Positions 1 to 64,000 of a stretch of DNA of 64,000 nt are shown here, one piece after another. Each line of letters begins with the position of its first letter. Position 1 is the stretch's first letter. The stretch is from Corallococcus macrosporus DSM 14697 (GTDB lineage: Bacteria; Myxococcota; Myxococcia; Myxococcales; Myxococcaceae): assembly GCF_002305895.1 (NCBI RefSeq), contig NZ_CP022203.1, forward strand, positions 7,908,001 to 7,972,000. The letters are read 5' to 3'. The position numbers were made by a program, and so were the translations under genes. The notes beneath the pieces are model-generated. The model worked only from the letters and a program-made list of their open reading frames with translations. It had not been told where the DNA came from and did not search any database.

Positions 1-303
1 GTCGATGCGCAGGTCCGGCCGTTTGCCCTGGAGCGCCGCGGGCGCGGCGACCTTCGCGTCCGGGTAGGCCGCCGCCCAGTCCCGCACGTGCAGGTGGTGC
101 ATCAGGTTGGGCGCCACCAGGAAGCGCACCGGCCCCAGCGCGTCCACCGCCGCCCGCGCCTCTGGACCGAAGCGGACGGGCGAGTGGAGCCACAGCCCCC
201 CATCCGGCAGCCGGACGGCCGTCATCCGCCCCCCCAGGTCCATCGGCCCGACACGGAACTCCACCGACAGCGCGTACACGTCCTCGGCCACCTGGCGAAA
301 CAT
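1..303 (-). CDS. DUF4336 domain protein, N-terminal part (cut by window edge)
   Basis: The minus-strand frame opens with ATG at 303-301 and stays open to the window edge, giving the first 101 residues. It reads MFRQVAEDVYALSVEF, then a segment with MTAVRLPDGGLWLHSP, then GPVRFLVAPNLMHHLHVRDW. This pattern (short N-terminal strand, LWLHSP, then APN..HH..) is that of DUF4336 proteins, a metallo-beta-lactamase-like family of unknown substrate. The HHLH stretch sits where the family has its presumed metal-binding histidines. The gene diverges from proS across about 185 bp, in which I see no clear promoter. The call rests on motif recognition of a partial sequence. Confidence 0.75.
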   Translation of the reverse strand, partial: MFRQVAEDVYALSVEFRVGPMDLGGRMTAVRLPDGGLWLHSPVRFGPEARAAVDALGPVRFLVAPNLMHHLHVRDWAAAYPDAKVAAPAALQGKRPDLRID

Positions 304-488
304 GACTGCCTCCCGGAAGCGGATTCAACCGCCACTCATTATTCTGACCAACGGTCGAAAAATGCAATCCCGTCTTCGAAGGGAGCCGGCGTCCGGACGA
401 CGCAGGGGGTGACGGGGCCGTTGATTTCCGGGTGGCCCCGGCGTAGGCAACCGTCCTCTTTCCACGACTTTTGAAGGGTGCTCCGCAC

Positions 489-1922
489 ATGGCCGAGAAG
501 CTCACGCCCCGCGAGAAGGGCTTTTCCGAGTGGTACGTCGACCTGGTCCAGAAGGCGAAGCTCGCCGACTACTCGGACGTGAAGGGCTGCATGGTCATCC
601 GGCCCAATGGCTATGCGCTGTGGGAGAACATGCAGCGCGTCCTGGACACGAAGTTCAAGGACCTGGGCCACAGGAACGCGTACTTCCCGCTGCTCATCCC
701 GGAGAGCTACCTGAAGAAGGAAGCTGAGCACGTGGAGGGCTTCAACCCGCAGCTCGCCGTCGTCACCCACGCGGGCGGCTCCAAGCTGGAGGAGCCCTAC
801 GTCATCCGGCCCACCAGTGAGACCATCATCAACCGCAGCTTCTCCAAGTGGATCCAGAGCTACCGGGACCTCCCGCTGCTCCTGAACCAGTGGGCCAACG
901 TGATGCGCTGGGAGATGCGCACGCGCCTGTTCCTGCGCACCACCGAGTTCCTCTGGCAGGAAGGCCACACCTGCCACGAGACCGAGGAGGACGCGGAGAA
1001 GGAGACCCGGCAGATGCTGGAGGTCTACCGGTCCTTCGCCGAGGACTACATGGCGATGCCCGTGCTGACCGGCCAGAAGTCGGAGTCCGAGCGCTTCGCC
1101 GGCGCGCTGCGCACCTACAGCATCGAAGCGATGATGCAGGACAAGAAGGCGCTGCAGGCCGGCACCAGCCACAACCTGGGCCAGAACTTCGCCAAGGCCT
1201 TCGACACCCAGTTCCAGGGCCGCGACGGCAAGCAGCACTACGTGTGGCAGACGTCCTGGGGCGTGTCCACGCGCCTCATCGGCGGCCTCATCATGACCCA
1301 CTCGGATGACGCCGGCCTCATCGTCCCGCCGAAGCTGGCGGCCACGCACGTGGTCATCATCCCCATCTTCGGCAAGGCCACCGACGAAGAGAAGACGCAG
1401 GTGCTGGAGAAGACGAACGCGCTGGCCGCGGACCTGCGCAAGGCGGGCCTGGGCGTGGTGCTGGACGACGACGTGAACAAGAGCCCGGGCTTCAAGTACA
1501 ACGAGCACGAGCTCATCGGCACGTGTCTGCGCATCGAGCTGGGGCCCAAGGACCTGGCGAAGAACTCCTGCGTCATGGTCCGCCGCGACGTGCGCCAGAA
1601 GGAGTTCGTGTCCCTGGACGAGGCCGTGTCCAAGGCCCAGGCCATGCTGGACGCCATGCAGAAGGACCTGTTCACCAAGGCCAAGGCCTTCCGCGACTCG
1701 CACACCTTCGAGGTCAACTCCTACGAGGAGCTGAAGGAGAAGGCGGACCAGGGCTTCCTGCTGGCGCACTGGAACCTGGACCCCAAGGTGGAGGCGCGCA
1801 TCAAGGAGGAGACGGGCCTGACCACGCGCTGCCGTCCCTTCGACCTGAAGCAGGAGCCGGGCAAGTGCGTCGTCACCGGCGAGCCCTCGCCGGGCCGCAT
1901 CGTGTTCTCCAAGGCGTACTGA
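489..1922 (+). CDS. proS: Proline--tRNA ligase, archaeal/eukaryotic type
   Basis: This cytoplasmic class II aminoacyl-tRNA synthetase charges tRNA-Pro with proline. The 477-residue length and the absence of the bacterial editing insertion mark it as the short archaeal/eukaryotic-type ProRS found in some bacteria. Visible signatures are the start [16 protein letters not shown], the class II motif 2 region with [11 protein letters not shown] and [20 protein letters not shown], the [16 protein letters not shown] stretch (motif 3), and an anticodon-binding domain ending in the family's typical terminal Tyr (FSKAY). ATG 489 is preferred over the upstream TTG at 471, because the protein then starts as usual and an AAGGG lies 11 nt upstream. 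A strong hairpin follows the stop. Confidence 0.96.
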
Positions 1923-1940
1923 GCCACACCCGCGGCAAGG

Positions 1941-1973
1941 CCGGCGGTGAGGCCTGACCTCGCCCACCGCCGG
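1941..1973. terminator. Hairpin between convergent proS and cyclase genes
   Basis: CCGGCGGTG at 1941-1949 is perfectly complementary to CACCGCCGG at 1965-1973, and GAGG/CCTC can pair inside. It lies in the 60-bp gap between two converging genes, which fits a bidirectional terminator. There is no T-run on either side, as is common in such GC-rich genomes. Confidence 0.55.
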
Positions 1974-1982
1974 GCGCCGCGC

Positions 1983-3913
<1,931 letters not shown>

Positions 3914-4006
3914 CGGCGCGTCCCGCCTCGGGGCAGGCAGGCAGGCTGGCATCCCGGCTGCATTCCTCCCGCGTGAACGCAGCCAAAGGCCTGAAAGGAC
4001 ATGTCG

Positions 4007-4624
4007 ATGCGATGGTGGGTCATGTGGATGGTGTGGCTGGGCGCCCTCAACGCGGCCGCCGCGCCACGGGAAGGCCTGGAGGCCCGGTTGCAGACGGGGG
4101 ACATCGTCCTCCACACCTCGCGCTCCTCGCAGTCCCGGGCCATCCAGAAGGCCACCCAGAGCCCCCTGTCCCATGTGGGCATGGTGGAGGTGACCGAGGA
4201 CGGCGCCTGGGTCGTCGAGGCCGTGCAGCCGGTGCAGCGCATCCGGTTCTCGAAGTGGAAGGCCCGGGGGCTCAAGGGCGGCATCCTCGTCCTTCGGCCC
4301 CAGGCGCTGACGGCGGCGCAGCGCCAGCGGGCGGTGACGTCGGCCAAGGCCCACCTGGGCAAGCCCTATGACTGGCGCTTCGGCTGGGGGGATGAGGCGA
4401 TGTACTGCTCGGAGCTGGTGCGCAAGGCCTACGCCCAGGGCGCGGGCGTGGCGTACGGGAAGATGGAGCGGCTGGACTCGCTCCGCGTGAAGGGCCTGGA
4501 GCAGCAGCTCCGCGAACGGTACGGAAAGCGGGTCCCCCTGGATTTGGAGCTGGTGACCCCCGCCAGCATCGCCGCGGATGTACGCCTGGAGGTGGTCCAC
4601 TCCGACTTCCCGTCCGTGAGGTAG
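4007..4624 (+). CDS. Secreted YiiX/YebB-like permuted papain-fold amidase (peptidase C92 type)
   Basis: A protein of about 205 residues with an N-terminal signal peptide (MRWWVMWMVWLGALNAAAA) and the permuted NlpC/P60-like YiiX fold. The catalytic His is in SPLSHVGMVE and the Cys in MYCSELVRKAY, in the His-before-Cys order of this permuted family. LQTGDIVLHTS is the typical first strand. Family members are amidases or thioesterases of uncertain substrate acting in the envelope. AAAGGA at 3994-3999 is 7 nt from ATG 4007 but only 1 nt from the alternative ATG 4001, so 4007 is preferred. It follows thpR by about 90 bp and may be transcribed with it. Confidence 0.82.
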   Translation: MRWWVMWMVWLGALNAAAAPREGLEARLQTGDIVLHTSRSSQSRAIQKATQSPLSHVGMVEVTEDGAWVVEAVQPVQRIRFSKWKARGLKGGILVLRPQALTAAQRQRAVTSAKAHLGKPYDWRFGWGDEAMYCSELVRKAYAQGAGVAYGKMERLDSLRVKGLEQQLRERYGKRVPLDLELVTPASIAADVRLEVVHSDFPSVR

Positions 4625-4680
4625 GCGCGGGCGGCGCGCGAGGATGCAGCGGCGGGGCACGGACGCGGTAGGATGGCCGC

Positions 4681-6738
4681 ATGCGACGTGTTCTGGTGCT
4701 CCTCCCTCTCCTCGCGTTGGCTGGCTGTAAGAAGGACGAAAGCCCCGGCGCCGCCAAAGTCACCGTGGACTATTCGGGCTTCCTCCCTGGCTGCGTTCAG
4801 GTGAGCGCGCGGGACGAAGGCAGCGGCAAGGAGCTCTCCACCACGGTGGCCGGAAAGGGCGAGCGCACGGGCGGCTCGCTGACGGTCGCCGTGATTGCCC
4901 CCAGCGGCTGGGGCACGTCCATCCAGGTCGAGGCGCGCGCCTTCGAGCAGGGCTGTGACGCCCCCAATCCCGTGGTGACGCGCTCCTCGCCGGTGACGCT
5001 CACGCAGGGCACGTCGGTGCCCGTGACGCTGTCCCTGCAGGCGACGGACGGTGACGGTGACGGTTATGTGTCCGTGCTCACGGGCGGCACGGACTGCAAC
5101 GACACCAACCCGGGCATCCACCCGGCCGCGACGGAGCTCTGCAACGACGTCGACGACAACTGCAACGACCAGCCGGACACGGTGGAGCTGCGCCTGGGCC
5201 AGAGCTGCCAGGAGAGCGAGGGCTGCGAGGGCGTCCGCGCGTGCGGTGGGAATGGCCAGGTCATCTGCAACGTGCCGCTGGCCGTGATGGCCTACCCCGA
5301 CGTGGACGAGGACGGACACGGCGACCGGAACGCCGCCCCCATCGCCTTCTGCGCGGGTGTCCCGCAGGGCTACGTCGTGAGCCCCGCGGACGACTGCAAC
5401 GACACCAACGCCAGCATCCGCCCGGGCGCGACGGAGCTGTGCAACGGCGTCGACGACAACTGCAACGACCAGATTGACGAGGCGTTCCCCGAGCTCGACA
5501 CCGCGTGCAGCGCGGAGGCCCAGTGCGCCGGCGTCTATGTCTGCGACGGCTCGGGCATCGCGACGACCTGCCAGGCCACGCAGACGCCCACCAACTGGTA
5601 CCTGGATGGTGACGGAGACGGCTTTGGCGATGGCACGGCCGCGTCGTCCTGTGTCTCGCCGGGGGCTGGGTACGTGAATGCCGGCGGCGACTGCAACGAC
5701 GGCAACCCGTTCACCTACCCTGGCGCGACGGAGATTTGCGACGGCCTGGACAACGACTGCGACACAGCGCCTGAAGGCCCCGGCGTGTGCCCGGGCGAAG
5801 CGGGCGCGTGGGTGTCACGCGACGTGGGCGCGAGCAACCAGGAGTGGCGCTCCATCTTCACCGAGCTCCCCGGCGATGTGGTTGCCGTGGGGAATCAGGG
5901 TGGCACGGCGGTGCTTACACCGGGTTCATCCACGTTCCAGACCAATGCGCAGAACTGTGGCAACGCCAGCCGAGGCTGGAGCGCCGTCTGGGCGGACATG
6001 GCAAACCAGGGCCGCCTCTACATGGGCTCATCGGATGGCCACCTCACCTTCCTGGACAGGACTCAGAACGCCTGCTCCGAGACACACGACATCCTGCGAC
6101 GGGTGAAAGGGCTTGTCGGATTCCGACACGAAGGGGTCCTGGAGGTTCATGGAGTCACTGAGACCTCCGGCTCGACTGATCAGGGACTGACGTTCAGATG
6201 GACGGGAGGTTCCGGCCACAACGCGTTGGTGTTTGGCAGCAACACCGTCAGACATCTATTCGACGTCCATGGCCGCTCACGTGCCGTGCTGTTCGCCGTA
6301 GGTGGCACCGAATCGGGAAACAGCAGAGGGCGCATCTACCGGTTCAACCCAACGACGCTGCAGTGGGATTCGGAGGGCCTTGAGAACGTTTCTGACATGG
6401 GCCGCTTCCGCGGCGTCTGGGTGGTGAACGACACGCTCGCCTTCGCCGTGGGCGAAAGACAAGCCAGTGCGAACCCCGTGTTTCAGTGGAACGGTGACGA
6501 ATGGACCCGGATGACCCTTCCCAATACGCCCAATGAATCACTGACCTCCATCGTGGCCTTCGGCGCGAAGTCGATCTACGCGACCGCGCAGAACGGCCGC
6601 GTCTACCGCTACGACGGCAGCGAGTGGCAGGTCGTCTTCGAGGTCCCGGGCGCGGTCTTCAACGACATCGCCGGCACCAGCCCCGCGGACCTCTGGGTGG
6701 CAGGCAACGACGGCAAGCTCTACCACTGGCCCCAGTAA
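4681..6738 (+). CDS. Lipoprotein with three MopE-type metal-binding repeats and a C-terminal propeller-like region
   Basis: A 685-residue exported lipoprotein with lipobox LALAGC (Cys16). After a short beta domain come three repeats of the putative metal-binding MopE motif. Each has a DxDxDG-type calcium loop (DGDGDGY, DVDEDGHGD, DGDGDGFGD), DCND, and a GATELCNGVDDNCND-like box with regularly spaced Cys. The last 300 residues (from GAWVSRDVGASNQEW) form short repeats with TRP- and GxxxxxYR-rich strands typical of a beta-propeller. MopE in Methylococcus binds copper, but here only repeat similarity is seen and the function is unknown. The 6000-6550 stretch is less GC-rich than the repeats. Converges with tam, with 6 bp between stops. 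Confidence 0.85.
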   Translation: MRRVLVLLPLLALAGCKKDESPGAAKVTVDYSGFLPGCVQVSARDEGSGKELSTTVAGKGERTGGSLTVAVIAPSGWGTSIQVEARAFEQGCDAPNPVVTRSSPVTLTQGTSVPVTLSLQATDGDGDGYVSVLTGGTDCNDTNPGIHPAATELCNDVDDNCNDQPDTVELRLGQSCQESEGCEGVRACGGNGQVICNVPLAVMAYPDVDEDGHGDRNAAPIAFCAGVPQGYVVSPADDCNDTNASIRPGATELCNGVDDNCNDQIDEAFPELDTACSAEAQCAGVYVCDGSGIATTCQATQTPTNWYLDGDGDGFGDGTAASSCVSPGAGYVNAGGDCNDGNPFTYPGATEICDGLDNDCDTAPEGPGVCPGEAGAWVSRDVGASNQEWRSIFTELPGDVVAVGNQGGTAVLTPGSSTFQTNAQNCGNASRGWSAVWADMANQGRLYMGSSDGHLTFLDRTQNACSETHDILRRVKGLVGFRHEGVLEVHGVTETSGSTDQGLTFRWTGGSGHNALVFGSNTVRHLFDVHGRSRAVLFAVGGTESGNSRGRIYRFNPTTLQWDSEGLENVSDMGRFRGVWVVNDTLAFAVGERQASANPVFQWNGDEWTRMTLPNTPNESLTSIVAFGAKSIYATAQNGRVYRYDGSEWQVVFEVPGAVFNDIAGTSPADLWVAGNDGKLYHWPQ

Positions 6739-6744
6739 CCCGCC

Positions 6745-7512
6745 TCACGTCACCCGCCGCGCCACCACGAAGCGGCGGGTGAACGGGAACGGCGTCCCGT
6801 ACGGCTGCGCGGGGTAGGACTCGCGCAGCAACGGGCGCAGCGTCTCCACGAAGTCGCGCGACGCCTCCGGCCCCAGCGCGGCGAGCACGGGCCGCAGCGT
6901 CGTCCCCAGCAGCCACGCCAGCACCGCGTCCTCGCCCGGGAGCACGTGCAGGTACGTCGTCTCCCAGGCCTCCACCGTCAGCCCCAGGCCGAACAGCCAG
7001 GACGCATACACGGGCAGGGCCTCCACCGGCCGCCGCCGCACCGGCTTCAGCACGGAAGCGAAGCGCGGCAGGGCCCGGACCTCATCGACGCGCCGGTGCG
7101 ACGGCGCCTCGAAGTTGGCCGGCACCTGGAAGGCCAGCACGCCACCCGGCGCCAGCTTCGCCACCAGCCGCCCGAGCAGCGCCTCGTGGTCCGGCAGCCA
7201 GTGCAGCGCCGCGTTGGAGACGAGCACGTCCAGCAGCGCGGGAGCCCTCCAATCCGCCAGGTCCGCCACCTCGAAGCGCGGGGACGCCAGCGCCGGGCCG
7301 CGGCGGGCCGCCTCGACCATCTCCGACGACGCGTCCACCCCATACACCTGGGCGGACGGCCAACGCCGGGCCAGCAGGCGCGTGAGGTCCCCGGTGCCAC
7401 AGCCCAGGTCCGCGACCTGCGTGGGGGACTCCACGTCCACCCGCGCCAGCAAGTCGAAGAAGGGACGCTTTCGCTCGTCGCGGAAGCGTGAGTACTGCGC
7501 CGGGTCCCACAT
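6745..7512 (-). CDS. tam: Trans-aconitate 2-methyltransferase
   Basis: A 255-residue SAM-dependent methyltransferase predicted to methylate trans-aconitate, a by-product that inhibits aconitase. The start MWDPAQYSRFRDERKRPFFD is characteristic of Tam. The SAM-binding loop is ADLGCGTGDLTRLLA (about residues 34-48), followed by the acidic strand-2 end VYGVDASSEMVE and the NAALHWLPDH motif. The length matches the family. It lies downstream of a lipoprotein gene on the same strand after a 168-bp gap, so co-transcription is uncertain. A related class I methyltransferase with another small acid as substrate cannot be excluded, but the N-terminal signature is strong. Confidence 0.9.
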   Translation of the reverse strand: MWDPAQYSRFRDERKRPFFDLLARVDVESPTQVADLGCGTGDLTRLLARRWPSAQVYGVDASSEMVEAARRGPALASPRFEVADLADWRAPALLDVLVSNAALHWLPDHEALLGRLVAKLAPGGVLAFQVPANFEAPSHRRVDEVRALPRFASVLKPVRRRPVEALPVYASWLFGLGLTVEAWETTYLHVLPGEDAVLAWLLGTTLRPVLAALGPEASRDFVETLRPLLRESYPAQPYGTPFPFTRRFVVARRVT

Positions 7513-7680
7513 GGCGGCCTCCAGTCACCGGAGAGCCTGACGCCCAGGGTCCTTCAGCGCGGCGTCAGCAGGCCAGGGAACGCACGCCCCAGCCGCTCCG
7601 GCCCCCCGGCCACACCGGGGAGCACGGAGCCCGGCGGGCACACCCCCACGAAGGAGACGCGCCCCCGGGACGACAGCGGA

Positions 7681-8445
7681 CTACTTGGCGCGGCGGCGAG
7701 CGCCCGCGTCCGGCGCGGTCCCCGCGTCCTCGCCACCCTCCACGGCGGCGCCGGTGCCATCGGCGGTGCCGGCGTCCGTGCCAGCGTCGGCGTCCGTGCC
7801 AGCGTCGGCGTCGGCGTCGGCGGACGCGCGCTCAATCTGCGGCGGCGGATTCACCAGCTTGAGCGAGTCCAGGAACTCGTCCGCGCCCGGCGCGCCGATG
7901 CCCGCGTTGTAGACGGTGATGAGGTTGTAGACGCGCGGCCCCACCAGGTAGCTGCGGCCCTTCACCTCGCCGGAGGGCGACGCCAGGACGTACGCCTTGC
8001 CCGGGTAGCCCTCCAGGGTGATGTCCTCGGAGCTCTTCAGCTCGCCCTGCACCTGCCCGGCGATGCCCTGGATGCCGCCGTTGATGAGCGCCTCGGCGGG
8101 GACCGTGGCCACGAAGGCCTCCGGGTAGTCCACCGCGTTGACGATGTAGCTGACGCCACCCTCGTTCGCCGCGTACGTGACGAGCGTCGCCTTGTCCGTG
8201 CGCTTCGGCAGCGCGGCCTCGCTGCGCTGCGCCTGCGGCGGGGGACCCGGCAGCTTCACGGTGAAGCCCTCGGGAGCGTCCAGGACGTTGAACGCAACGG
8301 CGGGAATCTCCTCCCCACCCTCGTTGGGAACCTCCTCGATGGTGGAGGTGGCTTCCTTCTGCTCCATCTTCTGCTGACCGGCGCACGCGGCGGCAATCAG
8401 CGAGATTGTGGCGAGGCTTGCGACAAGGCGGGACAACGGGGACAT
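7681..8445 (-). CDS. Hypothetical lipoprotein with low-complexity Asp/Ala/Thr tail
   Basis: A 254-residue lipoprotein of no family I recognise. The signal peptide ends in a lipobox-like IAAAC (Cys about 21). A soluble domain of about 170 residues includes APEGFTVKLPGPPP and VVTYAANEGG-like strands, giving an overall alpha/beta look. The tail (about 210-254) is made of DADAGTDAGT-type repeats from an 18-bp DNA unit repeated twice exactly at 7774-7809, and it ends in RRRAK. AGGAAG at 8453-8458 is 7 nt from ATG 8445 and only 1 nt from GTG 8451, so 8445 is the likely start. It lies 151 bp downstream of the liv operon on the same strand but is probably separate. Confidence 0.75.
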   Translation of the reverse strand: MSPLSRLVASLATISLIAAACAGQQKMEQKEATSTIEEVPNEGGEEIPAVAFNVLDAPEGFTVKLPGPPPQAQRSEAALPKRTDKATLVTYAANEGGVSYIVNAVDYPEAFVATVPAEALINGGIQGIAGQVQGELKSSEDITLEGYPGKAYVLASPSGEVKGRSYLVGPRVYNLITVYNAGIGAPGADEFLDSLKLVNPPPQIERASADADADAGTDADAGTDAGTADGTGAAVEGGEDAGTAPDAGARRRAK

Positions 8446-8525
8446 GGGCACACTTCCTGAGTGTGGTTGAACGCAGCGCGTCGACGGACGCTAGACGAAC
8501 TTCCTGGTTGCTGACTACCCGACTT

Positions 8526-8545
8526 TGAAACGGGAGCCAGTTTCA
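8526..8545 (-). terminator. Weak hairpin downstream of livF
   Basis: TGAAAC at 8526-8531 pairs with GTTTCA at 8540-8545 around an 8-nt loop, 52 nt after the livF stop. Read on the minus strand, it is followed by AAAGTC with no T-run, so it may be a weak terminator for the liv operon or chance. Confidence 0.35.
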
Positions 8546-8596
8546 TTGCGCGCCGGACTCTACCGGAGCGTCGGCGAGAGGACGTAGCACCCCTGA

Positions 8597-9352
8597 CTAT
8601 TCGCCAAGATACGCACGCCGGACCTCCGCGCTCTCCAAGAGCGCCTTGCCCGGCCCCGCCATCACGACCTCGCCCGTCTCCAACACATAGCCGTAGTGGG
8701 CCGCGTTGAGCGCCAGGTGGGCGTTCTGCTCCACCAGCAGCACGCTCACGCCGGTGGCGTTCACCTCGCGCAGGGTGCGGAAGATGGCCTCCGTCACCTG
8801 CGGCGCCAGGCCCAGGGACGGCTCATCCAGCAGGAGGAGCTGCGGCTTGCTGAGCAGCGCGCGGGCAATGGCCAGCATCTGCTGCTCACCGCCCGACAGC
8901 GTGCCGGCCATCTGCTTGCGGCGCTCCTTGAGCACCGGGAACAGCGTGAAGCTCTTCTCCAGGTCCGCCTGGATGCCGGAGGTGTCCGTGCGCAGGTACG
9001 CGCCCAGCTCCAGGTTCTCCTGGACGGACATGTTGGGGAACACGCCCCGCCCCTCCGGCGCGTGCGCCATGCCGCGCGGCACCAGCTGGTGCGCCTTCAT
9101 GGACGTGGTGTCGTTCCCGTTGAACAGGATGCGGCCAGCGCTGGGCTTGAGCATCCCGCTCACCGCGCGCAGGGTGCTCGTCTTCCCCGCGCCGTTCGCG
9201 CCGATGAGGGCCACCACCTCGCCCTTGCCCACCGTCAGGGACACGCCCCTGAGCGCCTGGATGGCGCCGTAGTGCACCTTGATGCCCTCCACCGACAACA
9301 GCGGCGGGAAGGCCTGGCGCTCGCCCAACGTCTTCACCTGCGCCTCGCTCAC
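8597..9352 (-). CDS. livF: Branched-chain amino acid ABC transporter, ATPase LivF
   Basis: A 251-residue cytoplasmic ATPase that pairs with LivG to power uptake of Leu, Ile and Val (or related amides). Walker A is GANGAGKTS, the signature is LSGGEQQMLAIARAL, and Walker B is LLLLDEPSLGLAP. VQENLELGAYLRTD is typical of LivF. GTG 9352 overlaps the livG stop as GTGA, so translation is probably coupled. It is the last gene of the livKHMGF string. About 15 extra N-terminal residues (VSEAQVKTLGERQAF) precede the usual LLSVEGIKVHYG start. Confidence 0.94.
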   Translation of the reverse strand: MSEAQVKTLGERQAFPPLLSVEGIKVHYGAIQALRGVSLTVGKGEVVALIGANGAGKTSTLRAVSGMLKPSAGRILFNGNDTTSMKAHQLVPRGMAHAPEGRGVFPNMSVQENLELGAYLRTDTSGIQADLEKSFTLFPVLKERRKQMAGTLSGGEQQMLAIARALLSKPQLLLLDEPSLGLAPQVTEAIFRTLREVNATGVSVLLVEQNAHLALNAAHYGYVLETGEVVMAGPGKALLESAEVRRAYLGE

Positions 9353-10233
9353 GCCGCCCCTCCGTGGCTCTCCAGGTAGCTGTCACCCAGGTAGGCTTCG
9401 ATGACCTTCCGGTCGCTGCGCACCTGCGCCGGCGCGCCCCGGGCAATCGTCTCGCCGTGGTCCAGCACGGTGATGAACTCGCAGATGCCCATGACCAGCT
9501 TCATGTCGTGCTCAATCACCAGCACGCCAAGCTGGAAGTCATCCCGCAGCTTGCGGATGAGCACCATCAGGTCCGCCTTCTCGCGGGTGTTCATGCCGGC
9601 GGCGGGCTCGTCCAGCAGCAGCACCTTGGGCTGCGTGCCCAGCGCGCGCGCGATCTCCAGGCGGCGCTGCTCGCCGTAGGGCAGGTTGCGCGCCTCCTCG
9701 TCGCGGCGGTGCGACAGGCCCATGACCTCCAGCAGGTGCTCCGCCTGCCGCGTCAGCTCCCGCTCCTCCTGCTGGAAGCGCGGGGTGAGCAGCAGCGCCC
9801 GCCACCAGTCGCGGTAGTTGGTGAAGGCGCCCTTCACCTTCGCCCCCAGCCCCACGCCCTCCGGGTGCAGCGCGCCCTGCGCCCGGCACGCCACCTTCAC
9901 GTTGTCCAACGCGGAGAGCGCGCGGAACAGGCGGATGTTCTGGAAGGTGCGCGCCAGCCCCAGGTGGTTGATTTGATGCGGCAGCCAGCCGTTCACCCGC
10001 TGCCCGCCCACGCGCACCTCGCCCCGCGTGGGCTGGTACACGCCGGTCAGCACGTTGAACGCCGTGGACTTGCCGGCGCCGTTGGGCCCGATGAGGCCCT
10101 GCAGGTCGCCCTGCCGCACGGTGAGGTTGAAGTCCGTCAGCGCCTTGAGGCCGCCGAACTGGATGCTCACCCCGTCCGCCTGGAGCAGCGGCGCTCCGGC
10201 CTCCGCCTTCATTGCCTGCACGGCCGCGCTCAC
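9349..10233 (-). CDS. livG: Branched-chain amino acid ABC transporter, ATPase LivG
   Basis: The second importer ATPase, 294 residues from GTG 10233 or 287 from ATG 10212. Walker A is GPNGAGKST, Walker B is VLLLDEPAAGMN, and the LivG hallmark LPYGEQRRLEIARAL stands in the signature position. GTG 10233 overlaps the livM TGA in a GTGA, which supports translational coupling and is why I prefer it. The ATG option gives a protein starting MKAEAGAPLLQADGVSIQFG. The insert around residues 110-160 (YRDWWRALLLTPRFQQEE) is normal for LivG. Stop overlaps livF by 4 nt. Confidence 0.94.
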   Translation of the reverse strand: MSAAVQAMKAEAGAPLLQADGVSIQFGGLKALTDFNLTVRQGDLQGLIGPNGAGKSTAFNVLTGVYQPTRGEVRVGGQRVNGWLPHQINHLGLARTFQNIRLFRALSALDNVKVACRAQGALHPEGVGLGAKVKGAFTNYRDWWRALLLTPRFQQEERELTRQAEHLLEVMGLSHRRDEEARNLPYGEQRRLEIARALGTQPKVLLLDEPAAGMNTREKADLMVLIRKLRDDFQLGVLVIEHDMKLVMGICEFITVLDHGETIARGAPAQVRSDRKVIEAYLGDSYLESHGGAA

Positions 10234-11293
10234 GCCAGCCCCCTGCGCTTGCGCGGAATCCACCGCGGCAGCACATCCCAGAGTTCCTTCGTCCCGAACA
10301 GCCCCTGGGGCCGCGCCAGCATCAGCACCACCAGCAGCAGGCCGTACACGGGCATGCGAATCTGGTCCACCTTCTGCGCCAGGCTGCCCTCGGCGCCCAG
10401 CACGGTGAACAGCGAGCGCAGGCCCTCCGGCAGCAGCGTGAGGAAGGTGGCCGCGACGATGGCGCCCGTCGTGGAGCCCAGGCCGCCCAGCACCACCATC
10501 ACGACGATCTCCATCGACTTCACGAAGGTGAAGGAGCCGGGGTTGATGATGGGCACGAAGTGCGCGAACAGCGCGCCCGCCACGCCCGCGAAGAACGAGG
10601 AGATGACGAAGGCGCGGACCTTGTAGCCCGTGGTGTCCACGCCCATGGCCTCGGCGGCCACCTCGTCCTCGCGGATGGCCCAGAGGCTGCGGCCGTGGCT
10701 GGAGCCGGTGATGCGCCGGGCCACCAGCACGGTGAGGAACACCCAGAAGTACACCATGGCCGGCGAGGACGTCTGCGGGATGCCGGACAGGCCCAGCGCC
10801 CGGCCGAAGGCGTCCGTGTTCTGCACCACCACGCGGATGATTTCGCCGAAGCCCAGCGTGACGATGGCCAGGTAGTCCCCGCGCAGCCGCAGCGAGGGCA
10901 GGCCCACCAGGAAGCCGCACAGCGCCGCGGCCAGGCCGCCCACCAGCAGCGCCACGACGAAGAACACCTGGTCGCTGACCGCCACCGGCAGGAAGGACAG
11001 CGCCACGTCCTTGAGGTTCAGCGACAGCACGCCGGAGATGTAGGCCCCCACCGCCATGAAGCCCGCATGGCCAATGGAGAACTGCCCCGTCATCCCGTTC
11101 ACGATGTTGAGGCTGACCGCCAGGATGATGTTCACCCCCACCACCGACAGCAGGTAGGAGGCGAAGGGCGCGTCGCTCATCAGCCACTGGAACAGCGCCA
11201 GCGCCGGCAGCGCCACCAGCACCGGGAGCAGGCCGCGCAGCGACGCGGGGACGGCGGAGCGGGCCTCGGGGGCGGGAATCGCCGGAGTCTCCA

Positions 11294-11294
<1 letters not shown>
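10230..11294 (-). CDS. livM: Branched-chain amino acid ABC transporter, permease LivM
   Basis: A 354-residue inner-membrane permease with about 9-10 hydrophobic segments. The family signature is SLNIVNGMTGQFSIGHAGFM near residue 65, and the later loop LRLRGDYLAIVTLGFGEIIR contacts the ATPases in the family. Its ATG overlaps the livH stop by one base (TGATG), and its own stop overlaps livG by 4 nt. The length fits LivM of the bacterial liv systems. It forms the channel together with LivH. Confidence 0.94.
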
Positions 11295-12213
<919 letters not shown>

Positions 12214-12214
<1 letters not shown>

Positions 12215-13410
12215 TAGGGATTGATGGTCGTGACGTACTGCGTCTTGCCGTCCTCGACCTTGAGGACGACGGCGGACTTCACGGCGTTGCGCTGGGCATC
12301 CAGGGTGACGGTGCCCGCCACGCCCGGGAAGTCCTTCGTCTGCGCGATGGCGTCACGCACGGCCGGGCCGCTCAGGTCCTTGGCGCGCTCCAGGGCCGCC
12401 ACCGCCACGCGGGCCGAGTCGTAGCCCAGCGCGGCCAGGGCGTCCGGCACCGCGCCGTAGGCGGCCTTGTAGTCCGCGATGAACTTCTGCACGCGGGGGT
12501 CCGGGTTGTCCGGCGAGTAGTGGTTGGAGAAGTAGCTGCCCTCGATGGCGCTGGCGCCCAGCTCGAAGAGCTTCTCGGAGTCCCAGCCGTCGCCGCCCAT
12601 CAGCGGCACCTTCAGGCCCACCTCGCGCGCCTGGCGGGCGATGATGCCCACCTCGCTGTAGTAGCCCGGCACGTAGATGCCCTCCGGCTGCGACTTGCGG
12701 ATGGCGGTGAGCTGGGCGCGGTAGTCGGTGTCACCCTGGCTGTAGCTCTCCACGGCCGTCACCTTGCCGCCCATCTCCGTGAACTTGCGCGTGAAGACCT
12801 CCGCCAGGCCAATGGAGTACGCGCTCTTGTTGTCCTGGAGCACCGCCACGTTGTTCAGCTTCAGGTTCTCCCGCGCGAACTTCGCCATCACGAAGCCCTG
12901 GAACGGGTCGATGAAGCAGACGCGGAAGATGTAGTCACCCTTCGCGGTGACGGTGGGGTTGGTGGAGGACGGCGTAATCATGGGCACGCCCGCCGCCTGC
13001 GCCTTCTCCGCCATGGCCAGCGAGTTGGACGACGCCACGTCCCCCAGGATGAGCGCGACCTTGTCCTGGGTGATGAGCCGCGTGGCGGCCTGGGCGGCCT
13101 CCTCGGGCTTGCTCTGGTTGTCGTAGACGCGAATGGCCAGCTTCTTGCCCTTCACGCCGCCCGCGGCGTTGGCCTCCTTGAGGGCCAGCTCGATGCCGTT
13201 GCGGGTGGAGATGCCGAACGTCGCCTGGCCGCCAGTGAGCGAGCCCACCTGCCCGAGCAGGATGGAGTTCGCGTCCACCGGCGCCGCCCCCTGCCCCTGC
13301 GGCGCGGCCTGCGGGCCTCCTTCACCGGAAGGAGCAGGCTGCGTCTTCTTCTCGCAAGCGGCCGCCATGACGGCGAGCGCGGCGAGGAGCATCGGGGCAA
13401 GTCGTCGCAT
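12214..13410 (-). CDS. livK: Branched-chain amino acid ABC transporter, substrate-binding lipoprotein LivK
   Basis: A 398-residue periplasmic type I binding protein, lipid-anchored through the Cys of AVMAAACEKK. The mature domain starts after a Pro/Gly/Gln-rich linker with ILLGQVGSLTGGQATFGIS, typical of LivJ/LivK. MITPSSTNPTVT and GDGWDSEKLFELGASAIEG match ligand-pocket strands of the family. ATG 13410 gives the signal peptide MRRLAPMLLAALAVMAAAC and has GAAGGGA about 9 nt upstream. The frame extends 24 codons further up without a signal-like sequence. First gene of livKHMGF, so its upstream 123-bp gap should hold the operon promoter. Confidence 0.93.
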
Positions 13411-13533
13411 GCAGGGCTTCCCTTCTCGGAAACTGACACGGCAAAGCCCCGGTTTTCTAGGGGACACCTCTCCATGGGTCAAGCGCGCAGCCGACCCGTG
13501 CCCCCATCACGCACCCGCTGTGCGGCGCGTCAG

Positions 13534-14253
13534 TCAGGAGTGCAGCCCGTCCACCGGGCCGTCGTGAAGCACCTCGCCCCGCTCCTCCACCTCGGCCGTC
13601 TCTTTCCGAACGGTGGCGTGGACCTGCCGGAGCACCTCGTCGGTGTACCGGGAAACCGCGACCTCCTGCCAGACATGCACCGTCTTGGAGACCTCCACCC
13701 GCTCCTCGCGCAGCGGGATGACGAAGGTGCCCGCCTCGAAGGGCACCAGCCCCTCCAGCACCGGCCGGGCGGACGCCACGGCCTCGGGCGGCAGCGGCCC
13801 CTCCGCGGCCACCGCCTGTTCGGACACCCGCTCCACCAGCAGCTCCTCGCGGCGCACCGGCACGGAGAAGTGCCGCACCTCCGTCCGCACCACCTTGTGG
13901 ATGCGCACCTGCCCGGCCTCGCGCACCACGACGTGGGGATGCGCCTCCTCGCGGGCCAGGGGCACCACGAGCTCGCCGGGCGTCGCGAACTCGGCGGAGA
14001 GCACGGCCTCGGGGCGGCGGGCCTCCCCATGCGCCGCGTCCTCCTGCGTGGGGGACACCTCGTCCCGCGTCAACCCCAGGTGCACGTCGTCCCCGCGCAC
14101 GTCCACCACGTCGCCGTAGCGCGCGGTGAAGGCCTTCCGCCGCAGGAGCCCGCCTTCGATGGTGAAGGACTCCCCGCCACAGCCCACCACGGTGCCCAAC
14201 CGGGTCCCATCCGCCGTGAAGACCCGCATCCCTTCCCGTACGTCCGTGCGCAT
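13534..14253 (-). CDS. PRC-barrel-like plus DUF2382 (YsnF/AvaK-type) protein, copy 1
   Basis: A 239-residue soluble protein. Residues 1-60 (MRTDVREGMRVFTADGTRLG) resemble a small PRC-barrel-like beta domain, and about 105-230 form a DUF2382 domain with repeated charged strands (EEAHPHVVVREAGQVRIHK, VPVRREELLVERV). DUF2382 proteins such as YsnF are stress-associated but have no known biochemical activity. ATG 14253 has GAGGAG upstream. The protein is a paralogue of the one at 14986-15876, which is transcribed away from it, and a small membrane protein gene lies upstream on the same strand. Confidence 0.82.
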   Translation of the reverse strand: MRTDVREGMRVFTADGTRLGTVVGCGGESFTIEGGLLRRKAFTARYGDVVDVRGDDVHLGLTRDEVSPTQEDAAHGEARRPEAVLSAEFATPGELVVPLAREEAHPHVVVREAGQVRIHKVVRTEVRHFSVPVRREELLVERVSEQAVAAEGPLPPEAVASARPVLEGLVPFEAGTFVIPLREERVEVSKTVHVWQEVAVSRYTDEVLRQVHATVRKETAEVEERGEVLHDGPVDGLHS

Positions 14254-14287
14254 CGGAGGACTCCTCTCGTGTGGTGTGGTTCGTGGC

Positions 14288-14647
14288 TCACGCCCGGGTG
14301 GGCAGTCCAGGCTCGCTCCAGGGATGCTCCCGGCCATTCGGCCCGCGCCGGTGTGCTCGCAGCGGGGGAGGCGCCCTGTCCTCTCCCGGCGGCGCGGCGT
14401 CCGCGGGCGGAGGCGCGGGCACCAGGGCCAGGGCGGGAGGCGGCCGCGGCCGCGCGAGCCGGCTCGCCACCAGCGCGCCCAGCATGCCGGAGGCGCAGGC
14501 CACGCCCACCACGGGGCCGCGCAGGTCCGGCCGCAGCAGCCGGTGGAGGCCGCGCGCCACCAGGTGCGCCCCCACCCCCGCGACCGCGCCGCCCACCCAC
14601 GAGTCACCCCTGCGCCACGGTGCCCAGGTTCCCTGCCTGCTCCTCAT
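14288..14647 (-). CDS. Small Gly/Ala-rich membrane protein
   Basis: A 119-residue protein with a GGAVAGVGAHLVARGLHRLL helix and a hydrophobic helix GPVVGVACASGMLGALVASR, then a Pro/Arg-rich cytoplasmic-looking tail. ATG 14647 has GGGAGAA about 6 nt upstream. I do not recognise a family. The glycine-patterned helices resemble those of small stress-induced membrane proteins, but that is only impression. It lies 34 bp upstream of the DUF2382 gene on the same strand and is probably co-transcribed with it. Confidence 0.55.
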   Translation of the reverse strand: MRSRQGTWAPWRRGDSWVGGAVAGVGAHLVARGLHRLLRPDLRGPVVGVACASGMLGALVASRLARPRPPPALALVPAPPPADAAPPGEDRAPPPLRAHRRGPNGREHPWSEPGLPTRA

Positions 14648-14985
14648 GACGTTCTCCCGTCGGGTGCTCGGGGCTTGGAGGCCCGGGCGCACCTCGCCAG
14701 AAGATGGGGTGGGCCGCGGCGCCCTGGGAAGCCCCGGCCGCCGTGCCCCGCTCCGCGCCGCCCGGGCAGCCGAAAGGACAGGCGGGCGTTCGGGCGGGCA
14801 GGCGCGTTGCCGAGCCGACTGGCACTGTGTCCTTGGCCCCTGTCACCTGGACGACGCGCTCACACCTTCCAAAGGACCGGGGTGGGAAACCCCAGGGCCT
14901 CGCGCACGCACGCGAGGCCTCCACCAGCACCGGGGCCCAGGGTGTGGCCAGCCAGTCCACCCGCCCCGGCCACGAGGAGCCAGCC
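14648..14985. promoter_or_regulatory. 338-bp divergent intergenic region between the two DUF2382 transcription units
   Basis: No supported gene is present here. It must hold promoters for both the leftward small membrane protein/DUF2382 pair and the rightward DUF2382 gene. GAGGAG at 14974-14979 is the ribosome-binding site of the rightward gene. I could not find a convincing -35/-10 or -24/-12 pair. The one striking element is the perfect inverted repeat listed separately. Confidence 0.5.
14896..14919. repeat. Perfect 9-bp inverted repeat upstream of the rightward DUF2382 gene
   Basis: GGCCTCGCG at 14896-14904 and CGCGAGGCC at 14911-14919 are exact reverse complements around a 6-nt spacer, ending 66 bp before ATG 14986. 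It could be an operator for a dimeric regulator or a 5'-UTR hairpin. Confidence 0.5.
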
Positions 14986-15876
14986 ATGTACCAGCGCAGC
15001 GACATCAAGGAAGGGATGGTTGTCCGCAGCATCGACGGCGAGAAGCTCGGCAAGGTCTTCGCGGTCGGCGAAGGGGAGTTCCACATCGAGAAGGGCCTCT
15101 TCTTCCCGAAGGACTACCTGGTCCGGTACTCGGAGGTCAGCCGCATCGACGGCTCGGAGATCATCCTCAGCCACGGCAAGGAGGCGCTGAGCCGGCTGAC
15201 GGATGAGCGCCGCACGGACACCATCGCGGGCACCGGCGGCGGCGCGGGCGTGGGCCCGGGCGCGGTGGGCATGGGCGCCGAACGAGGCGAGGCCCGCACC
15301 CGCTCAGGCATGGACGCCACCACGGACACGGTGGGCCGCAAGGAGGCCTACGACACGCGCCTGGGCAGGGACGCCCGCGGCGGCACCGGCCTGGACGCGG
15401 ACGCCGCGGCCCTGAGAGCGTCGGACACCGGCGTGGGCGCGCGCGGCATCCACGGCCGCGAGGAGGACGTCACCATCCCCCTGCACAAGGAGGAGGTGGA
15501 CGTGCTCAAGCGGGACGTCCAGGCCGGTGAGGTCCGCGTCCACAAGGACGTGGTGGAGGAGGACCGGGAGCTGGACGTGCCGGTGCGCCGCGAGCGCGTC
15601 CGCGTGGAGCGCCGCGACGTCAGCCCGGGACGCCCGGCCATGAACGCCTCCTTCCAGGAGGAGACGGTCGTCGTCCCGCTGCGCGCCGAGGAGGTGGAGG
15701 TCCAGAAGCGCGCCGTCGTCGACGAGGAGGTCGTCATCCACAAGGACGAGGTGGACGAGGAGCGCCACATCTCCGAGCACGTGCGCCGGGAAGAGGTGGA
15801 CGTGCGCACCGAGGGCGAGGAGCGCGCCCGCACGCTGAACGCGCCTTCGGACGACCCGCTCAAGCGCGGGTACTGA
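14986..15876 (+). CDS. PRC-barrel plus DUF2382 (YsnF/AvaK-type) protein, copy 2
   Basis: A 296-residue soluble protein. Residues 1-70 form a PRC-barrel-like domain (MYQRSDIKEGMVVRSIDGEK). A Gly/Ala-rich linker of about 90 residues follows, then a DUF2382 domain with alternating charged strands (EEDVTIPLHKEEVDVLKRD, VRVHKDVVEEDRELDVPV, EEEVVIHKDEVDEERHISEH as overlapping pieces). ATG 14986 has GAGGAG 6 nt upstream. It shares domain order with the divergent gene at 13534-14253 but is longer by the linker. DUF2382 proteins are often induced by stress, and their activity is unknown. A strong hairpin follows the stop. Confidence 0.86.
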   Translation: MYQRSDIKEGMVVRSIDGEKLGKVFAVGEGEFHIEKGLFFPKDYLVRYSEVSRIDGSEIILSHGKEALSRLTDERRTDTIAGTGGGAGVGPGAVGMGAERGEARTRSGMDATTDTVGRKEAYDTRLGRDARGGTGLDADAAALRASDTGVGARGIHGREEDVTIPLHKEEVDVLKRDVQAGEVRVHKDVVEEDRELDVPVRRERVRVERRDVSPGRPAMNASFQEETVVVPLRAEEVEVQKRAVVDEEVVIHKDEVDEERHISEHVRREEVDVRTEGEERARTLNAPSDDPLKRGY

Positions 15877-15884
15877 GCGCGCCG

Positions 15885-15926
15885 CGGACCGGCCCCTCCC
15901 TCCTCCCGGGAGGGGCCGCGCGTCCG
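15885..15926. terminator. Strong bidirectional terminator-like hairpin
   Basis: GGCCCCTCCC at 15891-15900 pairs perfectly with GGGAGGGGCC at 15908-15917 (10 bp, 7-nt loop), and CGGAC/GTCCG at the base can extend it. It lies between two converging genes. Confidence 0.65.
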
Positions 15927-15927
15927 G

Positions 15928-17451
15928 TCAGGGCGAGGCCTTCAGGTGCCGGGGGCGCATGATGGGTGTCTCGCCCCGGGCCTCCCCTTCCGAGAGGCGT
16001 GGCCCCGGGTGCGGGCCGTCCAGCTGCACGAACTCGCGGTGCCGGTCGGCGAAGTGCGCCGCCATCAGCCGCGCCAGCTCCGAGTCGCTCGCCGGACGGC
16101 AGGCGTCCGCCAGGCGGTCCGCCATCTCCCGCGCGCTACCGAAGCGCGCCTCCGGACGCTTGGCCAGCGCCGTCTCCAGCACCTTCCACACCGCCCGGGG
16201 GATTCGCGAAGGGCGCGGCGGCAGGGCCTCGTCACAGATGGCATGCATGGTGGCCAGCTCATCCGGCTTCTCGAAGGCCCGAGCGCCCGTGAGCGCCTGG
16301 TACAGCACCAGCCCCATGGCGAACAGGTCGCTGCGCGCGTCCAGCCTCATGCCCCGCGCCTGCTCGGGAGACATGTACAGCGGCTTGCCCTTCACGATGC
16401 CCGGCAGCGTCACCGTGCGCTGGGCGCGGGCCTTGGCCACGCCGAAGTCCAGCACCTTCACCCGCCCGTCGAACCCCACCATGAGGTTGTGCGGAGACAA
16501 GTCCCGGTGCACCAGCTCGAGCGGCGCGCCGTCCTCGCCTCGCAGCACGTGCGCCTCGTGCAGCCCCGCCAGGCCCTGACACACCACGCTCACCGCCTGC
16601 GCCGTCTCCAGCGGGCCCCGGGCGGCGCGGATGAGCCGCTCCAGGTCCACGCCCCGCACCAGCTCCATGGCGATGTAGTACGCGCCCTCCGCCTCGCCGA
16701 AGTCGTAGACGTGGACCAGGTTGGGGTGGGAGAGCCGCAGGCCGATGCGGGCCTCGTCCAGGAACTGCTGGACGATGGAGGGGTCCGAGGACAGGTGCGG
16801 GAGGATGCGCTTGAGCGCCACCAGCCGGCCCAGCCCCTCCGGGCCCCGGGTCCGCGCCACCAGCACCTGCGCCATGCCGCCGGTGCCCAGCGGCGTCACC
16901 ACCTCATAGCGGCCGATGTGGCCCCGTGACGCCGGGGCGGCCTCCGCGGTGAGCGCGTCCAGCCGCGCCAGCGCGCCCTTGCCGTCCGTCAGCGCCAGGA
17001 AGCCCAGCACGGCGGTGTCGAGCTGCTCGCCGATGGCCTCCACCAGCTTCATCACCAACCCGCCGCCGCCGTCAAAGTTCCCCTCCACCACCAGCCCCAG
17101 GCCGCCCAGGTCCAGGCTGCCCAGCGCCAGGCGCGTGCAGAAGAGCGTCCGCCCGTCCTTCAGCTTGTGGACGCCTGGCCAGCGCACCGCCTCCTGGACG
17201 TCCACGCCGGGCTCGCCCAGCACGCGCGTCAGCACCGGGCCGCGCGTCCCCCGCAGGGACACGAAGCCGGCGCGCGCATGCACCAGCCGGGCACACTGCG
17301 TGAGGAACACGTCGACCCCGGAGTCCAGGTCCAGGCCGCGCTCCAGGCAGTCCTCCAGGATGACGTCGGCCATCCGGTGCACGGAGACCAGACCCCGGAG
17401 AAAAACGACCTCTTCCTCTAATGAGGGGAAATCCACGGGCGCATTCAACAC
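15928..17451 (-). CDS. Ser/Thr protein kinase with N-terminal GAF-like domain
   Basis: A 507-residue eukaryotic-like kinase. Residues about 1-165 look like a GAF-type sensor (VFLTQCARLVHARAGFVSLRG). The kinase domain covers about 180-450 and seems active: Gly loop LGTGGMAQVLVA, catalytic Lys in VALKRIL, HRDLSPHNLMV catalytic loop, DFGVAKA, and GKPLYMSPEQARG activation segment. HRDLSPHN instead of HRDLKPEN is the usual form in myxobacteria. No transmembrane segment is seen, so it is cytoplasmic. The start is GTG 17451, with AAGGGA about 10 nt upstream. The C-terminal 40 residues are polar and unstructured-looking. Confidence 0.92.
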   Translation of the reverse strand: MLNAPVDFPSLEEEVVFLRGLVSVHRMADVILEDCLERGLDLDSGVDVFLTQCARLVHARAGFVSLRGTRGPVLTRVLGEPGVDVQEAVRWPGVHKLKDGRTLFCTRLALGSLDLGGLGLVVEGNFDGGGGLVMKLVEAIGEQLDTAVLGFLALTDGKGALARLDALTAEAAPASRGHIGRYEVVTPLGTGGMAQVLVARTRGPEGLGRLVALKRILPHLSSDPSIVQQFLDEARIGLRLSHPNLVHVYDFGEAEGAYYIAMELVRGVDLERLIRAARGPLETAQAVSVVCQGLAGLHEAHVLRGEDGAPLELVHRDLSPHNLMVGFDGRVKVLDFGVAKARAQRTVTLPGIVKGKPLYMSPEQARGMRLDARSDLFAMGLVLYQALTGARAFEKPDELATMHAICDEALPPRPSRIPRAVWKVLETALAKRPEARFGSAREMADRLADACRPASDSELARLMAAHFADRHREFVQLDGPHPGPRLSEGEARGETPIMRPRHLKASP

Positions 17452-17491
17452 CCGGGACGTCCCTTCCGGAAAGCCGGCGCCGCGCGGGGGA

Positions 17492-17788
17492 CTACACGCG
17501 CTCCCGGTCCTTCAACGGCGACACGGCCGAAAGGTGCTCGGGCGTGCCGGAGCGGAGCGCCCGCGGCTGGGGGGCATCGATCAGCCCATGCGCCTCCAGC
17601 ACGTGCTCCAGGTGCGCCACGCGCTCGCGGAGCATCCGGACGTCCATGCCGCCGTGCTGGGCCTCCTTCAGCCGGATGAAGGCCTCCACCAGGGGCTTGA
17701 GGGAGAAGCGGAGGGTGAGCCCGAACAGGGGCACCCCCACCACCATGGCGGTGATGAGGGACACGACGATGCCTTCGGTGACGTCCAT
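17492..17788 (-). CDS. Small membrane protein with C-terminal coiled coil
   Basis: A 98-residue protein with one N-terminal transmembrane helix (IVVSLITAMVVGVPLFGL) and a cytoplasmic helix with heptad-like hydrophobics (VRMLRERVAHLEHVLEAHG). I recognise no family. A GGAG lies 10 nt before ATG 17788. It ends 40 bp before the kinase start on the same strand, so the two may be co-transcribed, and it could help anchor the otherwise soluble kinase, which is speculation. It lies downstream of dnaK with a 69-bp gap. Confidence 0.6.
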   Translation of the reverse strand: MDVTEGIVVSLITAMVVGVPLFGLTLRFSLKPLVEAFIRLKEAQHGGMDVRMLRERVAHLEHVLEAHGLIDAPQPRALRSGTPEHLSAVSPLKDRERV

Positions 17789-17857
17789 GGGATGCGCTCC
17801 AGGTGGGGACTGCGCGGCGGACAGTCTACGCCGGAGCGCGGGAACGATTGCGAGCGC

Positions 17858-19681
<1,824 letters not shown>

Positions 19682-19686
19682 GTTGG

Positions 19687-20616
19687 TTACTGACTCCCCC
19701 CGGAAGAGTTCTCGGACTGCTCGGGCGCCGCGGGCGCCTCGGTGTCGGACGGCGTAGCGGATTCCGCGGCGGCCGGCGGCTCGGCGGCGGCCGGCGGCTC
19801 GGCGGCGGCCGGCGGCTCGGCGGCGGCGACCGGCTCCGCGGGCGCGCGCGCGACGACGACCATGGCCGGACGCACCAGCCGCTCGTTGAGGTAGAAGCCG
19901 CGGACGACCTCGTAGGACACGTGGCCGGCGGGGACGTCCGCCGTCTCCACCTGCTGGATGGCCTCGTGGATGCGCGGGTCGAAGGGCTGGCCCTTGGCGC
20001 TGAAGCCCTTCACGCCGTGGCGGCCCAGCGCGTCCTCGAAGGACTTGCGCGTCATGGCCACGCCCTTCTCGAAGCTCTCCAGGTCCGGTGATTTGGCCGC
20101 CGCGTCGAGCGCGCGGTCCAGGTTGTCCATCACCGGGAGCAGGTCCTTGAGCAGCCGCTCCGCGCCGAAGCGCTGGACCTCCTCCTTCTCCTTCTGCGCG
20201 CGCTTGCGGTAGTTCTCCAGGTCCGCGGCGTGACGCACGGTGCGCTCCTGCGCCTCCTTCGCGCGCTCGTGGGCCTCGCGCAGGCGCTCCATCGTCTCGC
20301 GGCCCTTGGCCTGGCTGAACTCGAGCTGGGCCTTGAGGGACTCCACCTCCTGGCGGAGCGCGGCCACGTCGTCGGACGGGGGCGCCTCGGCGGCGGGCGG
20401 TGGTGGGGAAGTAGTGTCTGCGGGGGACGGGGACGCGTCGGCCTCCACCGGGGCGGACGGGCCTGGCGCCCCCACCTCGATGACGGTCACCTCGTCCTCT
20501 TCGTCCATGTGACGCTCGACGCTGCGAACCGCCGCGTCGATGACGTCCTGCCCGATGTCTGTCTGGATTCTGCTCTTGTCGTTCGAGCCGGCCACGGCGC
20601 GCACTATCTCACGCAC
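19687..20616 (-). CDS. grpE: Nucleotide exchange factor GrpE with extended termini
   Basis: A 309-residue co-chaperone that releases ADP from DnaK. The conserved core lies at about 100-260: coiled-coil helix, [29 protein letters not shown] and [14 protein letters not shown]. The usual GrpE is about 190 residues. This one has a longer acidic/Pro-rich N-terminus and a C-terminal tail of repeated EPPAAA units. GTG 20616 is preferred because TGGAGG at 20624-20629 sits 7 nt upstream, whereas the upstream TTG 20631 lacks a ribosome-binding site. It directly precedes dnaK. Confidence 0.93.
19766..19819. repeat. Three exact 18-bp tandem repeats in the grpE 3' end
   Basis: The unit GCGGCGGCCGGCGGCTCG occurs at 19766-19783, 19784-19801 and 19802-19819 and encodes the six-residue EPPAAA-type units of the GrpE tail. 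The copy number is likely to vary by slippage. Confidence 0.85.
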
Positions 20617-20642
20617 CGCGGGTCCCTCCAAATGGCGAGAAG

Positions 20643-20674
20643 GACAAAGGAAACCGGCCTGCCCCCAGGCAGGC
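20643..20674 (-). terminator. Intrinsic terminator after the histone-like gene
   Basis: On the minus strand, GCCTGCC (20674-20668) pairs with GGCAGGC (20663-20657) over a 4-nt loop and is followed by a T-rich tail (CGGTTTCCTTTG). It would separate the histone-like gene from grpE, or attenuate read-through into grpE. Confidence 0.6.
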
Positions 20675-20696
20675 GGGCTTCACGTCCAGCGGAACT

Positions 20697-21212
20697 TCAC
20701 GCTCCGGCGGTGTTCTTGGAGGCGGGCTTCTTCGGGCGGCCAATCGTCTTCTTGGAACCCGAAACAGCCTTCTTGGCCGTCTTGGTGGCGGCGCCCTTGG
20801 CCGCGGCGGCGGGCTTCTTGCGGCCAATGGACTTGCCCCCGGCCTTCTTCGCGGCGGGGCGCGAGGCGCTGGCCTTGGGGGCCCTGGCCTCGGCCGCGGG
20901 CTCGGACGCCGGCTGGGCGGGGCGCGAGGGAGCGGCCTGCTTGTCGCCCTCCTCGTTCGTGAAGGCGCGCTCGACGGCGCCCTCGACCTGACGCACCGCG
21001 ACTTCAATCTTCTCCGCGGCCACCTTGCTGGAGGCGGCGGCCCAGGTGCGGAGCTGCTCCAGGCCCTCCTTCACCTTGGCCTGGTTCTGGGGGTCCTTCA
21101 CTTCCTTGAGGAGGCGCTGCGCCTCGCCGCGCAGGTCGTCGGTGGTGCGCTTGAGCTCGTCACCGGTGCGCTTGAGGAAGTCCATCAACTGCTTGTCCCA
21201 CTTGTTGGCCAT
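20697..21212 (-). CDS. Coiled-coil protein with histone H1-like Lys/Ala/Pro tail
   Basis: A 171-residue protein. Residues 1-85 are amphipathic helix (MANKWDKQLMDFLKRTGDEL, then RLLKEVKDPQNQAKVKEGLE). The rest is a basic, low-complexity tail with KKPAAAAKGAATKTAKKA and IGRKKP/IGRPKKP motifs like histone H1 tails and AT-hook cores, suggesting nucleic acid binding. ATG 21212 has GGAGGA about 9 nt upstream, whereas the longer upstream frame looks non-coding. It lies just upstream of grpE-dnaK, but a terminator-like hairpin separates them. The role is unknown. It may be a nucleoid or polyanion-binding protein. Confidence 0.8.
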   Translation of the reverse strand: MANKWDKQLMDFLKRTGDELKRTTDDLRGEAQRLLKEVKDPQNQAKVKEGLEQLRTWAAASSKVAAEKIEVAVRQVEGAVERAFTNEEGDKQAAPSRPAQPASEPAAEARAPKASASRPAAKKAGGKSIGRKKPAAAAKGAATKTAKKAVSGSKKTIGRPKKPASKNTAGA

Positions 21213-21424
21213 CTGCCGTGTCCTCCATGGGGCGGACCGCCCCCCCAATCCTCCACCATTCCACTCTACGTCTCCCCAGAAGCGCAAAGCCTTCCGGTGG
21301 TTCCCTGACTTGAAACACGCATGAGGGCGGTGGCCATTGCCTCGTGCATGCGGAAGTCGGCCAGGGGTAGAGTGCGCCCTTCGCGGGCTGTGTGCTTCGA
21401 CGCCCGCGCTGGAGCCCGCCCGAT

Positions 21425-23446
21425 ATGTCGTTGATCCGAATGGCGGGGATGCTCGCCGTCCTCACCCTGCTGTGCGCCTGCGATGGACGTGGTTCGTCGA
21501 CGGGTCCGACCCTGCCCGCGGTCGAGCTGTCCCCCACGACGGTGGGGCTCGACTACGAGGCCCGGTTCACCGCGTCCGGAGGCGAGCCTCCGCTGCGCTA
21601 CTCGGTGTCTCCGCCTCCGCCGGGGTTCTCGTTCTACACGGGGGAAGGCCGGCTGCTGGGGCCCGGCACCGAGCCCGGTGACTACTCGCTCACGGTGACG
21701 GTGCGGGACGCGAACGGCCTGGAGAACGTCCGCACGTACACGCTGAAGCTCTGGGAGCGCCCCGAGGTCACCAGCGCCGCGCTGCCCGCGGCCACGGCGG
21801 GTGGCAGCTATGAGCACGTCCTGGCCGCCACGGGCGGGCGCCCGCCGCTGGAGTGGACGGTGGTGGAGGGTTCGCTGCCCACCGGCATCTCGCTCACCCC
21901 CGAGGGCATCCTGAATGGCCAGCCCCAGGGCGAGGGGACCTACCCGCTCACCCTGCGCGTCCAGGACGCCCACGGCGCCGAGGCCCAGGTGCAGCTCGGG
22001 CTCCAGGTGCTGGCGCCGGGACAGAACCCGGATGGAGGCCCGCCGGACGGGACCTTCCCGCTGTCGGTGGGGAACTGGAACATCGAGTGGTTCGGGGACC
22101 CGCTCAACGGCCCCGCCAACGACGACCTGCAGGTGACCAATGCCCAGGCTGTTCTCGCTGACGCGGGCGTGGACTTCTGGGGCCTGGCGGAGATCGTCAG
22201 CACGGCGCGGTTCAACGAGCTGAAGGCGCGGCTCCCTGGCTACGACGGCTTCCTCGCGGATGACAGCACGCGGGTGTCTTCGGGCACGTCGTATTACGAC
22301 GCCGACGGCCAGAAGCTCGGCGTGCTGTTCAAGTCGGACGTGGTGGAGGTGCTGCAAGCGAATGTGGTGATGCTGAGCTCCAGCTACGATTTCGGTGGGC
22401 GTCCCCCGCTCCGGGTGGACCTGCGCATCCGCCGCGAGGATGGCAGCAGCGTGGACGTGACGGCGCTGATGCTCCACATGAAGGCCTATACGGGCGAGCA
22501 GGACTATGCGCGGCGGCAGTCCGCGGCCAGGGCGCTCAAGGACTACCTGGACCAGCGCCTGCCCACGCAGCGGGTCATGGTGATTGGCGACTGGAATGAC
22601 GACGTGGACGTGTCCACCGCGACCAATCCGGCCACGGGCGGGAAGTTCGAGTCGCCGTACCAGAACTTCGTCAGCGACACGGCCAACTACGCGTTCACCA
22701 CCGAGGCCCTGTCGCGAGCGGGCATCGGCAGCACCGCGAGCCGGAGCTCGTTCATCGACCACCAGCTCGTCTCGAATGAGCTGTGGGAGAGCTACATCCC
22801 CAACTCGACGCGGGTGATTCGGCCGGAGATCTCCGGCTACCGGAACAACACCTCCGACCACTACCCCATCGTCAGCCGCTACAACTTCGGCCAGCCGAGC
22901 ACGGGCGGACCGGGGGATGGCGGGACGCAGCTCCCGGTGTTCATCAACGAGTACCTGCCGCAGACGCACAACGTCCCGGGGACGTCGACGCCGGACTATG
23001 ACCAGCAGTTCGTCGAGCTGGTGAACACGGGCACCACGGCCGTGGACCTGGGCGGCTGGAAGATTCACGACGCCAACTCGTATGCGGGGAGCGACCCCGT
23101 GCGGCATGTGTTTCCGAGCGGGACGATGATTCAGCCGGGCAAGGCGTATGTCGTGTACTCGGGCCCGACGGCGGTGCCCACGGGCGTGACGAACGCCACG
23201 GCCGCGTCGGGAGGCGGGCTGTACTTCAACCGGGGCGTCAACGACGGCAGCAGCGGCGACACCGTGTACCTGGTGCGGCCGGACAACACCGTGCAGGACA
23301 GCGCGGGGTATCAGGACACGACTGTGGGTGTTTCCTACAACCGGAGCCCGGACGGGAGTTCCACCGGGACGTGGGTGCCGCATACGCAGTTGTCCGTCGG
23401 TGCTGAGGCTTCGCCTGGGTTGCGGGCCATCGGCGCGGAGTTTTGA
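21425..23446 (+). CDS. Lipoprotein with Ig-like repeats, endonuclease/exonuclease/phosphatase domain and lamin-tail domain
   Basis: A 673-residue secreted lipoprotein (lipobox LLCAC). Two putative-Ig (He_PIG-like) repeats come first, each with the PPLRYSV/PPLEWTV and LPTGISLTPEGILNGQP pattern. The EEP nuclease/phosphatase domain covers about 215-485: VGNWNIEWFGDP, DFWGLAEI (catalytic Glu), LMLHMKAYT, GDWNDDVD (Asn/Asp) and SDHYPIV (Asp-His). A lamin-tail domain follows (PVFINEYLPQT, QFVELVNTGTTAVDLGGWKI). All EEP active-site motifs are there, so an extracellular nuclease is likely. ATG 21425 gives the signal peptide. The stop is 2 bp from the left end of an insertion sequence, so the native 3' region may be lost. 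Confidence 0.87.
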   Translation: MSLIRMAGMLAVLTLLCACDGRGSSTGPTLPAVELSPTTVGLDYEARFTASGGEPPLRYSVSPPPPGFSFYTGEGRLLGPGTEPGDYSLTVTVRDANGLENVRTYTLKLWERPEVTSAALPAATAGGSYEHVLAATGGRPPLEWTVVEGSLPTGISLTPEGILNGQPQGEGTYPLTLRVQDAHGAEAQVQLGLQVLAPGQNPDGGPPDGTFPLSVGNWNIEWFGDPLNGPANDDLQVTNAQAVLADAGVDFWGLAEIVSTARFNELKARLPGYDGFLADDSTRVSSGTSYYDADGQKLGVLFKSDVVEVLQANVVMLSSSYDFGGRPPLRVDLRIRREDGSSVDVTALMLHMKAYTGEQDYARRQSAARALKDYLDQRLPTQRVMVIGDWNDDVDVSTATNPATGGKFESPYQNFVSDTANYAFTTEALSRAGIGSTASRSSFIDHQLVSNELWESYIPNSTRVIRPEISGYRNNTSDHYPIVSRYNFGQPSTGGPGDGGTQLPVFINEYLPQTHNVPGTSTPDYDQQFVELVNTGTTAVDLGGWKIHDANSYAGSDPVRHVFPSGTMIQPGKAYVVYSGPTAVPTGVTNATAASGGGLYFNRGVNDGSSGDTVYLVRPDNTVQDSAGYQDTTVGVSYNRSPDGSSTGTWVPHTQLSVGAEASPGLRAIGAEF

Positions 23447-23448
23447 GC

Positions 23449-23476
23449 TAAGGGCTTGATCAGAAATTACTTATCC
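23449..23476. repeat. Left terminal inverted repeat of the IS
   Basis: It begins TAAGGGCTTGATCAG and aligns with the reverse complement of 24720-24747 at about 20 of 28 positions. Confidence 0.65.
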
Positions 23477-24678
23477 ATCCGGGGCTTGAGGACGTAGTTC
23501 CAGTCACCATGGAAGGTCGCGCGGACGAGGTGGAGTTCGTGCATGGCCTCCGGAGAGACGCTGACTCCTGTGCGGTAGCGCCGTCGGTCCAACCGTGCTT
23601 TCACCTTCAAGCCCTTGGTGTTGGTCGTGGTGCCGATGAGGTTCACCACCGTCTCGTAGTCCTCCAGGGGGCGGCCTCTCCAATTCAGGCTGATGTGGCT
23701 GAAGAGGCGATGCTCCACCTTGTTCCACTTGCTCGTACCGGGCGGGAAATGACAGACGCTGATGCAAAGCCCCGTCGCGTCCGCCAGCCGCTGCAGTTCG
23801 GCCTTCCAGACCCGGCTTCGCGCGCTGTTGCTGCCGCCCGAGTCCGCCGTCACCAGGAGTTCCTTCGCCTCGGGGTAGCGCGCATGGCCCATTTTGCGCC
23901 ACCACGCGCCGAGGCTGTTGACGGCGAAGACGGGCGTGTCGTGGTCCACCCCCACCGACACCCAGGCGCTGTTGTCCCCGATGTCGTACACACCGTAGGG
24001 AATCGCCTTGCCCACCGCCGTGCCTGGGAAGTCATGCGTCAGGCTCAGCACCGGCGCCCCCGCCGGCTGCCATTCACGGCCTCCATTCTTGAACGCCCCC
24101 ACCAACTCCTTCTTCTTCGTGTCCACCGAAACGGCGGGCTGTCCCCGAGCCTGGAACTCCTGCACCTGAGCGTTGATGTGCTCGAACTGGGCGTTGCGGT
24201 CCGGGTGCGACTCTCCCTCCAACGACTTGGAGATTGCCTGCAAGCTGTAGCCCTGGCTCTTGAGCAACTCGCCCACCTTCTGGGGGCTCACTTTGTAGCC
24301 GTGCTTCTCCAACTCCGCAGCCAGCATCCTCGTGCTCTTGCACGTCCAGCGCAGCGGCGACTCCGGGTCGCCCCGAGTCACCGGGTCCACCAGCGACTCC
24401 AGGGTTTCCGTCAACCCCGGCTGGGCCACCTCCACTGGCGGGCGCCCAGCGCCCTTGCGCCGCACCCGCACCAGTTCTCCTTCAGGCCTCTTCCCGCTCA
24501 CCTCGTCGCGCCCCGCGCGCACCGTCATGCGCGCTAGGCCCGTCGCCCGGGCGACCGCTGTGACGCCGCCTCGTCCCAACGCGAGCGTCTCGGCGCCTGC
24601 CCAGCGGCGCGTCACCCGCTCATCCATGACGTCCCGGCGTGCCTGGTAGCGCTCCGCCACGGCCTTTTCCGCGTCCAT
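23467..24678 (-). CDS. ISAzo13-family DDE transposase
   Basis: A 403-residue transposase. The N-terminus holds a helix-turn-helix-like segment (VTAVARATGLARMTVRAG). The catalytic domain is of the ISAzo13/Rhodopirellula-type DDE fold, with VSVDTKKKELVG (first Asp), LLVTADSGGSNSARSRVW (second Asp) and KWNKVEHRLFSHISLNW (Glu). PPGTSKWNKVEHRL is characteristic of this family. ATG 24678 starts inside the IS, whereas a longer frame begins outside the right repeat. No frameshift or missing catalytic residue is seen, so it may be active. Confidence 0.9.
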   Translation of the reverse strand: MDAEKAVAERYQARRDVMDERVTRRWAGAETLALGRGGVTAVARATGLARMTVRAGRDEVSGKRPEGELVRVRRKGAGRPPVEVAQPGLTETLESLVDPVTRGDPESPLRWTCKSTRMLAAELEKHGYKVSPQKVGELLKSQGYSLQAISKSLEGESHPDRNAQFEHINAQVQEFQARGQPAVSVDTKKKELVGAFKNGGREWQPAGAPVLSLTHDFPGTAVGKAIPYGVYDIGDNSAWVSVGVDHDTPVFAVNSLGAWWRKMGHARYPEAKELLVTADSGGSNSARSRVWKAELQRLADATGLCISVCHFPPGTSKWNKVEHRLFSHISLNWRGRPLEDYETVVNLIGTTTNTKGLKVKARLDRRRYRTGVSVSPEAMHELHLVRATFHGDWNYVLKPRMDK

Positions 24679-24719
24679 ACCCGGCCAACATGCTCGGTTG
24701 CTCGACCATTCCTCTATTG

Positions 24720-24747
24720 GGCTAACTAATATCCGGACAGGCCCTAA
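24720..24747. repeat. Right terminal inverted repeat of the IS
   Basis: Read inward on the minus strand it begins TTAGGGCCTGTCCGGATATT, matching the left end with scattered mismatches. Confidence 0.65.
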
Positions 24748-24812
24748 CATGCACGGGAGAGGGGGCGGGCACCCGGAGGCAGGTCCCCATCTCCCTCCCC
24801 CTGCAAGGAAGT

Positions 24813-25142
24813 TTACGTCACATGACCTCCGAGCACATCCCCCTGCACGAGCCCCCCCGTCCCGTCCCCTGATAAGACCAACTCGGCGGTCATCCCAGCC
24901 TCAAGCTCCTGAAAGCAGCGGCCGTAAGCTCGTATCTGCTCGACACGAATCGAGACTGGCCGGTCCCCCGAACGAATGGACGGAGCATAGCCTTCGGGTG
25001 TTCGCACGGGCGTCAGCTTGAAAGCGACGGAGAAAATGTCGCCAACGCGAATGGCTCCCCGGTGAATTCGCCCGGCGGCACAGACACTACCAGCGTGGGG
25101 AATAACTATCTCAACGCCAAACTCAAAGTACCTGCTCGTCAT
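24813..25142 (-). CDS. Putative immunity protein resembling EF-Tu domain II
   Basis: A 109-residue protein whose ATG overlaps the stop of the Rhs toxin gene (ATGA), the usual place for the cognate immunity gene. The sequence resembles domain II of EF-Tu-type GTPases: GRIHRGAIRVGDIFSV corresponds to EF-Tu GRVERGTIKVGDEVEI, and VEQIRAYGRCFQELEAGMTA to the later strands before the final VQGDVLGG. There is no G domain. It could block the toxin by mimicking its target or may simply use the same beta-barrel fold, both of which are inference. It lies 65 bp from the right end of the IS and shares the lower G+C content of the Rhs gene. Confidence 0.72.
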   Translation of the reverse strand: MTSRYFEFGVEIVIPHAGSVCAAGRIHRGAIRVGDIFSVAFKLTPVRTPEGYAPSIRSGDRPVSIRVEQIRAYGRCFQELEAGMTAELVLSGDGTGGLVQGDVLGGHVT

Positions 25143-28100
25143 GGACCTTTCACCTTCTTCGTTGCCTCCCGGACGAATGCCCGAACTTGATCCGCCGTAA
25201 GTTGCGGAGCGTTCCTTAGTGCATCACTTAGCGCCGCTTTGTCCGGCACCCGTCCCGGAACTTCCGCTCCTAGTCCGCGCAAGAGAGCCCGTGCCTCCTC
25301 GACTGTGAGCGTGACCCCTGCCCGCCGCGCAAAGTCCAACGGGGCGACATTAACTGCGACCTCCTTTTCAAGTGCCGCCAGATAGTTGCCTGCGGAAATC
25401 TCAATTCCGGCCAAATCGGCAGGAGACGCGACATGCACAACCCCCTTTCCAAAGTTGGAGCTTTCGGTAGCAAAAATGGTAGCGACAGCAGGATCTGTTG
25501 AAGCTGGCGTGATTCCGATGCGCTGCAACGCATCATTACCTGCATACCCTTCCGAAGTTCCACGGAACAGGAACGTTCCTGAGGACTTCCCCAATAGGGG
25601 ACTCGCAGCAACAGGCGCATACCCACCTGCAGGAGCCATCACGCTCCCACCATTGATCGTCTCTGCTGCCCCCTGCTGGAAGCCACTAGCCACTCCAGCA
25701 GCAACGTCATCCGCCGTGCCGACCCCAAGAGTCTTGAAGGGGTTTGAAGACGCTAGGAGGGCCCTTCCGGACTGTGTTGTCGCCACGCGGGCAACCAGCT
25801 TTGTGCCTGCCGCCCCAACCGCCTCCACCGCCTCCTTTATAAGCGGCACCTTCGCAAGAGCCGGTGCAACCTTGCCGGCAATGGGCCCCAGAACTGCTCC
25901 ATAGGCTGCGCCGCTCTTCTGCTGTGAGGCGAACTCCGACCAACTCTCGCGCTCCCCCATGAAAGTCAGGGCATTGAACCCCGCTCCAGCGAGGGCGCCT
26001 GATCCCATCGTCGCGGCCAAACCACCGCTTGCGATGGTGAGGTCAATCGAAGCACCAATCTCCATGCCACCGATGATGTTCTGTCCCCAGAGGGAGAGAT
26101 AGTCAGTCGTATCTCTGATTCGGCCATTGACGAGGTCCTTGCCCATCCCAAGGCCCATCTGGGCTGCGCCCCAGAAGAACCCCCCAACCGCACCGACAGC
26201 CGTCGCCGAGTGCCCATCCTCGTCGTAGTAGGCGAGCGGATTCCCATGCGCATACACATACCGGTGCAAGCTCGGAGCATCGTCCAGTTGGCCACCGTAC
26301 GAGTCCCGTGAGATAAACCGCCCCAAGTCGCCGTCGTAGTAGCGGGCCCTCGCATAAGTCAATCCCGTCTCCACGTCGTACTGGTGCCCCGTGAACCCCA
26401 ACTTGAAGTCACTGACGCCTGGGGCCGAACCACCACGGTAGTTCCCCCACGCATCATACTCTCGTGCAGAGGTAACCTGACCAGTCGCGGACAGAGCATC
26501 TGTCACGCTTCCAAGTGCATCTATTCCCAAGAAACTGAGGGCAGCCGATGCCACGTCGCTTACGGCAAGCGGACCTTCGCCATAGTGATAACGACGCTGC
26601 GTAGGCTGGTGGCTTTGGCTACCATCTGCTTCCTGCAGGACAAAGACGCCATCAAGCACATACCCCACATGCTCTGAGGTCGTCCGCCTTTCCGTCCGCT
26701 GGAGATTGGCATCGTAGTCGTAACGACCAACCTCCACACCGTTGTCATAAACCGCCGTCAGCGTGTTGCGAATATCCCAGGCGAAGACGCGGGTAGAGCC
26801 CTGCGCCGTCTTCCCCACAATATTCCCTGCGAGATCATAGCTCAGCGAAACGTGTTTCGAAATATCCTTGAAATCACGAATATTTCGAAGCCAATCCACG
26901 CGATTAAAAATACCGACAACATCATACGTAACTTCGTGGGCCAGAACCGTATTGTATGAATCGGGACCGAGCCCCGGGACAGCAAGACTCGGCGCACGCC
27001 GCTCACCTGTTCTATTCCCCACAGCATCCCACCGATAGAGCGAAGCCTGTCCATCTGGGGATTTAACGCCGGTGAGACGGTTCAGAACATCATATCCATA
27101 CTCGGTAAACTCCGGGCTCCCAAGCTCCTGAGTCGAAGGGCTCGTGCGCACCGCGGTCTGAACCAGGCGGTTCCCATTATCATCATACACATACGCATGA
27201 CGACTGACCATACCTCCGATACTCTGGCACGAATCATTCACGCCTCCTCTGCCGACAACAATCTGCGAGAGGCGCCCTGCTGCGTCGTAGCAACGGCCTT
27301 CAAATATTCCATTGGGCCATGTAACCCCCTTCAGGAGCGAATCGGGCCAGTATCGATACTCCACGACGCCTTCAGGTAACGTCGCTTGCGTAAGCCGTCC
27401 CAAAGCATCGTACATGTACGTAGTCGCGACACCGTCCGAGTCTTCGACTCGCGTACGGCTCCCCAATGCATCGTACCTGTATGAGACTTGCTTCCCGTCA
27501 TACTCACGCAAACGCGTCTTCAGCCGGTCGAGCGCGTCGAACGTAGAGGTAACAACCTCCAGGCGGACACCATTGGCGGTCTGCTTTGACTGTGACTCGC
27601 CGGTCAGATTCCCATTTGGATCATAAGTAAGGACCTCAGAATCAACAGAAGGGAATTCACGCGGGGTCGCATGTTGCGAGTACGTGCGGCTTGCCAACCG
27701 GTCAAGGAGACCATGGGAGAACTCGACTCGTTGCCCCTTCGGATCTACACGGGAGGCTTCGTTCCGGTTGCCATCGTACGCATGGCGCCAGGTCAAAGTC
27801 CCCGTGTTACTGGTGGGCGTCGCACCACTCTCGAATAGCGGGACACTCGACCGCTGCGCCGAAGTCAGCCGTGAGTGAGCATCGAGATGCTGGTGCTCAA
27901 CTGAACGCAAGTTTCGGGCGTCGTACTCATACGTCGTGAGATTTCCGTTCGCATCCTGCTTCGCCACCATATTACGGGCGGCATCGTAGACGTACGTGTA
28001 GAGCCCATTCGCGGCATCCGTAACGGATACGAGTTTGCCTTCCTCCTCGTACGCGTATCTCGTTACGTGCGTCCCCCCACAGGCATTCGCCTCCAACTGG

Positions 28101-31100
28101 GACAATGACATTCCGCTTGCAGCACCGTGCGCAAGCGCAGACTGTCCTAGTGGTTGCTTGGTACAAACCTTATTACCAACGGCATCGTACGCCCAGGCCG
28201 TAACCTGATTCAGTGCATTCTCTTCACGAACACGCCGGCCCAAATCATCATAGGTGTAGCGGAGATCAAATGCGCTTCCTGTGACTCGTGGCCCCTTTGT
28301 CTGCGTCAACTGACCGGCAGCATCATACTGGAACGTCGTCTTCGCGGAGGCGAGTGTGCCAGCAGCCAAAACCTCTTCAATGAGGCGTCCGGCTCCATCG
28401 TAGAGTCGTTCGGTCGCATGACCATTCGCATCAACGAATCGAATGGGATGTCCCGCCGCATCATACTCCCAGGACTCCTCCGCAACGTCTGCATCCTGCC
28501 CTCGGACGCTGCGGGTCTTCCGCCCCAGCCCGTCATGGAGCAATACGGTGGGGACTCCGCGCCTGTTCAAGTGGGTCTGCTCGCGGGCTGCATCCTCGTA
28601 CTCCCAGGTCTGCGAGTACGTCGACGCACTGCTGGTCGAGGTAAAATCCGACTGACTCAGGACTCGCCCAGCACCATCAAACGAGAAGCGAGTAATGTAC
28701 CCCTTCGCATCTTCAGTCTGACGCTTATGAAGAGCGTCAAACCTGGATTTCGTCACATACCCAAGTGCATCGACGCGGCGAACCTCTCGGCCAAGGCCAT
28801 CCCGGTAGATCGTTGTGAGGTTCCCACGTGCATCCAACACTTCCTCTCGCGTCAGCGCGTCTACATCCCGGGCATCAATATACGCACGCTGTCCCACGAC
28901 AAGGGCTTGTCCTCCCTGGGACAAACTTTCCACCAACACCTCATTACGAGGTCGGCCCAGTGCATCGTAGGTGAACCGTCTCGTGATTCCGCGACCGTCC
29001 ACAGACTGGATGGGGTTTCCTTCGCCATCGTAAGCCTTGCTTGAGGAAACACCCATGGGGTGATGCACCGCCACCTGCCGTCCTAACGCATCGTGCACCG
29101 TTTCAGTGCGTCGCGCCAGCGCATCGACTCGGGCAGCCACCCGACTGAATGCGTCATACTCCACGGTACTTGTCAGAGCGAGAGCAGGCCCAATGCGCGC
29201 ATCATCTGGTTGGCGGGGCAGCGGGCCGGTCGGCGCGTCCTCGACCACCTTGAAAACACGCCCCAAGCCGTCCAAATGGCTCGCTTGGAGCAGCCCCCGA
29301 GCGTTCTGGGTCCATGTAACGTGCGCAACGTCATCATGGACGGTTTGCGTTGTGTAAACAACGTTGCCTGTTTCCGTCGCGGCACTCTCTGTGGTCGACA
29401 GTGTTCGGCCAAGGCCATCATATGTCGTGCTCAGCATCCGCTGCAGCACACCTCCGGCCTCCCAACGTACCTCTGTGACGTTACCTCTCCCGTCATAGCT
29501 ACGACGTTCCACCCGACCGAGCGAGTCCGTCAGGGCAACGGCTCGTCCAAGCAAGTCGTACGCAGTGGTGCTCGCGTGCCCATTCCCATCCACGTGGCGA
29601 ACCTTCCGCCCGGCCAAATCGTACCTAGACTCCTGAATGTAACGCAGCGGCAGGGCAGTATCGGACACCCCCGGCACCTCGGGGCTATGCTCTTCCACGA
29701 CTCGGTACAACGAGTCCAATCGATATGTCCGGTCAAACCCAGACAAATCCAAATGCCAGACCTTGTTACCGGCAGCGTCATACCTGGTTGTCGAGAGGAC
29801 GTAGCTCTTCCCCACCTCATCAGGGCTTCCCCCCTGTGAAATGAAGCGGGGACCGTCCGCCACCGAGACCGTCACCTCCACGGGCCGATCCGCGAAATCG
29901 TAGGCTGTGGTGGTAAGTACGCCGCGGCGGTCAATGACCGTCGTGCGATTACCCGCCTCGTCATAGCCGTAACGGGTCTCCAATGGAGCGGCGAGTCCAC
30001 CTCCTGACTCTACGATGCGCGCCAATCGTCCAGCGGCGTCCAGGTAGTAGTCTCTGACGAAATCCACTCCCTGCTCTTCACGCTTGAGCTGCCCGCCCGC
30101 GTAATACTGCACCGTCCGCGACACCCCTGGCTCCCCAAAGTTCCACTGGTCCTCCTGCGTCAGCCGGTCCAGCGCGTCCCACTGTAGAGTCCGATGCCGG
30201 CCAAGACCATCCTGCTCAACTTCCAGTCGCCCCCGTTCATCGAAGGTGGACTGCACGGTGATGACAGACGTATCGCCCACCTGCAGTGTCCTTGAGCGCA
30301 ACTGCCCGTACCGGTCATATTCCGTTACCTGCTCCTCATGACCGTCCGCGCCGACGGTCGCGGCCAAATCTCCTGGCAGAGCATTCGTCGGGCACTCAGC
30401 GCCCTCAATCCCGCAATAACGCCAACTCAACACAACGTCCTGCGGCGACGTCGCCAAGGATGCCACCACCTCGTCGCAAGGCGCAGTCGAAGTCAGCGCC
30501 GGACGAGACACCCGGTTCGCGTAGCGGCGCGTCTCAAGCAACCGCCCTGTCCCCGCAGGAACAACCTGTTCAGGAGAATCCCCCATCGAGTCGATTCTGG
30601 AGACGGTTGCAAAACCTTCCGCATCCACATGACATACCTGAACGTTGAATCCCGGGTCGTATCCCCATTTCTCCACAACCTCTTCGACGGGCAGGCCCTG
30701 AGCGTCCACAACCTGGAGCGTAGGGGCGATAAGCCCAGCCCCCGGCAGCACCGTGCCCTCGATACGACGTTCAATCAAATTTCCAAGCTCATCATAGACA
30801 AAGTGCGTCACTCGCCCGCGCTCATCTGCTTCTGTTTCACGGGCCCGGTGAGTTGCGCTCCATAGCGCACTAGACGTCGCAAAGACGCCAGTGGTCAACG
30901 GACGCACCGTCTCAACAACGGCCCCTGTCGCATTCATCCGGTAGCTTGACGCAGGCACACCTGGCCGAGGCCCATGGACCGTCGTAGTGTAGGTTGTCAG
31001 AGCTTCCCCGAGAATCGTGCGCGGCTCTGGCGCGATACTATACGTGAACGTGGTGATCCCCTCTCGAACAGGCGACGTTTCGAGAACCTCGATCACCTCC

Positions 31101-34100
31101 TTCACTCTCTCGTCTTTATTCATCAGCAGCAGGTAATCGTCCTCACCCGCCACCACATCCGTGCTGCTGTAATACGCATATCGAGTTACCTCGCCATCGG
31201 GTCCCGTATGTTGAGACATACGACTCCGGCCTGCCTCGGAAGTGCCCTGCTCGTAGGCAAAGGACTCAGTCCGAACAGGAGTTTCCTCAGAACAGGTACC
31301 GTCGTAGCGAGAAACGGACGCCAATCTGCCTTGCTCATTATAATCGTACCGGACGCAGGTCTGTAGAAACTCCACCTCATTGGCATCTGCCGTTCGAGAA
31401 TGATGCAACCCCACACTGACGACTCTCTCTCGCCCTGCTATTCGCTGATACCCTAGCCAGAGAGACCGCCCGCTCGCCAGATCGAATACCCGCGACAGTG
31501 TCCCCTCTCCAGAGAAGTTGTTGTAATCCAACCTCAGCGAGTGCCCAGTCGGAGCAACCACCGACGTAAGCCGATACTGCTCGGCGAAGCTGAATGGGTC
31601 CCTCAGGCCGTAGTGATACTCCACCCCGCTCTTCGCCCTGAAAACATACTTTCGATCGGATCCGGAGCCCTCCGCACGGAACGTTCCGTGGTATCCCGGT
31701 TGCGGAGTACACCCCGTGCCGTCACCGGTGCATCTGAATGCCTGTGCGCCACCCTCTCCACTGGTGACGAGGAAACGGAAGTTTCCAAGAGGCCTAACGA
31801 CCCCATTATAGGCATGCGTCCAACCCAGCCCCAACACACCGTCTTCTGATTCACCGCTGGCATAGGTACGCGACCATGTCAGCCCCAGGCCGCGACTTGG
31901 AGACTCCAGATCCACGGCCTGCTTCACCAAATGACCATCCACCAAGCTGACCCCCTTGATGAACGTATGGCCCACAGGCAGCCGCCCTTCTGACATAACC
32001 GAGGTCTTGAGTGGCACTTCACGGGTCACTGTCCGACCATTGGCATTCGCAGGAGTAAATGAGATACCAATAGTTTCAACGCCCGCAGTCCCCGGTGAAA
32101 GGTCCACCACCGCGTATCCATTCCACTCCACCACGATGGGCAATCCGCTGATCGGGGTGACTTGCGTGACGGCATTACTAGCGTTGACCTGCACAGCGGA
32201 TCTGGAGATCTCTTCCCCGCCGCGCAACACGCGCAGTACTCCATCAGAATTGACAAGCGCAACAAGCTGGGCGGAATAAGCCACAGGCACCTGGGCATCC
32301 TCAGGTGGAGGCTGCCCCGGAACAGGATTCCGCGCAGAAACAAAATCCCACGCTGGCAACACCCAACGCGCGACCAGCGGGAGGCCCCTCAACTCAAGCT
32401 CTGGTTCTGGAACAGTGACCCAGAACTCCTTGACGGCCTGAAGCACCTTTGTGGCGGAAGTTGGGCCATAATCCTTCGCGTACAGTTCGAACCGAACACT
32501 CCCGCCCCGAGTAGAGGAGTTTAGGCTCAATAGGTGACGAATGCTGGCGGTTGCTTGAATTTCCGCATCACCATCCGAGTCAAGAGGCAGTTGCTCAAAT
32601 CCCATTACAATGGCGTCGCCAGGTTCGTTTGGCTGAACCATCATTCGAACATAGAGCTTGTCCGAGCTGCTGTTGTTTACTGTAAATCCCAACGCTTGGT
32701 CGGACGCATCCGCATCCCCCTCAGAAGCTACGATTCTGCCATCCGGAAGTCTCTTCACAAGGTGTAAGGAAGGAACGACAGAACGACTGGGGGCAAACAT
32801 CTGCCGATGACAGTAAACAGGAGTGACACGCCCATCCTCATACACACGGCAACTTACAAGGTAATTCTGATACGATTCAGGATTCGCCGCCGAAGGCGTC
32901 ACCAAAGCCTTTACGCGATGAACAACAGATAGCGCATCATCAAGGGGCTCAACTCCTACCAAAACGGGCTCTTCCACATAGTCATCCAGCAGATTTTGAC
33001 TGATTCCACCTGGTCCATAACCCGCATACGTCTCAATCCGGACCTCGGCAACCAGCAACCCCGGCTCATTGCCATTCAGCGGACTCCAACCGGTGGCGCC
33101 TTGTGCCCAGTGTAGAATCTGAATCTTTGAGACCCGCGAAGAGCGCGTCCCATAGACAGTAGCAAACGGATCATAAGGCGGAGCACGCAAAACATATCTA
33201 TTCGTAGACGCGGTTGCACTCACGTCAAAGTCTCGAGTGAGCCCCCCCAATGCAGCCGTAACTCGATAAGTCCCCGATGTTGGTCCAGGAATATAGCTCA
33301 CACTCTGAAACCCAGAGGTCAGCGACCAGCCAGTTATTGTCATCAACTGGAGCGGACTCGAATAATCGAGGACTTGGGGAGTGTCGACCATGCCAGACGT
33401 AAAGAACCGTCCTGTCGGGTTCAACTGCGTCCAAACCACGGGCTGATTTGCCAGGTTATTTCCATACTGGTCTACGACCCGAACATTCAGGCTCCCCATC
33501 ATCTGCAAGCCAGGCTCGGTCGGCGTAGTATCAAAACTTGGACGAAGGTCCGCAGGGACATCCGGTAATCCAATCAGTACGAATGGCTGAATCAGCCCAA
33601 ACACCTGAGTTCCGTTTGATGTCTCCGCTGTCACTAAATTGTAGCCCAGGTGCTGGGCAGCGTGCGTGCCCATCCTTTGAACAGGTGACCTCGCGATATT
33701 CGTATCGGGAACCACCCGCACCGACGCGTGCCCGTTATCGTCTGTAACTGCCTGCAACTCACTCTGGGTTCCCCCCGGGCCGGACTGTGGCAGAAACGTC
33801 AACTGAGCATTCCCCGCGCGCTTGAACGTTACAGTCGCACCGACAACAGGGTCGCCAGAGAGAGTCGACACTCGCACTGACACCGGCAAAGCGAGCGGCT
33901 GACCGACCACGCCTTCCTGCAGGTCAGTTGCCACAACTTTTTCGATTCGAGCAACTTGCGTCACATCGTCTACCGCAAACCCAGCGTCCCAACTCGAAAC
34001 CTTCGATTGCAACCGAGTGATGCTCTCGTGCGGTGAAGCACCCCAAGCCAGTTGCCATGCCCGTGAGTAGCTACCGCCAGAAAGTGATTCAATTGCCTTC

Positions 34101-34582
34101 AATTGAAGCGCAATTGCCTCCAAAATTTCGTCTTTGTAGGCCTGGGATGAGTCCCCCAGGAAAGCGCCTGCGCTTACTTGCTCCATGACATTCCGGAGAG
34201 CGGCGTGGGCGCGCTCCAGGGCGAGTGTTTCTGTCGCATCAGGCCATGGCGCATGTAGAAAACGCTGCCACCAAGACGGCCGAGCGCCAAGAACTGCATG
34301 GGCCTTCGCCAGGCTCTCTACCAAGCGAACCTGGTCCGCATCCCGTCTTGACTCCCACTCGGCGCGTGCTGCCTCAAAAGCCGCTGTCCAGTCCTCAGCC
34401 AGGTTTTCTTCCAACAAAGGAGGTTGGCGGCACATCGAGTCAGCCGACAGCCCCGCTTCGAGCTGCTGCTCGGGCAGCCATTTCCAAACGCCCCCATCCG
34501 CACGTGCCACCAGCGACCCTAACAGCGCTAGCAGCAACATCCCCGTCTGACCTGACCGCATCGCACGCCCCAAGGCTCGCAT
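25139..34582 (-). CDS. Giant secreted Rhs/YD-repeat polymorphic toxin with ADP-ribosyltransferase-like C-terminus
   Basis: A protein of about 3,147 residues. It has a Sec signal peptide (GMLLLALLGSLVARADGG), a helical N-terminal region to about 210, Ig-like (Big_1-type) domains at about 215-460, and a DUF6531-like segment near 890 (LESPSRGLGLTWSRTYASG). Dozens of RHS/YD repeats run to about 2650, then the Rhs core (GLTYARARYYDGDLGRFISR near 2745), a Gly/Ala-rich pre-toxin stretch, and a variable C-terminus from about 2985. That end shows FLFRGTSEGY, PASTDPAVATIFATES and LEKEVAVN, resembling the R, S-T-S and E-x-E elements of ADP-ribosyltransferases. AAGGGGAG sits 6 nt before ATG 34582 but touches ATG 34588. 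G+C is well below the flanks, suggesting transfer. Confidence 0.93.
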   Translation of the reverse strand: MRALGRAMRSGQTGMLLLALLGSLVARADGGVWKWLPEQQLEAGLSADSMCRQPPLLEENLAEDWTAAFEAARAEWESRRDADQVRLVESLAKAHAVLGARPSWWQRFLHAPWPDATETLALERAHAALRNVMEQVSAGAFLGDSSQAYKDEILEAIALQLKAIESLSGGSYSRAWQLAWGASPHESITRLQSKVSSWDAGFAVDDVTQVARIEKVVATDLQEGVVGQPLALPVSVRVSTLSGDPVVGATVTFKRAGNAQLTFLPQSGPGGTQSELQAVTDDNGHASVRVVPDTNIARSPVQRMGTHAAQHLGYNLVTAETSNGTQVFGLIQPFVLIGLPDVPADLRPSFDTTPTEPGLQMMGSLNVRVVDQYGNNLANQPVVWTQLNPTGRFFTSGMVDTPQVLDYSSPLQLMTITGWSLTSGFQSVSYIPGPTSGTYRVTAALGGLTRDFDVSATASTNRYVLRAPPYDPFATVYGTRSSRVSKIQILHWAQGATGWSPLNGNEPGLLVAEVRIETYAGYGPGGISQNLLDDYVEEPVLVGVEPLDDALSVVHRVKALVTPSAANPESYQNYLVSCRVYEDGRVTPVYCHRQMFAPSRSVVPSLHLVKRLPDGRIVASEGDADASDQALGFTVNNSSSDKLYVRMMVQPNEPGDAIVMGFEQLPLDSDGDAEIQATASIRHLLSLNSSTRGGSVRFELYAKDYGPTSATKVLQAVKEFWVTVPEPELELRGLPLVARWVLPAWDFVSARNPVPGQPPPEDAQVPVAYSAQLVALVNSDGVLRVLRGGEEISRSAVQVNASNAVTQVTPISGLPIVVEWNGYAVVDLSPGTAGVETIGISFTPANANGRTVTREVPLKTSVMSEGRLPVGHTFIKGVSLVDGHLVKQAVDLESPSRGLGLTWSRTYASGESEDGVLGLGWTHAYNGVVRPLGNFRFLVTSGEGGAQAFRCTGDGTGCTPQPGYHGTFRAEGSGSDRKYVFRAKSGVEYHYGLRDPFSFAEQYRLTSVVAPTGHSLRLDYNNFSGEGTLSRVFDLASGRSLWLGYQRIAGRERVVSVGLHHSRTADANEVEFLQTCVRYDYNEQGRLASVSRYDGTCSEETPVRTESFAYEQGTSEAGRSRMSQHTGPDGEVTRYAYYSSTDVVAGEDDYLLLMNKDERVKEVIEVLETSPVREGITTFTYSIAPEPRTILGEALTTYTTTVHGPRPGVPASSYRMNATGAVVETVRPLTTGVFATSSALWSATHRARETEADERGRVTHFVYDELGNLIERRIEGTVLPGAGLIAPTLQVVDAQGLPVEEVVEKWGYDPGFNVQVCHVDAEGFATVSRIDSMGDSPEQVVPAGTGRLLETRRYANRVSRPALTSTAPCDEVVASLATSPQDVVLSWRYCGIEGAECPTNALPGDLAATVGADGHEEQVTEYDRYGQLRSRTLQVGDTSVITVQSTFDERGRLEVEQDGLGRHRTLQWDALDRLTQEDQWNFGEPGVSRTVQYYAGGQLKREEQGVDFVRDYYLDAAGRLARIVESGGGLAAPLETRYGYDEAGNRTTVIDRRGVLTTTAYDFADRPVEVTVSVADGPRFISQGGSPDEVGKSYVLSTTRYDAAGNKVWHLDLSGFDRTYRLDSLYRVVEEHSPEVPGVSDTALPLRYIQESRYDLAGRKVRHVDGNGHASTTAYDLLGRAVALTDSLGRVERRSYDGRGNVTEVRWEAGGVLQRMLSTTYDGLGRTLSTTESAATETGNVVYTTQTVHDDVAHVTWTQNARGLLQASHLDGLGRVFKVVEDAPTGPLPRQPDDARIGPALALTSTVEYDAFSRVAARVDALARRTETVHDALGRQVAVHHPMGVSSSKAYDGEGNPIQSVDGRGITRRFTYDALGRPRNEVLVESLSQGGQALVVGQRAYIDARDVDALTREEVLDARGNLTTIYRDGLGREVRRVDALGYVTKSRFDALHKRQTEDAKGYITRFSFDGAGRVLSQSDFTSTSSASTYSQTWEYEDAAREQTHLNRRGVPTVLLHDGLGRKTRSVRGQDADVAEESWEYDAAGHPIRFVDANGHATERLYDGAGRLIEEVLAAGTLASAKTTFQYDAAGQLTQTKGPRVTGSAFDLRYTYDDLGRRVREENALNQVTAWAYDAVGNKVCTKQPLGQSALAHGAASGMSLSQLEANACGGTHVTRYAYEEEGKLVSVTDAANGLYTYVYDAARNMVAKQDANGNLTTYEYDARNLRSVEHQHLDAHSRLTSAQRSSVPLFESGATPTSNTGTLTWRHAYDGNRNEASRVDPKGQRVEFSHGLLDRLASRTYSQHATPREFPSVDSEVLTYDPNGNLTGESQSKQTANGVRLEVVTSTFDALDRLKTRLREYDGKQVSYRYDALGSRTRVEDSDGVATTYMYDALGRLTQATLPEGVVEYRYWPDSLLKGVTWPNGIFEGRCYDAAGRLSQIVVGRGGVNDSCQSIGGMVSRHAYVYDDNGNRLVQTAVRTSPSTQELGSPEFTEYGYDVLNRLTGVKSPDGQASLYRWDAVGNRTGERRAPSLAVPGLGPDSYNTVLAHEVTYDVVGIFNRVDWLRNIRDFKDISKHVSLSYDLAGNIVGKTAQGSTRVFAWDIRNTLTAVYDNGVEVGRYDYDANLQRTERRTTSEHVGYVLDGVFVLQEADGSQSHQPTQRRYHYGEGPLAVSDVASAALSFLGIDALGSVTDALSATGQVTSAREYDAWGNYRGGSAPGVSDFKLGFTGHQYDVETGLTYARARYYDGDLGRFISRDSYGGQLDDAPSLHRYVYAHGNPLAYYDEDGHSATAVGAVGGFFWGAAQMGLGMGKDLVNGRIRDTTDYLSLWGQNIIGGMEIGASIDLTIASGGLAATMGSGALAGAGFNALTFMGERESWSEFASQQKSGAAYGAVLGPIAGKVAPALAKVPLIKEAVEAVGAAGTKLVARVATTQSGRALLASSNPFKTLGVGTADDVAAGVASGFQQGAAETINGGSVMAPAGGYAPVAASPLLGKSSGTFLFRGTSEGYAGNDALQRIGITPASTDPAVATIFATESSNFGKGVVHVASPADLAGIEISAGNYLAALEKEVAVNVAPLDFARRAGVTLTVEEARALLRGLGAEVPGRVPDKAALSDALRNAPQLTADQVRAFVREATKKVKGP

Positions 34583-34588
34583 TGACAT

Positions 34589-34883
34589 CTCCCCTTGCGG
34601 AGTTCACTACCTGCCCACTCTGACAACTGTCAATTCCTGGACCATCATGGTTTCGTCACGACGCCTACGTCCCTACCTGGGTCAGCAGCGCATCAACGAC
34701 AGGGCATGCCGGTCAGCTGGGTCAGAACCCCATCGAGAGAGGGGGCTGACCGATGCTGCAGTAAGAAGGTCGGCAACACAGACAGTGCGTCAGAAACCAA
34801 TACCAGTGTGAGTCCTGCCCCCCCACCTGGGTCCCGAAACAACCCACTTGAGACCTTGCTGGCCACCCGAATGAGCCCGCCCC
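34589..34883. other. Non-coding stretch upstream of the Rhs gene
   Basis: No supported gene is present. The first bases carry the Rhs ribosome-binding site (AAGGGGAG on the minus strand). CTGGGTCAG occurs twice (near 34677 and 34719). The region presumably holds the Rhs promoter, but I cannot identify one. Confidence 0.4.
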
Positions 34884-35414
34884 ATGTCGCCCCCCCCTCA
34901 CGCTGTACCGCCCAGTCGGCCTCAAGGAGGCGGAGCTCATCCTCGACAGTGGCTGCGCGGCCTTCCCGCCCCGGCTCCCAGACCAGCCCATCTTCTACCC
35001 GGTGATGAACGCCGAGTACGCACGGCAGATTGCCCGGGACTGGAACACGCCGGACGCGGGCTCCGGATACGCGGGATTCGTCACGGCCTTCGACGTGGAC
35101 GCGGCCCCATCTACTTCACGGAGGCCTGGTACGGCCCGGAGTACCGCGGCCCTGACACTGCACTGGGTCCACTGGAGCGCCAGCTCCTGGCCCTGTACCC
35201 CAAGGACCGTGACGCCCTGCCCCCGCTCCGGGCCAACACCGCCGACTGTCTCTTCAACGCCGCCTGGTGGTCCGCCACCCCACCGTCAGCCCAGGGACTG
35301 GGCCCGTCCAACCACCGGGCCCTGCTCGACCGCCTCCGCCAATCCTGGGTAGCCCTGCACCCTACATGGCCCCTTCCGGCGCCGGGTGGGAATCCTCGAA
35401 CGGGCCCACAATGA
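34884..35414 (+). pseudogene. Disrupted ADP-ribosylation/crystallin J1-like gene
   Basis: Two frames together encode one recognisable protein. After ATG 34884 and a run of eight C (34890-34897), the homologous frame is shifted: reading with seven C gives LTLYRPVGLKEAELIL, then LPDQPIFYPVMNAEYARQIA and SGYAGFVTAFDVDA. Around 35097-35105 the sequence jumps to RGPIYFTEAWYGPEYRGP in another frame, as if about 90 bp of the gene were missing. The remaining tail (AWWSATPPSAQGLGPSNHRALL) ends at TGA 35412-35414. The family is known as ADP-ribosylation/crystallin J1-like, of unclear activity. With a homopolymer frameshift and an internal deletion, it cannot make a normal product. Confidence 0.72.
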
Positions 35415-35482
35415 AAATGCGCCCCATGCGTTATTAGGCGCGACCCATTTTGCGACCCCGCTCCGTATCCCATTTTGAAGGG

Positions 35483-36232
35483 ATGACGGACGGCCGGGCA
35501 TTGGGCTCGAGCCGGCTCGCGATGAGGGACGGAGCTACCGTGCTGCCTGGAAACGACCGGTCCGTCTTGGAGGCTTTCCGCCGGGGGGAGACGTCCGTCC
35601 TCACGCAGGTGTACCGGACCTATTCGCCCGAGGTGCTCCGCTACCTCTCGCGAAAGTTCGCGGTGGGCGCGGAGGGGGGGACGCGCACCGTCGCGTTGTC
35701 CGCGCTGGACCTGGACGCCGCGCATCAAGAGACCTTCGTCCGGGCCTTCCGGCCCAACATGCGGCAGGCCTATGACGGGGTTCGCCCCTACCTGGGCTTC
35801 CTCCTCACGGTGGCGCGCTCCACGGCCATCGACCTCATGCGCGCGTCGGGACGCGTGTCCCGCGAGGCCGTCCCCATGGACGACGCGCCCGAGCTGACGC
35901 ACCTGCCCACCGAGGCCAGGACGCCCGAGGAAGAAGCCCTCAGCGCCGAGGTGCGCGACCTGGTCCGCGCCTTCCTCGACACACTCACGGACGAAGGCCG
36001 CGCCCTGGCGCAGCTCCGCTTCGTCGAAGGGCTCTCGCAGGAATCCGCCGCCCTGCAGCTCCAGCTCACCCGAGGCGAGGTCCGGGTGCGCGAGCGGCGG
36101 CTGCGGACGCAGTTCACGGAGCATCTGAAGGAATCGGGCTGGCTGGACGCATCGGCCGAGCCCGGGCGGATGGAGCTGGGAGTCCTCCTGGCCTCGCTCG
36201 CCTTGTGCGCAATCGGGAGCATGCCCTCATGA
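35483..36232 (+). CDS. RNA polymerase sigma factor, ECF-like
   Basis: A sigma-70 family factor of about 249 residues. Region 2 covers about 40-110 (HQETFVRAFRPNMRQAYDG, then YLGFLLTVARSTAIDLMRA) and region 4 about 165-220 (LAQLRFVEGLSQESAALQLQ, then VRVRERRLRTQF). An alternative GTG near 35540, with GGAG 5 nt upstream, would shorten the protein to about 230 residues, and the start is uncertain. The stop overlaps the ATG of the next gene (ATGA), a zinc-binding anti-sigma factor, so the pair forms a regulatory module. It probably drives its own operon, as is usual for ECF pairs. Confidence 0.88.
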   Translation: MTDGRALGSSRLAMRDGATVLPGNDRSVLEAFRRGETSVLTQVYRTYSPEVLRYLSRKFAVGAEGGTRTVALSALDLDAAHQETFVRAFRPNMRQAYDGVRPYLGFLLTVARSTAIDLMRASGRVSREAVPMDDAPELTHLPTEARTPEEEALSAEVRDLVRAFLDTLTDEGRALAQLRFVEGLSQESAALQLQLTRGEVRVRERRLRTQFTEHLKESGWLDASAEPGRMELGVLLASLALCAIGSMPS

Positions 36233-36987
36233 GGTGGTACGAGAGACATATCGACGCCAGCCTGACCCGGTGGTCGTTGGGGGACCTGTCCTCCCACCAG
36301 GCCGCCCGCCTGCTGCGCCACGCCCACGACTGCCGCCGCTGCGGCCCCCGCTACGAGCGCTGGGCCCAGGCCCACCGCGCCCTCGAAGGCAATGACCTCC
36401 ACGCCCCGTCCTCCGTGGAGCTCAAAGCCTTGTCAGACGGAGGCCTGGAGGCCGCCCTCGCCGCCGCCGCGCCAGAGCAGACGCTCTCCCGGTGGCCCTC
36501 CCTGGCCCTCCTCGGCGGCGCGCTGGCCGCGGTCTTCCTCGCCGTCGTGCTCGTCCCCTCCGCCTCGAACACGCTCGGAGAGTTCACCTCCCGCGGCGAA
36601 GGCACCACGCCCCCCAGCGTCGCCCTGCGCATCTTCTGCGCCACCCCCGGCCAGGCTCTGCGGGAGCTGCACGCCGGAGACGCCTGCCGCGCCGGCGCCA
36701 TGCTCGCCTTCGCCGCCGGGGGCAAGGCGCCCTTCACCCACGTCGCGGTCCAGGTCCGCGGCGCCAAGAAGGCGGAGGTGACGGCCGGTCCCTTCGCCCT
36801 GTCTGGAAGCCTGGGCAAGGAAGCCCCCCTCGAGCTGACCGTGGCCATGCCCGAGACGGCCGGCACCGTCGAAGTCGTCGCCGTCTTCGCGGGCAGCCCG
36901 GCCGAGTCCCTGGCGACCCTGCGCGGCGAGCCCACCGAGGGCACGGTGGTGCTCAGGCAGTCAGTGAGGGTAGAGGAAGGGCCATGA
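36229..36987 (+). CDS. Transmembrane anti-sigma factor with ZAS-type zinc motif
   Basis: A 252-residue protein. The cytoplasmic N-terminus carries Hx3Cx2C (HAHDCRRC, about residues 37-44), the zinc anti-sigma signature. One transmembrane helix (SLALLGGALAAVFLAVVLVP) follows at about 92-111, then a periplasmic domain of about 140 residues rich in beta strands with two Cys (IFCATPG and GDACRAG) that may form a disulfide. It overlaps the sigma gene and the downstream caspase gene by 4 nt each, so the three are translationally coupled. It is predicted to hold the sigma factor at the membrane and release it on an envelope signal. Confidence 0.82.
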   Translation: MRWYERHIDASLTRWSLGDLSSHQAARLLRHAHDCRRCGPRYERWAQAHRALEGNDLHAPSSVELKALSDGGLEAALAAAAPEQTLSRWPSLALLGGALAAVFLAVVLVPSASNTLGEFTSRGEGTTPPSVALRIFCATPGQALRELHAGDACRAGAMLAFAAGGKAPFTHVAVQVRGAKKAEVTAGPFALSGSLGKEAPLELTVAMPETAGTVEVVAVFAGSPAESLATLRGEPTEGTVVLRQSVRVEEGP

Positions 36988-38714
36988 AAAAGCTGGGAGT
37001 GCTCCTCGGCGCCGCGGCACTGCTGCTGGCCCGTGGTGCCTCGGCCGAAGCCGTGGTCCGCCGTGCCCTGGTCATTGCCCATAACGGGAGCGACGACCCG
37101 TCGCTCCCGTCGCTGCGTTTCGCGGACGATGACGGCGTGCTGTGGGCGGAGACGCTTCAGCGCCTGGGCGTGGAGACGACGCTGCTGGTGGACCCGGACG
37201 AAGCGACGCGCGCCACGGCCCGGCCGGTGCTCGCGGGCGCCCGGCCCCCAACCCCCGACGAGGTGAAGCGCGAGGTGGCCCGCCTCCGCGCGGCCAACCT
37301 CGTTGACCATGAATTGGGACGACAGACAGACGTGCTGCTCGTCTACGTGGGCCACGGAAACACAGACGAAGCAGGGCGCGCGTACTTCACGCTCGACGGG
37401 GGACGGCTCGACAAGGCCAGCCTCTACGCGGACGTGGTGGACCCGCTCGGCGCCAGCTACGTCCACCTCATCGTGGACGCGTGCCGCGCCTCCGGCGTCG
37501 TGGGAAGCCGCGGCGGCCAGACGGACGCGGCGGTGCTCGCGGAGCTGCGCGGCATGCTCGCCCGCGAGCAGCTCGCCACCCGGCCCACGGTGGGCGCCGT
37601 GTTCGCGGAGAGCGACGACGGCGAGACGCACGAGTGGTCCCGCATCCGCGCCGGCGTCTTCAGCCACGTGGCCCGCTCTGGCCTCATGGGCGCCGCGGAC
37701 ATCAACGGCGACGGCCAGGTGGAGTACAGCGAGCTGGGCGCCTTCGTCACCGCGTCGCTCCAGGGCGTGAAGGGCCTCCCCGCGCGCCTGTCCCTCCACG
37801 CCTTCGCACCCACCCGCGAGCCCCGGCGTCCGCTGGTGGGCCCCGCGCCGAAGGGGCCCAGCCTCCCGCTGCCCTCGGGCCTCGAGCACTCGCGCATCTC
37901 CGTGGAGGACTCGGACGGACGGCGCCTGGCCGACGTGCGCCGCTCCGAGGACCAGTACGTGCTGCTGCGCCTCCCCGAGCGCGACGTGTATTGGATTCGC
38001 ACGCCCACGCAGGAGGCCCGCATCACCCTGGCCGAGCTGTCCACCGGCGTCATCGACCTGGGCGACCGCGAGCTCCAGGAGCGCGGCCCCGCCGAGGAGG
38101 CCCTGCGCAAGGGCTTGTTCGCGGTGCCGCTCGACAAGGCCTTCTACGAAAGCTACGTGGCGGCAACGGGGCTCGCGCACGTGGGCGTATCCCAGGCCTT
38201 CCCGCCGGGCGCGGGCGGCGCCTTCCCGCGCTTCATGACGCGGCGGCCCCACGCAATGGAAGGCTGGGACCTGGGCTGGACGGGACAGCAGGCCCCGCTC
38301 GGGATGGACACGCTGGCCACCGGCCCCACGGTGACGTGGCGGCGCGAGGCGCCCCTGCCGTCGCTCTACTACGGCGCGCGCGCCAGCTATGGCCTGACGC
38401 CGCTGGCCACCGACGGCATCCGCACGCACCGGGGCGCGCTGCTGGGACTCCTGGGCGCGCAGGCTCCGAAGCGCCTGCGCGTGCCGCTGTTCCTGGAGGC
38501 GGGCGCGGGCTGGGGCTTCCTGGGCATCACCCGCGGACAGGTGCGCATGGGCGACCCCACCGTGTTCTCCACGTACACGGCGGCGGGGGTGACGGGAAGT
38601 CTGGCGGGTGTGCGGCTGCGGCTGGCGGCCACGTTCACCTACGACCGCGTCACCCTCGACAACAGCAATCACTGGGACCGCGCCTTCGGCTTCGAGCTGG
38701 CGCTGCGACGCTGA
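36984..38714 (+). CDS. Secreted caspase-like (C14/metacaspase-type) protein with EF-hand
   Basis: A 576-residue exported protein with signal peptide MKKLGVLLGAAALLLARGAS. The caspase-like domain covers about 25-240: RRALVIAHNGSDD (first strand), catalytic His in LLVYVGHGNTDEAG, and catalytic Cys in LIVDACRASGV. An EF-hand loop DINGDGQVEYSELGAF follows at about 235-250, suggesting calcium dependence. The C-terminal 300 residues include FYGARASYGL- and GAGWGFLGI-like strands and end with FGFELALRR, which resembles an outer-membrane or surface beta domain. Translation is coupled to the anti-sigma gene by ATGA. A secreted protease controlled by its own sigma/anti-sigma pair is inferred, and the substrate is unknown. 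Confidence 0.86.
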   Translation: MKKLGVLLGAAALLLARGASAEAVVRRALVIAHNGSDDPSLPSLRFADDDGVLWAETLQRLGVETTLLVDPDEATRATARPVLAGARPPTPDEVKREVARLRAANLVDHELGRQTDVLLVYVGHGNTDEAGRAYFTLDGGRLDKASLYADVVDPLGASYVHLIVDACRASGVVGSRGGQTDAAVLAELRGMLAREQLATRPTVGAVFAESDDGETHEWSRIRAGVFSHVARSGLMGAADINGDGQVEYSELGAFVTASLQGVKGLPARLSLHAFAPTREPRRPLVGPAPKGPSLPLPSGLEHSRISVEDSDGRRLADVRRSEDQYVLLRLPERDVYWIRTPTQEARITLAELSTGVIDLGDRELQERGPAEEALRKGLFAVPLDKAFYESYVAATGLAHVGVSQAFPPGAGGAFPRFMTRRPHAMEGWDLGWTGQQAPLGMDTLATGPTVTWRREAPLPSLYYGARASYGLTPLATDGIRTHRGALLGLLGAQAPKRLRVPLFLEAGAGWGFLGITRGQVRMGDPTVFSTYTAAGVTGSLAGVRLRLAATFTYDRVTLDNSNHWDRAFGFELALRR

Positions 38715-38725
38715 GGGACCTGTTC

Positions 38726-40588
38726 ATGAGACGCATGTGGATGGCGGTGCTCGTGCTCGCCACGGGGTGTGACGGCATCGACCTGGAGCAGCTCGTCCGG
38801 CAGCACCCGCCGCTCACCCGGCTGGACCCCGAGCCCGCGGGCGCCAACTGCGTCCATGGGGGCCACTTCGTCCGCACCGGCCTGGACCGGAATGACAACG
38901 GCGCGCTCGACGACGACGAGGTGACACGCGCCGAGTACGCGTGTGTCACCTCCATCCCCGGCGTGCTGGTGCGCGTGCAGGACGAGCCCGCGGGCGCGAA
39001 CTGCACCGAGGGCGGCAAGGTGTACCGCGCGGGCCAGGACACCAATGGCAACGGCGAGCTGGACGACAGCGAGGTCAGCCGCCAGGTCTACGGCTGCGCC
39101 AGCTCCGGGGCCGTGGTCACCCGCGTGCGCCCCCGGGAGCCGTTCATCTTCCCCTGCGGCGAACAGGGCGCCGTCGTGGAGGCGGGCCAGGACCAGGACG
39201 GCGACGGCGTGCTGGATGACGCAGAGGTCCGGGCCACGGCCAACCTCTGCGTCCTCCCCTCCGAGGTCCTGCTGCGCCAGTCACCCGCGCCCGCGGGCGC
39301 CGCGTGCCCCACGCCCAGCACCCAGGTGGACGTGGGCACCGACGCGGACGCGGACGGCGTGTTCGAGGGCGAAGAGGTGATGTCCTCCATGTTCGTGTGC
39401 CAGCCCCTGCACACGCTGGACGGCAACTACCACGTGCGCAACGCGGTGGACCTGGTGGCGCTGGAGGGCATCTCCCGCATTCGCGGCAACCTCCTCTTCG
39501 CCGCCGGGACCGCCACGGAGGCCGTCCTCCCGGACCTGATGCTGGTCGAAGGCGCGCTGGAGGTCATCGAGACGTCGCTCGAACGCCTGGAGCTGCCCTC
39601 GCTGCGCCTCGTGAGAGGGCCGCTGCTGGTCTCCCAGAACGCCGCATTGAGCACGCTGTCCCTGGGCAACGGCAGCCACGCCCCGCTCTGGGTCCGGGGA
39701 GATTTCAGCCTGGTCTCCAATCCCTTGCTCTCCACGCTCGCGGGGGTCAGCGCGGTCTCCCCGGCGAACAGCCTCTTCCTGAAGGACAACGACGCCCTCG
39801 ACGGGGGGTACTTCACCTATGTCGCCGGGCACCCCGGCGACATCACCGTGGAAGACAACGCGGCGCTCTCCACCCTCCCCTTCCGGCACCTCGAGTGGCT
39901 GGGCGGCTCCCTGACAATCCGTGGGAACTCCGCCCTGGGCTCCCTGAGCGGGACGGTGCTGCAGACGGTCGTCGGGGACCTGGTCATCGAAGACAACGCG
40001 GCCCTCTCCGGGTTGTGGGGTATGCCGGCGCTGACGTCCATTGGCGGCGCGCTCAGCGTGAGTGACAACGGCAACCTGCGCTCGGTGGAGGGAATGGACG
40101 CGCTCACCCAGGTGGGGACGCTCGAAGTCAACCGGAACGCGGTGTTGGAGGCGGCGGGGGCCTTCCCCAAGCTGGAGCGCGTCACCTCCGGCATGCATTT
40201 TCGTGGCAACGCCCTGCTGAAGGACCTGTGGGGGCTGGAGCGGGTGCGGAACACCGGCGTCCTGTACATCGGCGAGAACCCGCGGCTCTCCCGGCTGATG
40301 GGCTTGGACCGGCTGCGCACGCTGACCACCCTGACCGTGGAGAACAACGCGAGCCTCACCGACCTGTCGGACCTCGTCCTCCTCCACTCGGTGGAGGACC
40401 TGATGGTGCTCTCCAACGAGAACCTGCAGCGCCTGGACCTGAACGCCCTGGAGGACGTCGGCCGCTACTTCGTCGTCACGGAGAACCCCCGGCTGCCCAC
40501 CTGTCTGGCCGTGTCGCTCGCCACGCGCGTGGGGCCGGGCGAAACGCCGGAGATTCGTGGCAATGACAGCTCGGCCGTCTGCGAGTGA
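38726..40588 (+). CDS. Lipoprotein with DUF7151-type repeats and beta-solenoid, paralogue 1
   Basis: A 620-residue lipoprotein, lipobox LVLATGC (Cys15). Residues about 40-235 hold four DUF7151-like repeats of the form GxxCxxGGxxVxxGxDxNxNGxLDxxEV...YxC. Examples are GLDRNDNGALDDDEV and GQDTNGNGELDDSEV, which have calcium-binding-like Asp/Asn loops between paired Cys. The rest (about 240-600) is a repetitive L-domain/LRR-like solenoid with many NxAL and GNL-type turns (VSDNGNLRSVEG, VENNASLTDLSD). AGGGA lies about 8 nt before ATG 38726. It starts 11 bp after the caspase gene and is the first of three tandem paralogues, probably in the same operon. Confidence 0.84.
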   Translation: MRRMWMAVLVLATGCDGIDLEQLVRQHPPLTRLDPEPAGANCVHGGHFVRTGLDRNDNGALDDDEVTRAEYACVTSIPGVLVRVQDEPAGANCTEGGKVYRAGQDTNGNGELDDSEVSRQVYGCASSGAVVTRVRPREPFIFPCGEQGAVVEAGQDQDGDGVLDDAEVRATANLCVLPSEVLLRQSPAPAGAACPTPSTQVDVGTDADADGVFEGEEVMSSMFVCQPLHTLDGNYHVRNAVDLVALEGISRIRGNLLFAAGTATEAVLPDLMLVEGALEVIETSLERLELPSLRLVRGPLLVSQNAALSTLSLGNGSHAPLWVRGDFSLVSNPLLSTLAGVSAVSPANSLFLKDNDALDGGYFTYVAGHPGDITVEDNAALSTLPFRHLEWLGGSLTIRGNSALGSLSGTVLQTVVGDLVIEDNAALSGLWGMPALTSIGGALSVSDNGNLRSVEGMDALTQVGTLEVNRNAVLEAAGAFPKLERVTSGMHFRGNALLKDLWGLERVRNTGVLYIGENPRLSRLMGLDRLRTLTTLTVENNASLTDLSDLVLLHSVEDLMVLSNENLQRLDLNALEDVGRYFVVTENPRLPTCLAVSLATRVGPGETPEIRGNDSSAVCE

Positions 40589-40633
40589 CCTCCCCCCGCG
40601 GCGACTCCCGTCATGAGGAAAAGAGACGCACCC

Positions 40634-42259
40634 ATGCGATGGACCTGGATGACGGTGCTGGTGCTGCTCACGGGCTGTGACGGCATCGACCTGCGGAAGC
40701 TCGTCACGCAGCACGACGCCCGCACGCGGGTGGACGCGGAGTCGGCCGGGGAGCACTGCCCGCTCGGCGGCAGGGCCTTCCTCGCGGGGCTGGACCTGAA
40801 CGACAACGGCGCGCTCGACGACGCCGAGGTGACGAGCACCGAGTACGTCTGCACCACGCCCACGCCCGGGGTGCTGGTGCACATGCAGGCCGTGGCCCCC
40901 GGCGAGCAGTGCCCTCACGGTGGGCACGTGTCACGCGCGGGCCAGGACACCAATGGCAACGACGTCCTGGAGGACGGCGAAGTCACCCGCGAGGTGTACG
41001 GCTGCGCCGACCCCGCCCCCGGCGGCGTGCTTCACCGCACCCAACATCAGCCCCCCGGGGGCCACATTCCTCCGTGGCTCTGTAGCTGGGGCCGCACCTG
41101 GGTGGAGGCCGGCACGGATACGAACGGGAACGGGCTGCTCGACGACGACGAGGTCCGCGCGATGGAGCACGTCTGCATCGAGCCGGCGCGGCTCGTCGTC
41201 GCGCAGGCCCCCGAGCGCGCTGGCACGACCTGCCCGAAGGGAGGCACTCGCGTCCAGGCGGGCGTGGATGAGGATGGCAATGGCTCGCTCGAGGGCCTCG
41301 AGGTCCACGGGACACTCTACGTCTGCGAGGCCCTGCTCACGCTCCACGGCGACTACACCGTGCGCTCTGCCTCGGACCTGGCGGCGCTCCAGCATGTCTC
41401 CCGCATCCAGGGCTCGCTCCGGATTGACGACGCGTCCATCACCGAGCTGAGCCTGCCAGCGCTGTCCGTGGTGGACCACACCCTGCGCCTCTGGAACAAC
41501 CAGCTCCTGACCCGGGTGGACCTGCCGGCCCTGCGCTTCGTGGGCGACGACTTCGACGTGTCGGCCAACCCCGCGCTGAGCACCCTGCTGGCCGGCGGCG
41601 CCAACCATCTCCGGCTGCTCGTGGGGCGGGGCGTCGTCGTGAGCAACAACGACCAGCTCCGCAGCCTGAGCGGGCTGCTGAGCGTGTCGCCCCGGGTGAA
41701 CCTGCTCCTGACGGACAACGATGCGCTGGAGTTCCATCCCGGCGAGGAGTCGCCGCTCGTCAGCGTCGACAACCTCATGGGCTCGCTCATCGTCCAAGGG
41801 AATGCCGCGCTGCAGGCGCTTCCACTCTCGAACCTCTTCCATGTCGGCGGAGACGTCAGCATCGCCAACAACCAGGCCCTGCGCTCCTTGAGCGGGCTCA
41901 GTCCGGAGAGCATCGGCGAATCGCTCGACATCATTGGCAACGAAGCCCTCCGGGAGCTCGCGAGCCTCACCGAGCTTCGCCACCTGACCGAATTGAGGGT
42001 GAGCGGGAACCCCGCCTTGACGACCCTGGAGGGCTTGAGCGCCCTGAGCAGCCTCCAGTCCCTCCAGGTGTCAGACAACGTGAGCCTCGCCCGGTTGGAG
42101 CTGACCTCCCTGCATCAGGTCGCCCAGGCCTTCGCGGTCACGGGCAACGCCGGACTTCCGTCATGCCTCGCGACCTCGCTCGCGGACGCCGTCTACACGG
42201 GCGACGCCGGGCAGCTCGCCATCAGCGGCAACGATGACGCCGCCACCTGCGGTGAATGA
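40634..42259 (+). CDS. Lipoprotein with DUF7151-type repeats and beta-solenoid, paralogue 2
   Basis: A 541-residue lipoprotein, lipobox LVLLTGC. It has the same layout as its neighbours: CDGIDLRKLVTQHDAR opening, four Cys/Asp repeats (GLDLNDNGALDDAEV, GQDTNGNDVLEDGEV, GTDTNGNGLLDDDEV, GVDEDGNGSLEGLEV), then a leucine-rich solenoid with NNQALRSLSGLS-type turns. The solenoid is about 80 residues shorter than in paralogue 1. ATG 40634 has GAGGAAAAG upstream. An upstream ATG at 40613 lacks a ribosome-binding site. It ends 21 bp before paralogue 3. Confidence 0.84.
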   Translation: MRWTWMTVLVLLTGCDGIDLRKLVTQHDARTRVDAESAGEHCPLGGRAFLAGLDLNDNGALDDAEVTSTEYVCTTPTPGVLVHMQAVAPGEQCPHGGHVSRAGQDTNGNDVLEDGEVTREVYGCADPAPGGVLHRTQHQPPGGHIPPWLCSWGRTWVEAGTDTNGNGLLDDDEVRAMEHVCIEPARLVVAQAPERAGTTCPKGGTRVQAGVDEDGNGSLEGLEVHGTLYVCEALLTLHGDYTVRSASDLAALQHVSRIQGSLRIDDASITELSLPALSVVDHTLRLWNNQLLTRVDLPALRFVGDDFDVSANPALSTLLAGGANHLRLLVGRGVVVSNNDQLRSLSGLLSVSPRVNLLLTDNDALEFHPGEESPLVSVDNLMGSLIVQGNAALQALPLSNLFHVGGDVSIANNQALRSLSGLSPESIGESLDIIGNEALRELASLTELRHLTELRVSGNPALTTLEGLSALSSLQSLQVSDNVSLARLELTSLHQVAQAFAVTGNAGLPSCLATSLADAVYTGDAGQLAISGNDDAATCGE

Positions 42260-42280
42260 CGCTCCGAAAGGCTCCTTGAG

Positions 42281-44167
42281 ATGCGATGGATGTGGATGTG
42301 CGCGCTGGTCCTGGCCACCGGGTGTGACGGCATCGACCTGCGCAAGCTCGTCACCCAGCACGAGGCGCGCACGCGGGTGGTCACCGAGCCCGCGGGCCCG
42401 AACTGCGAGCACGGCGGCAAGGCCGTGCTGTCCGGGCTGGACCTGGACGAGGACGGGGTGCTCGGCGACGCCGAGGTGACGGGCACCGAGTACGTCTGCG
42501 CCACCCTCGCGCCGGGCGTGCTGGTGCGCACCCGGCAGCTCCCTCCCGGCGAGCCCTGCGCCCTGGGCGGACAGCTCACCCTGGCGGGGACGGACCTGGA
42601 TGGAGACGGCGTCCTCTCGGATGACGAGGTGACTCGCGAGGTCCACGGCTGCCTGGAGCCCGCGCCGGTCCTCGCCCAGGTGCGCCCGCTGCTGACCCCT
42701 CCCTTCGTCTGCCGGTACGACAACGCGCTCATGGAGGCCGGCGTGGACCTCAATGGGAACGGCGTGCTCGACGACGACGAGCTCCGCGCGGCCGCGCGCC
42801 TCTGCGCGGACCCCGCCGTGACGCTGCTGCGCCAGCGGCCCGAGCCCGAGGGGCCGGACTGCACCGCTGGAGGCACCCGGGTGGAGGCGGGCGTGGACGA
42901 CAACCGGAACACGGCGCTCGACGACGCCGAGGTCCGCGCGACGGCCTATGTGTGCCAGCGCTCCGCGACCCATGACGGGACGTACGCCGTGGAGAACGCG
43001 GCCGACCTGGAGGCGCTGAAGGCCCTCACCAGCATCCGCGGCGACCTCTCCATCGAGAACACGGAGGTCACCGCGGTGGTGCTGCCCGGCCTCGTGTCGG
43101 TGGAAGGCTCGCTGTCCATCCACGGCAACCCTGGGCTGATGCAGGTGAACCTCCCGGGTCTTCGCTACGTCGGGGAGACGCTGAGCATCCGGGACAGCGC
43201 CCAGCTCAACGAGCTCCGCATCGGCCCCCAGACGCTGGAGGCGCTCCCGCCCGTTCGCGTCCACAGCCTGGCGCTCGCCTCGCTCCCCGCCGTGTCGTCC
43301 CTGAGCGGCCTGGCCGCCGTGACGCCCCGCTTCGACCTCTCCTTGTTGAACACCGGCGTGCTGTGGAGTCCGGGCACGTTCCCCCACGTCCAGGCGCTGG
43401 CGGGCTCGCTCACCGTCCACGCGAACCCCGCCCTGGAGCTGCTGCCGCTGTCCGCCCTGGCCCAGGTGGACGGGAGCATCGTGATTTCAGGCAACCCGAT
43501 GCTCCAGTCCCTGGAGGGCCTGGGGCCGCTGACGATGGTTGGCGGCGGGCTCGACATCTCCAGCAACAACGCCCTCACCCACCTCTCCGGGCTGGAGCAG
43601 CTTTCGGCCGTGAAGCGCGTCATCACCGTCATGAACAACGCCCGGCTGCTGGACGTCCGCTTCGACGGGCTCAGGGAAGCGGGCTCGCTCATCGTCGCGG
43701 GCAACGCGGTGCTGGAGCAGGTGGGCCCCATGCCGTCGCTGTTCCGGGTTCAGGGCGACGTCTCCCTGGCAGAGAACCCGCGCCTGCTGCGCGCGACGGA
43801 GCTGCCAGCGCTCCAGAGCATGGGCGGCGCCCTGTTCGTCACCCTCAACCCGCTGCTGACGGACCTGTCCGGCTTCCAGCAGGTGACGTGGATGAGCGGG
43901 TTGTACGTCACGGGCAACGAGGCGCTGGAGGACCTGGGCACGTTGGGTTCGCTCCACACCGTGGGCACCCTGGAGGTGCGGGAGAACGCGGCGATGACGG
44001 CGCTGCACCTGGACGCCCTGGCGCGCGTGCGCGACGCGTTCATCGTCACCGACAACCCCCGGCTCCCCTCGTGCTGGGCGACGATGCTCGCGGACGACGT
44101 CTACACCGGGCCGCCGGAGGAGCGCCGCATCTGGAACAACGACAGCGTCACGCCTTGCCAGCTCTAG
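42281..44167 (+). CDS. Lipoprotein with DUF7151-type repeats and beta-solenoid, paralogue 3
   Basis: A 628-residue lipoprotein, lipobox LVLATGC, opening CDGIDLRKLVTQHEARTRV, nearly identical to paralogue 2 over the first 40 residues. Four Cys/Asp repeats follow (GLDLDEDGVLGDAEV, GTDLDGDGVLSDDEV, GVDLNGNGVLDDDEL, GVDDNRNTALDDAEV), then a long solenoid with ISGNPMLQSLEGLG and VTGNEALEDLGTLG-type turns. AAAGG lies upstream of ATG 42281. A hairpin at 44196-44218 probably ends the operon. The surface-exposed solenoid could bind carbohydrate or protein, which is inference from the fold type. Confidence 0.85.
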   Translation: MRWMWMCALVLATGCDGIDLRKLVTQHEARTRVVTEPAGPNCEHGGKAVLSGLDLDEDGVLGDAEVTGTEYVCATLAPGVLVRTRQLPPGEPCALGGQLTLAGTDLDGDGVLSDDEVTREVHGCLEPAPVLAQVRPLLTPPFVCRYDNALMEAGVDLNGNGVLDDDELRAAARLCADPAVTLLRQRPEPEGPDCTAGGTRVEAGVDDNRNTALDDAEVRATAYVCQRSATHDGTYAVENAADLEALKALTSIRGDLSIENTEVTAVVLPGLVSVEGSLSIHGNPGLMQVNLPGLRYVGETLSIRDSAQLNELRIGPQTLEALPPVRVHSLALASLPAVSSLSGLAAVTPRFDLSLLNTGVLWSPGTFPHVQALAGSLTVHANPALELLPLSALAQVDGSIVISGNPMLQSLEGLGPLTMVGGGLDISSNNALTHLSGLEQLSAVKRVITVMNNARLLDVRFDGLREAGSLIVAGNAVLEQVGPMPSLFRVQGDVSLAENPRLLRATELPALQSMGGALFVTLNPLLTDLSGFQQVTWMSGLYVTGNEALEDLGTLGSLHTVGTLEVRENAAMTALHLDALARVRDAFIVTDNPRLPSCWATMLADDVYTGPPEERRIWNNDSVTPCQL

Positions 44168-44195
44168 GCCGGCTGGCCGCTCACGTCCGGGGACG

Positions 44196-44218
44196 GCGCT
44201 TGCCCGTGCGGGAAGCGC
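44196..44218 (+). terminator. Hairpin after the lipoprotein operon
   Basis: GCGCTT at 44196-44201 pairs with AAGCGC at 44113+100 to 44218 (that is 44213-44218), and CCC/GGG pair inside with a one-base bulge. It lies 29 bp after the stop of paralogue 3 and has no T-run. Confidence 0.45.
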
Positions 44219-44351
44219 GGTCCTACAGTGCCGGCCTCCCCCCAGGCCGCCATGACGACCCGAGTCCACACGCATCGAGCGAAGCCGCTGCACCGGCGCC
44301 TGCCCCGACTCCGTCCCTCCCCGCCGCCGCGCCTTCACCGTCCGCGAGCCG

Positions 44352-45989
44352 GTGGGCCCCTGGGCCGCGGCGCTGGGTGGCCTGGCCTGGCTCCTCTGGC
44401 TCGGCGGCGCCAGGGCCATTCCCCCCACGCGCCTCGACTGGGCGATGCGCGAGGACTGGGCGGGCACCACCTTCGGCTGGCTGTTCTACCGCAACGCTCC
44501 CTGGGGCCTGCCGCTCACCCGCTCGCCCAACCAGCTCTTCCCGCACGGGACGTCCGTGGCCCTCACGGACGCCAACCCGCTGCTGGCGGTGCTGTTCAAG
44601 CTCTTCAACCCGCTGCTGCCCGCGGACTTCCAGTACCACGGCCTCTGGCTGGCGCTGGGCTTCGCGCTCATGGGCTGGTTCGGCGCGAAGCTGGTCTCCG
44701 TGGTGTCGCCACGTCCCACGCACCAGTGGCTGGGCGGGCTCCTGTTCGCCATGGCACCGCCCCTGGCGGCGCGGCTGGGGCACCTGCTGCTGTGCGCGCA
44801 CTGGATGCTGGTGGCCATGATGTGGCTGCACCTGCGCGACACGCCGGACGCCCGCGCGGCGAAGCGGAGCCTCCTGTGGGCCGCCGCGCTGAACGCCGTG
44901 GCCGCGAGCACGCATCCGTACCTGGTGGCCATGCTCGCGCCGCTGGCCATGGCGCTGACGGTGCGGCTGGCCCTGGGCCGCGTCATCACCTGGGGCCGCG
45001 CGCTGCTGGCCTCGGCGGGCTTCGTCGTGCTGGACCTGCTCCTCTTCGCCCTCTTCGGCTACTTCGCTGGCGGCAGCCTGGGCGCGGAGGGCTTCGGCCA
45101 GTTCTCCGCCGACCTGACCACGCTGTTCAACCCCACGGACTGGTCGCGGCTCCTGCCCTCGCTGCCCGTGGCGCGGCGGCAGGGCGAGGGCTTCGGCTAT
45201 GTGGGCGCGGGGGCGCTGCTGCTCGGGGTGCTCGCCGTCGCGGGCGCGGCGCTCCGCTTCCGTTCCCTGCGCGATGTGCCCTGGAAGCGGGGGCTGCCCT
45301 TCGCCGTCGCGGTGCTGCTGCTGGCCGTCTACGCGCTGTCGTCCCGCGTGACGTGGACGGGCCGGCTGGTGGTGGACCTGGGCGGCCTGTACGAGCCCTT
45401 CTCGCGGCTGACGTCCGCCTTCCGCGCGTCCGGGCGCTTCATCTGGCCGCTGTGCTACGCGGTGATGGGCGGCGCCCTGCTCCTGTGGCTGCGGCAGTGG
45501 CGCGAGCGGGCCTGGGTGGGCACGGCGGTGCTCGCGCTGGTGGTCGCCGTGCAGGCCTATGACTTGCGCCAGGACAAGAGCGAGCTGCGCCGGCGGCCGG
45601 ACGGCTTCCGGCGGCTCCAGGCCCCGGAGTGGGCGGCGCTGAAGGGCCACTATCGACACCTGGCCCTCTTCCCGCCGCAGGTGCAGTGGGTGTGCCCCTA
45701 CAACGAGCCCCTGGTCAACGCGGCGGGGTACCTGGCCTACCGGCTGGGCCTCACCTTCAACAGCGGCTACGCCAGCCGGACCCCGCCGTCCATCGCCGAG
45801 GAGTGCAACGCCACCATGCGCCCGGGCGGCGTGGACGCGGACACCGTGTACGTCGTGGTGCGCCCGCAGGTGGGCGCCTTCGTCCGGGCGGGCGCGCGCT
45901 GTGGCGTGCTGGAGGGGCTGGCGGTGTGCGTGGCCGGGCAGCGGGAGGACGCCTTTGCCCAGGCGCTGACACGGCAGCCGCTGCGATAG
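44352..45989 (+). CDS. DUF6311-like multi-pass membrane protein
   Basis: A 545-residue protein with about ten transmembrane segments and a C-terminal soluble domain of about 150 residues (from LRQDKSELRRRPDGFRR). PNQLFPHGTSVALTDANPLL and HPYLVAMLAPLAMAL fit the DUF6311 family, whose members look like lipid-linked sugar-dependent glycosyltransferases, though activity is not shown. The only in-frame start is GTG 44352. Upstream in this frame the sequence (SVPPRRRAFTVREP) still looks coding until a stop at 44253, while an ATG at 44252 opens another frame, so a frameshift or sequencing error near 44290-44310 may hide the true N-terminus. Confidence 0.75.
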   Translation: MGPWAAALGGLAWLLWLGGARAIPPTRLDWAMREDWAGTTFGWLFYRNAPWGLPLTRSPNQLFPHGTSVALTDANPLLAVLFKLFNPLLPADFQYHGLWLALGFALMGWFGAKLVSVVSPRPTHQWLGGLLFAMAPPLAARLGHLLLCAHWMLVAMMWLHLRDTPDARAAKRSLLWAAALNAVAASTHPYLVAMLAPLAMALTVRLALGRVITWGRALLASAGFVVLDLLLFALFGYFAGGSLGAEGFGQFSADLTTLFNPTDWSRLLPSLPVARRQGEGFGYVGAGALLLGVLAVAGAALRFRSLRDVPWKRGLPFAVAVLLLAVYALSSRVTWTGRLVVDLGGLYEPFSRLTSAFRASGRFIWPLCYAVMGGALLLWLRQWRERAWVGTAVLALVVAVQAYDLRQDKSELRRRPDGFRRLQAPEWAALKGHYRHLALFPPQVQWVCPYNEPLVNAAGYLAYRLGLTFNSGYASRTPPSIAEECNATMRPGGVDADTVYVVVRPQVGAFVRAGARCGVLEGLAVCVAGQREDAFAQALTRQPLR

Positions 45990-46047
45990 CGCGGGGCGCC
46001 GCCGAATCCGGTGGACTCCCTGGCGGGGACAGGCAGCATCCCGGCGT

Positions 46048-47439
46048 ATGGGAAGTGAGGACATCGTCGCGGCGTTGCGCCATGTACCCCTGTTCGCCCG
46101 GCTCACCGGAGAGCAGCTCCGCTGGATGGCGGACCATGGGCGTCAGCTCCACTTCCCCGCGGGCACCCGCATCGCGGAACAAGGCGCCGCCGCGGATGGC
46201 CTGTCCGTCATCCTGGAGGGCCGCACGCAGTGGAGCCGCCGCACGGGCGCGGAGAGCACGCCCACCTTCACGCTGGAGGCCGGCGACCTCTTCGGCGAGC
46301 TCATCCTCTTCCTCAACGCGCCCTACCCCCACAGCGGCGACGCGCTGACGGACGTGCGCTTGTTCCGGGTGGAGCCGGCCACCTTCTGGGAGCTGCTGCG
46401 GCTGGCGCCCGGGCTCAGCCGGGGGCTGATGGAGCTGGCGTCGCAGCGCTCCCAACAGCAGCAGGCGCAGGACGTCCGCCCGCTGGGGGACCTGCTCCCC
46501 GCGGGCCGCCTGGCGGCGGAGCTGAGCGCCGAATTGGGCAGCCCCGCCGCGGCGGCCCGACGCAGCTCGGCGCGGCTGAGCGAGCTGATGGCCGCGGTGT
46601 CCGCGCGCGCCATGGCCCTGGGCGAGCACGGCCTGTCCCTGCCCCAGCGCGGCGTCCTGCTGGCCCTGCCTCGGGAAGCAGCGGAGCGCGGGCGGACCTC
46701 TCCGCCGCTGGAGCCCCTGGCTCGCGCCGAGCGCGAGGAGGCGCTGGGCTCGTGGCTGGAGGCGCGGGGCGTGCGGGATGCGTGGGACGCCGCGCCCGCG
46801 CTGGTGGCGTCCGGCCTGGACGTCGCGTGGCTGGAGTCGGTGGCGACGCGCGTGGGCGCCGCGCTGCTGGGGGACGTGCTCGCGTGGCTGGTGCTGGCGG
46901 TGAGCTGTGACGTGCTCATGGCGGAGGTGGAGCGCGGCACCACGCGCGTGTCCGCGCTGGCCGAAGGCGTGAAGGCCTATGCCTTCATGGACCCGGTGCC
47001 GCGCGAGGACGTGGACCTCCACGAAGGGCTGGAGAACGCGCTGGGCGTGCTGGGCCACCGGCTGCGCGGCGAGCACCTCACGGTGGAGCGCGAATTCGAC
47101 CCCAGCCTGCCCCGGCTGAAGGCGGAGGGCGCCGCGCTCGATGAGCTGTGGACGCAGCTCGTCCTCAACGCGCTGGAGGCCCTGGGCGAGCGCGGCGGAC
47201 GCGTGCGGCTGCGCACGTGGCAGGAGGCCGCGCACGTGGTCGTCGAGGTCTCCGACGACGGGCCCGGCATCCCCAAGGAGCTGCTGCCGCGCGTCTTCGA
47301 GCCCTTCTTCAGCACGAAGCCCCACGCGGCGGGCCTGGGCCTGGACGTCTGCCGGCGCATCGTCGAGCGCCATGGCGGTGAGCTGTGCGTGCGCGCCGAG
47401 CAGGGCGGCACCCGCATCCAGGTCCGGCTGCCGGTGTAG
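46048..47439 (+). CDS. Cyclic-nucleotide-binding protein with histidine-kinase-like ATPase domain lacking the His box
   Basis: A 463-residue soluble protein. Residues about 1-120 are a cNMP-binding domain (FPAGTRIAEQGAAADGLSVI, then EAGDLFGELILF). The C-terminus is a GHKL ATPase: N box LVLNALEALGE, G1 DDGPGIPK, F box FEPFFSTK and G2 GLGLDVCRRIVE. In related proteins the phosphoacceptor helix reads HELNNPAAA. Here it is LAAELSAELGSPAAAARRS, with no His. It may therefore be a sensor ATPase or a regulator that does not autophosphorylate. The cAMP source could be the cyclase at 1983-3215, which is speculation. Converges with larC, with 27 bp between. Confidence 0.85.
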   Translation: MGSEDIVAALRHVPLFARLTGEQLRWMADHGRQLHFPAGTRIAEQGAAADGLSVILEGRTQWSRRTGAESTPTFTLEAGDLFGELILFLNAPYPHSGDALTDVRLFRVEPATFWELLRLAPGLSRGLMELASQRSQQQQAQDVRPLGDLLPAGRLAAELSAELGSPAAAARRSSARLSELMAAVSARAMALGEHGLSLPQRGVLLALPREAAERGRTSPPLEPLARAEREEALGSWLEARGVRDAWDAAPALVASGLDVAWLESVATRVGAALLGDVLAWLVLAVSCDVLMAEVERGTTRVSALAEGVKAYAFMDPVPREDVDLHEGLENALGVLGHRLRGEHLTVEREFDPSLPRLKAEGAALDELWTQLVLNALEALGERGGRVRLRTWQEAAHVVVEVSDDGPGIPKELLPRVFEPFFSTKPHAAGLGLDVCRRIVERHGGELCVRAEQGGTRIQVRLPV

Positions 47440-47466
47440 CTCGCGCCGCGTCGTGCCGCGCGGAGT

Positions 47467-48639
47467 TCAGCCCTTCGGGCCGAGCGCCGCCACCGCCGCG
47501 GCCATCACCTGCTTCACCGGGACGCCCGCGGCCTCCGCCACCTGGCGGCAGTCCTCGAACTCCGGGTGGGCGTTGAGCACCGCGCCCTGGCGCAGCCCGC
47601 GCTTCACGCGGACCTTGCCCCACGGCGTCTCCACCTCCACCCAGTCGCGCGCCAGCGCCTGACGCTCCACGCGGTGGTAGCGCACGCCCAGCGTGGTGGA
47701 CTCGCGCAGCACCACGTCCACGATGGCCTCGCGCGCGCCGCCCTCCACCAGCGCGCCCAGCAGGTGCCCCGGCCGGCTCTTCTTCATCACCACCGGCGTC
47801 ACCCACGCGTCCAGCGCGCCCACCGCGAGCAGCCGCTCCAGCAGGTGCCCCAGGAGCTGCGGCGTGGCGTCATCCAGGTTGGCCTCCACCACCCAGAGCC
47901 CTTCGTTGCCGGCCTGCTCCATCCGCCCCAGGGACGCGCGCAGCACGTTGGGCCGGTCCTTGAAGTCCTTCGTTCCGACGCCGTAGCCCACCTTCTCCAC
48001 GATGAAGTCCGGCGGGTGGCCGATGTGCGCCAGCACCTTGAGCAGCGCCGCGCCCGTGGGCGTCGTCAGCTCGCCCACGCCCTCGAAGCGCACCGGCACG
48101 TCCCGCAGCAACTCCAGCGTGGCGGGCACGGGGATGGGCATGGCGCCATGGGCCACGCGGATGGTGCCGCTGCCCAGCGGCGGCGGCGCCGCGTGGACCT
48201 CCGGGTCGCCCAGCAGCTCCAGCACCACCGCCGCGCCGCAGATGTCCACGATGGAGTCCACCGCGCCCACCTCATGGAAGTGGATGTCGTCAATGGACAC
48301 GCCGTGGACCTTGGCCTCCGCCTCGCCGATGGCGCGGAACACCGCCAGCGCCCGCTCCTTCGCGCGCGGGGGCAGCGTGTCCGCCTCCTCGATGAGGCGC
48401 CGGATGTCCGCGTAGGCGCGGTGCGGGTGGGCCTCGCGCGCGTCCAGCACGACGTCCAGGTGCGTGCCGCTGATGGCGTGGCGCGCCGCGCGGCTCACCG
48501 CCAGCTTCCAGCCCGGGACGCGCAGGCCCGACAAGGCGCGCTCCAGCTCCGCCGCGGAGACGCCCAGGTCCAGGCCCGCCGCCAGGAACATGTCCCCGGC
48601 GATGCCGCCCACCGGCTCCAGGTAGAGGATGCGTCGCAT
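47467..48639 (-). CDS. larC: Nickel-pincer cofactor biosynthesis protein LarC
   Basis: A 390-residue enzyme that inserts nickel into the pyridinium-bisthiocarboxylate precursor of the nickel-pincer nucleotide cofactor of lactate racemase and relatives. It starts MRRILYLEPVGGIAGDMFLA, the family opening. DDIHFHEVGAVDSIVDICG carries conserved His/Glu residues, and a C-terminal domain follows (VKRGLRQGAVLNAHPEFEDC). It is one uninterrupted frame, unlike species that need a programmed frameshift. GTG 48648 overlaps the larB stop and is an alternative start. It is the last gene of the thiL-mcp-che-lar string. No larA or larE is present in the window. Confidence 0.93.
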   Translation of the reverse strand: MRRILYLEPVGGIAGDMFLAAGLDLGVSAAELERALSGLRVPGWKLAVSRAARHAISGTHLDVVLDAREAHPHRAYADIRRLIEEADTLPPRAKERALAVFRAIGEAEAKVHGVSIDDIHFHEVGAVDSIVDICGAAVVLELLGDPEVHAAPPPLGSGTIRVAHGAMPIPVPATLELLRDVPVRFEGVGELTTPTGAALLKVLAHIGHPPDFIVEKVGYGVGTKDFKDRPNVLRASLGRMEQAGNEGLWVVEANLDDATPQLLGHLLERLLAVGALDAWVTPVVMKKSRPGHLLGALVEGGAREAIVDVVLRESTTLGVRYHRVERQALARDWVEVETPWGKVRVKRGLRQGAVLNAHPEFEDCRQVAEAAGVPVKQVMAAAVAALGPKG

Positions 48640-48644
48640 GGTGC

Positions 48645-49397
48645 TCACCTGCGCCCCTTCGTGCGGGAGATGAGCGCCGCGTAGAAGCCGCCCCCGAAGC
48701 CGTTGTCGATGTTCACCGTGGCCACGTTGGAGGCGCACGAGTTCACCATCGCCAGCAGCGCGGACACGCCCTTGAAGTTGGCGCCGTAGCCCACCGACGT
48801 CGGCACCGCGACGACGGGGATGCCCACCAGCCCGCCCAGCGCGCTGGCCAGCGCGCCCTCCATGCCCGCCACCACCACGGCGACATGGCACTCCTGGATT
48901 TCCGCCCGGCGCCGCAGCAGCCGGTGGATGCCGGCCACGCCCACGTCGTAGACGCGCCGCACCTCGGCGCCCATGGCCTCGGCCGTCGTGGCCGCCTCCT
49001 CCGCCACGGGGATGTCGCTGGTGCCCGCCGTCACCACGGCCACGCGGCCCGCGCGCACCTTGCCCTGCTTGAGATGGAAGATGCGCGCCACCGGGTGGTA
49101 CTGCCCCTTGGGGAAGCGCGCCACCAGGGCCTCCGCCTTGTCCGGCTGCAGCCGCGTCACCAGCACCGTCTGCTTGCGCTCCACCAGCGCGCCGACGATG
49201 CCCAGGAGCTGCTCCACCGTCTTGGGCTCGCCCAGCACCACCTCCGGGAAGCCGAAGCGCAGGTTGCGGTGGGTGTCGAGCGTCGCGTACCCCAGCTCGG
49301 CGAAGGGCAGGTCCTTCAACCTGCCCACCGCGTCGTCCACGGAGACGCGGCCGGACTTCACGCTCGCCAGGAGCTGCTTCAGCGCCTTCTCATCCAT
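48645..49397 (-). CDS. larB: Nickel-pincer cofactor biosynthesis protein LarB
   Basis: A 250-residue enzyme that carboxylates and hydrolyses nicotinic acid adenine dinucleotide, the first step of nickel-pincer cofactor synthesis. The AIRC/PurE-like domain is clear: VVTAGTSDIPVAEEAATTAE, VVVAGMEGALASALGGLV and NIDNGFGGGFYAAL. The N-terminal helix region (LKQLLASVKSGRVSVDDAVG) is typical. ATG 49397 (MDEKALKQLL) is preferred over an upstream frame with a Trp/Cys-rich, non-family sequence. It lies 25 bp after cheC and ends 5 nt before the larC ATG. Confidence 0.94.
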   Translation of the reverse strand: MDEKALKQLLASVKSGRVSVDDAVGRLKDLPFAELGYATLDTHRNLRFGFPEVVLGEPKTVEQLLGIVGALVERKQTVLVTRLQPDKAEALVARFPKGQYHPVARIFHLKQGKVRAGRVAVVTAGTSDIPVAEEAATTAEAMGAEVRRVYDVGVAGIHRLLRRRAEIQECHVAVVVAGMEGALASALGGLVGIPVVAVPTSVGYGANFKGVSALLAMVNSCASNVATVNIDNGFGGGFYAALISRTKGRR

Positions 49398-49422
49398 GGG
49401 CGCCCGTCTACCGCGATTCGGG

Positions 49423-50025
49423 CTACACGCCCAGCCGCGCCAGCAGGTCGCGGATGCTGTCCCGCGCCAGGACGAGCAGAAGCTGTCCACCCACCGGCGG
49501 CGCCGCGGCCGCGAGGAAGCGGGCCTCCAGCACCACCACGCTGCTGGCGTCGCCCTCCACCCGGCCCACCGCGTCGGACACCACGCCCCGCGCGGCGCCT
49601 CGGCGCACCGTGGGCACGGTGGGCACCAGCTTCCAGCCCGTCAGCCGGCCCATGGCGGACAGGCAGGCGCTGGCGACGATGTTCGCCGTCTCCGCCACCA
49701 CGCTGTCCCGCTCCGCCTGATGGATGGCGGCCTGCCCTTCCAGGAGCAGCGCCTCCAAGGCGGCGCTGTCGTCCTTGTGCAGCACCAGCAACAGGGCCCC
49801 CCGCAGCCCGCCCTGGATGCCGAGCGACCCGGACACCACCGGCGCGTCGCCGCCCAGCAGCGCGGCGGCGTCCGAGGGCACGGTCAGCAGCACGCGGGGG
49901 ATGGAGAGGTCTACCTTGCGCCCCCCCATCAACCGGGAGAGCGCGTTGGCCGCGTGGCCACAACCGATGTTGGCCACCTCGCGCAGGGCGTCGAGTTGCG
50001 CGTCGCTGGGCAGGGGCTGGCTCAC
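49423..50025 (-). CDS. cheC: CheC-like phosphatase
   Basis: A 200-residue CheC/FliY-type protein that removes phosphate from CheY-P. Two copies of the phosphatase helix are visible, each with the Glu-x-x-Asn pair: LREVANIGCGHAANALSRLM and VVAETANIVASACLSAMG. GTG 50025 overlaps the cheA TGA (GTGA), indicating translational coupling. It would reset the single CheY encoded two genes upstream. No cheD, cheB or cheR is present, so methylation-based adaptation must come from elsewhere or be absent. Confidence 0.88.
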   Translation of the reverse strand: MSQPLPSDAQLDALREVANIGCGHAANALSRLMGGRKVDLSIPRVLLTVPSDAAALLGGDAPVVSGSLGIQGGLRGALLLVLHKDDSAALEALLLEGQAAIHQAERDSVVAETANIVASACLSAMGRLTGWKLVPTVPTVRRGAARGVVSDAVGRVEGDASSVVVLEARFLAAAAPPVGGQLLLVLARDSIRDLLARLGV

Positions 50026-52553
50026 GCGGACAGTAACCTCGGCACGTCCAGGATGAACACCGGACGTCCACTTCCCAGAATGGTGACGCCGGACAGGCCG
50101 GGCAGCAAGTCCAGTGGCCGCGACAGCGGCTTGAGCACCACTTCCTCCTGCCCCAACAGCCGGTCCACCGCCAGCGCCACCCGGCCGGAGTCCCCGTCCA
50201 TCACCACGAAGGGCCGCGTCCCCAGCCTGAGGGGCGCGGGCACCCCCACCAACGCATCCAGCGAGTGGACCGGCAGCAGCGAATTACCGTGAGGCAGCAG
50301 GGCCGTCTCGCGGCTGCGGCTGAGGGACCCGCCATCCGCCTCTGTCGCACCCACCACCTTGGCGATGGGCAGGCCGAAGACCTCCTCGCCCACCTCCACC
50401 AGGAGCAGGTGCACCACCGCGACGGTCAGCGGGAGGCGCAGCGTGAAGCGGGTGCCCCGGCCGCGCTCGCTGTCGATTTCGAGCGTGCCGCCGACGTTCT
50501 CCACCACGCGCTTCACCGCGTCCATGCCCACGCCGCGGCCGGAGATGTCGGTGATGTCCTTGGCGGTGGACACGCCCGGGAGGCACGACAGCATGAAGGC
50601 CTCGCGGTCCGTCATGCGCGCCGCGGCCTCCGCCGACAGCAGGCCCCGGGACACGGCGGCGTTCTTCAGCTTCGCGGGGTCCATGCCGCGGCCGTCGTCC
50701 TCCAGCTCGATGATGACGCGGTCCCTGGCGCGCTTCACCGCCACCAGCACCCGGCCCCGCGCGCCCTTCTTGGCGGCGACCCGGTCCTCCGGTGACTCCA
50801 GGCCGTGGTCGATGCAGTTGCGCAGCAGGTGGAGCAGCGGGTCCGCCAGCTCCTCGAGGATGGCCCGGTCCAGCTCGATTTCCGCGCCGGTGATGACCAG
50901 GTCGACCTCGCGCTCCTTGCGGCGGGCGATGTCCCGCGCCGCCCGGGGCAGCCGGTCGGTGATGAGGGACAGCGGCGTCATGCGCGCCGTCATCACCTTG
51001 TCATGCAGGTCCTTCACCAGCGTGTGCAGCCGGTAGACGCCCTCTTCCAGCGCGGGGCGCGTGTTCTCCGGCAGCACCTTGCCCACCTCGCGCAGGCGGG
51101 CCGTGGCGAGCATCAGCTCGCCCACCGTGTCGAGGAAGTAGTCCAGGAGCTCCGTGCGCACGCGCACCGTGCGCGACGCCGTGTCCGCGGGCGCGCGGGC
51201 GCCGTCGGGCACGGGCACCAGGGTGGGCGGCACCACGGGCGCGGCCACCGCGGGCTTCACCGAGACGACCTCCACCTCGGCCACGTTCTTCAGCGCCGCG
51301 TGGATGCCCGCTTCCCCCGCCGGCGTCTCCAGCTCCAACTGGATGTTGCCGTCGGGGATGCGGCCGGCCTTCAGCTCCTCCAGCGCGGGGCGGAGGTCCA
51401 CCAGCGTGCCCAGGTTGGTGAGCCGCTTGTGGACGAGGAAGGCGCGCACGCCGGGCACCTGGCAGGTGGGCGCGATGCGCAGCCGCACCGCCCAGCGCTG
51501 GGCCAGCGTGTCCGGAATGGGCGCGCTGGCCGCGGACTTCAAGGCGTTGGCCAGGTCGGGCGGAGGCGGGGCCTCGGCGCCCGGCGCGTCCGTGGCCCGG
51601 CGCGAGGGCAGCGGCACCACCACGCCTCCGGAGGAGGGGGTGACATTCGGGGCCGGGGCGGCGCTCACGCCCGTGGCGCCGGCGTCAGCGCCCATGGCAC
51701 CGCCGGGGCCCGCGCCGCCACTGCCTGTCGAGCCCGCACCGGCGTCAGCGACAGTGGCACCGCCGGGGCCAGCGCCGCCACTGCCTGTCGAGCCCGCACC
51801 GGCGTCAGCGCCCATGGCACCGCCGGGGCCCGCGCCGCCACTGGCTGTCGGGCCCGCACCGGCACCGCCGGGCGCCGCGCCGCCCGTGGGGCCTCCAGCC
51901 CCGCCGCCATCGCTCGCGCTGGCTCCGCCGCCCGAGCCTCCCGGGCCGGGACCGTTCGAGTCCGGCCCACCCGTGGAGGAAGAGCCCGAGCCGCCACCAG
52001 CGCCGCTTCCCGGAGAACCGCCGCCCGCGGGGCCTGCGCCTCCGCCGCCCGAATCAGGGCCTCCCGAGGAGCCCGCGCCGCCGCTCCCCGTCCCACCCGA
52101 ATCCGAGCCGCCGCCCTCCGGCTTCAGCGCGGTCACCTTGGCGACGCGCGTGGCGGCCGGGGCGTGGCCCGTCATGGTGGTGACGCGCTGGCTGAGCTGC
52201 GTCAGGAGCGCTGCGGCGTCATCCGGCGGCTTGCCCTCCGCCACCGCGCGCACTTGCGCGAGCATGGTGTCGGCGGCGGTGAGGAGCAGGTCCACCAGGT
52301 CGCGGTCCAGGCGGCCGCGGTCCTGACGGACGGCGTCCACGAGGTCCTCCACCCGGTGCGCCACGATGGCGATGGGCTCGAAGCCCATGGACGACGCCAT
52401 GCCCTTCACCGAGTGGGCATGGCGGAACATCGAATCCACCGCGCTGGACGAGCCCTCGCGCTCCAGCTCCACGAGGTCGCGCCCCAACGCCTCCAGGTGG
52501 TCGGTCGCCTCGGAGATGAAGAGCCCGAGGTAGCGGGACATGTCCATCGTCAT
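50022..52553 (-). CDS. cheA: Chemotaxis-type histidine kinase CheA
   Basis: An 843-residue cytoplasmic hub kinase. The HPt domain has the phospho-His in FRHAHSVKGMASSMGF (about His47). A Gly/Pro/Ser/Ala-rich linker of about 160 residues follows (about 145-310), partly from 60-bp DNA repeats. A P2-like domain comes next, then dimerisation helices (LLDYFLDTVGELMLATARL), a GHKL ATPase (HLLRNCIDHGLESPEDR, EDDGRGMD, GRGVGMDAVKRV) and a C-terminal CheW-like domain. All catalytic motifs are intact. It should phosphorylate CheY (52607-52975) under control of the MCP and CheW in this string. Start ATG 52553 or 52547. Confidence 0.95.
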   Translation of the reverse strand: MTMDMSRYLGLFISEATDHLEALGRDLVELEREGSSSAVDSMFRHAHSVKGMASSMGFEPIAIVAHRVEDLVDAVRQDRGRLDRDLVDLLLTAADTMLAQVRAVAEGKPPDDAAALLTQLSQRVTTMTGHAPAATRVAKVTALKPEGGGSDSGGTGSGGAGSSGGPDSGGGGAGPAGGGSPGSGAGGGSGSSSTGGPDSNGPGPGGSGGGASASDGGGAGGPTGGAAPGGAGAGPTASGGAGPGGAMGADAGAGSTGSGGAGPGGATVADAGAGSTGSGGAGPGGAMGADAGATGVSAAPAPNVTPSSGGVVVPLPSRRATDAPGAEAPPPPDLANALKSAASAPIPDTLAQRWAVRLRIAPTCQVPGVRAFLVHKRLTNLGTLVDLRPALEELKAGRIPDGNIQLELETPAGEAGIHAALKNVAEVEVVSVKPAVAAPVVPPTLVPVPDGARAPADTASRTVRVRTELLDYFLDTVGELMLATARLREVGKVLPENTRPALEEGVYRLHTLVKDLHDKVMTARMTPLSLITDRLPRAARDIARRKEREVDLVITGAEIELDRAILEELADPLLHLLRNCIDHGLESPEDRVAAKKGARGRVLVAVKRARDRVIIELEDDGRGMDPAKLKNAAVSRGLLSAEAAARMTDREAFMLSCLPGVSTAKDITDISGRGVGMDAVKRVVENVGGTLEIDSERGRGTRFTLRLPLTVAVVHLLLVEVGEEVFGLPIAKVVGATEADGGSLSRSRETALLPHGNSLLPVHSLDALVGVPAPLRLGTRPFVVMDGDSGRVALAVDRLLGQEEVVLKPLSRPLDLLPGLSGVTILGSGRPVFILDVPRLLSA
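51682..51861. repeat. Three 60-bp tandem repeats in cheA
   Basis: Near-identical units at 51682-51741, 51742-51801 and 51802-51861 encode 20-residue GGAGPGGA-type segments of the CheA linker. Units 1 and 3 share CCCATGGC where unit 2 has ACAGTGGC. It is likely length-variable. Confidence 0.85.
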
Positions 52554-52606
52554 GGACCCGGCCTCGTGTCAGGAAGGGTGGACGGTGCGCGCGGGGGCGC
52601 AGCCGC

Positions 52607-52975
52607 TCACGTCTCGCCCAGGACCTTCTTCACGACGGCCAGCACGTCCTCGGCCCGGAACGGCTTGACGATGAAGTCCGAGGCGCCCGCCTCGATGGCC
52701 TCCATCACCAGGCTCTCCTGCCCGAGCGCGGAGCACATGATGACCACCGCGCTGCTGTCCGCCTTGATGATTTCCCGCGTGGCCTCGATGCCGCTCTTGA
52801 AGGGCATGACGATGTCCATCGTCGTGAGGTCGGGCTTGAGCTCCTTGTACTTCTCCACGGCCTCCAGGCCGTTGGCCGCTTCACCGACGACCTCGAACCC
52901 CCCAGACGCAAAGATGTCCTTGATCATGTTGCGCATGAAGATGGCATCGTCGACGACCAGGACCCGCTTAGCCAT
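52607..52975 (-). CDS. cheY: Response regulator CheY
   Basis: A 122-residue single receiver domain. Acidic pocket VLVVDDAIFMR, phosphoacceptor Asp in PDLTTMDIVMPFKSG, switch Ser in VIMCSALGQ and Lys in DFIVKPF are all present. It starts MAKRVLVVDDA at ATG 52975. The upstream in-frame residues have no family match. It lies between cheW and cheA, and is the probable output of this chemosensory system, with CheC as its phosphatase. Confidence 0.94.
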   Translation of the reverse strand: MAKRVLVVDDAIFMRNMIKDIFASGGFEVVGEAANGLEAVEKYKELKPDLTTMDIVMPFKSGIEATREIIKADSSAVVIMCSALGQESLVMEAIEAGASDFIVKPFRAEDVLAVVKKVLGET

Positions 52976-53044
52976 GTGAAGAACTCCGCCTCCGAATCGC
53001 CTGAGGAGCGCGGACACTAGCATCCACGCTTTCCAGGGGGCTAC

Positions 53045-53467
53045 TCACTTGGAATGGGTGAACAAGGCAACCACCGCGGCGTCCAACCCTTCCGGGTCCA
53101 GGACCGTCACTCCCAGGCCACCCAGCCTGGCGACGCCCCGGATGGCCGGCGTCATCTTCCCTGGCGCCGTGCTCACCCGCTCCACCGCTTCGATGCCGTC
53201 TACGTCTGTAACCAACAGTCCCAGGTCCCTCCGCCCACGGTCCAGTAGAACCACCCGTCCGGGCGGGGTAGGACCCTCGGGAAGACTCAGGAGCTGGCGC
53301 AGCTCTACCACCGTCACGACCCGGCCGCGCAGATTCATTACACCTGTAATGGCCGAGGGGGCGCGCGGCACGCGGGTGAAGCGCTCGGGAGGCACGACGA
53401 CCTCCCGGACCGCCGAGAGCGGCAGCCCGTAACGCTCCTTCTCCACCCGGAAGATGACGTGCCGCAC
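53045..53467 (-). CDS. cheW: CheW-like coupling protein
   Basis: A 140-residue CheW domain that bridges receptor and CheA. The order is VRHVIFRVEKERYGLPL, VREVVVPPERFTRVP, ITGVMNLRGRVVTVVELRQ and DLGLLVTDVDGIEAV, matching CheW strands. The start is GTG 53467. It lies 43 bp after the YjbR/H1-tail gene and 69 bp before cheY on the minus strand. No extra domain is attached. Confidence 0.93.
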   Translation of the reverse strand: MRHVIFRVEKERYGLPLSAVREVVVPPERFTRVPRAPSAITGVMNLRGRVVTVVELRQLLSLPEGPTPPGRVVLLDRGRRDLGLLVTDVDGIEAVERVSTAPGKMTPAIRGVARLGGLGVTVLDPEGLDAAVVALFTHSK

Positions 53468-53510
53468 AGGAGTAACGTTCTATCCGCTCTGGAATGACCG
53501 GCCTGCTTCG

Positions 53511-54289
<779 letters not shown>

Positions 54290-54293
<4 letters not shown>

Positions 54294-55672
54294 GAGCCCA
54301 GGCGGAAGCTGCGCACGACGCTCTGCAGCTCGACGGAGAGGTTGGTCAGCTCGCTGGCCAGCGACGTCATCCGGGACACGGCGGCCGTCTGCTCCTGGAT
54401 GACGGCCTGGATGGCCTCGGTGGAGGACGCGTTGTTGCGCGCCACCAGCTTGATCTCCTCGATGGCCTTCACCATCTCCTCGCTGCCCTTGAGCTGCTCG
54501 CGGGCGCTCTCCGAGATGAGGTGCACCTTCTCGGAGCCCTTGCGGATGGTGTCGGTGATGGCGCCCATGGAGCGCACGATGTTGGTCAGGTCCTCGCGCC
54601 CCTCCGCCAGCTCCGCGATGCCTTCCTTCATGGCGCTCACCACGGAGGTGGACTGACCGGAGATGTCGCGCGCCAGCTTGGAGATCTGCTCGGCGGAGCG
54701 GCCCGCGCTCTCGGCCAGCTTGCGCACTTCATCGGCGACCACCGCGAAGCCGCGGCCGTACTCACCCGCGCGCGCTGCTTCAATCGTCGCGTTGAGCGCC
54801 AGCAGGTTCGTCTGCTGCGCCACCTGGGTGATCGCGTCGACGATCTTGGAGATTTCCTGCGTCTTCTCGCCGAAGGCGAACACCTGCTGGCTGGCGGACT
54901 CGATGCGGTTGAAGACCTTCTTCACCTTCTCGCCGGCCAGCCGCGCCGCCTTGGAGCCGTCCTCCGCCGCGCTGCTCGTCTCCGCCGTCGTCCGCGCCGC
55001 GTCCTCGGCGCTGGCCGTGGTGCGCTGGATGCTGCCGGCCATCTCGGTGATGACCTTGGACGCCTTGGACACGAGCTGCGACTGCGACTCCGCGCCGCCG
55101 GCGATCTTCTCCATCGACGAGCCCACCTCCTCGGTGGAGCCGTTGACGTTCTCCGCGGACCGCTGGAGGTCGATGGCCGTGTCGGCCACGCTCTTGGCCG
55201 TCTCCTGAATCTTGCCCACCAGCTCGCGCAGGTTCTCCTGCATGCGGGTGATGGCGCCCGTCAGCTCGTCGATTTCGTCGCGCGTGCTGCCGCCCTCGGC
55301 GGCCACCGGCTTGGACAGGTCGCCCTGCGAGATTTCATACGCGGAGCGGCTGAGCACCTTCACGCGGGTGACCCGCGCCAGCAGCGACGGCAGCAGCGCG
55401 GCGGCGGCGCCGGTGATGAAGATGGCCACGCCGATGCGGACCACGTCCTTCCACACCGCGGGCCCGGGCCTGAGCTGGTGGAAGAGGATGTCCGACGTGT
55501 ACATCCACACCGTCAACAGCAGGCCCAGCACCACGTAGCCGTTGAGAATCTTCCGGTGCAGGGAGACCTCGCGGGTCGCGCGAGGGCTGTCCACGGCGCG
55601 CAGCAGTCGCTGCAGGGGCTCGCGGCGGGGAGTGTGTCCGGGGACTGTGTCGTCGCGGAGGGGACGGCGCAC
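54290..55672 (-). CDS. Methyl-accepting chemotaxis protein with short membrane anchor
   Basis: A receptor of up to 460 residues. Two transmembrane segments ([18 protein letters not shown] and [19 protein letters not shown]) are joined by only about 20 residues, so there is almost no periplasmic sensor. A HAMP-like linker ([17 protein letters not shown]) and the MCP signalling domain follow, with the hairpin tip [20 protein letters not shown] and [13 protein letters not shown]. It probably senses membrane or cytoplasmic cues. The start is uncertain: GTG 55672 is chosen on codon usage, GTG 55594 would give 434 residues, and a TTG overlaps the thiL stop. Its stop overlaps the YjbR gene. Confidence 0.9.
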
Positions 55673-55728
55673 GGGTTGCTTTCGGGGGATGAGAAGCGTC
55701 TCGGGTTTAGCCTTGCTGCTCCGCAGGG

Positions 55729-56676
55729 TCAATCCATCGCCCGAGGTCGGAAGTGGTCGAAGCCCTCTGGCGGTGGGAGAACGCGGCCTGTCCTGTCCCG
55801 GCTCACCCACCCGCGCCCCTCTGTGAAGTGGCCGATGCGGGTGATGGCGTGTCCCCCTGTAGCGCACGCGCGCTCGAATGCCCGGCTGCGTCCCGGGGGA
55901 ACGGCCAGCAGCAGCTCGTAGTCCTCGCCCCCCGCCAGCGCGCCCTGGGGCCCCAGGGCCTTGCGCACCGCGGCCGACAGCGGCAGCCGCTCCAGCGCCA
56001 GCTCCGCGCGCACGCCCGATGCGGTGCAGAGATGACCCATGTCCTGTGCAAGCCCGTCGGAAACATCCAGCGCGGCGGATGCATGGCGCGCGGCGATGAG
56101 GCCCAGCGCCACGCGCGGCTCGGGGCGGCGCTGGCGGCGCACGGCGGCGCCCCGGCGCAGCCCCGCGCGCAGGTGCGCAAGGCCCAGGCGCGCGTCGCCC
56201 AGCGTCCCGGACACATAGAGGAGGTCCCCGGGCCGCGCCCCCGCGCGGGTGAGCGGGGCGCGGGACAGCTCGCCCGCGGCGGTGATGGTGACGGACAGCT
56301 CCCGCGCGGAGGTGAAGTTGCCGCCCACCAGTGAAATCCGGTGTTCGACCGCCAGCGCCGCCATGCCCCGCGCCAGGCCCGTCAGCTCCCGCGGGGGGTA
56401 GTCCCTGGGCAGCGCGAGCGCGCAGACGAACCAGCGCGGCGCGGCCCCCATGGACGCCAGGTCCGACAGGTTCACCGCCAGCGCCTTGTGGCCGATGTCC
56501 GCGGGCGAGAACGCCGCGCGGGTGAAGTGCACGTCCTCCACCACCGCGTCCGTGGTGACGCACTGCGCCCCCCGCTGCGGGGCGAGCACCGCGCAGTCAT
56601 CCCCCGGCCCCACCGGCACGCGCGCGGCCGGGAAGTGCGCGAGGAACCGGCGGATGAAGTCGAACTCACCAGACAT
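55729..56676 (-). CDS. thiL: Thiamine-monophosphate kinase
   Basis: A 315-residue enzyme that phosphorylates thiamine monophosphate to thiamine diphosphate. Motifs are [25 protein letters not shown] and [15 protein letters not shown] (metal/ATP-binding aspartates of the PurM-like fold), and [12 protein letters not shown] near the C-terminus. ATG 56676 ([12 protein letters not shown]) gives the normal start. It is the first gene of the minus-strand string and lies 56 bp before the MCP. It diverges from the repeat protein across 130 bp. Confidence 0.94.
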
Positions 56677-56806
56677 GGACGTGGAGGAAAGACCAGACGG
56701 CCTGTCAGGGCAATGACACTTTTTGGCACCTTGGACAGACGCGACATTCTCACCGCATTCCAAGACAAAGTAGAGATTACGGAATCCATCTCCTCGGGGG
56801 GAGTCC

Positions 56807-58345
56807 ATGTCGAAGATTGGGGAACGGCTGCCATCCATCACCACGCCCAAGCCGAAGGCCGAGCAGGCCGGCACGGGCACAAAGGCAGTCAGCGCCCGGG
56901 AGCTGGTGGAGCTGCTCGGCTCGGTCCTTCCGACGCAGAGCGCCACAAAGGCAGGCCCGGCGAGCACCTATGCCACCCAGGCGACCCGGGCCTCCGCCTC
57001 CGCGCAGCAGGCGGCCTCCGCGAAGGAGATCCTCCCCTCCTCCCTGGGCGTGCTCCGGGATGAGCGCATGGCGCGCTGCATTGATGAAGCCTTCCGGGAA
57101 ATCTTCGAGGGAGACCGCTGGCCCAGCGGACAGGAGCGCTCCAAATGGATGGACTTCGCCAAGGCGCTGCGGGCCAAGGACCCGAAGGTCACCGCCGAGC
57201 AGGTCCGCTCCGCCATCGCCAACGAATTGCGCTTGCAGCGTGACGGCCTGGACTCGGCCTCGCCTGAGAACATCGACCGGTTCATCCAGGATGCAGTGAA
57301 GTGGGTGTCCCAGTGCTACGAGGGCCAGGTGCGCAACGCCTCTCCCGCGGAGCTGCGGCAGTGGCGCGACTTCGCCGCGAAGCTCCAGCAGGAGAAGCCG
57401 GAGCTGACGCCCGAGCAAATCAAGTACGCCATCACCGACGCCGTGCGTGCCCAGATGACGGGGACGGACAAGGCGTCGCCGGCGAACATCGACCGCTTCA
57501 TCCAGGACGCGGTGAAGTGGGTGTCCCAGTGCTACGAGGGCCAGGAGCGCAACGCCTCGCCCGCGGAGCTGCGGCAGTGGCGTGACTTCGCCGCGAAGCT
57601 CCAGCAGGAGAAGCCGGAGCTGACGCCCGAGCAGCTCAAGTACGCCATCACCGACGCCATCCGCGCGAAGATGACGGGGACGGACTCCGCGGCGCCCACG
57701 AACATCGACGCCTTCATCCAGGACGCGGTGAAGTGGGTGTCCCAGTGCTACGAGGGCCGGGAGCGCGGCGCCACCGCCGCCGAGCTGCGGCAGTGGCGCG
57801 ACTTCGCCGCGAAGCAGCTGGCGGAGAAGCCGGACATGACGCCGGAGCAGCTCAAGTACGCCATCAGCGACGCGGTGCGCGCCCAGCTGACGGGCATGGA
57901 CAACACGGGCAGCGTCAACATCGACCGCTTCATCCAGGAAGCCGTCCAGTGGGTGTCCCAGTGCTACGAGGGCCAGGTGCGTGACGCCTCGCCCGAGGAG
58001 CTGCGGCGCTGGCGCGAGTTCGCCGCGAAGAAGAAGGAAGAGAAGCCGGACCTCACGCCGGAGGAGCTCAAGTACGCCATCACCGACGCGATTCGCGGCG
58101 AGGTGACGGGCACCAGCGCGCCCGCCGAGCAGAACATCGACCGCTACATCAAGGAGGCCTATGCCTGGGTGTTCCAGGTCTACCGGGGCGTGCCCGAGAG
58201 CACCCCGCGCGAGCCGTCCGCGCGCGAGCTGCACGAGTGGCGGCAGTACGCCCGCTCGAAGATGAACGAGAAGCCGGACATGACGAGCGAGGACCTCAAG
58301 TACCTGCTGCTCGAAGGCGTGCGCACGGCCCTGGCCAATCAGTGA
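56807..58345 (+). CDS. Protein of six 72-residue helical repeats, family not recognised
   Basis: A 512-residue soluble protein with no signal peptide. After a 65-residue Ala/Ser/Thr-rich lead, the protein is made of six repeats. Each has NIDRFIQDAVKWVSQCYEG, then ELRQWRDFAAKL, EKPELTPEQIKYAI and a TDAVRAQMTG end. The first repeat (ERMARCIDEAFREIFEG) and the last are divergent, and the middle four are highly alike. Each repeat is mostly helical with one conserved Cys, suggesting a superhelical scaffold. GGGGGAG precedes ATG 56807. I know no named domain, and function is unknown. It ends 25 bp before the convergent di-heme gene. Confidence 0.85.
   Translation: MSKIGERLPSITTPKPKAEQAGTGTKAVSARELVELLGSVLPTQSATKAGPASTYATQATRASASAQQAASAKEILPSSLGVLRDERMARCIDEAFREIFEGDRWPSGQERSKWMDFAKALRAKDPKVTAEQVRSAIANELRLQRDGLDSASPENIDRFIQDAVKWVSQCYEGQVRNASPAELRQWRDFAAKLQQEKPELTPEQIKYAITDAVRAQMTGTDKASPANIDRFIQDAVKWVSQCYEGQERNASPAELRQWRDFAAKLQQEKPELTPEQLKYAITDAIRAKMTGTDSAAPTNIDAFIQDAVKWVSQCYEGRERGATAAELRQWRDFAAKQLAEKPDMTPEQLKYAISDAVRAQLTGMDNTGSVNIDRFIQEAVQWVSQCYEGQVRDASPEELRRWREFAAKKKEEKPDLTPEELKYAITDAIRGEVTGTSAPAEQNIDRYIKEAYAWVFQVYRGVPESTPREPSARELHEWRQYARSKMNEKPDMTSEDLKYLLLEGVRTALANQ
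57053..58345. repeat. Tandem 216-bp coding repeats
   Basis: The codon pair AAC ATC of the repeat start recurs at 57269, 57485, 57701, 57917 and 58133, an exact 216-bp period. A diverged first unit begins near 57053. Confidence 0.9.
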
Positions 58346-58369
58346 CATGGGGCCTTCCCGCGATCGCCC

Positions 58370-59752
58370 TCACAGCGAGCGCAGGAAGGCCACCAAGGCC
58401 TCGCGCTCCGCCTTGTCCAAGGCCTTGAAGCGCTCGCGCGACCTGGCGCCCTCGCCGCCGTGCCAGAGGATGGCCTCCTCGAAGCCGCGGGCGCGGCCGT
58501 CGTGGAGCATCCGCACCTGGCGGTTCACCGTCTCCAGCAGGCCCAGGCCCCACAGGGGCGGCGTGCGCCACTCGAAGCCACTGGCCTCGCCGTCGGGGCG
58601 GCCGTCCGCCAGCTCCGGCCCCATGTCATGCAGCAGCAGGTCCGTGTAGGGGCGGACGCGCTGGTGTGACAGCTCGGGGATGTCCTCCACGGTGCCGGTG
58701 GTGAACTCCGCGTGGTGGCACGCCGCGCAGCCCGTCTTCTGGAAGAGCGCGCGGCCCTTCACCACCATGGGCGCCTCGACGTCCCTGCGAGCGGGCGGCG
58801 CAATCAGGCGCAGGTAGAGGAGCGTCTGCGCCAACTGCTGCTCCGACAAGGAGGGGCCACGGGTGGCCGGCGGCGTCTGGCAGGGCGCCTGCGCTGGCGT
58901 GCAGTTGCGCTCGGGGTAGAGCGCGGAGGTGAGCCCCAGGTCCTCGGAGAAGGCGCTGGCCACCTGCTGCTCCAGTGTGGGCTGGTTGGCCTTCCAGCCA
59001 TAGCGGCCCACCCGGACCGCGCCGTCTCGCGCGCTCTTCACCCGGTTCGGCCGGCCGGAGATGCCGTCCCGATCGCGGTCCTTCTCATCCGCCAGCGCCA
59101 GGATGGCCTCATCGGGAATGGCCTCCAGCAAGCCGAGCCCGAACACCGGCGCCGGGATGCGAGGCGAGAGCATCACCTCGGGCGACAGTTGCCCGTAGCC
59201 CAGGCGGGCAATGTCGTACCGCGGCTGCCGCAGCGTGTACGGCGTGCCGTCCGCGTACCTTCCCTTCACCTCCGAGTAGGAGACCTGGACCACGCCCTCC
59301 GCGGCGACGCCGGGGATGGCGCGGTCATGAAGCTGGCCGCCGTAGACGGGCTCATGGCGGCCGGAGGGTGAATCCTTCGACGGCACGCTCAAGCGGGCGA
59401 GCAGCGGCGCCTCGGGGCCGAGCTCACGCAAGGGCCGCCCACGGCCATCCTTGAAGTGGCAGGCGCCACAGCCCGTGGCGTTTGAGAAGGGGCCGGCCGC
59501 CACGTCCGCGAAAGCGGACCAGTCCCGCATGAACACCGCCTTGCCGTCGAGCATCAGCGTCCAGCGCGCCGGGTCCAGGTTGCCCAGCGCCCGGCCATAG
59601 GCATTCGGCGTGACGTCGAACACCGTCGTGGCCCCGCCCGAGAGGGCTTCGCCAGCGCGCGGCGCGGCCTGAGCTGGACCGGTGGCGAGCAGGATGGCCC
59701 CCAACCACCCGAGCGCGTTCGCGCCGAGCAGGCGCCTGTGATGATGGAACAT
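58370..59752 (-). CDS. Secreted di-heme c-type oxidoreductase (DUF1111/di-haem oxidoreductase family), copy 1
   Basis: A 460-residue exported enzyme with a signal peptide (WLGAILLATGPAQAAPRAG). Two CxxCH heme c sites are visible: CGACH in ATGCGACHFKDGRG (about 95) and CAACH in KTGCAACHHAEFTT (about 340). A Ca-loop-like DEKDRDRDGISGRPNRV and the HDMGPELADGRPDG stretch are typical of DUF1111 di-haem oxidoreductases, which resemble cytochrome c peroxidases/MauG. The physiological substrate is unknown. It lies 70 bp downstream of a secreted Cys-rich protein gene. The pair has a close copy at 60851-63169. Confidence 0.9.
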   Translation of the reverse strand: MFHHHRRLLGANALGWLGAILLATGPAQAAPRAGEALSGGATTVFDVTPNAYGRALGNLDPARWTLMLDGKAVFMRDWSAFADVAAGPFSNATGCGACHFKDGRGRPLRELGPEAPLLARLSVPSKDSPSGRHEPVYGGQLHDRAIPGVAAEGVVQVSYSEVKGRYADGTPYTLRQPRYDIARLGYGQLSPEVMLSPRIPAPVFGLGLLEAIPDEAILALADEKDRDRDGISGRPNRVKSARDGAVRVGRYGWKANQPTLEQQVASAFSEDLGLTSALYPERNCTPAQAPCQTPPATRGPSLSEQQLAQTLLYLRLIAPPARRDVEAPMVVKGRALFQKTGCAACHHAEFTTGTVEDIPELSHQRVRPYTDLLLHDMGPELADGRPDGEASGFEWRTPPLWGLGLLETVNRQVRMLHDGRARGFEEAILWHGGEGARSRERFKALDKAEREALVAFLRSL

Positions 59753-59822
59753 GGCTCGCCTCTGGAAGAACGGCCGGAAGCGGAGGACACACCCACTTCC
59801 AGCCGGGGGGACACTTCAAGGA

Positions 59823-60653
59823 CTACCGCTCAGCGGGCGTGACGCTCTCGCTGACAATCTGCGTCAGGTTCGCCGTGGTCTGCAGGTGGATTTCGTCGAA
59901 GCCGAGGTAGGGGTAGTTCGTCGGGCCATGGACCTCCTCGCTCAGGACCAGGCGGTCCGCCGGAATGATGCTGCCGTCCTCGAGCGCCACATACGAATGC
60001 GGCAGGTCGATGGTCCACTGACACTGGCCCCGGTTCGTCACGAAGAACTGATAGTCACACGGCACATTGCAGTAGTTGCAGTCCCAGTAGCCCGCGTTCG
60101 CGCACTGGTCCATGCACGCATGCCAGCTCTGGCTGGGCATCCGGCAGGCGGGCGGCGTCGGCCCAGGATTGATGGGCCCGACAGGCGTGGTGACGCCCGT
60201 GGTCCCGTTCGCGAGCCGCATCGCCGCGTGCTGCAACTGCCCCTGGTAATAGATGAGCGCCGAGTGCGTGGAGGCCTCGCCCGCTCCCGTGAAGGTGGCG
60301 GCGTACGAGACCCGCCCGTCCTCGGTCATGATGGACGCCGTACTGGTCGTGGAGCCCTCCGAGACGGAGGAGAGCAGCATCCTCCCGCTTTCGGGCGTGT
60401 CGCTCTCACTGAAGACGCCCGCGCCCCAATGCCTGGCCAGCCCCGTGTGGATGACCACGCCCGACTCACCGCTCGTGTCGCCCGTCTCGATTCGGACGCC
60501 TTCGTCACCCACGCTGATGTGGGCATCACCGACGCCACAGTGATTCAGCCCCTTGAACTCCACACATTCCTGCGCCTGGGCCTGCGCCAGGGGAAACGCG
60601 AGCGTGAACACAGCGGCCAACAACGGGTTGCCCAGACTCCGAAGCAAACGCAT
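59823..60653 (-). CDS. Secreted Cys-rich protein of unknown function, copy 1
   Basis: A 276-residue exported protein with signal peptide MRLLRSLGNPLLAAVFTLAF ending in AQAQA. After ECVEFKGLNHC comes a beta-rich region, then a cysteine cluster spaced Cx9Cx3Cx7Cx2Cx3C (with DCNYCNVPC), a CQW, and a C-terminal region with GPTNYPYLGFDEIHLQTTA. The paralogue at 62345-63169 keeps every cysteine spacing. No known family. AGGAGC lies 7 nt before ATG 60653. The gene is followed by the di-heme enzyme gene and is preceded by a sigma-54-like element. It is probably a partner or substrate of that enzyme, which is inference from the repeated pairing. Confidence 0.83.
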   Translation of the reverse strand: MRLLRSLGNPLLAAVFTLAFPLAQAQAQECVEFKGLNHCGVGDAHISVGDEGVRIETGDTSGESGVVIHTGLARHWGAGVFSESDTPESGRMLLSSVSEGSTTSTASIMTEDGRVSYAATFTGAGEASTHSALIYYQGQLQHAAMRLANGTTGVTTPVGPINPGPTPPACRMPSQSWHACMDQCANAGYWDCNYCNVPCDYQFFVTNRGQCQWTIDLPHSYVALEDGSIIPADRLVLSEEVHGPTNYPYLGFDEIHLQTTANLTQIVSESVTPAER

Positions 60654-60703
60654 CCGACAGCTCCTGACCCTTCATGGGAAATCCATGAATCAGGTTTTTC
60701 CAC

Positions 60704-60719
60704 TTCAATGCGCATGCCA
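60704..60719 (-). promoter_or_regulatory. Sigma-54-like promoter element, cassette 1
   Basis: On the minus strand it reads TGGCATGCGCATTGAA. The TGGCA and TTG blocks have the -24/-12 spacing of sigma-54 promoters, but the -12 GC is GA. The near edge is 51 bp from ATG 60653. Confidence 0.5.
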
Positions 60720-60850
60720 GGGTTTCCCATCCTCTGAGAAACCATTGAATTGTGACACGAATTGCAACAACTCCATTGCGCCCAGTGACTCCCGAAGTCT
60801 CACGCATCGCGGCGGCGTCCAGGCGACGCGACGCATGCAATGCCTTGCAT

Positions 60851-62251
60851 TCAGAGCGTGCGCAGGAAGGCCACCAAGGCCTCACGCTCCGCCTTGTCCA
60901 GGGCCTTGAAGCGCTCACGCGCCTGGGTGCCCTCGCCGCCGTGCCAGAGGATGGCCTCCTCGAAGCTGCGGGCCCGGCCGTCGTGGAGCATGCGCACCTG
61001 CCGGTTCACCGTCTCCAAGAGGCCCAGCCCCCACAGGGGCGGCGTGCGCCACTCGGCGCCGCTCGCCTCGCCGTCGGGGCGGCCGTCCGCCAGCTCCGGC
61101 CCCATGTCATGCAGCAGCAGGTCCGTATAGGGGCGGATGCGCTGGTTGGACAGCTCGGGGACGTCCTCGACGGTGCCCGTGGTGAACTCCCGCTGGTGGC
61201 ACGCCGGGCAGCCCGCCTGCTGGAAGAGGACCTGCCCCTTCATCACGGTGGGGTCCAACACGTCGCGGCGCGCGGGCACGCCGATGAGCCGCAGGTACAG
61301 CGTGGTGCGCTCCAGGACGTGACGCGATAGCGCGGGGCCCTTCGCGGCCACCCGCGTCAGACAGCCTTTCTGTTTCGCCGTGCAGTTGCTCTCCGGGTAG
61401 AGCGGGGACGTCAGCCCCAGGTCCTCGGAGAAGGCGCTGGCCACCTGCTGCTCCAGCGTGGGCTGGTTGGCCTTCCACCCGAAGCGGCCCAGCTCCGCCT
61501 TGCCCGAGTCCGCGTTGACGACGCGGTTCGGACGGCCGGAGATGCCATCCCCATCACGGTCGTCCGCGTCCGCCAGAGCGAGGATGGCCTCGTCGGGGAT
61601 GGCCGCCAGCAGCCCCAACCCGAAGAGCTGCGAGGGGATGCGCGGGGAGAGCATCACCCCGGGAGCCAGCTTCCCGTAGCCCAGCCGGGTGATGCGGTGG
61701 CGCGGCTTGCGCAGCGTGTACGGCGTGCCGTCCGCGTAGGTGCCCTTCACGTCCGCATAGGTGGTCAGGAGCGTGCCCTCGGCGGGGACGTCCTGGGTGC
61801 CCCGGTCATTGAGCTGCACGCCGTAGACGGGCTCGTGGCGCCCCGCCGGTGAATCCTTCGCGGGCACGCTCAACCGGACGAGCAGCGGCGCCTCCGGCCC
61901 CACGTCGGGGAGCGGACGCCCCCGGCCGTCCTTGAAGTGACATGAGCCACACCCGGTGGCGTTCGTCAGCGGACCGGCCAGCCCTGCTTCATGCGCGGCC
62001 CAGTCCCGCATGAAGAGCACCTTGCCCTCGCGCATCTGGAACCAGCGCGAGCGCGCCAGGTTCCCCAGCGCGCGGCCGTAGGCATTGTGCGAGGCGTCGA
62101 ACACCGTCGTGCCGCCGCCCGCCAGGGCCTCGTCGTCCGGCGCCCGCGCGGCCTCCGGAACGGGCGCGTCAGGCGCCGGTGAGGCGGCCTCCTCCTGCCT
62201 GGGAGTCCCCGCCGTCAGCAGCAGGGCCGTCATCCACCACGATGCCTTCAT
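60851..62251 (-). CDS. Secreted di-heme c-type oxidoreductase (DUF1111 family), copy 2
   Basis: A 466-residue paralogue of 58370-59752. A signal-like N-terminus (MKASWWMTALLLTAGTPRQE) is followed by an Ala/Pro-rich linker. Heme sites are CGSCH in ATGCGSCHFKDGRG and CPACH in QAGCPACHQREFTT. ADADDRDGDGISGRPNRV and HDMGPELADGRPDG match copy 1, and the last 60 residues are almost identical (MLHDGRARSFEEAILWHGGE). The heme sites are intact, so both copies should be functional. It lies 93 bp downstream of its own Cys-rich partner gene. Confidence 0.9.
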   Translation of the reverse strand: MKASWWMTALLLTAGTPRQEEAASPAPDAPVPEAARAPDDEALAGGGTTVFDASHNAYGRALGNLARSRWFQMREGKVLFMRDWAAHEAGLAGPLTNATGCGSCHFKDGRGRPLPDVGPEAPLLVRLSVPAKDSPAGRHEPVYGVQLNDRGTQDVPAEGTLLTTYADVKGTYADGTPYTLRKPRHRITRLGYGKLAPGVMLSPRIPSQLFGLGLLAAIPDEAILALADADDRDGDGISGRPNRVVNADSGKAELGRFGWKANQPTLEQQVASAFSEDLGLTSPLYPESNCTAKQKGCLTRVAAKGPALSRHVLERTTLYLRLIGVPARRDVLDPTVMKGQVLFQQAGCPACHQREFTTGTVEDVPELSNQRIRPYTDLLLHDMGPELADGRPDGEASGAEWRTPPLWGLGLLETVNRQVRMLHDGRARSFEEAILWHGGEGTQARERFKALDKAEREALVAFLRTL

Positions 62252-62344
62252 GGGACGCTCTTCGGGAGTGAGGACCGGAAAGGAAAGCCAACGGCCCGGA
62301 GCGCGCCACGGCTGCGCCCGCCCCAGGCTGGAACAGCACGGCGA

Positions 62345-63169
62345 CTACTTGCTGGCCGGGGCGACGGACTCGCCGGTGATGACCGTCGTGCGCGCGGTGG
62401 TCTGCACGTCGATGCGGTTGAAGTTCAGGTACGGGTAGTTCGACGGGCCGGAGACCTCCTCCTGCATCACGATCTGGTCGGCCTGGACGACCTGGCCGTT
62501 GGGCAGACGGACGGCGGGCTCCGCCACGGCGTGCTGCCAGAAGCAGGCGCTGTTGTACGAGGCATTGCCGAAGCCCGTGGAGATGGGGCACAGCGTGTAG
62601 CAGTAGTTGCAGTTGGCGTAGCCGTTCGACCAGCAGGCCTGCTCGCACTGGAGCACCGTCTGCCCGCGCGGGCGGCAGTTCGGCGTCCAGCCCGGGTTGG
62701 GGACCATGAGGCCCACGGCGCCCGTATCACCGCTGCGGATGCCACCGACGGCGGCCTGGAGACGGCCGTTGCGGTACGCGAGCACCGAGTAGGTGGTCGC
62801 GTCACCGGAGCCGGTGAACGTCGCGGAGTACGTGGTGGACTCCGCCGTCGCGTTGACGGTGGAGGTGCTGACCGGGACCTGCTCCGCGTAGGCGGTGAAG
62901 GCGTTGCGCTGCGCGCCGTCCGACACGGCCTCGGACGTCCAGGCCGCCGCGGGCGGCATGTGGATGGCGACGCCGCCCTTGCCCGACGTGTCCGCGTTGT
63001 CGATGCGGACGCCGCGCTCCGAGCCCGTCACCTTGGCGGCGCCGACGGCGCAGTGCTGCAGCCCCTGGAACTCCACACAGTTGTCAGCAGCGGCCGCCTG
63101 GCTGAGCGGGAAGGCGAGCGAGAACACAGCGGCCCAGAGGGCGGTTCCAACGCGACGGGACGAGCGCAT
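62345..63169 (-). CDS. Secreted Cys-rich protein of unknown function, copy 2
   Basis: A 274-residue paralogue of 59823-60653, with a signal peptide ending QAAAAD. It has NCVEFQGLQHC, the same Cx9Cx3Cx7Cx2Cx3C cluster (with NCNYCYTLC), CFW in place of CQW, and the conserved GPSNYPYLNFNRIDVQTTA. Overall similarity is moderate in the middle and high around the cysteines, so the cysteine frame and the Trp after Cys are the conserved features. AGGAGT lies 6 nt before ATG 63169. Same order as copy 1: sigma-54-like element, this gene, then a di-heme enzyme. Confidence 0.83.
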   Translation of the reverse strand: MRSSRRVGTALWAAVFSLAFPLSQAAAADNCVEFQGLQHCAVGAAKVTGSERGVRIDNADTSGKGGVAIHMPPAAAWTSEAVSDGAQRNAFTAYAEQVPVSTSTVNATAESTTYSATFTGSGDATTYSVLAYRNGRLQAAVGGIRSGDTGAVGLMVPNPGWTPNCRPRGQTVLQCEQACWSNGYANCNYCYTLCPISTGFGNASYNSACFWQHAVAEPAVRLPNGQVVQADQIVMQEEVSGPSNYPYLNFNRIDVQTTARTTVITGESVAPASK

Positions 63170-63219
63170 GAATGACTCCTGATGACCCAGGGGGAATCCC
63201 TGAAATCAGGAAATTCAAA

Positions 63220-63235
63220 TTCAAGCGGCATGCCA
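63220..63235 (-). promoter_or_regulatory. Sigma-54-like promoter element, cassette 2
   Basis: On the minus strand it reads TGGCATGCCGCTTGAA, matching the cassette 1 element at 14 of 16 positions. Its near edge is also 51 bp from the start codon (ATG 63169). Confidence 0.5.
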
Positions 63236-63313
63236 TTTTTTACCGCACTCTCATGACGCAATGGGCTGTGACAGGAATCATCACAGCCCAGACGGGTCAT
63301 GTGACTGTCTTTG

Positions 63314-63901
63314 CTACAAGAACACCCCGGGGTCGAACTCGTCCACGTTGACGGGGAGCATGCGGGGCAGGGGCCGGTTGAACACGCGGGCATTCAACTC
63401 CAAATCCAGAATCTTGAGCCCGGAGGGGACGAGCTCCCGGAAGCGCTGGCTGACGTATTCACGCAGGCCGAGCACCGCGACCTGACGCTTCTCCTCCAGC
63501 ATGGGCTTGAGGGCCTCGGCGAAGTCCGCGCCGTCGTGGCTGGCGAGCACCACCGCCGCGCCGGGGCGCTGGGTGCGGATGTTCTCCAGCAGCTTGAGGA
63601 TGCCCAGGTCCACCACCTTCTGGTCGGGGCGGCCGTAGAGCAGGGCCACCTCGCAGCCGGCGGACTTGAGCGCGCGCACGAAGCCAATCATGACGTCTGG
63701 CAACTGCTCGCCCCGGGCGTTGAGCACCACCACGCAGCGCACGGGCGCCGGGAAGTTCGTCTCACAGAAGGACACCAGCCGGTCGAACTGGACGCGGTCC
63801 TGGGACTCGGGCTTGCGCCCCACCACGTTGGAGACGGCCCAGTCGATGTTCTCTGCGTCGATGAGTACGTAGGAGGCTGCGGGGGGGCGTCCGGAGAGCA
63901 T
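63314..63901 (-). CDS. NYN-domain (PIN-like) putative nuclease
   Basis: A 195-residue soluble protein of the NYN/PIN-like fold. Acidic active-site residues are visible in YVLIDAENIDWAVS and QLPDVMIGFVRAL, and again in VVLASHDGADFAEALKPM, the order typical of NYN proteins thought to cut RNA. The C-terminal 50 residues (LREYVSQRFRELVPSGLKIL) complete the domain. ATG 63901 has no clear ribosome-binding site. It is upstream of the cassettes on the same strand but with its own 144-bp gap to the promoter region of cassette 2. Confidence 0.8.
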   Translation of the reverse strand: MLSGRPPAASYVLIDAENIDWAVSNVVGRKPESQDRVQFDRLVSFCETNFPAPVRCVVVLNARGEQLPDVMIGFVRALKSAGCEVALLYGRPDQKVVDLGILKLLENIRTQRPGAAVVLASHDGADFAEALKPMLEEKRQVAVLGLREYVSQRFRELVPSGLKILDLELNARVFNRPLPRMLPVNVDEFDPGVFL

Positions 63902-63971
63902 GCGCGCGAGGATACGCGGGAGCCCTTCCGCCCGGGGAACTCAGTTCAGTCCCCCCGCTCGCCCGTGTGCG

Positions 63972-64000
63972 TCAGAAGCGGTCGTGCCCGGAAGAGGACG
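63972..64000 (-). CDS. Possible 3' end of a further minus-strand gene
   Basis: A TGA at 63974-63972 ends an open frame reading SSSGHDRF to the window edge. A terminal Phe is common in outer-membrane proteins, but eight residues cannot support an assignment. Confidence 0.2.

Follow-up and report, generated by a model that had tools for sequence, protein, structure and literature searches.

The locus described here lies in a 64,000-nucleotide stretch (the window) of the genome of Corallococcus macrosporus DSM 14697, a single contig of 8.97 Mb. The nearest relatives that carry the same gene have genomes of 9.8–11.2 Mb. The locus comprises a gene for a very large Rhs polymorphic toxin and a small gene whose start codon overlaps its stop codon (Table 1). 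The Rhs protein matches RHS_repeat (Pfam, E 2.4e-72) and DUF6531, and a match to Rhs_assc_core (E 6.4e-19) falls within its last 500 residues. Its N terminus is hydrophobic and signal-like, and no PAAR domain was recognized in the Pfam domain search. The GC content of the toxin tip is no different from that of the Rhs core.

The first-pass annotation of this DNA had noted that the Rhs stop codon overlaps a 109-residue open reading frame by the sequence ATGA, which is confirmed by our reading of both frames. An identical 4-bp overlap is present at loci L010 and L011. A transposase gene lies directly downstream from the small gene, which suggests that this end of the Rhs locus is mobile or recombining. 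A gene for an ECF-type sigma factor is divergent to the Rhs gene.

Table 1. Features of the Rhs locus (positions are those of the window)
Feature	Position	Strand	Basis
ISAzo13 family transposase	23467–24750	minus	E 5e-170
Probable immunity gene, 109 aa, stand-alone translation-factor domain II-like beta-barrel	24813–25142	minus	AlphaFold2, Foldseek, VIA, profile match
Overlap of Rhs stop and immunity start codons (ATGA, 4 bp)	25139–25142	minus	ORFs read
Rhs/YD-repeat polymorphic toxin, 3149 aa	25139–34588	minus	ORF; Pfam and Rhs_assc_core matches
Toxin tip, Rhs residues 3004–3149 (146 residues)	25142–25579	minus	AlphaFold2 and VIA
Glu3074-Lys-Glu3076, putative E-x-E motif	25361–25369	minus	Each Glu in 27/28 relatives
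Ser3030-Thr3031-Asp3032, putative central S-T-x motif	25493–25501	minus	Ser in 26/28, Asp in 28/28 relatives
Arg3009 (FRGT), putative first-motif Arg of R-S-E triad	25562–25564	minus	27/28 relatives
ECF-type sigma-70 family factor	35450–36232	plus	E 8e-18

Predicted fold and motifs of the toxin tip

The tip was modeled with AlphaFold2 (pLDDT 88.5, pTM 0.86), and the prediction shows an ADP-ribosyltransferase (ART) core of ∼90 residues together with a conserved C-terminal helical part. When aligned with VIA, the model superimposes on Tpt1/KptA with a Z of 9.0 (3.1 Å over 79 residues). The top 16 VIA matches are tRNA 2′-phosphotransferases and rifampin ADP-ribosyltransferases, and toxin ARTs come next. 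The Z values are 7.0 for Arr, 6.1 for heat-labile enterotoxin IIb, 6.0 for TreX/TreTu, and 5.2 for cholera toxin A1. A Foldseek search, which the first-pass annotation had recommended for the tip, gave a weak result by itself (best E 0.076), although ART-fold enzymes lead in VIA. Because the Foldseek E-values are weak, we base the assignment to the ARTs on the alignments obtained with VIA and on the conserved motifs.

The same annotation had compared three segments of the tip (FLFRGTS, STDPAVATIFA, and EKEVAV) with the R-S-E elements of ARTs and had remarked on the short distance between the first two. These segments are indeed present, and their key residues are kept in 26 to 28 of 28 relatives; the two relatives that lack the serine carry threonine instead. 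The central motif reads STD, not STS, and the R-to-S spacing is short at 21 residues. No family for the tip was found in Pfam, NCBIfam, or PHROGs, and a single-sequence phmmer search against the PDB gave nothing significant. On the basis of its model and its motifs, the tip is predicted to be an ART of the R-S-E type.

The small protein as a domain II barrel

Queried alone, the 109-residue protein matches the Pfam family GTP_EFTU_D2 (PF03144) with 18.4 bits (E 0.0029), which does not reach the curated cut-off of 30.3. This sub-cut-off match recurs in six of seven myxobacterial homologs, and no other family was found for the small protein in Pfam, NCBIfam, or PHROGs. Single-sequence phmmer against the PDB again gave nothing significant. 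A profile built from 15 partner proteins of several phyla matches EF-Tu domain II in the PDB over its full length (residues 215–297, E 7.4e-5), and the remaining top PDB matches are also EF-Tu. When the profile is enlarged to 29 sequences, the E-value for EF-Tu domain II is 3.7e-4. The best profile matches in the host's own genome, after the query itself, are SelB (E 1e-5), which was recognized by reading its sequence, and then the two EF-Tu genes (E 0.39).

The AlphaFold2 model of the small protein is all-beta (pLDDT 93.8). Foldseek, another of the checks proposed earlier, ranks SelB, EF-Tu, and eIF5B first. VIA aligns the model with the domains II of translation factors and with two stand-alone archaeal barrels (PF0907 and Pbp11) at Z values of 12.6–14.5. 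The 15-member profile match and these Z values show that the likeness to EF-Tu domain II is not due to chance. This likeness had been read initially from two strands, GRIHRGAIRVGDIFSV and VEQIRAYGRCFQELEAGMTA, both of which are present, and the lack of a G domain noted at that time holds as well. As modeled, the small protein resembles domain II of EF-Tu/SelB-type translation factors but exists as a separate polypeptide.

Pairing of the two genes and the role of the partner

Relatives of the toxin tip were found in Myxococcota, Actinomycetota, Bacteroidota, Burkholderia, Desulfobacterales, and Planctomycetota, and the pairing of toxin and domain II-like partner extends to at least six bacterial phyla. 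Genomes (one per species) were scanned with the toxin alone as the query, which yielded 15 loci in Bacteroidota, Burkholderia, Nocardia, Streptomyces, Desulfobacterales, and Planctomycetota. A domain II-like gene lies directly downstream at 14 of these 15 loci. The toxin, whole or as a fragment, is present in 19 of 395 Streptomycetaceae genomes, a count that omits four spurious matches. All 12 new intact toxin loci from this family (L070 and L072–L082), which played no part in building the partner profile, have a match to that profile downstream. Partner genes start between 14 bp inside and 41 bp past the toxin stop, and overlap is usual. The distances between toxins and those between partners are strongly correlated (Mantel r 0.84, p 0.0001, 28 pairs), and the correlation holds within Actinomycetota alone (r 0.81).

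At two of the Streptomycetaceae loci (L080 and L081), the toxin open reading frame does not end with the ART domain; a glycine-rich, membrane-like extension comes next, and the immunity gene follows it. At two Bacteroidota loci (L025 and L089), sequence comparison detected no relation of the neighboring gene (1032–1406, plus strand, and 1948–2574, hit strand, respectively) to the domain II-like family. A domain II-like pattern is visible by eye only, and classification of these neighbors as diverged domain II proteins is unsupported, as they score no better than shuffles. They may be a second type of immunity protein or one that has diverged greatly. Weak toxin-profile matches at L084–L087 are spurious; in the two that were read, the match is a short FRGT-like stretch immediately upstream of a D-Ala-D-Ala-ligase-like gene. 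Three further candidates were discarded: L019 and L020, which overlap different, unrelated genes, and L013, which matched by chance. A genome pattern search with the immunity protein alone returned nothing, and the toxin alignment succeeded instead. Viral contigs searched for the immunity protein, and plasmids and phages searched for the toxin, were likewise empty.

Several observations bear on the function of the partner. Intact partner genes persist beside a deleted or broken toxin gene at four loci (L008, L083, L101, and L126), and orphan partner genes are present in other myxobacteria. At locus L006 (1489–2463, minus strand), a single protein joins an N-terminal Imm5 domain (PF14423, E 1.3e-58) to a domain II-like C terminus, and this fusion is, judging by its sequence, a double immunity protein. 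Tight genetic linkage by itself would also permit the small protein to act on the Rhs tip as a chaperone or delivery adaptor instead of serving as an antidote. There is a precedent in the thioredoxin that serves as a chaperone for a Xenorhabdus ART toxin, according to the titles of PDB entries 8s2n and 9gco (Dumont 2024). However, a partner gene that several lineages retain once the toxin is lost, that stands as an orphan in many genomes, and that is fused to Imm5 fits immunity and does not fit delivery, and we consider an adaptor the least probable of the explanations weighed here. The gene overlap, the co-divergence, the retention after toxin decay, and the Imm5 fusion together indicate that the partner is very probably an immunity protein. 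The immunity role assigned in the first-pass annotation has therefore gained strong support.

Proposed mechanism and relation to known systems

We consider it likely that the locus encodes a toxin–immunity pair in which an R-S-E-type ART forms the Rhs tip and a domain II-related barrel binds this tip and thereby masks the active site or the docking surface. This reading is based on two predicted folds, conserved catalytic-type residues, gene pairing, co-divergence, and the retention of immunity genes without toxins; from these we infer the enzyme activity, the target, the binding, and the mode of toxin block. The very large Rhs protein would be exported, and its ART tip would enter a rival cell. 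There, the tip would modify an essential target at the expense of NAD+, and a component of the translation machinery is the most plausible candidate. In the producer, the barrel encoded by the overlapping gene would bind the tip one-to-one and cover its active site or substrate-docking surface, such that the producer would be protected.

Related systems offer precedents for such blocking. RhsF of Chromobacterium violaceum also has an Rhs ART tip, and a crystal structure shows that its immunity protein, RhsFi, occludes the active site and blocks catalysis there (PMC13324451). In contrast to the all-beta barrel and R-S-E-type toxin of the Corallococcus pair, RhsFi is composed of six alpha-helices and RhsF has an R-Y-E triad. 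Tne5 of Pluralibacter gergoviae likewise has an ART-like Rhs tip for which occlusion by its immunity protein, Tni5, has been modeled (PMC13285283), but Tne5 is an NAD(P) glycohydrolase that has a Lys/Glu pocket and lacks the canonical ART site.

The origin of the barrel raises another possibility. If the immunity protein arose by capture of domain II, without the G domain, from an elongation factor of the EF-Tu or SelB kind, then it might serve as a decoy that occupies the docking surface of an ART toxin that docks on or modifies domain II, or a part next to it, of a translational GTPase. The partner is a lone domain II barrel, and SelB and the two EF-Tu genes are its next-best profile matches in its own genome. 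The contact-dependent toxins CdiA-CT EC869 and CdiA-CT NC101 engage domain II of EF-Tu although they are unrelated BECR-fold tRNases, whose CdiI proteins, by the published description, do not resemble domain II (PMC9071432). In addition, the Salmonella Rhs ART toxin TreTu ADP-ribosylates EF-Tu, as cited in PMC10469887 (Jurenas 2022), and PDB 8s2n is a Xenorhabdus complex. The decoy idea gains plausibility from these two precedents. TreTu and its immunity protein TriTu resemble the present pair in that a C-terminal Rhs ART toxin of similar general fold is combined with a small downstream immunity gene. However, the toxin profile does not match the TreTu/TriTu chains in sequence; no ART chain of the PDB, these included, is listed up to an E of 10. 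TriTu is absent among the VIA and Foldseek matches listed for the immunity model and may still have a similar fold.

The residues of the barrel call for caution. The partners share the fold of GTP_EFTU_D2 in EF-Tu and SelB, as of PF0907 and Pbp11, but they are linked to toxins and differ at the tRNA pocket. Four positions of EF-Tu domain II that we take to hold aminoacyl-tRNA are replaced in most partners (Phe218 by Glu, Arg262 by Gly, Asn273 by Thr or Ser, and Thr228 by Val or Ile; E. coli numbering). Arg, Gly, and aromatic positions are held in common with EF-Tu, and most of the common positions (Gly, Ile, and aromatic residues) appear to be structural. Moreover, the partner family diverges fast (27% mean identity), whereas a decoy would be expected to keep the target surface. 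In view of this divergence and the lost functional residues, we regard a decoy as possible yet rather unlikely. Direct blocking of the toxin appears more likely than an EF-Tu decoy because the tRNA-holding residues are not kept.

The strongest VIA matches of the tip, Tpt1/KptA, are tRNA 2′-phosphotransferases, and RNA-modifying Rhs ARTs exist (PMC13324451). The toxin could accordingly modify an RNA target that the barrel would bind or shield, a role for which the stand-alone archaeal members of the domain II barrels might be cited. The loss of the tRNA-pocket residues from the partner speaks against this arrangement, and a partner that guards a conserved RNA would be less expected to diverge so closely in step with the toxin than one that binds it directly. 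We therefore judge competition for RNA very improbable and favor a barrel that would contact the toxin itself.

Immunity folds are diverse, and none was found described as derived from a translation factor. The earlier statement that no such immunity family is known agrees with our search of family libraries and the openly accessible literature, where we found neither an immunity family of the domain II fold nor a description of the toxin family. Both the antidote fold and the toxin family appear to be new. Our verdict is that the toxin–immunity family is real and new; the kind of system (a polymorphic toxin with immunity) is well known, and the fold of the antidote is new. An antidote family seems to have arisen from a fragment of the translation machinery. 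The pairing in at least six phyla yields two new families, one of ART toxins and one of immunity proteins, along with an intrinsic hint as to what the toxin targets. It also raises the question of whether an antidote can evolve from part of the machinery that the toxin attacks.

Domain II-like genes are present in 70 of the 395 Streptomycetaceae genomes, and none of the 19 toxin-bearing genomes lacks one. This co-occurrence gives a Fisher p of 6e-16, which overstates independence because several of those genomes contributed to the partner profile. The genes are far more common than the toxin, and so some of them may serve against other toxins or in other roles. Their wide occurrence as orphans suggests that resistance to toxins of this class has been stockpiled. 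Among the orphans that were read, five Streptomycetaceae proteins of ∼255 aa (L118 and L121–L124; ∼1492–2253, hit strand), whose genes do not lie beside the ART toxin, carry a domain II-like N terminus joined to a different, unassigned C-terminal part.

Follow-up and report, generated by a model that had tools for sequence, protein, structure and literature searches.

We identified, within a 64,000-nucleotide window of the Corallococcus macrosporus DSM 14697 genome (i.e., the whole stretch of DNA that was analysed), an operon encoding an ECF sigma factor (SIG), a zinc anti-sigma factor (ANT), an EF-hand caspase (CAS), and three lipoproteins (LP1 to LP3). Sequence comparisons suggest that CAS is probably a site-1 protease that cuts ANT at R122, which would free the sigma factor and allow it to feed back on the operon through a conserved promoter. 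Myxobacteria carry several caspase homologues per genome.

All six genes are present on the forward strand as originally predicted, with 4-bp ATGA overlaps of ANT (36229 to 36987) with SIG on one side and CAS on the other and with gaps of 11, 45, and 21 bp before LP1, LP2, and LP3, respectively. SIG matches TIGR02937 (64.8 bits; cutoff, 42.9) and Sigma70_r4 (25.2; cutoff, 24.1), i.e., an ECF sigma factor with regions 2 and 4. Its start, previously placed at 35483, was moved to a GTG codon at 35540 (gene at 35540 to 36232); judging from sequence conservation, this is almost certainly the true start, because in relatives the preceding stretch is interrupted by out-of-frame indels, and it also contains the promoter flank. 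An ECF-type promoter (GACCC-N16-CCGTAT) was predicted 5' of the sigma gene at 35442 to 35468 on the forward strand, and this -35/-10-like element is conserved at constant spacing where upstream regions of relatives were aligned. The pattern RACCC-N16-SCGTAT has four exact matches in the 8.97-Mb genome, among which only that of the operon lies at a gene's 5' end. A reversed control pattern likewise has four matches; a genome-wide regulon based on this pattern was therefore rejected, and only the operon's own site appears credible. A scan for sigma-70 promoters and terminators gave no signal exceeding shuffles, and no RNA families or tRNAs were found within the window.

Gene order in other genomes had been suggested as a check on the operon. 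The arrangement SIG-ANT-CAS-LP is contiguous and in the same order in each of the 25 genomes of the genus whose locus is unbroken (in G016, the operon pieces are split over contigs), with only the number of lipoprotein genes varying, and a chance arrangement is therefore excluded. The sigma/anti-sigma/caspase core recurs across the Myxococcota, often in several copies per genome. The sigma or anti-sigma gene adjoins the caspase gene in 68 of the 69 named loci whose upstream DNA was long enough (both in 59), and the ANT and CAS genes overlap in 35 of 56 same-strand cases. At class C loci, the caspase gene is transcribed divergently; the common conserved intergenic motif points to the sigma gene, and no promoter motif common to both directions was found in these intergenic regions. 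The conserved order and triad, the repeated ATGA overlaps, and the ECF-type promoter conserved in aligned relatives bear out the original prediction of one dedicated system. The accompanying claim that no counterpart had been described does not hold: passages of an earlier report place four of the five M. xanthus metacaspases in operons with sigma-70 factors and mention sigma-metacaspase operons also in Anaeromyxobacter, Haliangium, and Sorangium (Asplund-Samuelsson et al. 2012, PMC3501461). One of the M. xanthus operons very probably corresponds to the operon described here, which shares with them a sigma-70 gene and a metacaspase gene in one unit, whereas the same passages give no anti-sigma factor, barrel, EF-hand, lipoproteins, promoter, cleavage site, or mechanism (PMC3501461).

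The AF2 model of ANT (pLDDT 85) comprises ZAS helices (residues 1 to 80), a transmembrane (TM) helix (92 to 108), a disordered linker (109 to 130), and a periplasmic beta-sandwich (131 to 249). Together, the sequence and the model give an H-x3-C-x2-C motif (HAHDCRRC; 36319 to 36342), one TM helix, and an extracytoplasmic domain. The His and both Cys residues are conserved in 32 to 33 of the 42 ANT relatives; Pfam zf-HC2 matches 15 of these relatives but not ANT of this locus. In a structure comparison, the periplasmic domain resembled nothing more specific than generic Ig/RhoGDI-like sandwiches (best Z, 8.5), and it was assigned to no family. The juxtamembrane linker contains a predicted cleavage site, F-T-S-R122/G123 (36583 to 36597), and the corresponding motif, [F/W/L]-x-x-[R/K]-[G/S], occurs in nearly all members of the 42-member alignment (A2): P1 is R in 39 and K in 3, P1' is G or S in 40, and P4 is F, W, or L in 40. 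The regular expression [F/W/L/Y]-x-x-[R/K]-[G/S] matched 37 of the 42 family linkers (in the remaining five, R or K likewise occupies the position), none of 10 other anti-sigma factors of the same genome used as controls, and 9.4% of shuffles. The motif lies in a segment with a pLDDT of <50 and floats relative to its neighbours, at 7 to 20 residues from the TM helix, as might be expected of a protease site.

CAS (36984 to 38714) comprises a signal peptide, a metacaspase-like domain, an EF-hand, a beta domain, and a predicted eight-stranded outer-membrane barrel, and it matches Pfam Peptidase_C14 (PF00656; 21.8; cutoff, 21.4). Because a sequence search of the PDB returned chiefly EF-hand proteins, the fold was taken from the AF2 model (pLDDT 87), in which a metacaspase fold is fused to the barrel. 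The model resembles metacaspase-4 (6w8r; Z, 19.3; rmsd, 3.4; 223 residues aligned), and its C-terminal barrel (38259 to 38708; strands at residues 426 to 575) resembles, as a predicted structure, NspA (1p4t; Z, 18.0; rmsd, 2.9; 151 aligned) and OmpA (1bxw; Z, 16.7). Of the "secreted" caspase proposed previously, the caspase-like protein with an EF-hand is retained, but its C terminus is a predicted outer-membrane beta-barrel. Since the caspase fold is fused to such a barrel, the protease domain would lie in the periplasm. In some distant members, a hydrophobic helix at the C terminus replaces the barrel, and the models suggest that both types put the protease in the same compartment as the anti-sigma linker. 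In class C caspases (L123, L127, and others), both the barrel and the TM helix are absent; this was counted against cleavage of ANT by CAS, as was the need for an outer-membrane-anchored caspase and an inner-membrane-anchored substrate to meet across the periplasm.

The catalytic dyad of CAS, H124 (37353 to 37355) and C167 (37482 to 37484; D165-A-C), is invariant in all 50 CAS proteins, as are D48-D50 at the start of helix 1, D165 two residues before the catalytic Cys, and D239 and E250 at positions 1 and 12 of the single EF-hand loop (37698 to 37733); D243 is kept in 49 of 50. Conservation of D48-D50 and D239 in L092-L171 results partly from selection, because these loci were fetched with search patterns containing ADDD and ADxN, although 15 proteins chosen without these patterns show the same conservation. 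Calcium control of CAS through the EF-hand is plausible. The acids D48-D50 and D165 occupy the places of the S1 acids of TbMCA2 (D95 and D211) and of the Arg-specific RgpB (PMC4357240), and MALT1, of the same clan, cuts LVSR/G with G nearly required at P1' (PMC6207715). CAS thus shares the His-Cys dyad and acidic S1 residues with the C14 metacaspases, orthocaspases, and MALT1 paracaspase, and it is predicted to cut, like them, after Arg or Lys with Gly at P1'. Unlike these relatives, CAS is fused to an outer-membrane barrel and has an EF-hand after the catalytic core; TbMCA2 has a four-aspartate calcium site instead.

The R-G or K-G of the ANT linker recurs in the CAS maturation loop, in most cases with an identical basic residue. 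A predicted autocleavage site, R176/G177 (37509 to 37514), lies in loop L4, past the catalytic Cys; R176 is invariant in 50 of 50 and G177 is kept in 47, and residues 175 to 181 have a pLDDT of <50. A second subfamily has K-G at both sites. An automated count over 119 operons gave R/R in 78, K/K in 24, and mixed ANT/CAS sites in 17, of which approximately 13 are, by eye, parsing errors. The match mostly reflects one deep split between two subfamilies, and within the R family there are one matched change (L285 and L287) and about three unmatched changes (L138/L153/L157, L286, and L278); both points were counted against cleavage of ANT by CAS. Strict R/K covariation was rejected as proof of cleavage because unmatched changes occur. 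The shared motif and the strict pairing would likewise be expected if the linker were a pseudosubstrate that checks the caspase, so that sigma/anti-sigma status controls the protease rather than the reverse. We consider this very unlikely, as a basic P1 followed by Gly or Ser in a flexible linker looks cleavable (cf. MALT1 substrates) and an inhibitor need not be a zinc-domain anti-sigma factor.

Most ECF operons encode targets of their sigma factor, and transcription from the promoter ahead of SIG would run through all six genes. The caspase and lipoproteins might thus be outputs only, with the sigma factor freed by an ordinary site-1 protease or by a ligand on the anti-sigma factor, the caspase acting on other envelope or prey proteins, and the linker R/K-G being structural or serving another protease. 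The divergent class C caspases, with their motif directed at the sigma gene, fit this explanation, as do L241 and L256, where the sigma/anti-sigma pair adjoins a barrel-like protein without an operon caspase and the linker nonetheless reads R-I-K-G; these two loci were counted against CAS cutting ANT, and either another caspase cuts there in trans or the motif serves another role. We regard outputs only as unlikely: it is the caspase that stays constant as third gene throughout the phylum, with the other cargo changing, a floating motif in a low-pLDDT segment speaks against a structural role, and the caspase loop carries the same motif. The caspase had previously been seen as a sigma-controlled product, and the linker motif suggests that CAS may in addition be the protease controlling the sigma factor.

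CAS is favoured as the ANT protease because (i) its pairing with the sigma/anti-sigma genes is constant (68 of 69 loci); (ii) the caspase domain and the linker are both periplasmic by model; (iii) the linker motif is present in the family, absent from control anti-sigma factors, and floating; (iv) the S1 acids match those of Arg-specific enzymes, and MALT1 cuts at R/G; (v) the same motif occurs in the CAS maturation loop; and (vi) Csx29/Csx30 provides a precedent. In the type III-E CRISPR system Csx29-Csx30-CASP-sigma, the caspase-clan (CHAT) protease Csx29 cuts Csx30, an inhibitor of an ECF sigma factor, as proposed here for CAS and ANT, but the trigger is a target RNA rather than an envelope signal, and neither a membrane anti-sigma factor nor an outer-membrane barrel takes part (PMC10028731). 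ECF54 loci (with CHAT or subtilase neighbours and without an anti-sigma factor) and EACC2-caspase loci also place an ECF sigma factor beside caspase-clan proteases, while their descriptions lack a membrane anti-sigma factor with a secreted EF-hand caspase (PMC8999054, PMC8195603). DegS/RseP-RseA-sigmaE and similar systems resemble this locus in having an ECF sigma factor and a one-TM anti-sigma factor with a periplasmic domain, whose cleavage outside the membrane frees the sigma factor; DegS is a PDZ serine protease, whereas the proposed site-1 protease is an operon-encoded caspase-clan cysteine protease with an EF-hand and its own outer-membrane barrel. FecA-FecR-FecI likewise unites an outer-membrane barrel, a membrane anti-sigma factor, and an ECF sigma factor, but the barrel here bears a protease, and no TonB-dependent receptor or FecR-type anti-sigma factor was matched among the six proteins in Pfam or NCBIfam. 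Among the papers searched, none named a caspase as an envelope anti-sigma protease.

We propose that the operon encodes a unit for trans-envelope signalling. In the resting state, the membrane-bound anti-sigma factor would, as in its family, hold the ECF sigma factor, and CAS would be anchored in the outer membrane by its predicted barrel with the protease domain in the periplasm. Calcium may act as the trigger, via the EF-hand, or else a ligand encountered by the lipoproteins or by the loops of the barrel. Given the shared motif, activated CAS would cleave itself in the maturation loop at R176-G177 and would cleave ANT at R122-G123, just outside the inner membrane. The trimmed anti-sigma factors RseA and RsiW are degraded by intramembrane and cytoplasmic proteases, and shortened ANT is assumed to be destroyed in the same way. 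The freed sigma factor would then transcribe its own operon from GACCC-N16-CCGTAT, raising caspase and lipoprotein levels.

LP1 (38726 to 40588) and its paralogues LP2 (40634 to 42259) and LP3 (42281 to 44167) each contain four DUF7151 repeats (148 to 163 bits), a domain for which the literature search found no paper, and a receptor-L/leucine-rich region (Pfam). These repeat lipoproteins had been seen as part of one dedicated system but are not its core: their number varies from one to four within the genus, and in other operon copies they are replaced by RCC1, BNR, Ig, or Kelch proteins or by none. Their dN/dS values are 0.41 to 0.52, versus 0.10 to 0.23 for SIG, ANT, and CAS, and they may represent a variable, fast-evolving recognition or output part. 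Such rapid evolution would also suit a cell-death or predation effector, with a caspase directed at the cell itself or at its prey, targeted by the lipoproteins, and a sigma pair that does no more than set the timing; myxobacteria show developmental cell death, for which passages of one report propose metacaspases (PMC3501461). This explanation appears highly improbable, given the deep conservation in many Myxococcota lineages and the periplasmic, barrel-anchored protease domain, which is unlike the design of a secreted toxin. PADLOC, moreover, matched no defence family for the caspase, anti-sigma factor, or lipoproteins, and the sigma factor drew only a weak "control protein" match.

If CAS cuts ANT, the operon would be an envelope version of the Csx29/Csx30 principle and would bring a new class of protease into envelope signalling, tying bacterial caspases to transcription and not only to cell death. 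It would also indicate a likely activation route for a large set of ECF sigma factors, as a caspase domain was matched in 104 of the 126 good Myxococcota genomes. Tentatively, and at somewhat less than even probability, such loci may be phylum-wide caspase-gated sigma switches, in which a surface ligand or calcium is sensed by barrel and lipoproteins and an outer-membrane caspase then cleaves itself and the anti-sigma factor at a shared R/K-G motif; the insulated copies, several in each genome, would be told apart partly by R-type or K-type specificity, and bacterial caspases would be envelope signal proteases, not only death enzymes. Opening the anti-sigma lock would give these caspases a testable job, and if CAS is the site-1 protease, the role of a caspase in bacteria would reduce to a single-residue test (ANT R122 or CAS C167).

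The host genome is a single contig of 8,973,512 bases, with the window at 7.908-7.972 Mb, and its nearest named relatives in a search of named genomes are Myxococcus. One plus-strand unit in the window comprises six genes: SIG (35540-36232), an ECF sigma factor (TIGR02937 profile, 64.8 bits); ANT (36229-36987), a membrane zinc anti-sigma factor; CAS (36984-38714), a caspase-like protein with a single EF-hand that lies barely above the Pfam caspase cutoff; and the lipoproteins LP1 (38726-40588), LP2 (40634-42259), and LP3 (42281-44167), each with a lipobox, four DUF7151 repeats, and a receptor-L/leucine-rich region. The junctions of the original prediction (two ATGA overlaps, followed by gaps of 11, 45, and 21 bp) were borne out, and the SIG start that it placed at 35483 was moved to a GTG at 35540. 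A promoter-like GACCC-N16-CCGTAT element upstream of SIG retains its spacing in aligned relatives, in which the flanking sequence has diverged. The genome contains four matches to this pattern, equal to the reversed control; only the window copy precedes a gene, which would fit a SIG devoted to its own operon. A gene for a very large RHS-repeat protein (25139-34588, minus strand; about 3140 aa, DUF6531 and nine RHS repeats) adjoins the operon. The window also encodes a lipoprotein that combines Ig, endonuclease/exonuclease/phosphatase, and lamin-tail domains (21425-23446, plus strand) and a tandem-duplicated two-gene unit (58370-63169, minus strand) of a di-haem oxidoreductase (DHOR) and a secreted protein, about 275 aa long, that matched no Pfam family.

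Gene order, which the original prediction proposed to check in other Myxococcota, is kept: SIG-ANT-CAS and the lipoproteins are contiguous in 25 of 25 same-genus genomes with an unbroken locus (L052-L076), a count outside which stands a 26th genome (G016) whose locus is divided among contigs. The search of named genomes yielded 80 loci, with titles almost all of myxobacteria or deltaproteobacterial MAGs. A sigma or anti-sigma gene adjoins the caspase gene in 68 of the 69 named loci with sufficient upstream sequence (both in 59); where ANT and CAS lie on the same strand (56 cases), the two genes overlap in 35. The two fetch patterns for these loci included ADDD and ADxN, and conservation of those residues in the fetched set is therefore partly due to selection. 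In class C lineages, SIG-ANT is divergent from CAS. In a wider draw, 104 of the 126 Myxococcota genomes of good quality carried the caspase domain. Within the window's genome, further sets lie at 6.03 Mb (L242), at 8.00 Mb (L244), and, probably, at 6.10 Mb (L246). Three loci (L136, L137, and L140) have a second sigma-like gene (215-220 aa) directly 3' of CAS, and three others (L082, L117, and L118) have tandem near-repeats at the ANT-CAS junction, many starting with ATGAG, which amount to repeats of the start of the caspase signal peptide. One record, L094 (BNCN01000017.1), is titled Comamonas sp. KCTC 72670 yet bears a Myxococcus operon with a caspase 89% identical to that of the window, and is probably mislabeled. 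A 2012 paper (PMC3501461) already reports a sigma-metacaspase link in M. xanthus and further genera, contrary to the earlier view that no counterpart had been described; no description of an outer-membrane caspase combined with a membrane anti-sigma factor, an ECF sigma factor, and variable surface lipoproteins was found in the literature searched, the coverage of which was partial.

In the predicted CAS model (mean pLDDT, 87), residues 25-291 align with Arabidopsis metacaspase-4 over 223 positions (Z, 19.3; rmsd, 3.4). Residues 421-576 resemble NspA (Z, 18.0) and OmpA (Z, 16.7), both 8-stranded barrels. OmpA-type barrels with an even strand number and an N-terminal passenger hold the passenger in the periplasm, and the predicted even-stranded barrel of CAS would thus place its N-terminal protease domain there. 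Several distant CAS members lack the barrel and end in a hydrophobic helix instead, which is likewise consistent with the periplasm. An alignment of 50 CAS relatives established H124, C167, D165, D48-D50, R176, D239, and E250 as invariant. Caspase maturation takes place in the loop after the catalytic cysteine; in CAS this loop is disordered in the model and reads VVGSR176/GG (the slash marks the predicted cut), with R176 present in 50 of 50 relatives. Two acids form the metacaspase S1 pocket, one on helix 1 and the other two positions ahead of the catalytic Cys (D95 and D211 in TbMCA2), and in RgpB an acid on helix 1 binds the P1 Arg (PMC4357240); both S1-type acids are invariant among the CAS relatives.

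In the ANT model, zinc-anti-sigma helices precede a single membrane helix (92-108), which leads through a low-confidence linker (pLDDT below 50 at residues 113-123) to a beta-sandwich; a structure search gave no specific PDB relative for this sandwich (best Z, 8.5). C137 (window positions 36637-36639) and C153 (36685-36687), each kept in 38 of 42 periplasmic domains, are likely to form a disulfide and might possibly provide a redox input. In the otherwise unalignable linker, R122 is the one basic residue that stands out (Arg in 39 of 42 relatives, Lys in the other 3), with G or S next in 40, F, W, or L at P4 in 40, and A, P, V, or S at P2 in 39. Its distances from the membrane side (7-20 residues) and to the sandwich cysteine (11-30 residues) both vary, which argues for a floating short motif. 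A regular expression for this motif matched 37 of 42 ANT relatives, 9.4% of shuffles, and 0 of 10 other membrane zinc anti-sigma factors of this genome, although the aligned relatives are kin and their counts are not independent. The window linker, FTSR/G, resembles the site favored by MALT1, an Arg-specific caspase relative that prefers LVSR and almost requires G at P1' (PMC6207715). This resemblance, the invariant S1-type acids, and the R-G in the CAS loop make R122 a candidate caspase site.

Linker and loop also tend to share their basic residue. In a more distant subfamily, whose caspases carry the complete metacaspase signature (YSGH...DSC, EF-hand), the CAS loop and the anti-sigma linker both read K-G, and among 16 such operons a P3 Arg tends to be common to both sites (Fisher, 0.007, with kinship ignored). 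An automated table of 119 operons gave Arg at both sites in 78, Lys at both in 24, and mixed residues in 17, of which about five (L138, L153, L157, L278, and L286) proved true mismatches on inspection and the remainder parsing errors. Because this match mostly reflects one deep split, we count it as support and not as proof. The strongest objection to CAS as the site-1 protease of ANT comes from L241 (5024-6968; about 0.297 Mb in the window's own genome) and L256 (5296-7240), where the gene after a SIG/ANT-family pair encodes a secreted, barrel-like protein of 202 aa in place of a caspase; the linker still reads TRIKG although the operon lacks a caspase. For the cleavage hypothesis, these two loci serve as a natural control. 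On balance, we consider it rather probable that CAS is the site-1 protease of ANT.

The lipoproteins, numbering 1 to 4 per locus in same-genus genomes, cluster largely by position in the gene tree, with local duplications and losses. Their dN/dS values are 0.41-0.52 (reaching 0.63 in the leucine-rich part), versus 0.10-0.23 for SIG, ANT, and CAS; this fast change is compatible with recognition proteins, without being proof of that role. Across the phylum, the neighbors differ, being an RCC1 lipoprotein, an Ig (He_PIG) lipoprotein, BNR-like or Kelch/TIG proteins, or none. Two additional DUF7151 repeat proteins occur in the window's genome (0.419 and 4.734 Mb), away from the caspases found.

Gene order, conservation, catalytic residues, motifs, and the conserved promoter element are read directly from sequence; the folds, the barrel, and the disorder come from structure prediction. 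In the proposed mechanism, CAS would sit in the outer membrane under calcium control, cut itself, and cut ANT at R122; ANT would be degraded downstream of the cut, positive feedback would act on the operon, and the lipoproteins may have a role in the same system. The caspase-clan protease Csx29 cuts Csx30 and thereby lifts inhibition of an ECF-like sigma factor (PMC10028731), the same logic as that proposed for CAS and ANT, proven there but outside the envelope. In the envelope, the logic by which CAS would act on ANT and SIG is like that of DegS/RseP and of cell-surface signaling.

What the first reader, a model, noticed from the sequence alone, without database searches (positions are those of the whole stretch)
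58370..63169. Duplicated cassette of Cys-rich secreted protein plus di-heme oxidoreductase
Two copies in the same order and orientation: a signal-peptide protein with Cx9Cx3Cx7Cx2Cx3C, Trp after Cys and a conserved C-terminal NYPYL block, followed by a DUF1111 di-heme enzyme with both CxxCH sites. MauG and MopE/CorA-linked di-heme enzymes oxidise Trp in a partner protein, so the Cys-rich protein may be the substrate, giving a modified (for example Trp-derived) metal site.
Basis: partly seen in the sequence, partly recalled or inferred. Interest (0 to 1): 0.7.

Follow-up and report, generated by a model that had tools for sequence, protein, structure and literature searches.

The report
Di-heme enzyme and partner protein cassette
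Myxobacteria carry a recurring two-gene cassette: an exported di-heme enzyme of the little-studied DUF1111 family and a secreted lectin-fold protein with one leftover cysteine beside a conserved tryptophan; wherever the intact protein occurs the matching enzyme occurs too, so the enzyme probably oxidises that spot, a testable new case of enzyme-made protein chemistry.

Summary
The window holds two tandem cassettes, each an exported Cys protein (A) followed by a DUF1111/DHOR di-heme enzyme (D). The same genome has a third cassette, and 54 linked A-D pairs occur in four genus-level groups of Myxococcaceae, always on one strand, mostly A then D. Association holds genome by genome: 47 of 47 genomes with intact A carry a DHOR of one clade, and none of 27 DHORs placed from genomes without intact A falls in it. 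In five genomes the genes are unlinked yet both kept. The Cys-rich stretch is not the common element: other subfamilies lack it. All intact members share a Cys pair, an invariant Trp, Cys-x-Trp and Tyr-Pro-Tyr; the Cys of Cys-x-Trp is unpaired by count. D is predicted to have the MauG/bacterial-peroxidase fold, but with His where MauG has its axial Tyr. A is a lectin-like beta sandwich without conserved His, unrelated by sequence to MbnP. Best reading: A is the dedicated partner, probably the substrate, of a peroxide-using DHOR acting at the Cys-x-Trp/Tyr-Pro-Tyr site. Pairing and co-inheritance are shown; modification is inferred. It would work like MauG/preMADH or MbnH/MbnP with different protein families.

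The parts
62345..63169 (-). A1: exported Cys-rich partner protein, 274 aa, 9 Cys, signal peptide-like N-terminus
   Evidence: homologues
62588..62677 (-). A1 Cys-rich insert Cx9Cx3Cx7Cx2Cx3C (6 Cys; subfamily-specific)
   Evidence: absent from the lipoprotein-type members
62537..62545 (-). A1 Cys-x-Trp (C209-F-W211), proposed site of modification
   Evidence: invariant in 66 aligned members
62429..62437 (-). A1 Tyr-Pro-Tyr (245-247)
60851..62251 (-). D1: DUF1111/DHOR di-heme enzyme, 466 aa
   Evidence: PF06537 E 8e-83
61937..61951 (-). D1 heme site 1, CGSCH
61196..61210 (-). D1 heme site 2, CPACH
59823..60653 (-). A2: exported Cys-rich partner protein, 276 aa, 9 Cys
   Evidence: AlphaFold2 model pLDDT 91.8
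60057..60146 (-). A2 Cys-rich insert Cx9Cx3Cx7Cx2Cx3C
60015..60023 (-). A2 Cys-x-Trp (C211-Q-W213), proposed site of modification
59907..59915 (-). A2 Tyr-Pro-Tyr (247-249)
58370..59752 (-). D2: DUF1111/DHOR di-heme enzyme, 460 aa
   Evidence: PF06537 E 3.5e-83; AlphaFold2 model pLDDT 90.0
59456..59470 (-). D2 heme site 1, CGACH
58715..58729 (-). D2 heme site 2, CAACH
58460..58504 (-). D2 HDG-x11-H; last His (H431) sits where MauG/MbnH have axial Tyr and BCCP has Met
59561..59563 (-). D2 Trp64, invariant in the A-associated DHOR clade and absent outside it
   Evidence: 58 of 58 against 0 of 31
63221..63235 (-). TGGCATGCCGCTTGA, sigma54-type -24/-12-like element before A1
60705..60719 (-). TGGCATGCGCATTGA, sigma54-type -24/-12-like element before A2

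Best explanation
Each cassette encodes an exported DHOR di-heme oxidase/peroxidase and its dedicated partner protein A. A is a lectin-like beta-sandwich protein, periplasmic/secreted in one subfamily and a lipoprotein in the others. The enzyme most likely uses peroxide at its N-terminal heme and oxidises A at a site built from the unpaired Cys and Trp of Cys-x-Trp and the Tyr residues of Tyr-Pro-Tyr, giving a covalent product (Trp oxidation, or a Cys-Trp or Cys-Tyr link) that finishes A. Shown here: pairing, strict co-inheritance in the genomes sampled, the conserved site, the odd Cys count. Predicted: MauG/peroxidase fold. Inferred: that A is the substrate, that the site is where oxidation occurs, and the product.
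For: Pairing: 54 of 124 A-family places lie next to a PF06537 gene, all on the same strand, 49 with D downstream and 5 called upstream by distance; resolved gene by gene, 49 pairs run A-D and 4 D-A, so the link does not depend on order. Co-inheritance: A-linked DHORs form one clade (58 rows, SH-aLRT 96) split into a Cys-rich-A branch (19 of 19 linked) and a lipoprotein-A branch (34 of 39 linked). 47 of 47 genomes with intact A have a clade member; the two genomes with only motif-less A do not; five genomes keep both genes unlinked. Site: C1, C10, W47, C182, W184, E210, Y218, P219, Y220 are invariant in 66 diverse sequences. Cys-x-Trp and YPY are kept in 53 of 53 linked members and are lost together, in orphans only, at least 5 times. 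Members with the motif have 3 or 9 Cys in the core (106 of 107), so the Cys-x-Trp Cys is odd. Enzyme: top structural neighbour MauG/preMADH complex, Z 16.2, 252 residues, rmsd 3.6; Trp with Gln at +10 and Asp at +18 kept in 88 of 91; DHOR clade-specific invariant Trp64.
Against: About half of intact A genes (54 of 107) have no DHOR next door and would need one acting from elsewhere. The axial ligand is His, not the Tyr needed for MauG's bis-Fe(IV) chemistry (PMC6405878). No Trp is at the position before the second heme taken to match MauG W199 (position from memory). Corrected for relatedness, motif loss against pairing is not significant (5 contrasts). No biochemistry on any DUF1111 enzyme was found in the held papers. 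No distances between the conserved residues could be measured.
Confidence: 0.45

Rival explanations
1. A is not modified but is the redox or ligand partner of the DHOR: its unpaired Cys (with the Trp/Tyr cluster) binds a metal ion or a small molecule and the DHOR changes its redox state, as DUF1111 enzymes are thought to work beside imelysin-type iron-uptake proteins.
For: DUF1111 genes are described next to imelysin-like iron-uptake proteins and a peroxidase role there is assumed (PMC3143127). A free Cys is a good soft-metal ligand. Strict co-occurrence fits equally well. A predicted bis-His heme suits electron transfer.
Against: No invariant His, and E210 the only invariant acidic residue, in A, so few classical metal ligands beyond one Cys. 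No transporter gene was seen next to the window cassettes.
Confidence: 0.25
2. A is a lectin-like surface or matrix protein that anchors or targets the DHOR, so that peroxidase or oxidase activity is placed on polysaccharide or the outer membrane; the conserved cluster is the docking or sugar site.
For: A model resembles concanavalin/galectin/GH16-like sandwiches (best Z 10.2 over 163-165 residues). Lipoprotein and secreted versions exist.
Against: The match is to a common fold (TM-score about 0.4) and shows no function. It gives no reason for an odd invariant Cys. Half of the A genes are far from any DHOR gene.
Confidence: 0.17
3. The odd Cys makes an intermolecular disulfide (A dimer), and the DHOR serves as an oxidant in the envelope, as the old label 'predicted thiol oxidoreductase' (from my own knowledge) suggests.
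For: Cys count is odd in 106 of 107 intact members.
Against: Does not explain why Trp and Tyr-Pro-Tyr are fixed with the Cys and lost with it. Many lipoprotein-linked DHORs have no Cys besides the four heme-binding ones, so an A-DHOR disulfide is excluded for those.
Confidence: 0.08
4. The genes are neighbours without a shared function; the pattern is inherited linkage within one family of bacteria.
For: All cases are within Myxococcaceae; the sequences are related and not independent.
Against: Both gene orders occur; in five genomes linkage is broken but both genes are kept; within genus g8 two genomes have both and four have neither.
Confidence: 0.05

Closest known systems
MbnH/MbnP (TIGR04039/TIGR04052), the di-heme enzyme and partner protein pair
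   Same: Exported di-heme enzyme of the MauG/peroxidase fold group next to a secreted Cys- and Trp-containing partner; a pair is present in this same genome at C1:1181642-1183558. From my own knowledge, MbnH oxidises a Trp of MbnP to kynurenine; the paper held (PMC3621798) predates that and calls the pair mysterious.
   Different: MbnH is CCP_MauG (PF03150) with axial Tyr; D is DHOR (PF06537) with His there. A shows no sequence relation to MbnP (hhalign probability 0.3; no NCBIfam match).
MauG and preMADH (tryptophan tryptophylquinone formation)
   Same: Predicted fold of D: top structural neighbours are MauG complexes, Z 16.2. The Trp/Gln pattern of the enzyme core is kept. Separate enzyme acts on a separate protein.
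   Different: Axial Tyr294 of MauG is replaced by His; no Trp at the MauG W199 position; A is not methylamine dehydrogenase and has one free Cys.
SACCP/MopE and CorB/CorA of methanotrophs
   Same: Di-heme peroxidase gene beside a secreted beta-rich protein with an important Trp (PMC3912023).
   Different: Their copper site uses two His and kynurenine; A has no conserved His. Their enzymes are of the BCCP family. The role of the enzyme in kynurenine formation is itself unproven (same paper).
DUF1111/DHOR proteins beside imelysin-like iron-uptake proteins
   Same: Same enzyme family, PF06537 (PMC3143127).
   Different: Partner is imelysin there, a lectin-fold Cys-x-Trp protein here.

Membership tests
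DUF1111/DHOR (PF06537) | Match to the curated model above its cut-off, over most of its length | tested here: met
   279 and 280 bits against 22; two stretches covering both halves
DUF1111/DHOR (PF06537) | Two CxxCH heme sites | tested here: met
MauG (TTQ biosynthesis) | MauG/BCCP fold | tested here: met
   predicted model; MauG Z 16.2, BCCP Z 15.2; not separable from BCCP
MauG (TTQ biosynthesis) | Tyr as axial ligand of the C-terminal heme | tested here: not met
   His in 91 of 91 DHORs at the aligned position
MauG (TTQ biosynthesis) | TIGR03791 or PF03150 match | tested here: not met
   neither matched at E 1
MbnP (TIGR04052) | Match to family model, or profile similarity | tested here: not met
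   no match at E 1; hhalign probability 0.3 against the genome's own MbnP
MopE/CorA | Two conserved His with a Trp forming the copper site | tested here: not met
   no invariant or near-invariant His in 66 sequences
MopE/CorA | Kynurenine in the mature protein | not testable with these tools
   needs mass spectrometry
Concanavalin-A-like lectin/glucanase fold group | Jelly-roll beta sandwich | tested here: inconclusive
   AlphaFold2 pLDDT 91.8; Z up to 10.2, TM-score about 0.4
Peroxide-dependent protein-modifying di-heme enzymes | Covalent change in partner dependent on the enzyme | not testable with these tools
   experiment needed

The most novel reading that the evidence does not exclude
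DUF1111 enzymes are a second, separate branch of di-heme protein-modifying enzymes: here they convert Cys-x-Trp/Tyr-Pro-Tyr in a lectin-fold protein into a new covalent, protein-derived redox or metal site (for example a Cys-Trp or Cys-Tyr thioether) using a predicted His/His heme in place of MauG's His/Tyr heme.
Probability: 0.2. Interest if true: 0.85.

Novelty: new variant of a known kind. Interest (0 to 1): 0.62.

Why it matters
No biochemistry of DUF1111/DHOR was found in the papers held, and no solved structure of the family was found by sequence. A strictly co-inherited partner with a defined candidate site gives the family a concrete, testable substrate. If true, di-heme modification of partner proteins extends beyond the MauG/MbnH branch and does not need the axial Tyr, bearing on which features of the heme pair set protein oxidation apart from simple peroxide removal.

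Tried and rejected
A as a MbnP or MopE/CorA homologue: no sequence support. Cys-rich block as the heart of the system: rejected, absent in 34 of 53 linked members. Viral collection: no relatives. Foldseek alone gave no usable DHOR match; VIA-align on its list did. hhalign with a single MbnH left the axial-ligand alignment ambiguous; the 15-sequence profile resolved it. Phylogeny-corrected motif/pairing test: not significant. MauG W199 and BCCP residue numbers used in mapping are from memory.

Full report
What is there. The window is C1:7908001-7972000 of an 8.97 Mb genome of the genus of Myxococcus vastator. D1 and D2 match PF06537, the DUF1111/DHOR family. A1 and A2 match nothing convincing in Pfam or NCBIfam.

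A is a family larger than its Cys-rich form. The same genome has a third cassette, where A is a lipoprotein without the Cys-rich stretch and is followed by a DHOR, and a fourth A gene with no DHOR beside it. A profile found 124 A-family places in Myxococcaceae, and none in the other families searched. From these, 121 distinct genes were read. 107 carry both Cys-x-Trp and Tyr-Pro-Tyr.

Linkage and co-inheritance. 54 places lie beside a PF06537 gene on the same strand. Resolved gene by gene, 49 distinct pairs run A-D and four D-A. In a tree of 116 DHORs, those linked to A fall in one clade of 58 with SH-aLRT 96. It splits into a branch whose partners are Cys-rich (19 of 19 linked) and a branch whose partners are lipoproteins (34 of 39 linked). 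None of 27 DHORs placed from genomes without intact A falls in the clade; weaker hits in those genomes were not placed. All 47 genomes with an intact A have a clade member; the two genomes with only motif-less A do not. In five genomes of genus g31 the two are not linked but both are kept; one of these retains a truncated A before the DHOR. Absence of A rests on a profile search that scored the best 14 candidates per genome.

The site. Thirteen columns are invariant in 66 diverse intact members: C1, C10, G13, G36, W47, F92, C182, W184, E210, Y218, P219, Y220, F223. C1 and C10 form a plausible disulfide. The Cys-rich insert adds six Cys. The Cys of Cys-x-Trp is left over: intact members have 3 or 9 Cys in the core in 106 of 107 cases, and members that lost the motif often have 2 or 8. 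Cys-x-Trp and Tyr-Pro-Tyr are lost together, at least five times on the tree. Every linked member keeps both (53 of 53); 14 of 68 unlinked members have lost them (Fisher p 0.00024; among Cys-rich members 19 of 19 against 1 of 10, p 1e-6). Sequences are related and the corrected test on independent contrasts is not significant.

Structures. AlphaFold2 gives A2 a beta sandwich (pLDDT 91.8) nearest to concanavalin/GH16-like folds (Z 10.2). This is a common fold and the TM-score is about 0.4. The D2 model (pLDDT 90.0) is nearest to MauG in complex with preMADH (Z 16.2), with hydrazine synthase gamma (16.2) and bacterial cytochrome c peroxidase (15.2) within one unit. Profile alignment with CCP_MauG proteins of these genomes puts an invariant His of DHOR at the position that is Tyr in the MauG/MbnH type and Met in the peroxidase type; it is His in 91 of 91 DHORs. 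GWK with Gln at +10 and Asp at +18 resembles the FWDGR...Q...E pattern of the peroxidases; that equivalence is by pattern, since the profile alignment covers only the C-terminal domain. Eight residues, including Trp64 of D2, are fixed in the A-linked clade and rare or absent outside it.

Regulation. A TGGC-N8-TG(C/A) element, like the -24/-12 sigma54 promoter, lies upstream in 107 of 121 A genes against about 8 expected from shuffled sequence. The window copies are at 63221-63235 and 60705-60719. The number 107 here and the 107 motif-bearing members are different sets. The element in the Cys-rich subfamily ends in TGA rather than the usual TGC.

Mechanism. The best reading is a di-heme enzyme and its own partner protein, in the manner of MauG/preMADH and MbnH/MbnP, with the Cys-x-Trp/Tyr-Pro-Tyr cluster as the likely site of oxidation. 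Pairing, co-inheritance and the site are shown. Substrate status, peroxide use and product are inferred. Against a direct MauG copy stands the His ligand: a Tyr-to-His change there abolishes the bis-Fe(IV) state in BthA and, as cited, in MauG (PMC6405878). Against a MopE/CorA copper site stands the lack of conserved His in A (PMC3912023).

Noticed in passing
own genome C1:1181642-1183558 (L284): A textbook MbnP (TIGR04052, 285 bits) and MbnH (TIGR04039, 526 bits) pair; a natural comparison for the cassettes in the window.
   Followed up: partly
L149:497-2161 (-); also beside cassettes in G003, G004, G005, G009, G013, G015: A second di-heme gene, a 555-aa lipoprotein matching CCP_MauG with a weak RoxA-like hit, is divergently transcribed next to the lipoprotein-type A-D cassette in about seven genomes.
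   Followed up: partly
63221-63235 and 60705-60719: Sigma54-type -24/-12-like elements before A genes across the whole family (107 of 121), including members with no DHOR beside them.
   Followed up: partly
L166:2895-4577 and L167:2867-4345: In two genomes of genus g33 the A fold is duplicated within one protein, without Cys-x-Trp or YPY and without the matching DHOR.
   Followed up: partly
L019:5559-7901 (+), own genome near C1:5192500-5194900: One 780-aa gene holds two fused DHOR domains with four CxxCH sites.
   Followed up: no
56807-58345 (+): 512-aa protein of about six degenerate repeats (WVSQCYEGQ...) with no convincing family match.
   Followed up: no
49400-56600 (-): Chemotaxis-like cluster by reading: CheA-like protein with a long Gly/Ser/Ala-rich linker, response regulator, CheW-like protein and a methyl-accepting protein.
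   Followed up: no
L151, L152, L161, L174, L177, L248: Cys-rich A proteins not linked to a DHOR form a clade that has lost both Cys-x-Trp and Tyr-Pro-Tyr while keeping the Cys-rich insert.
   Followed up: yes
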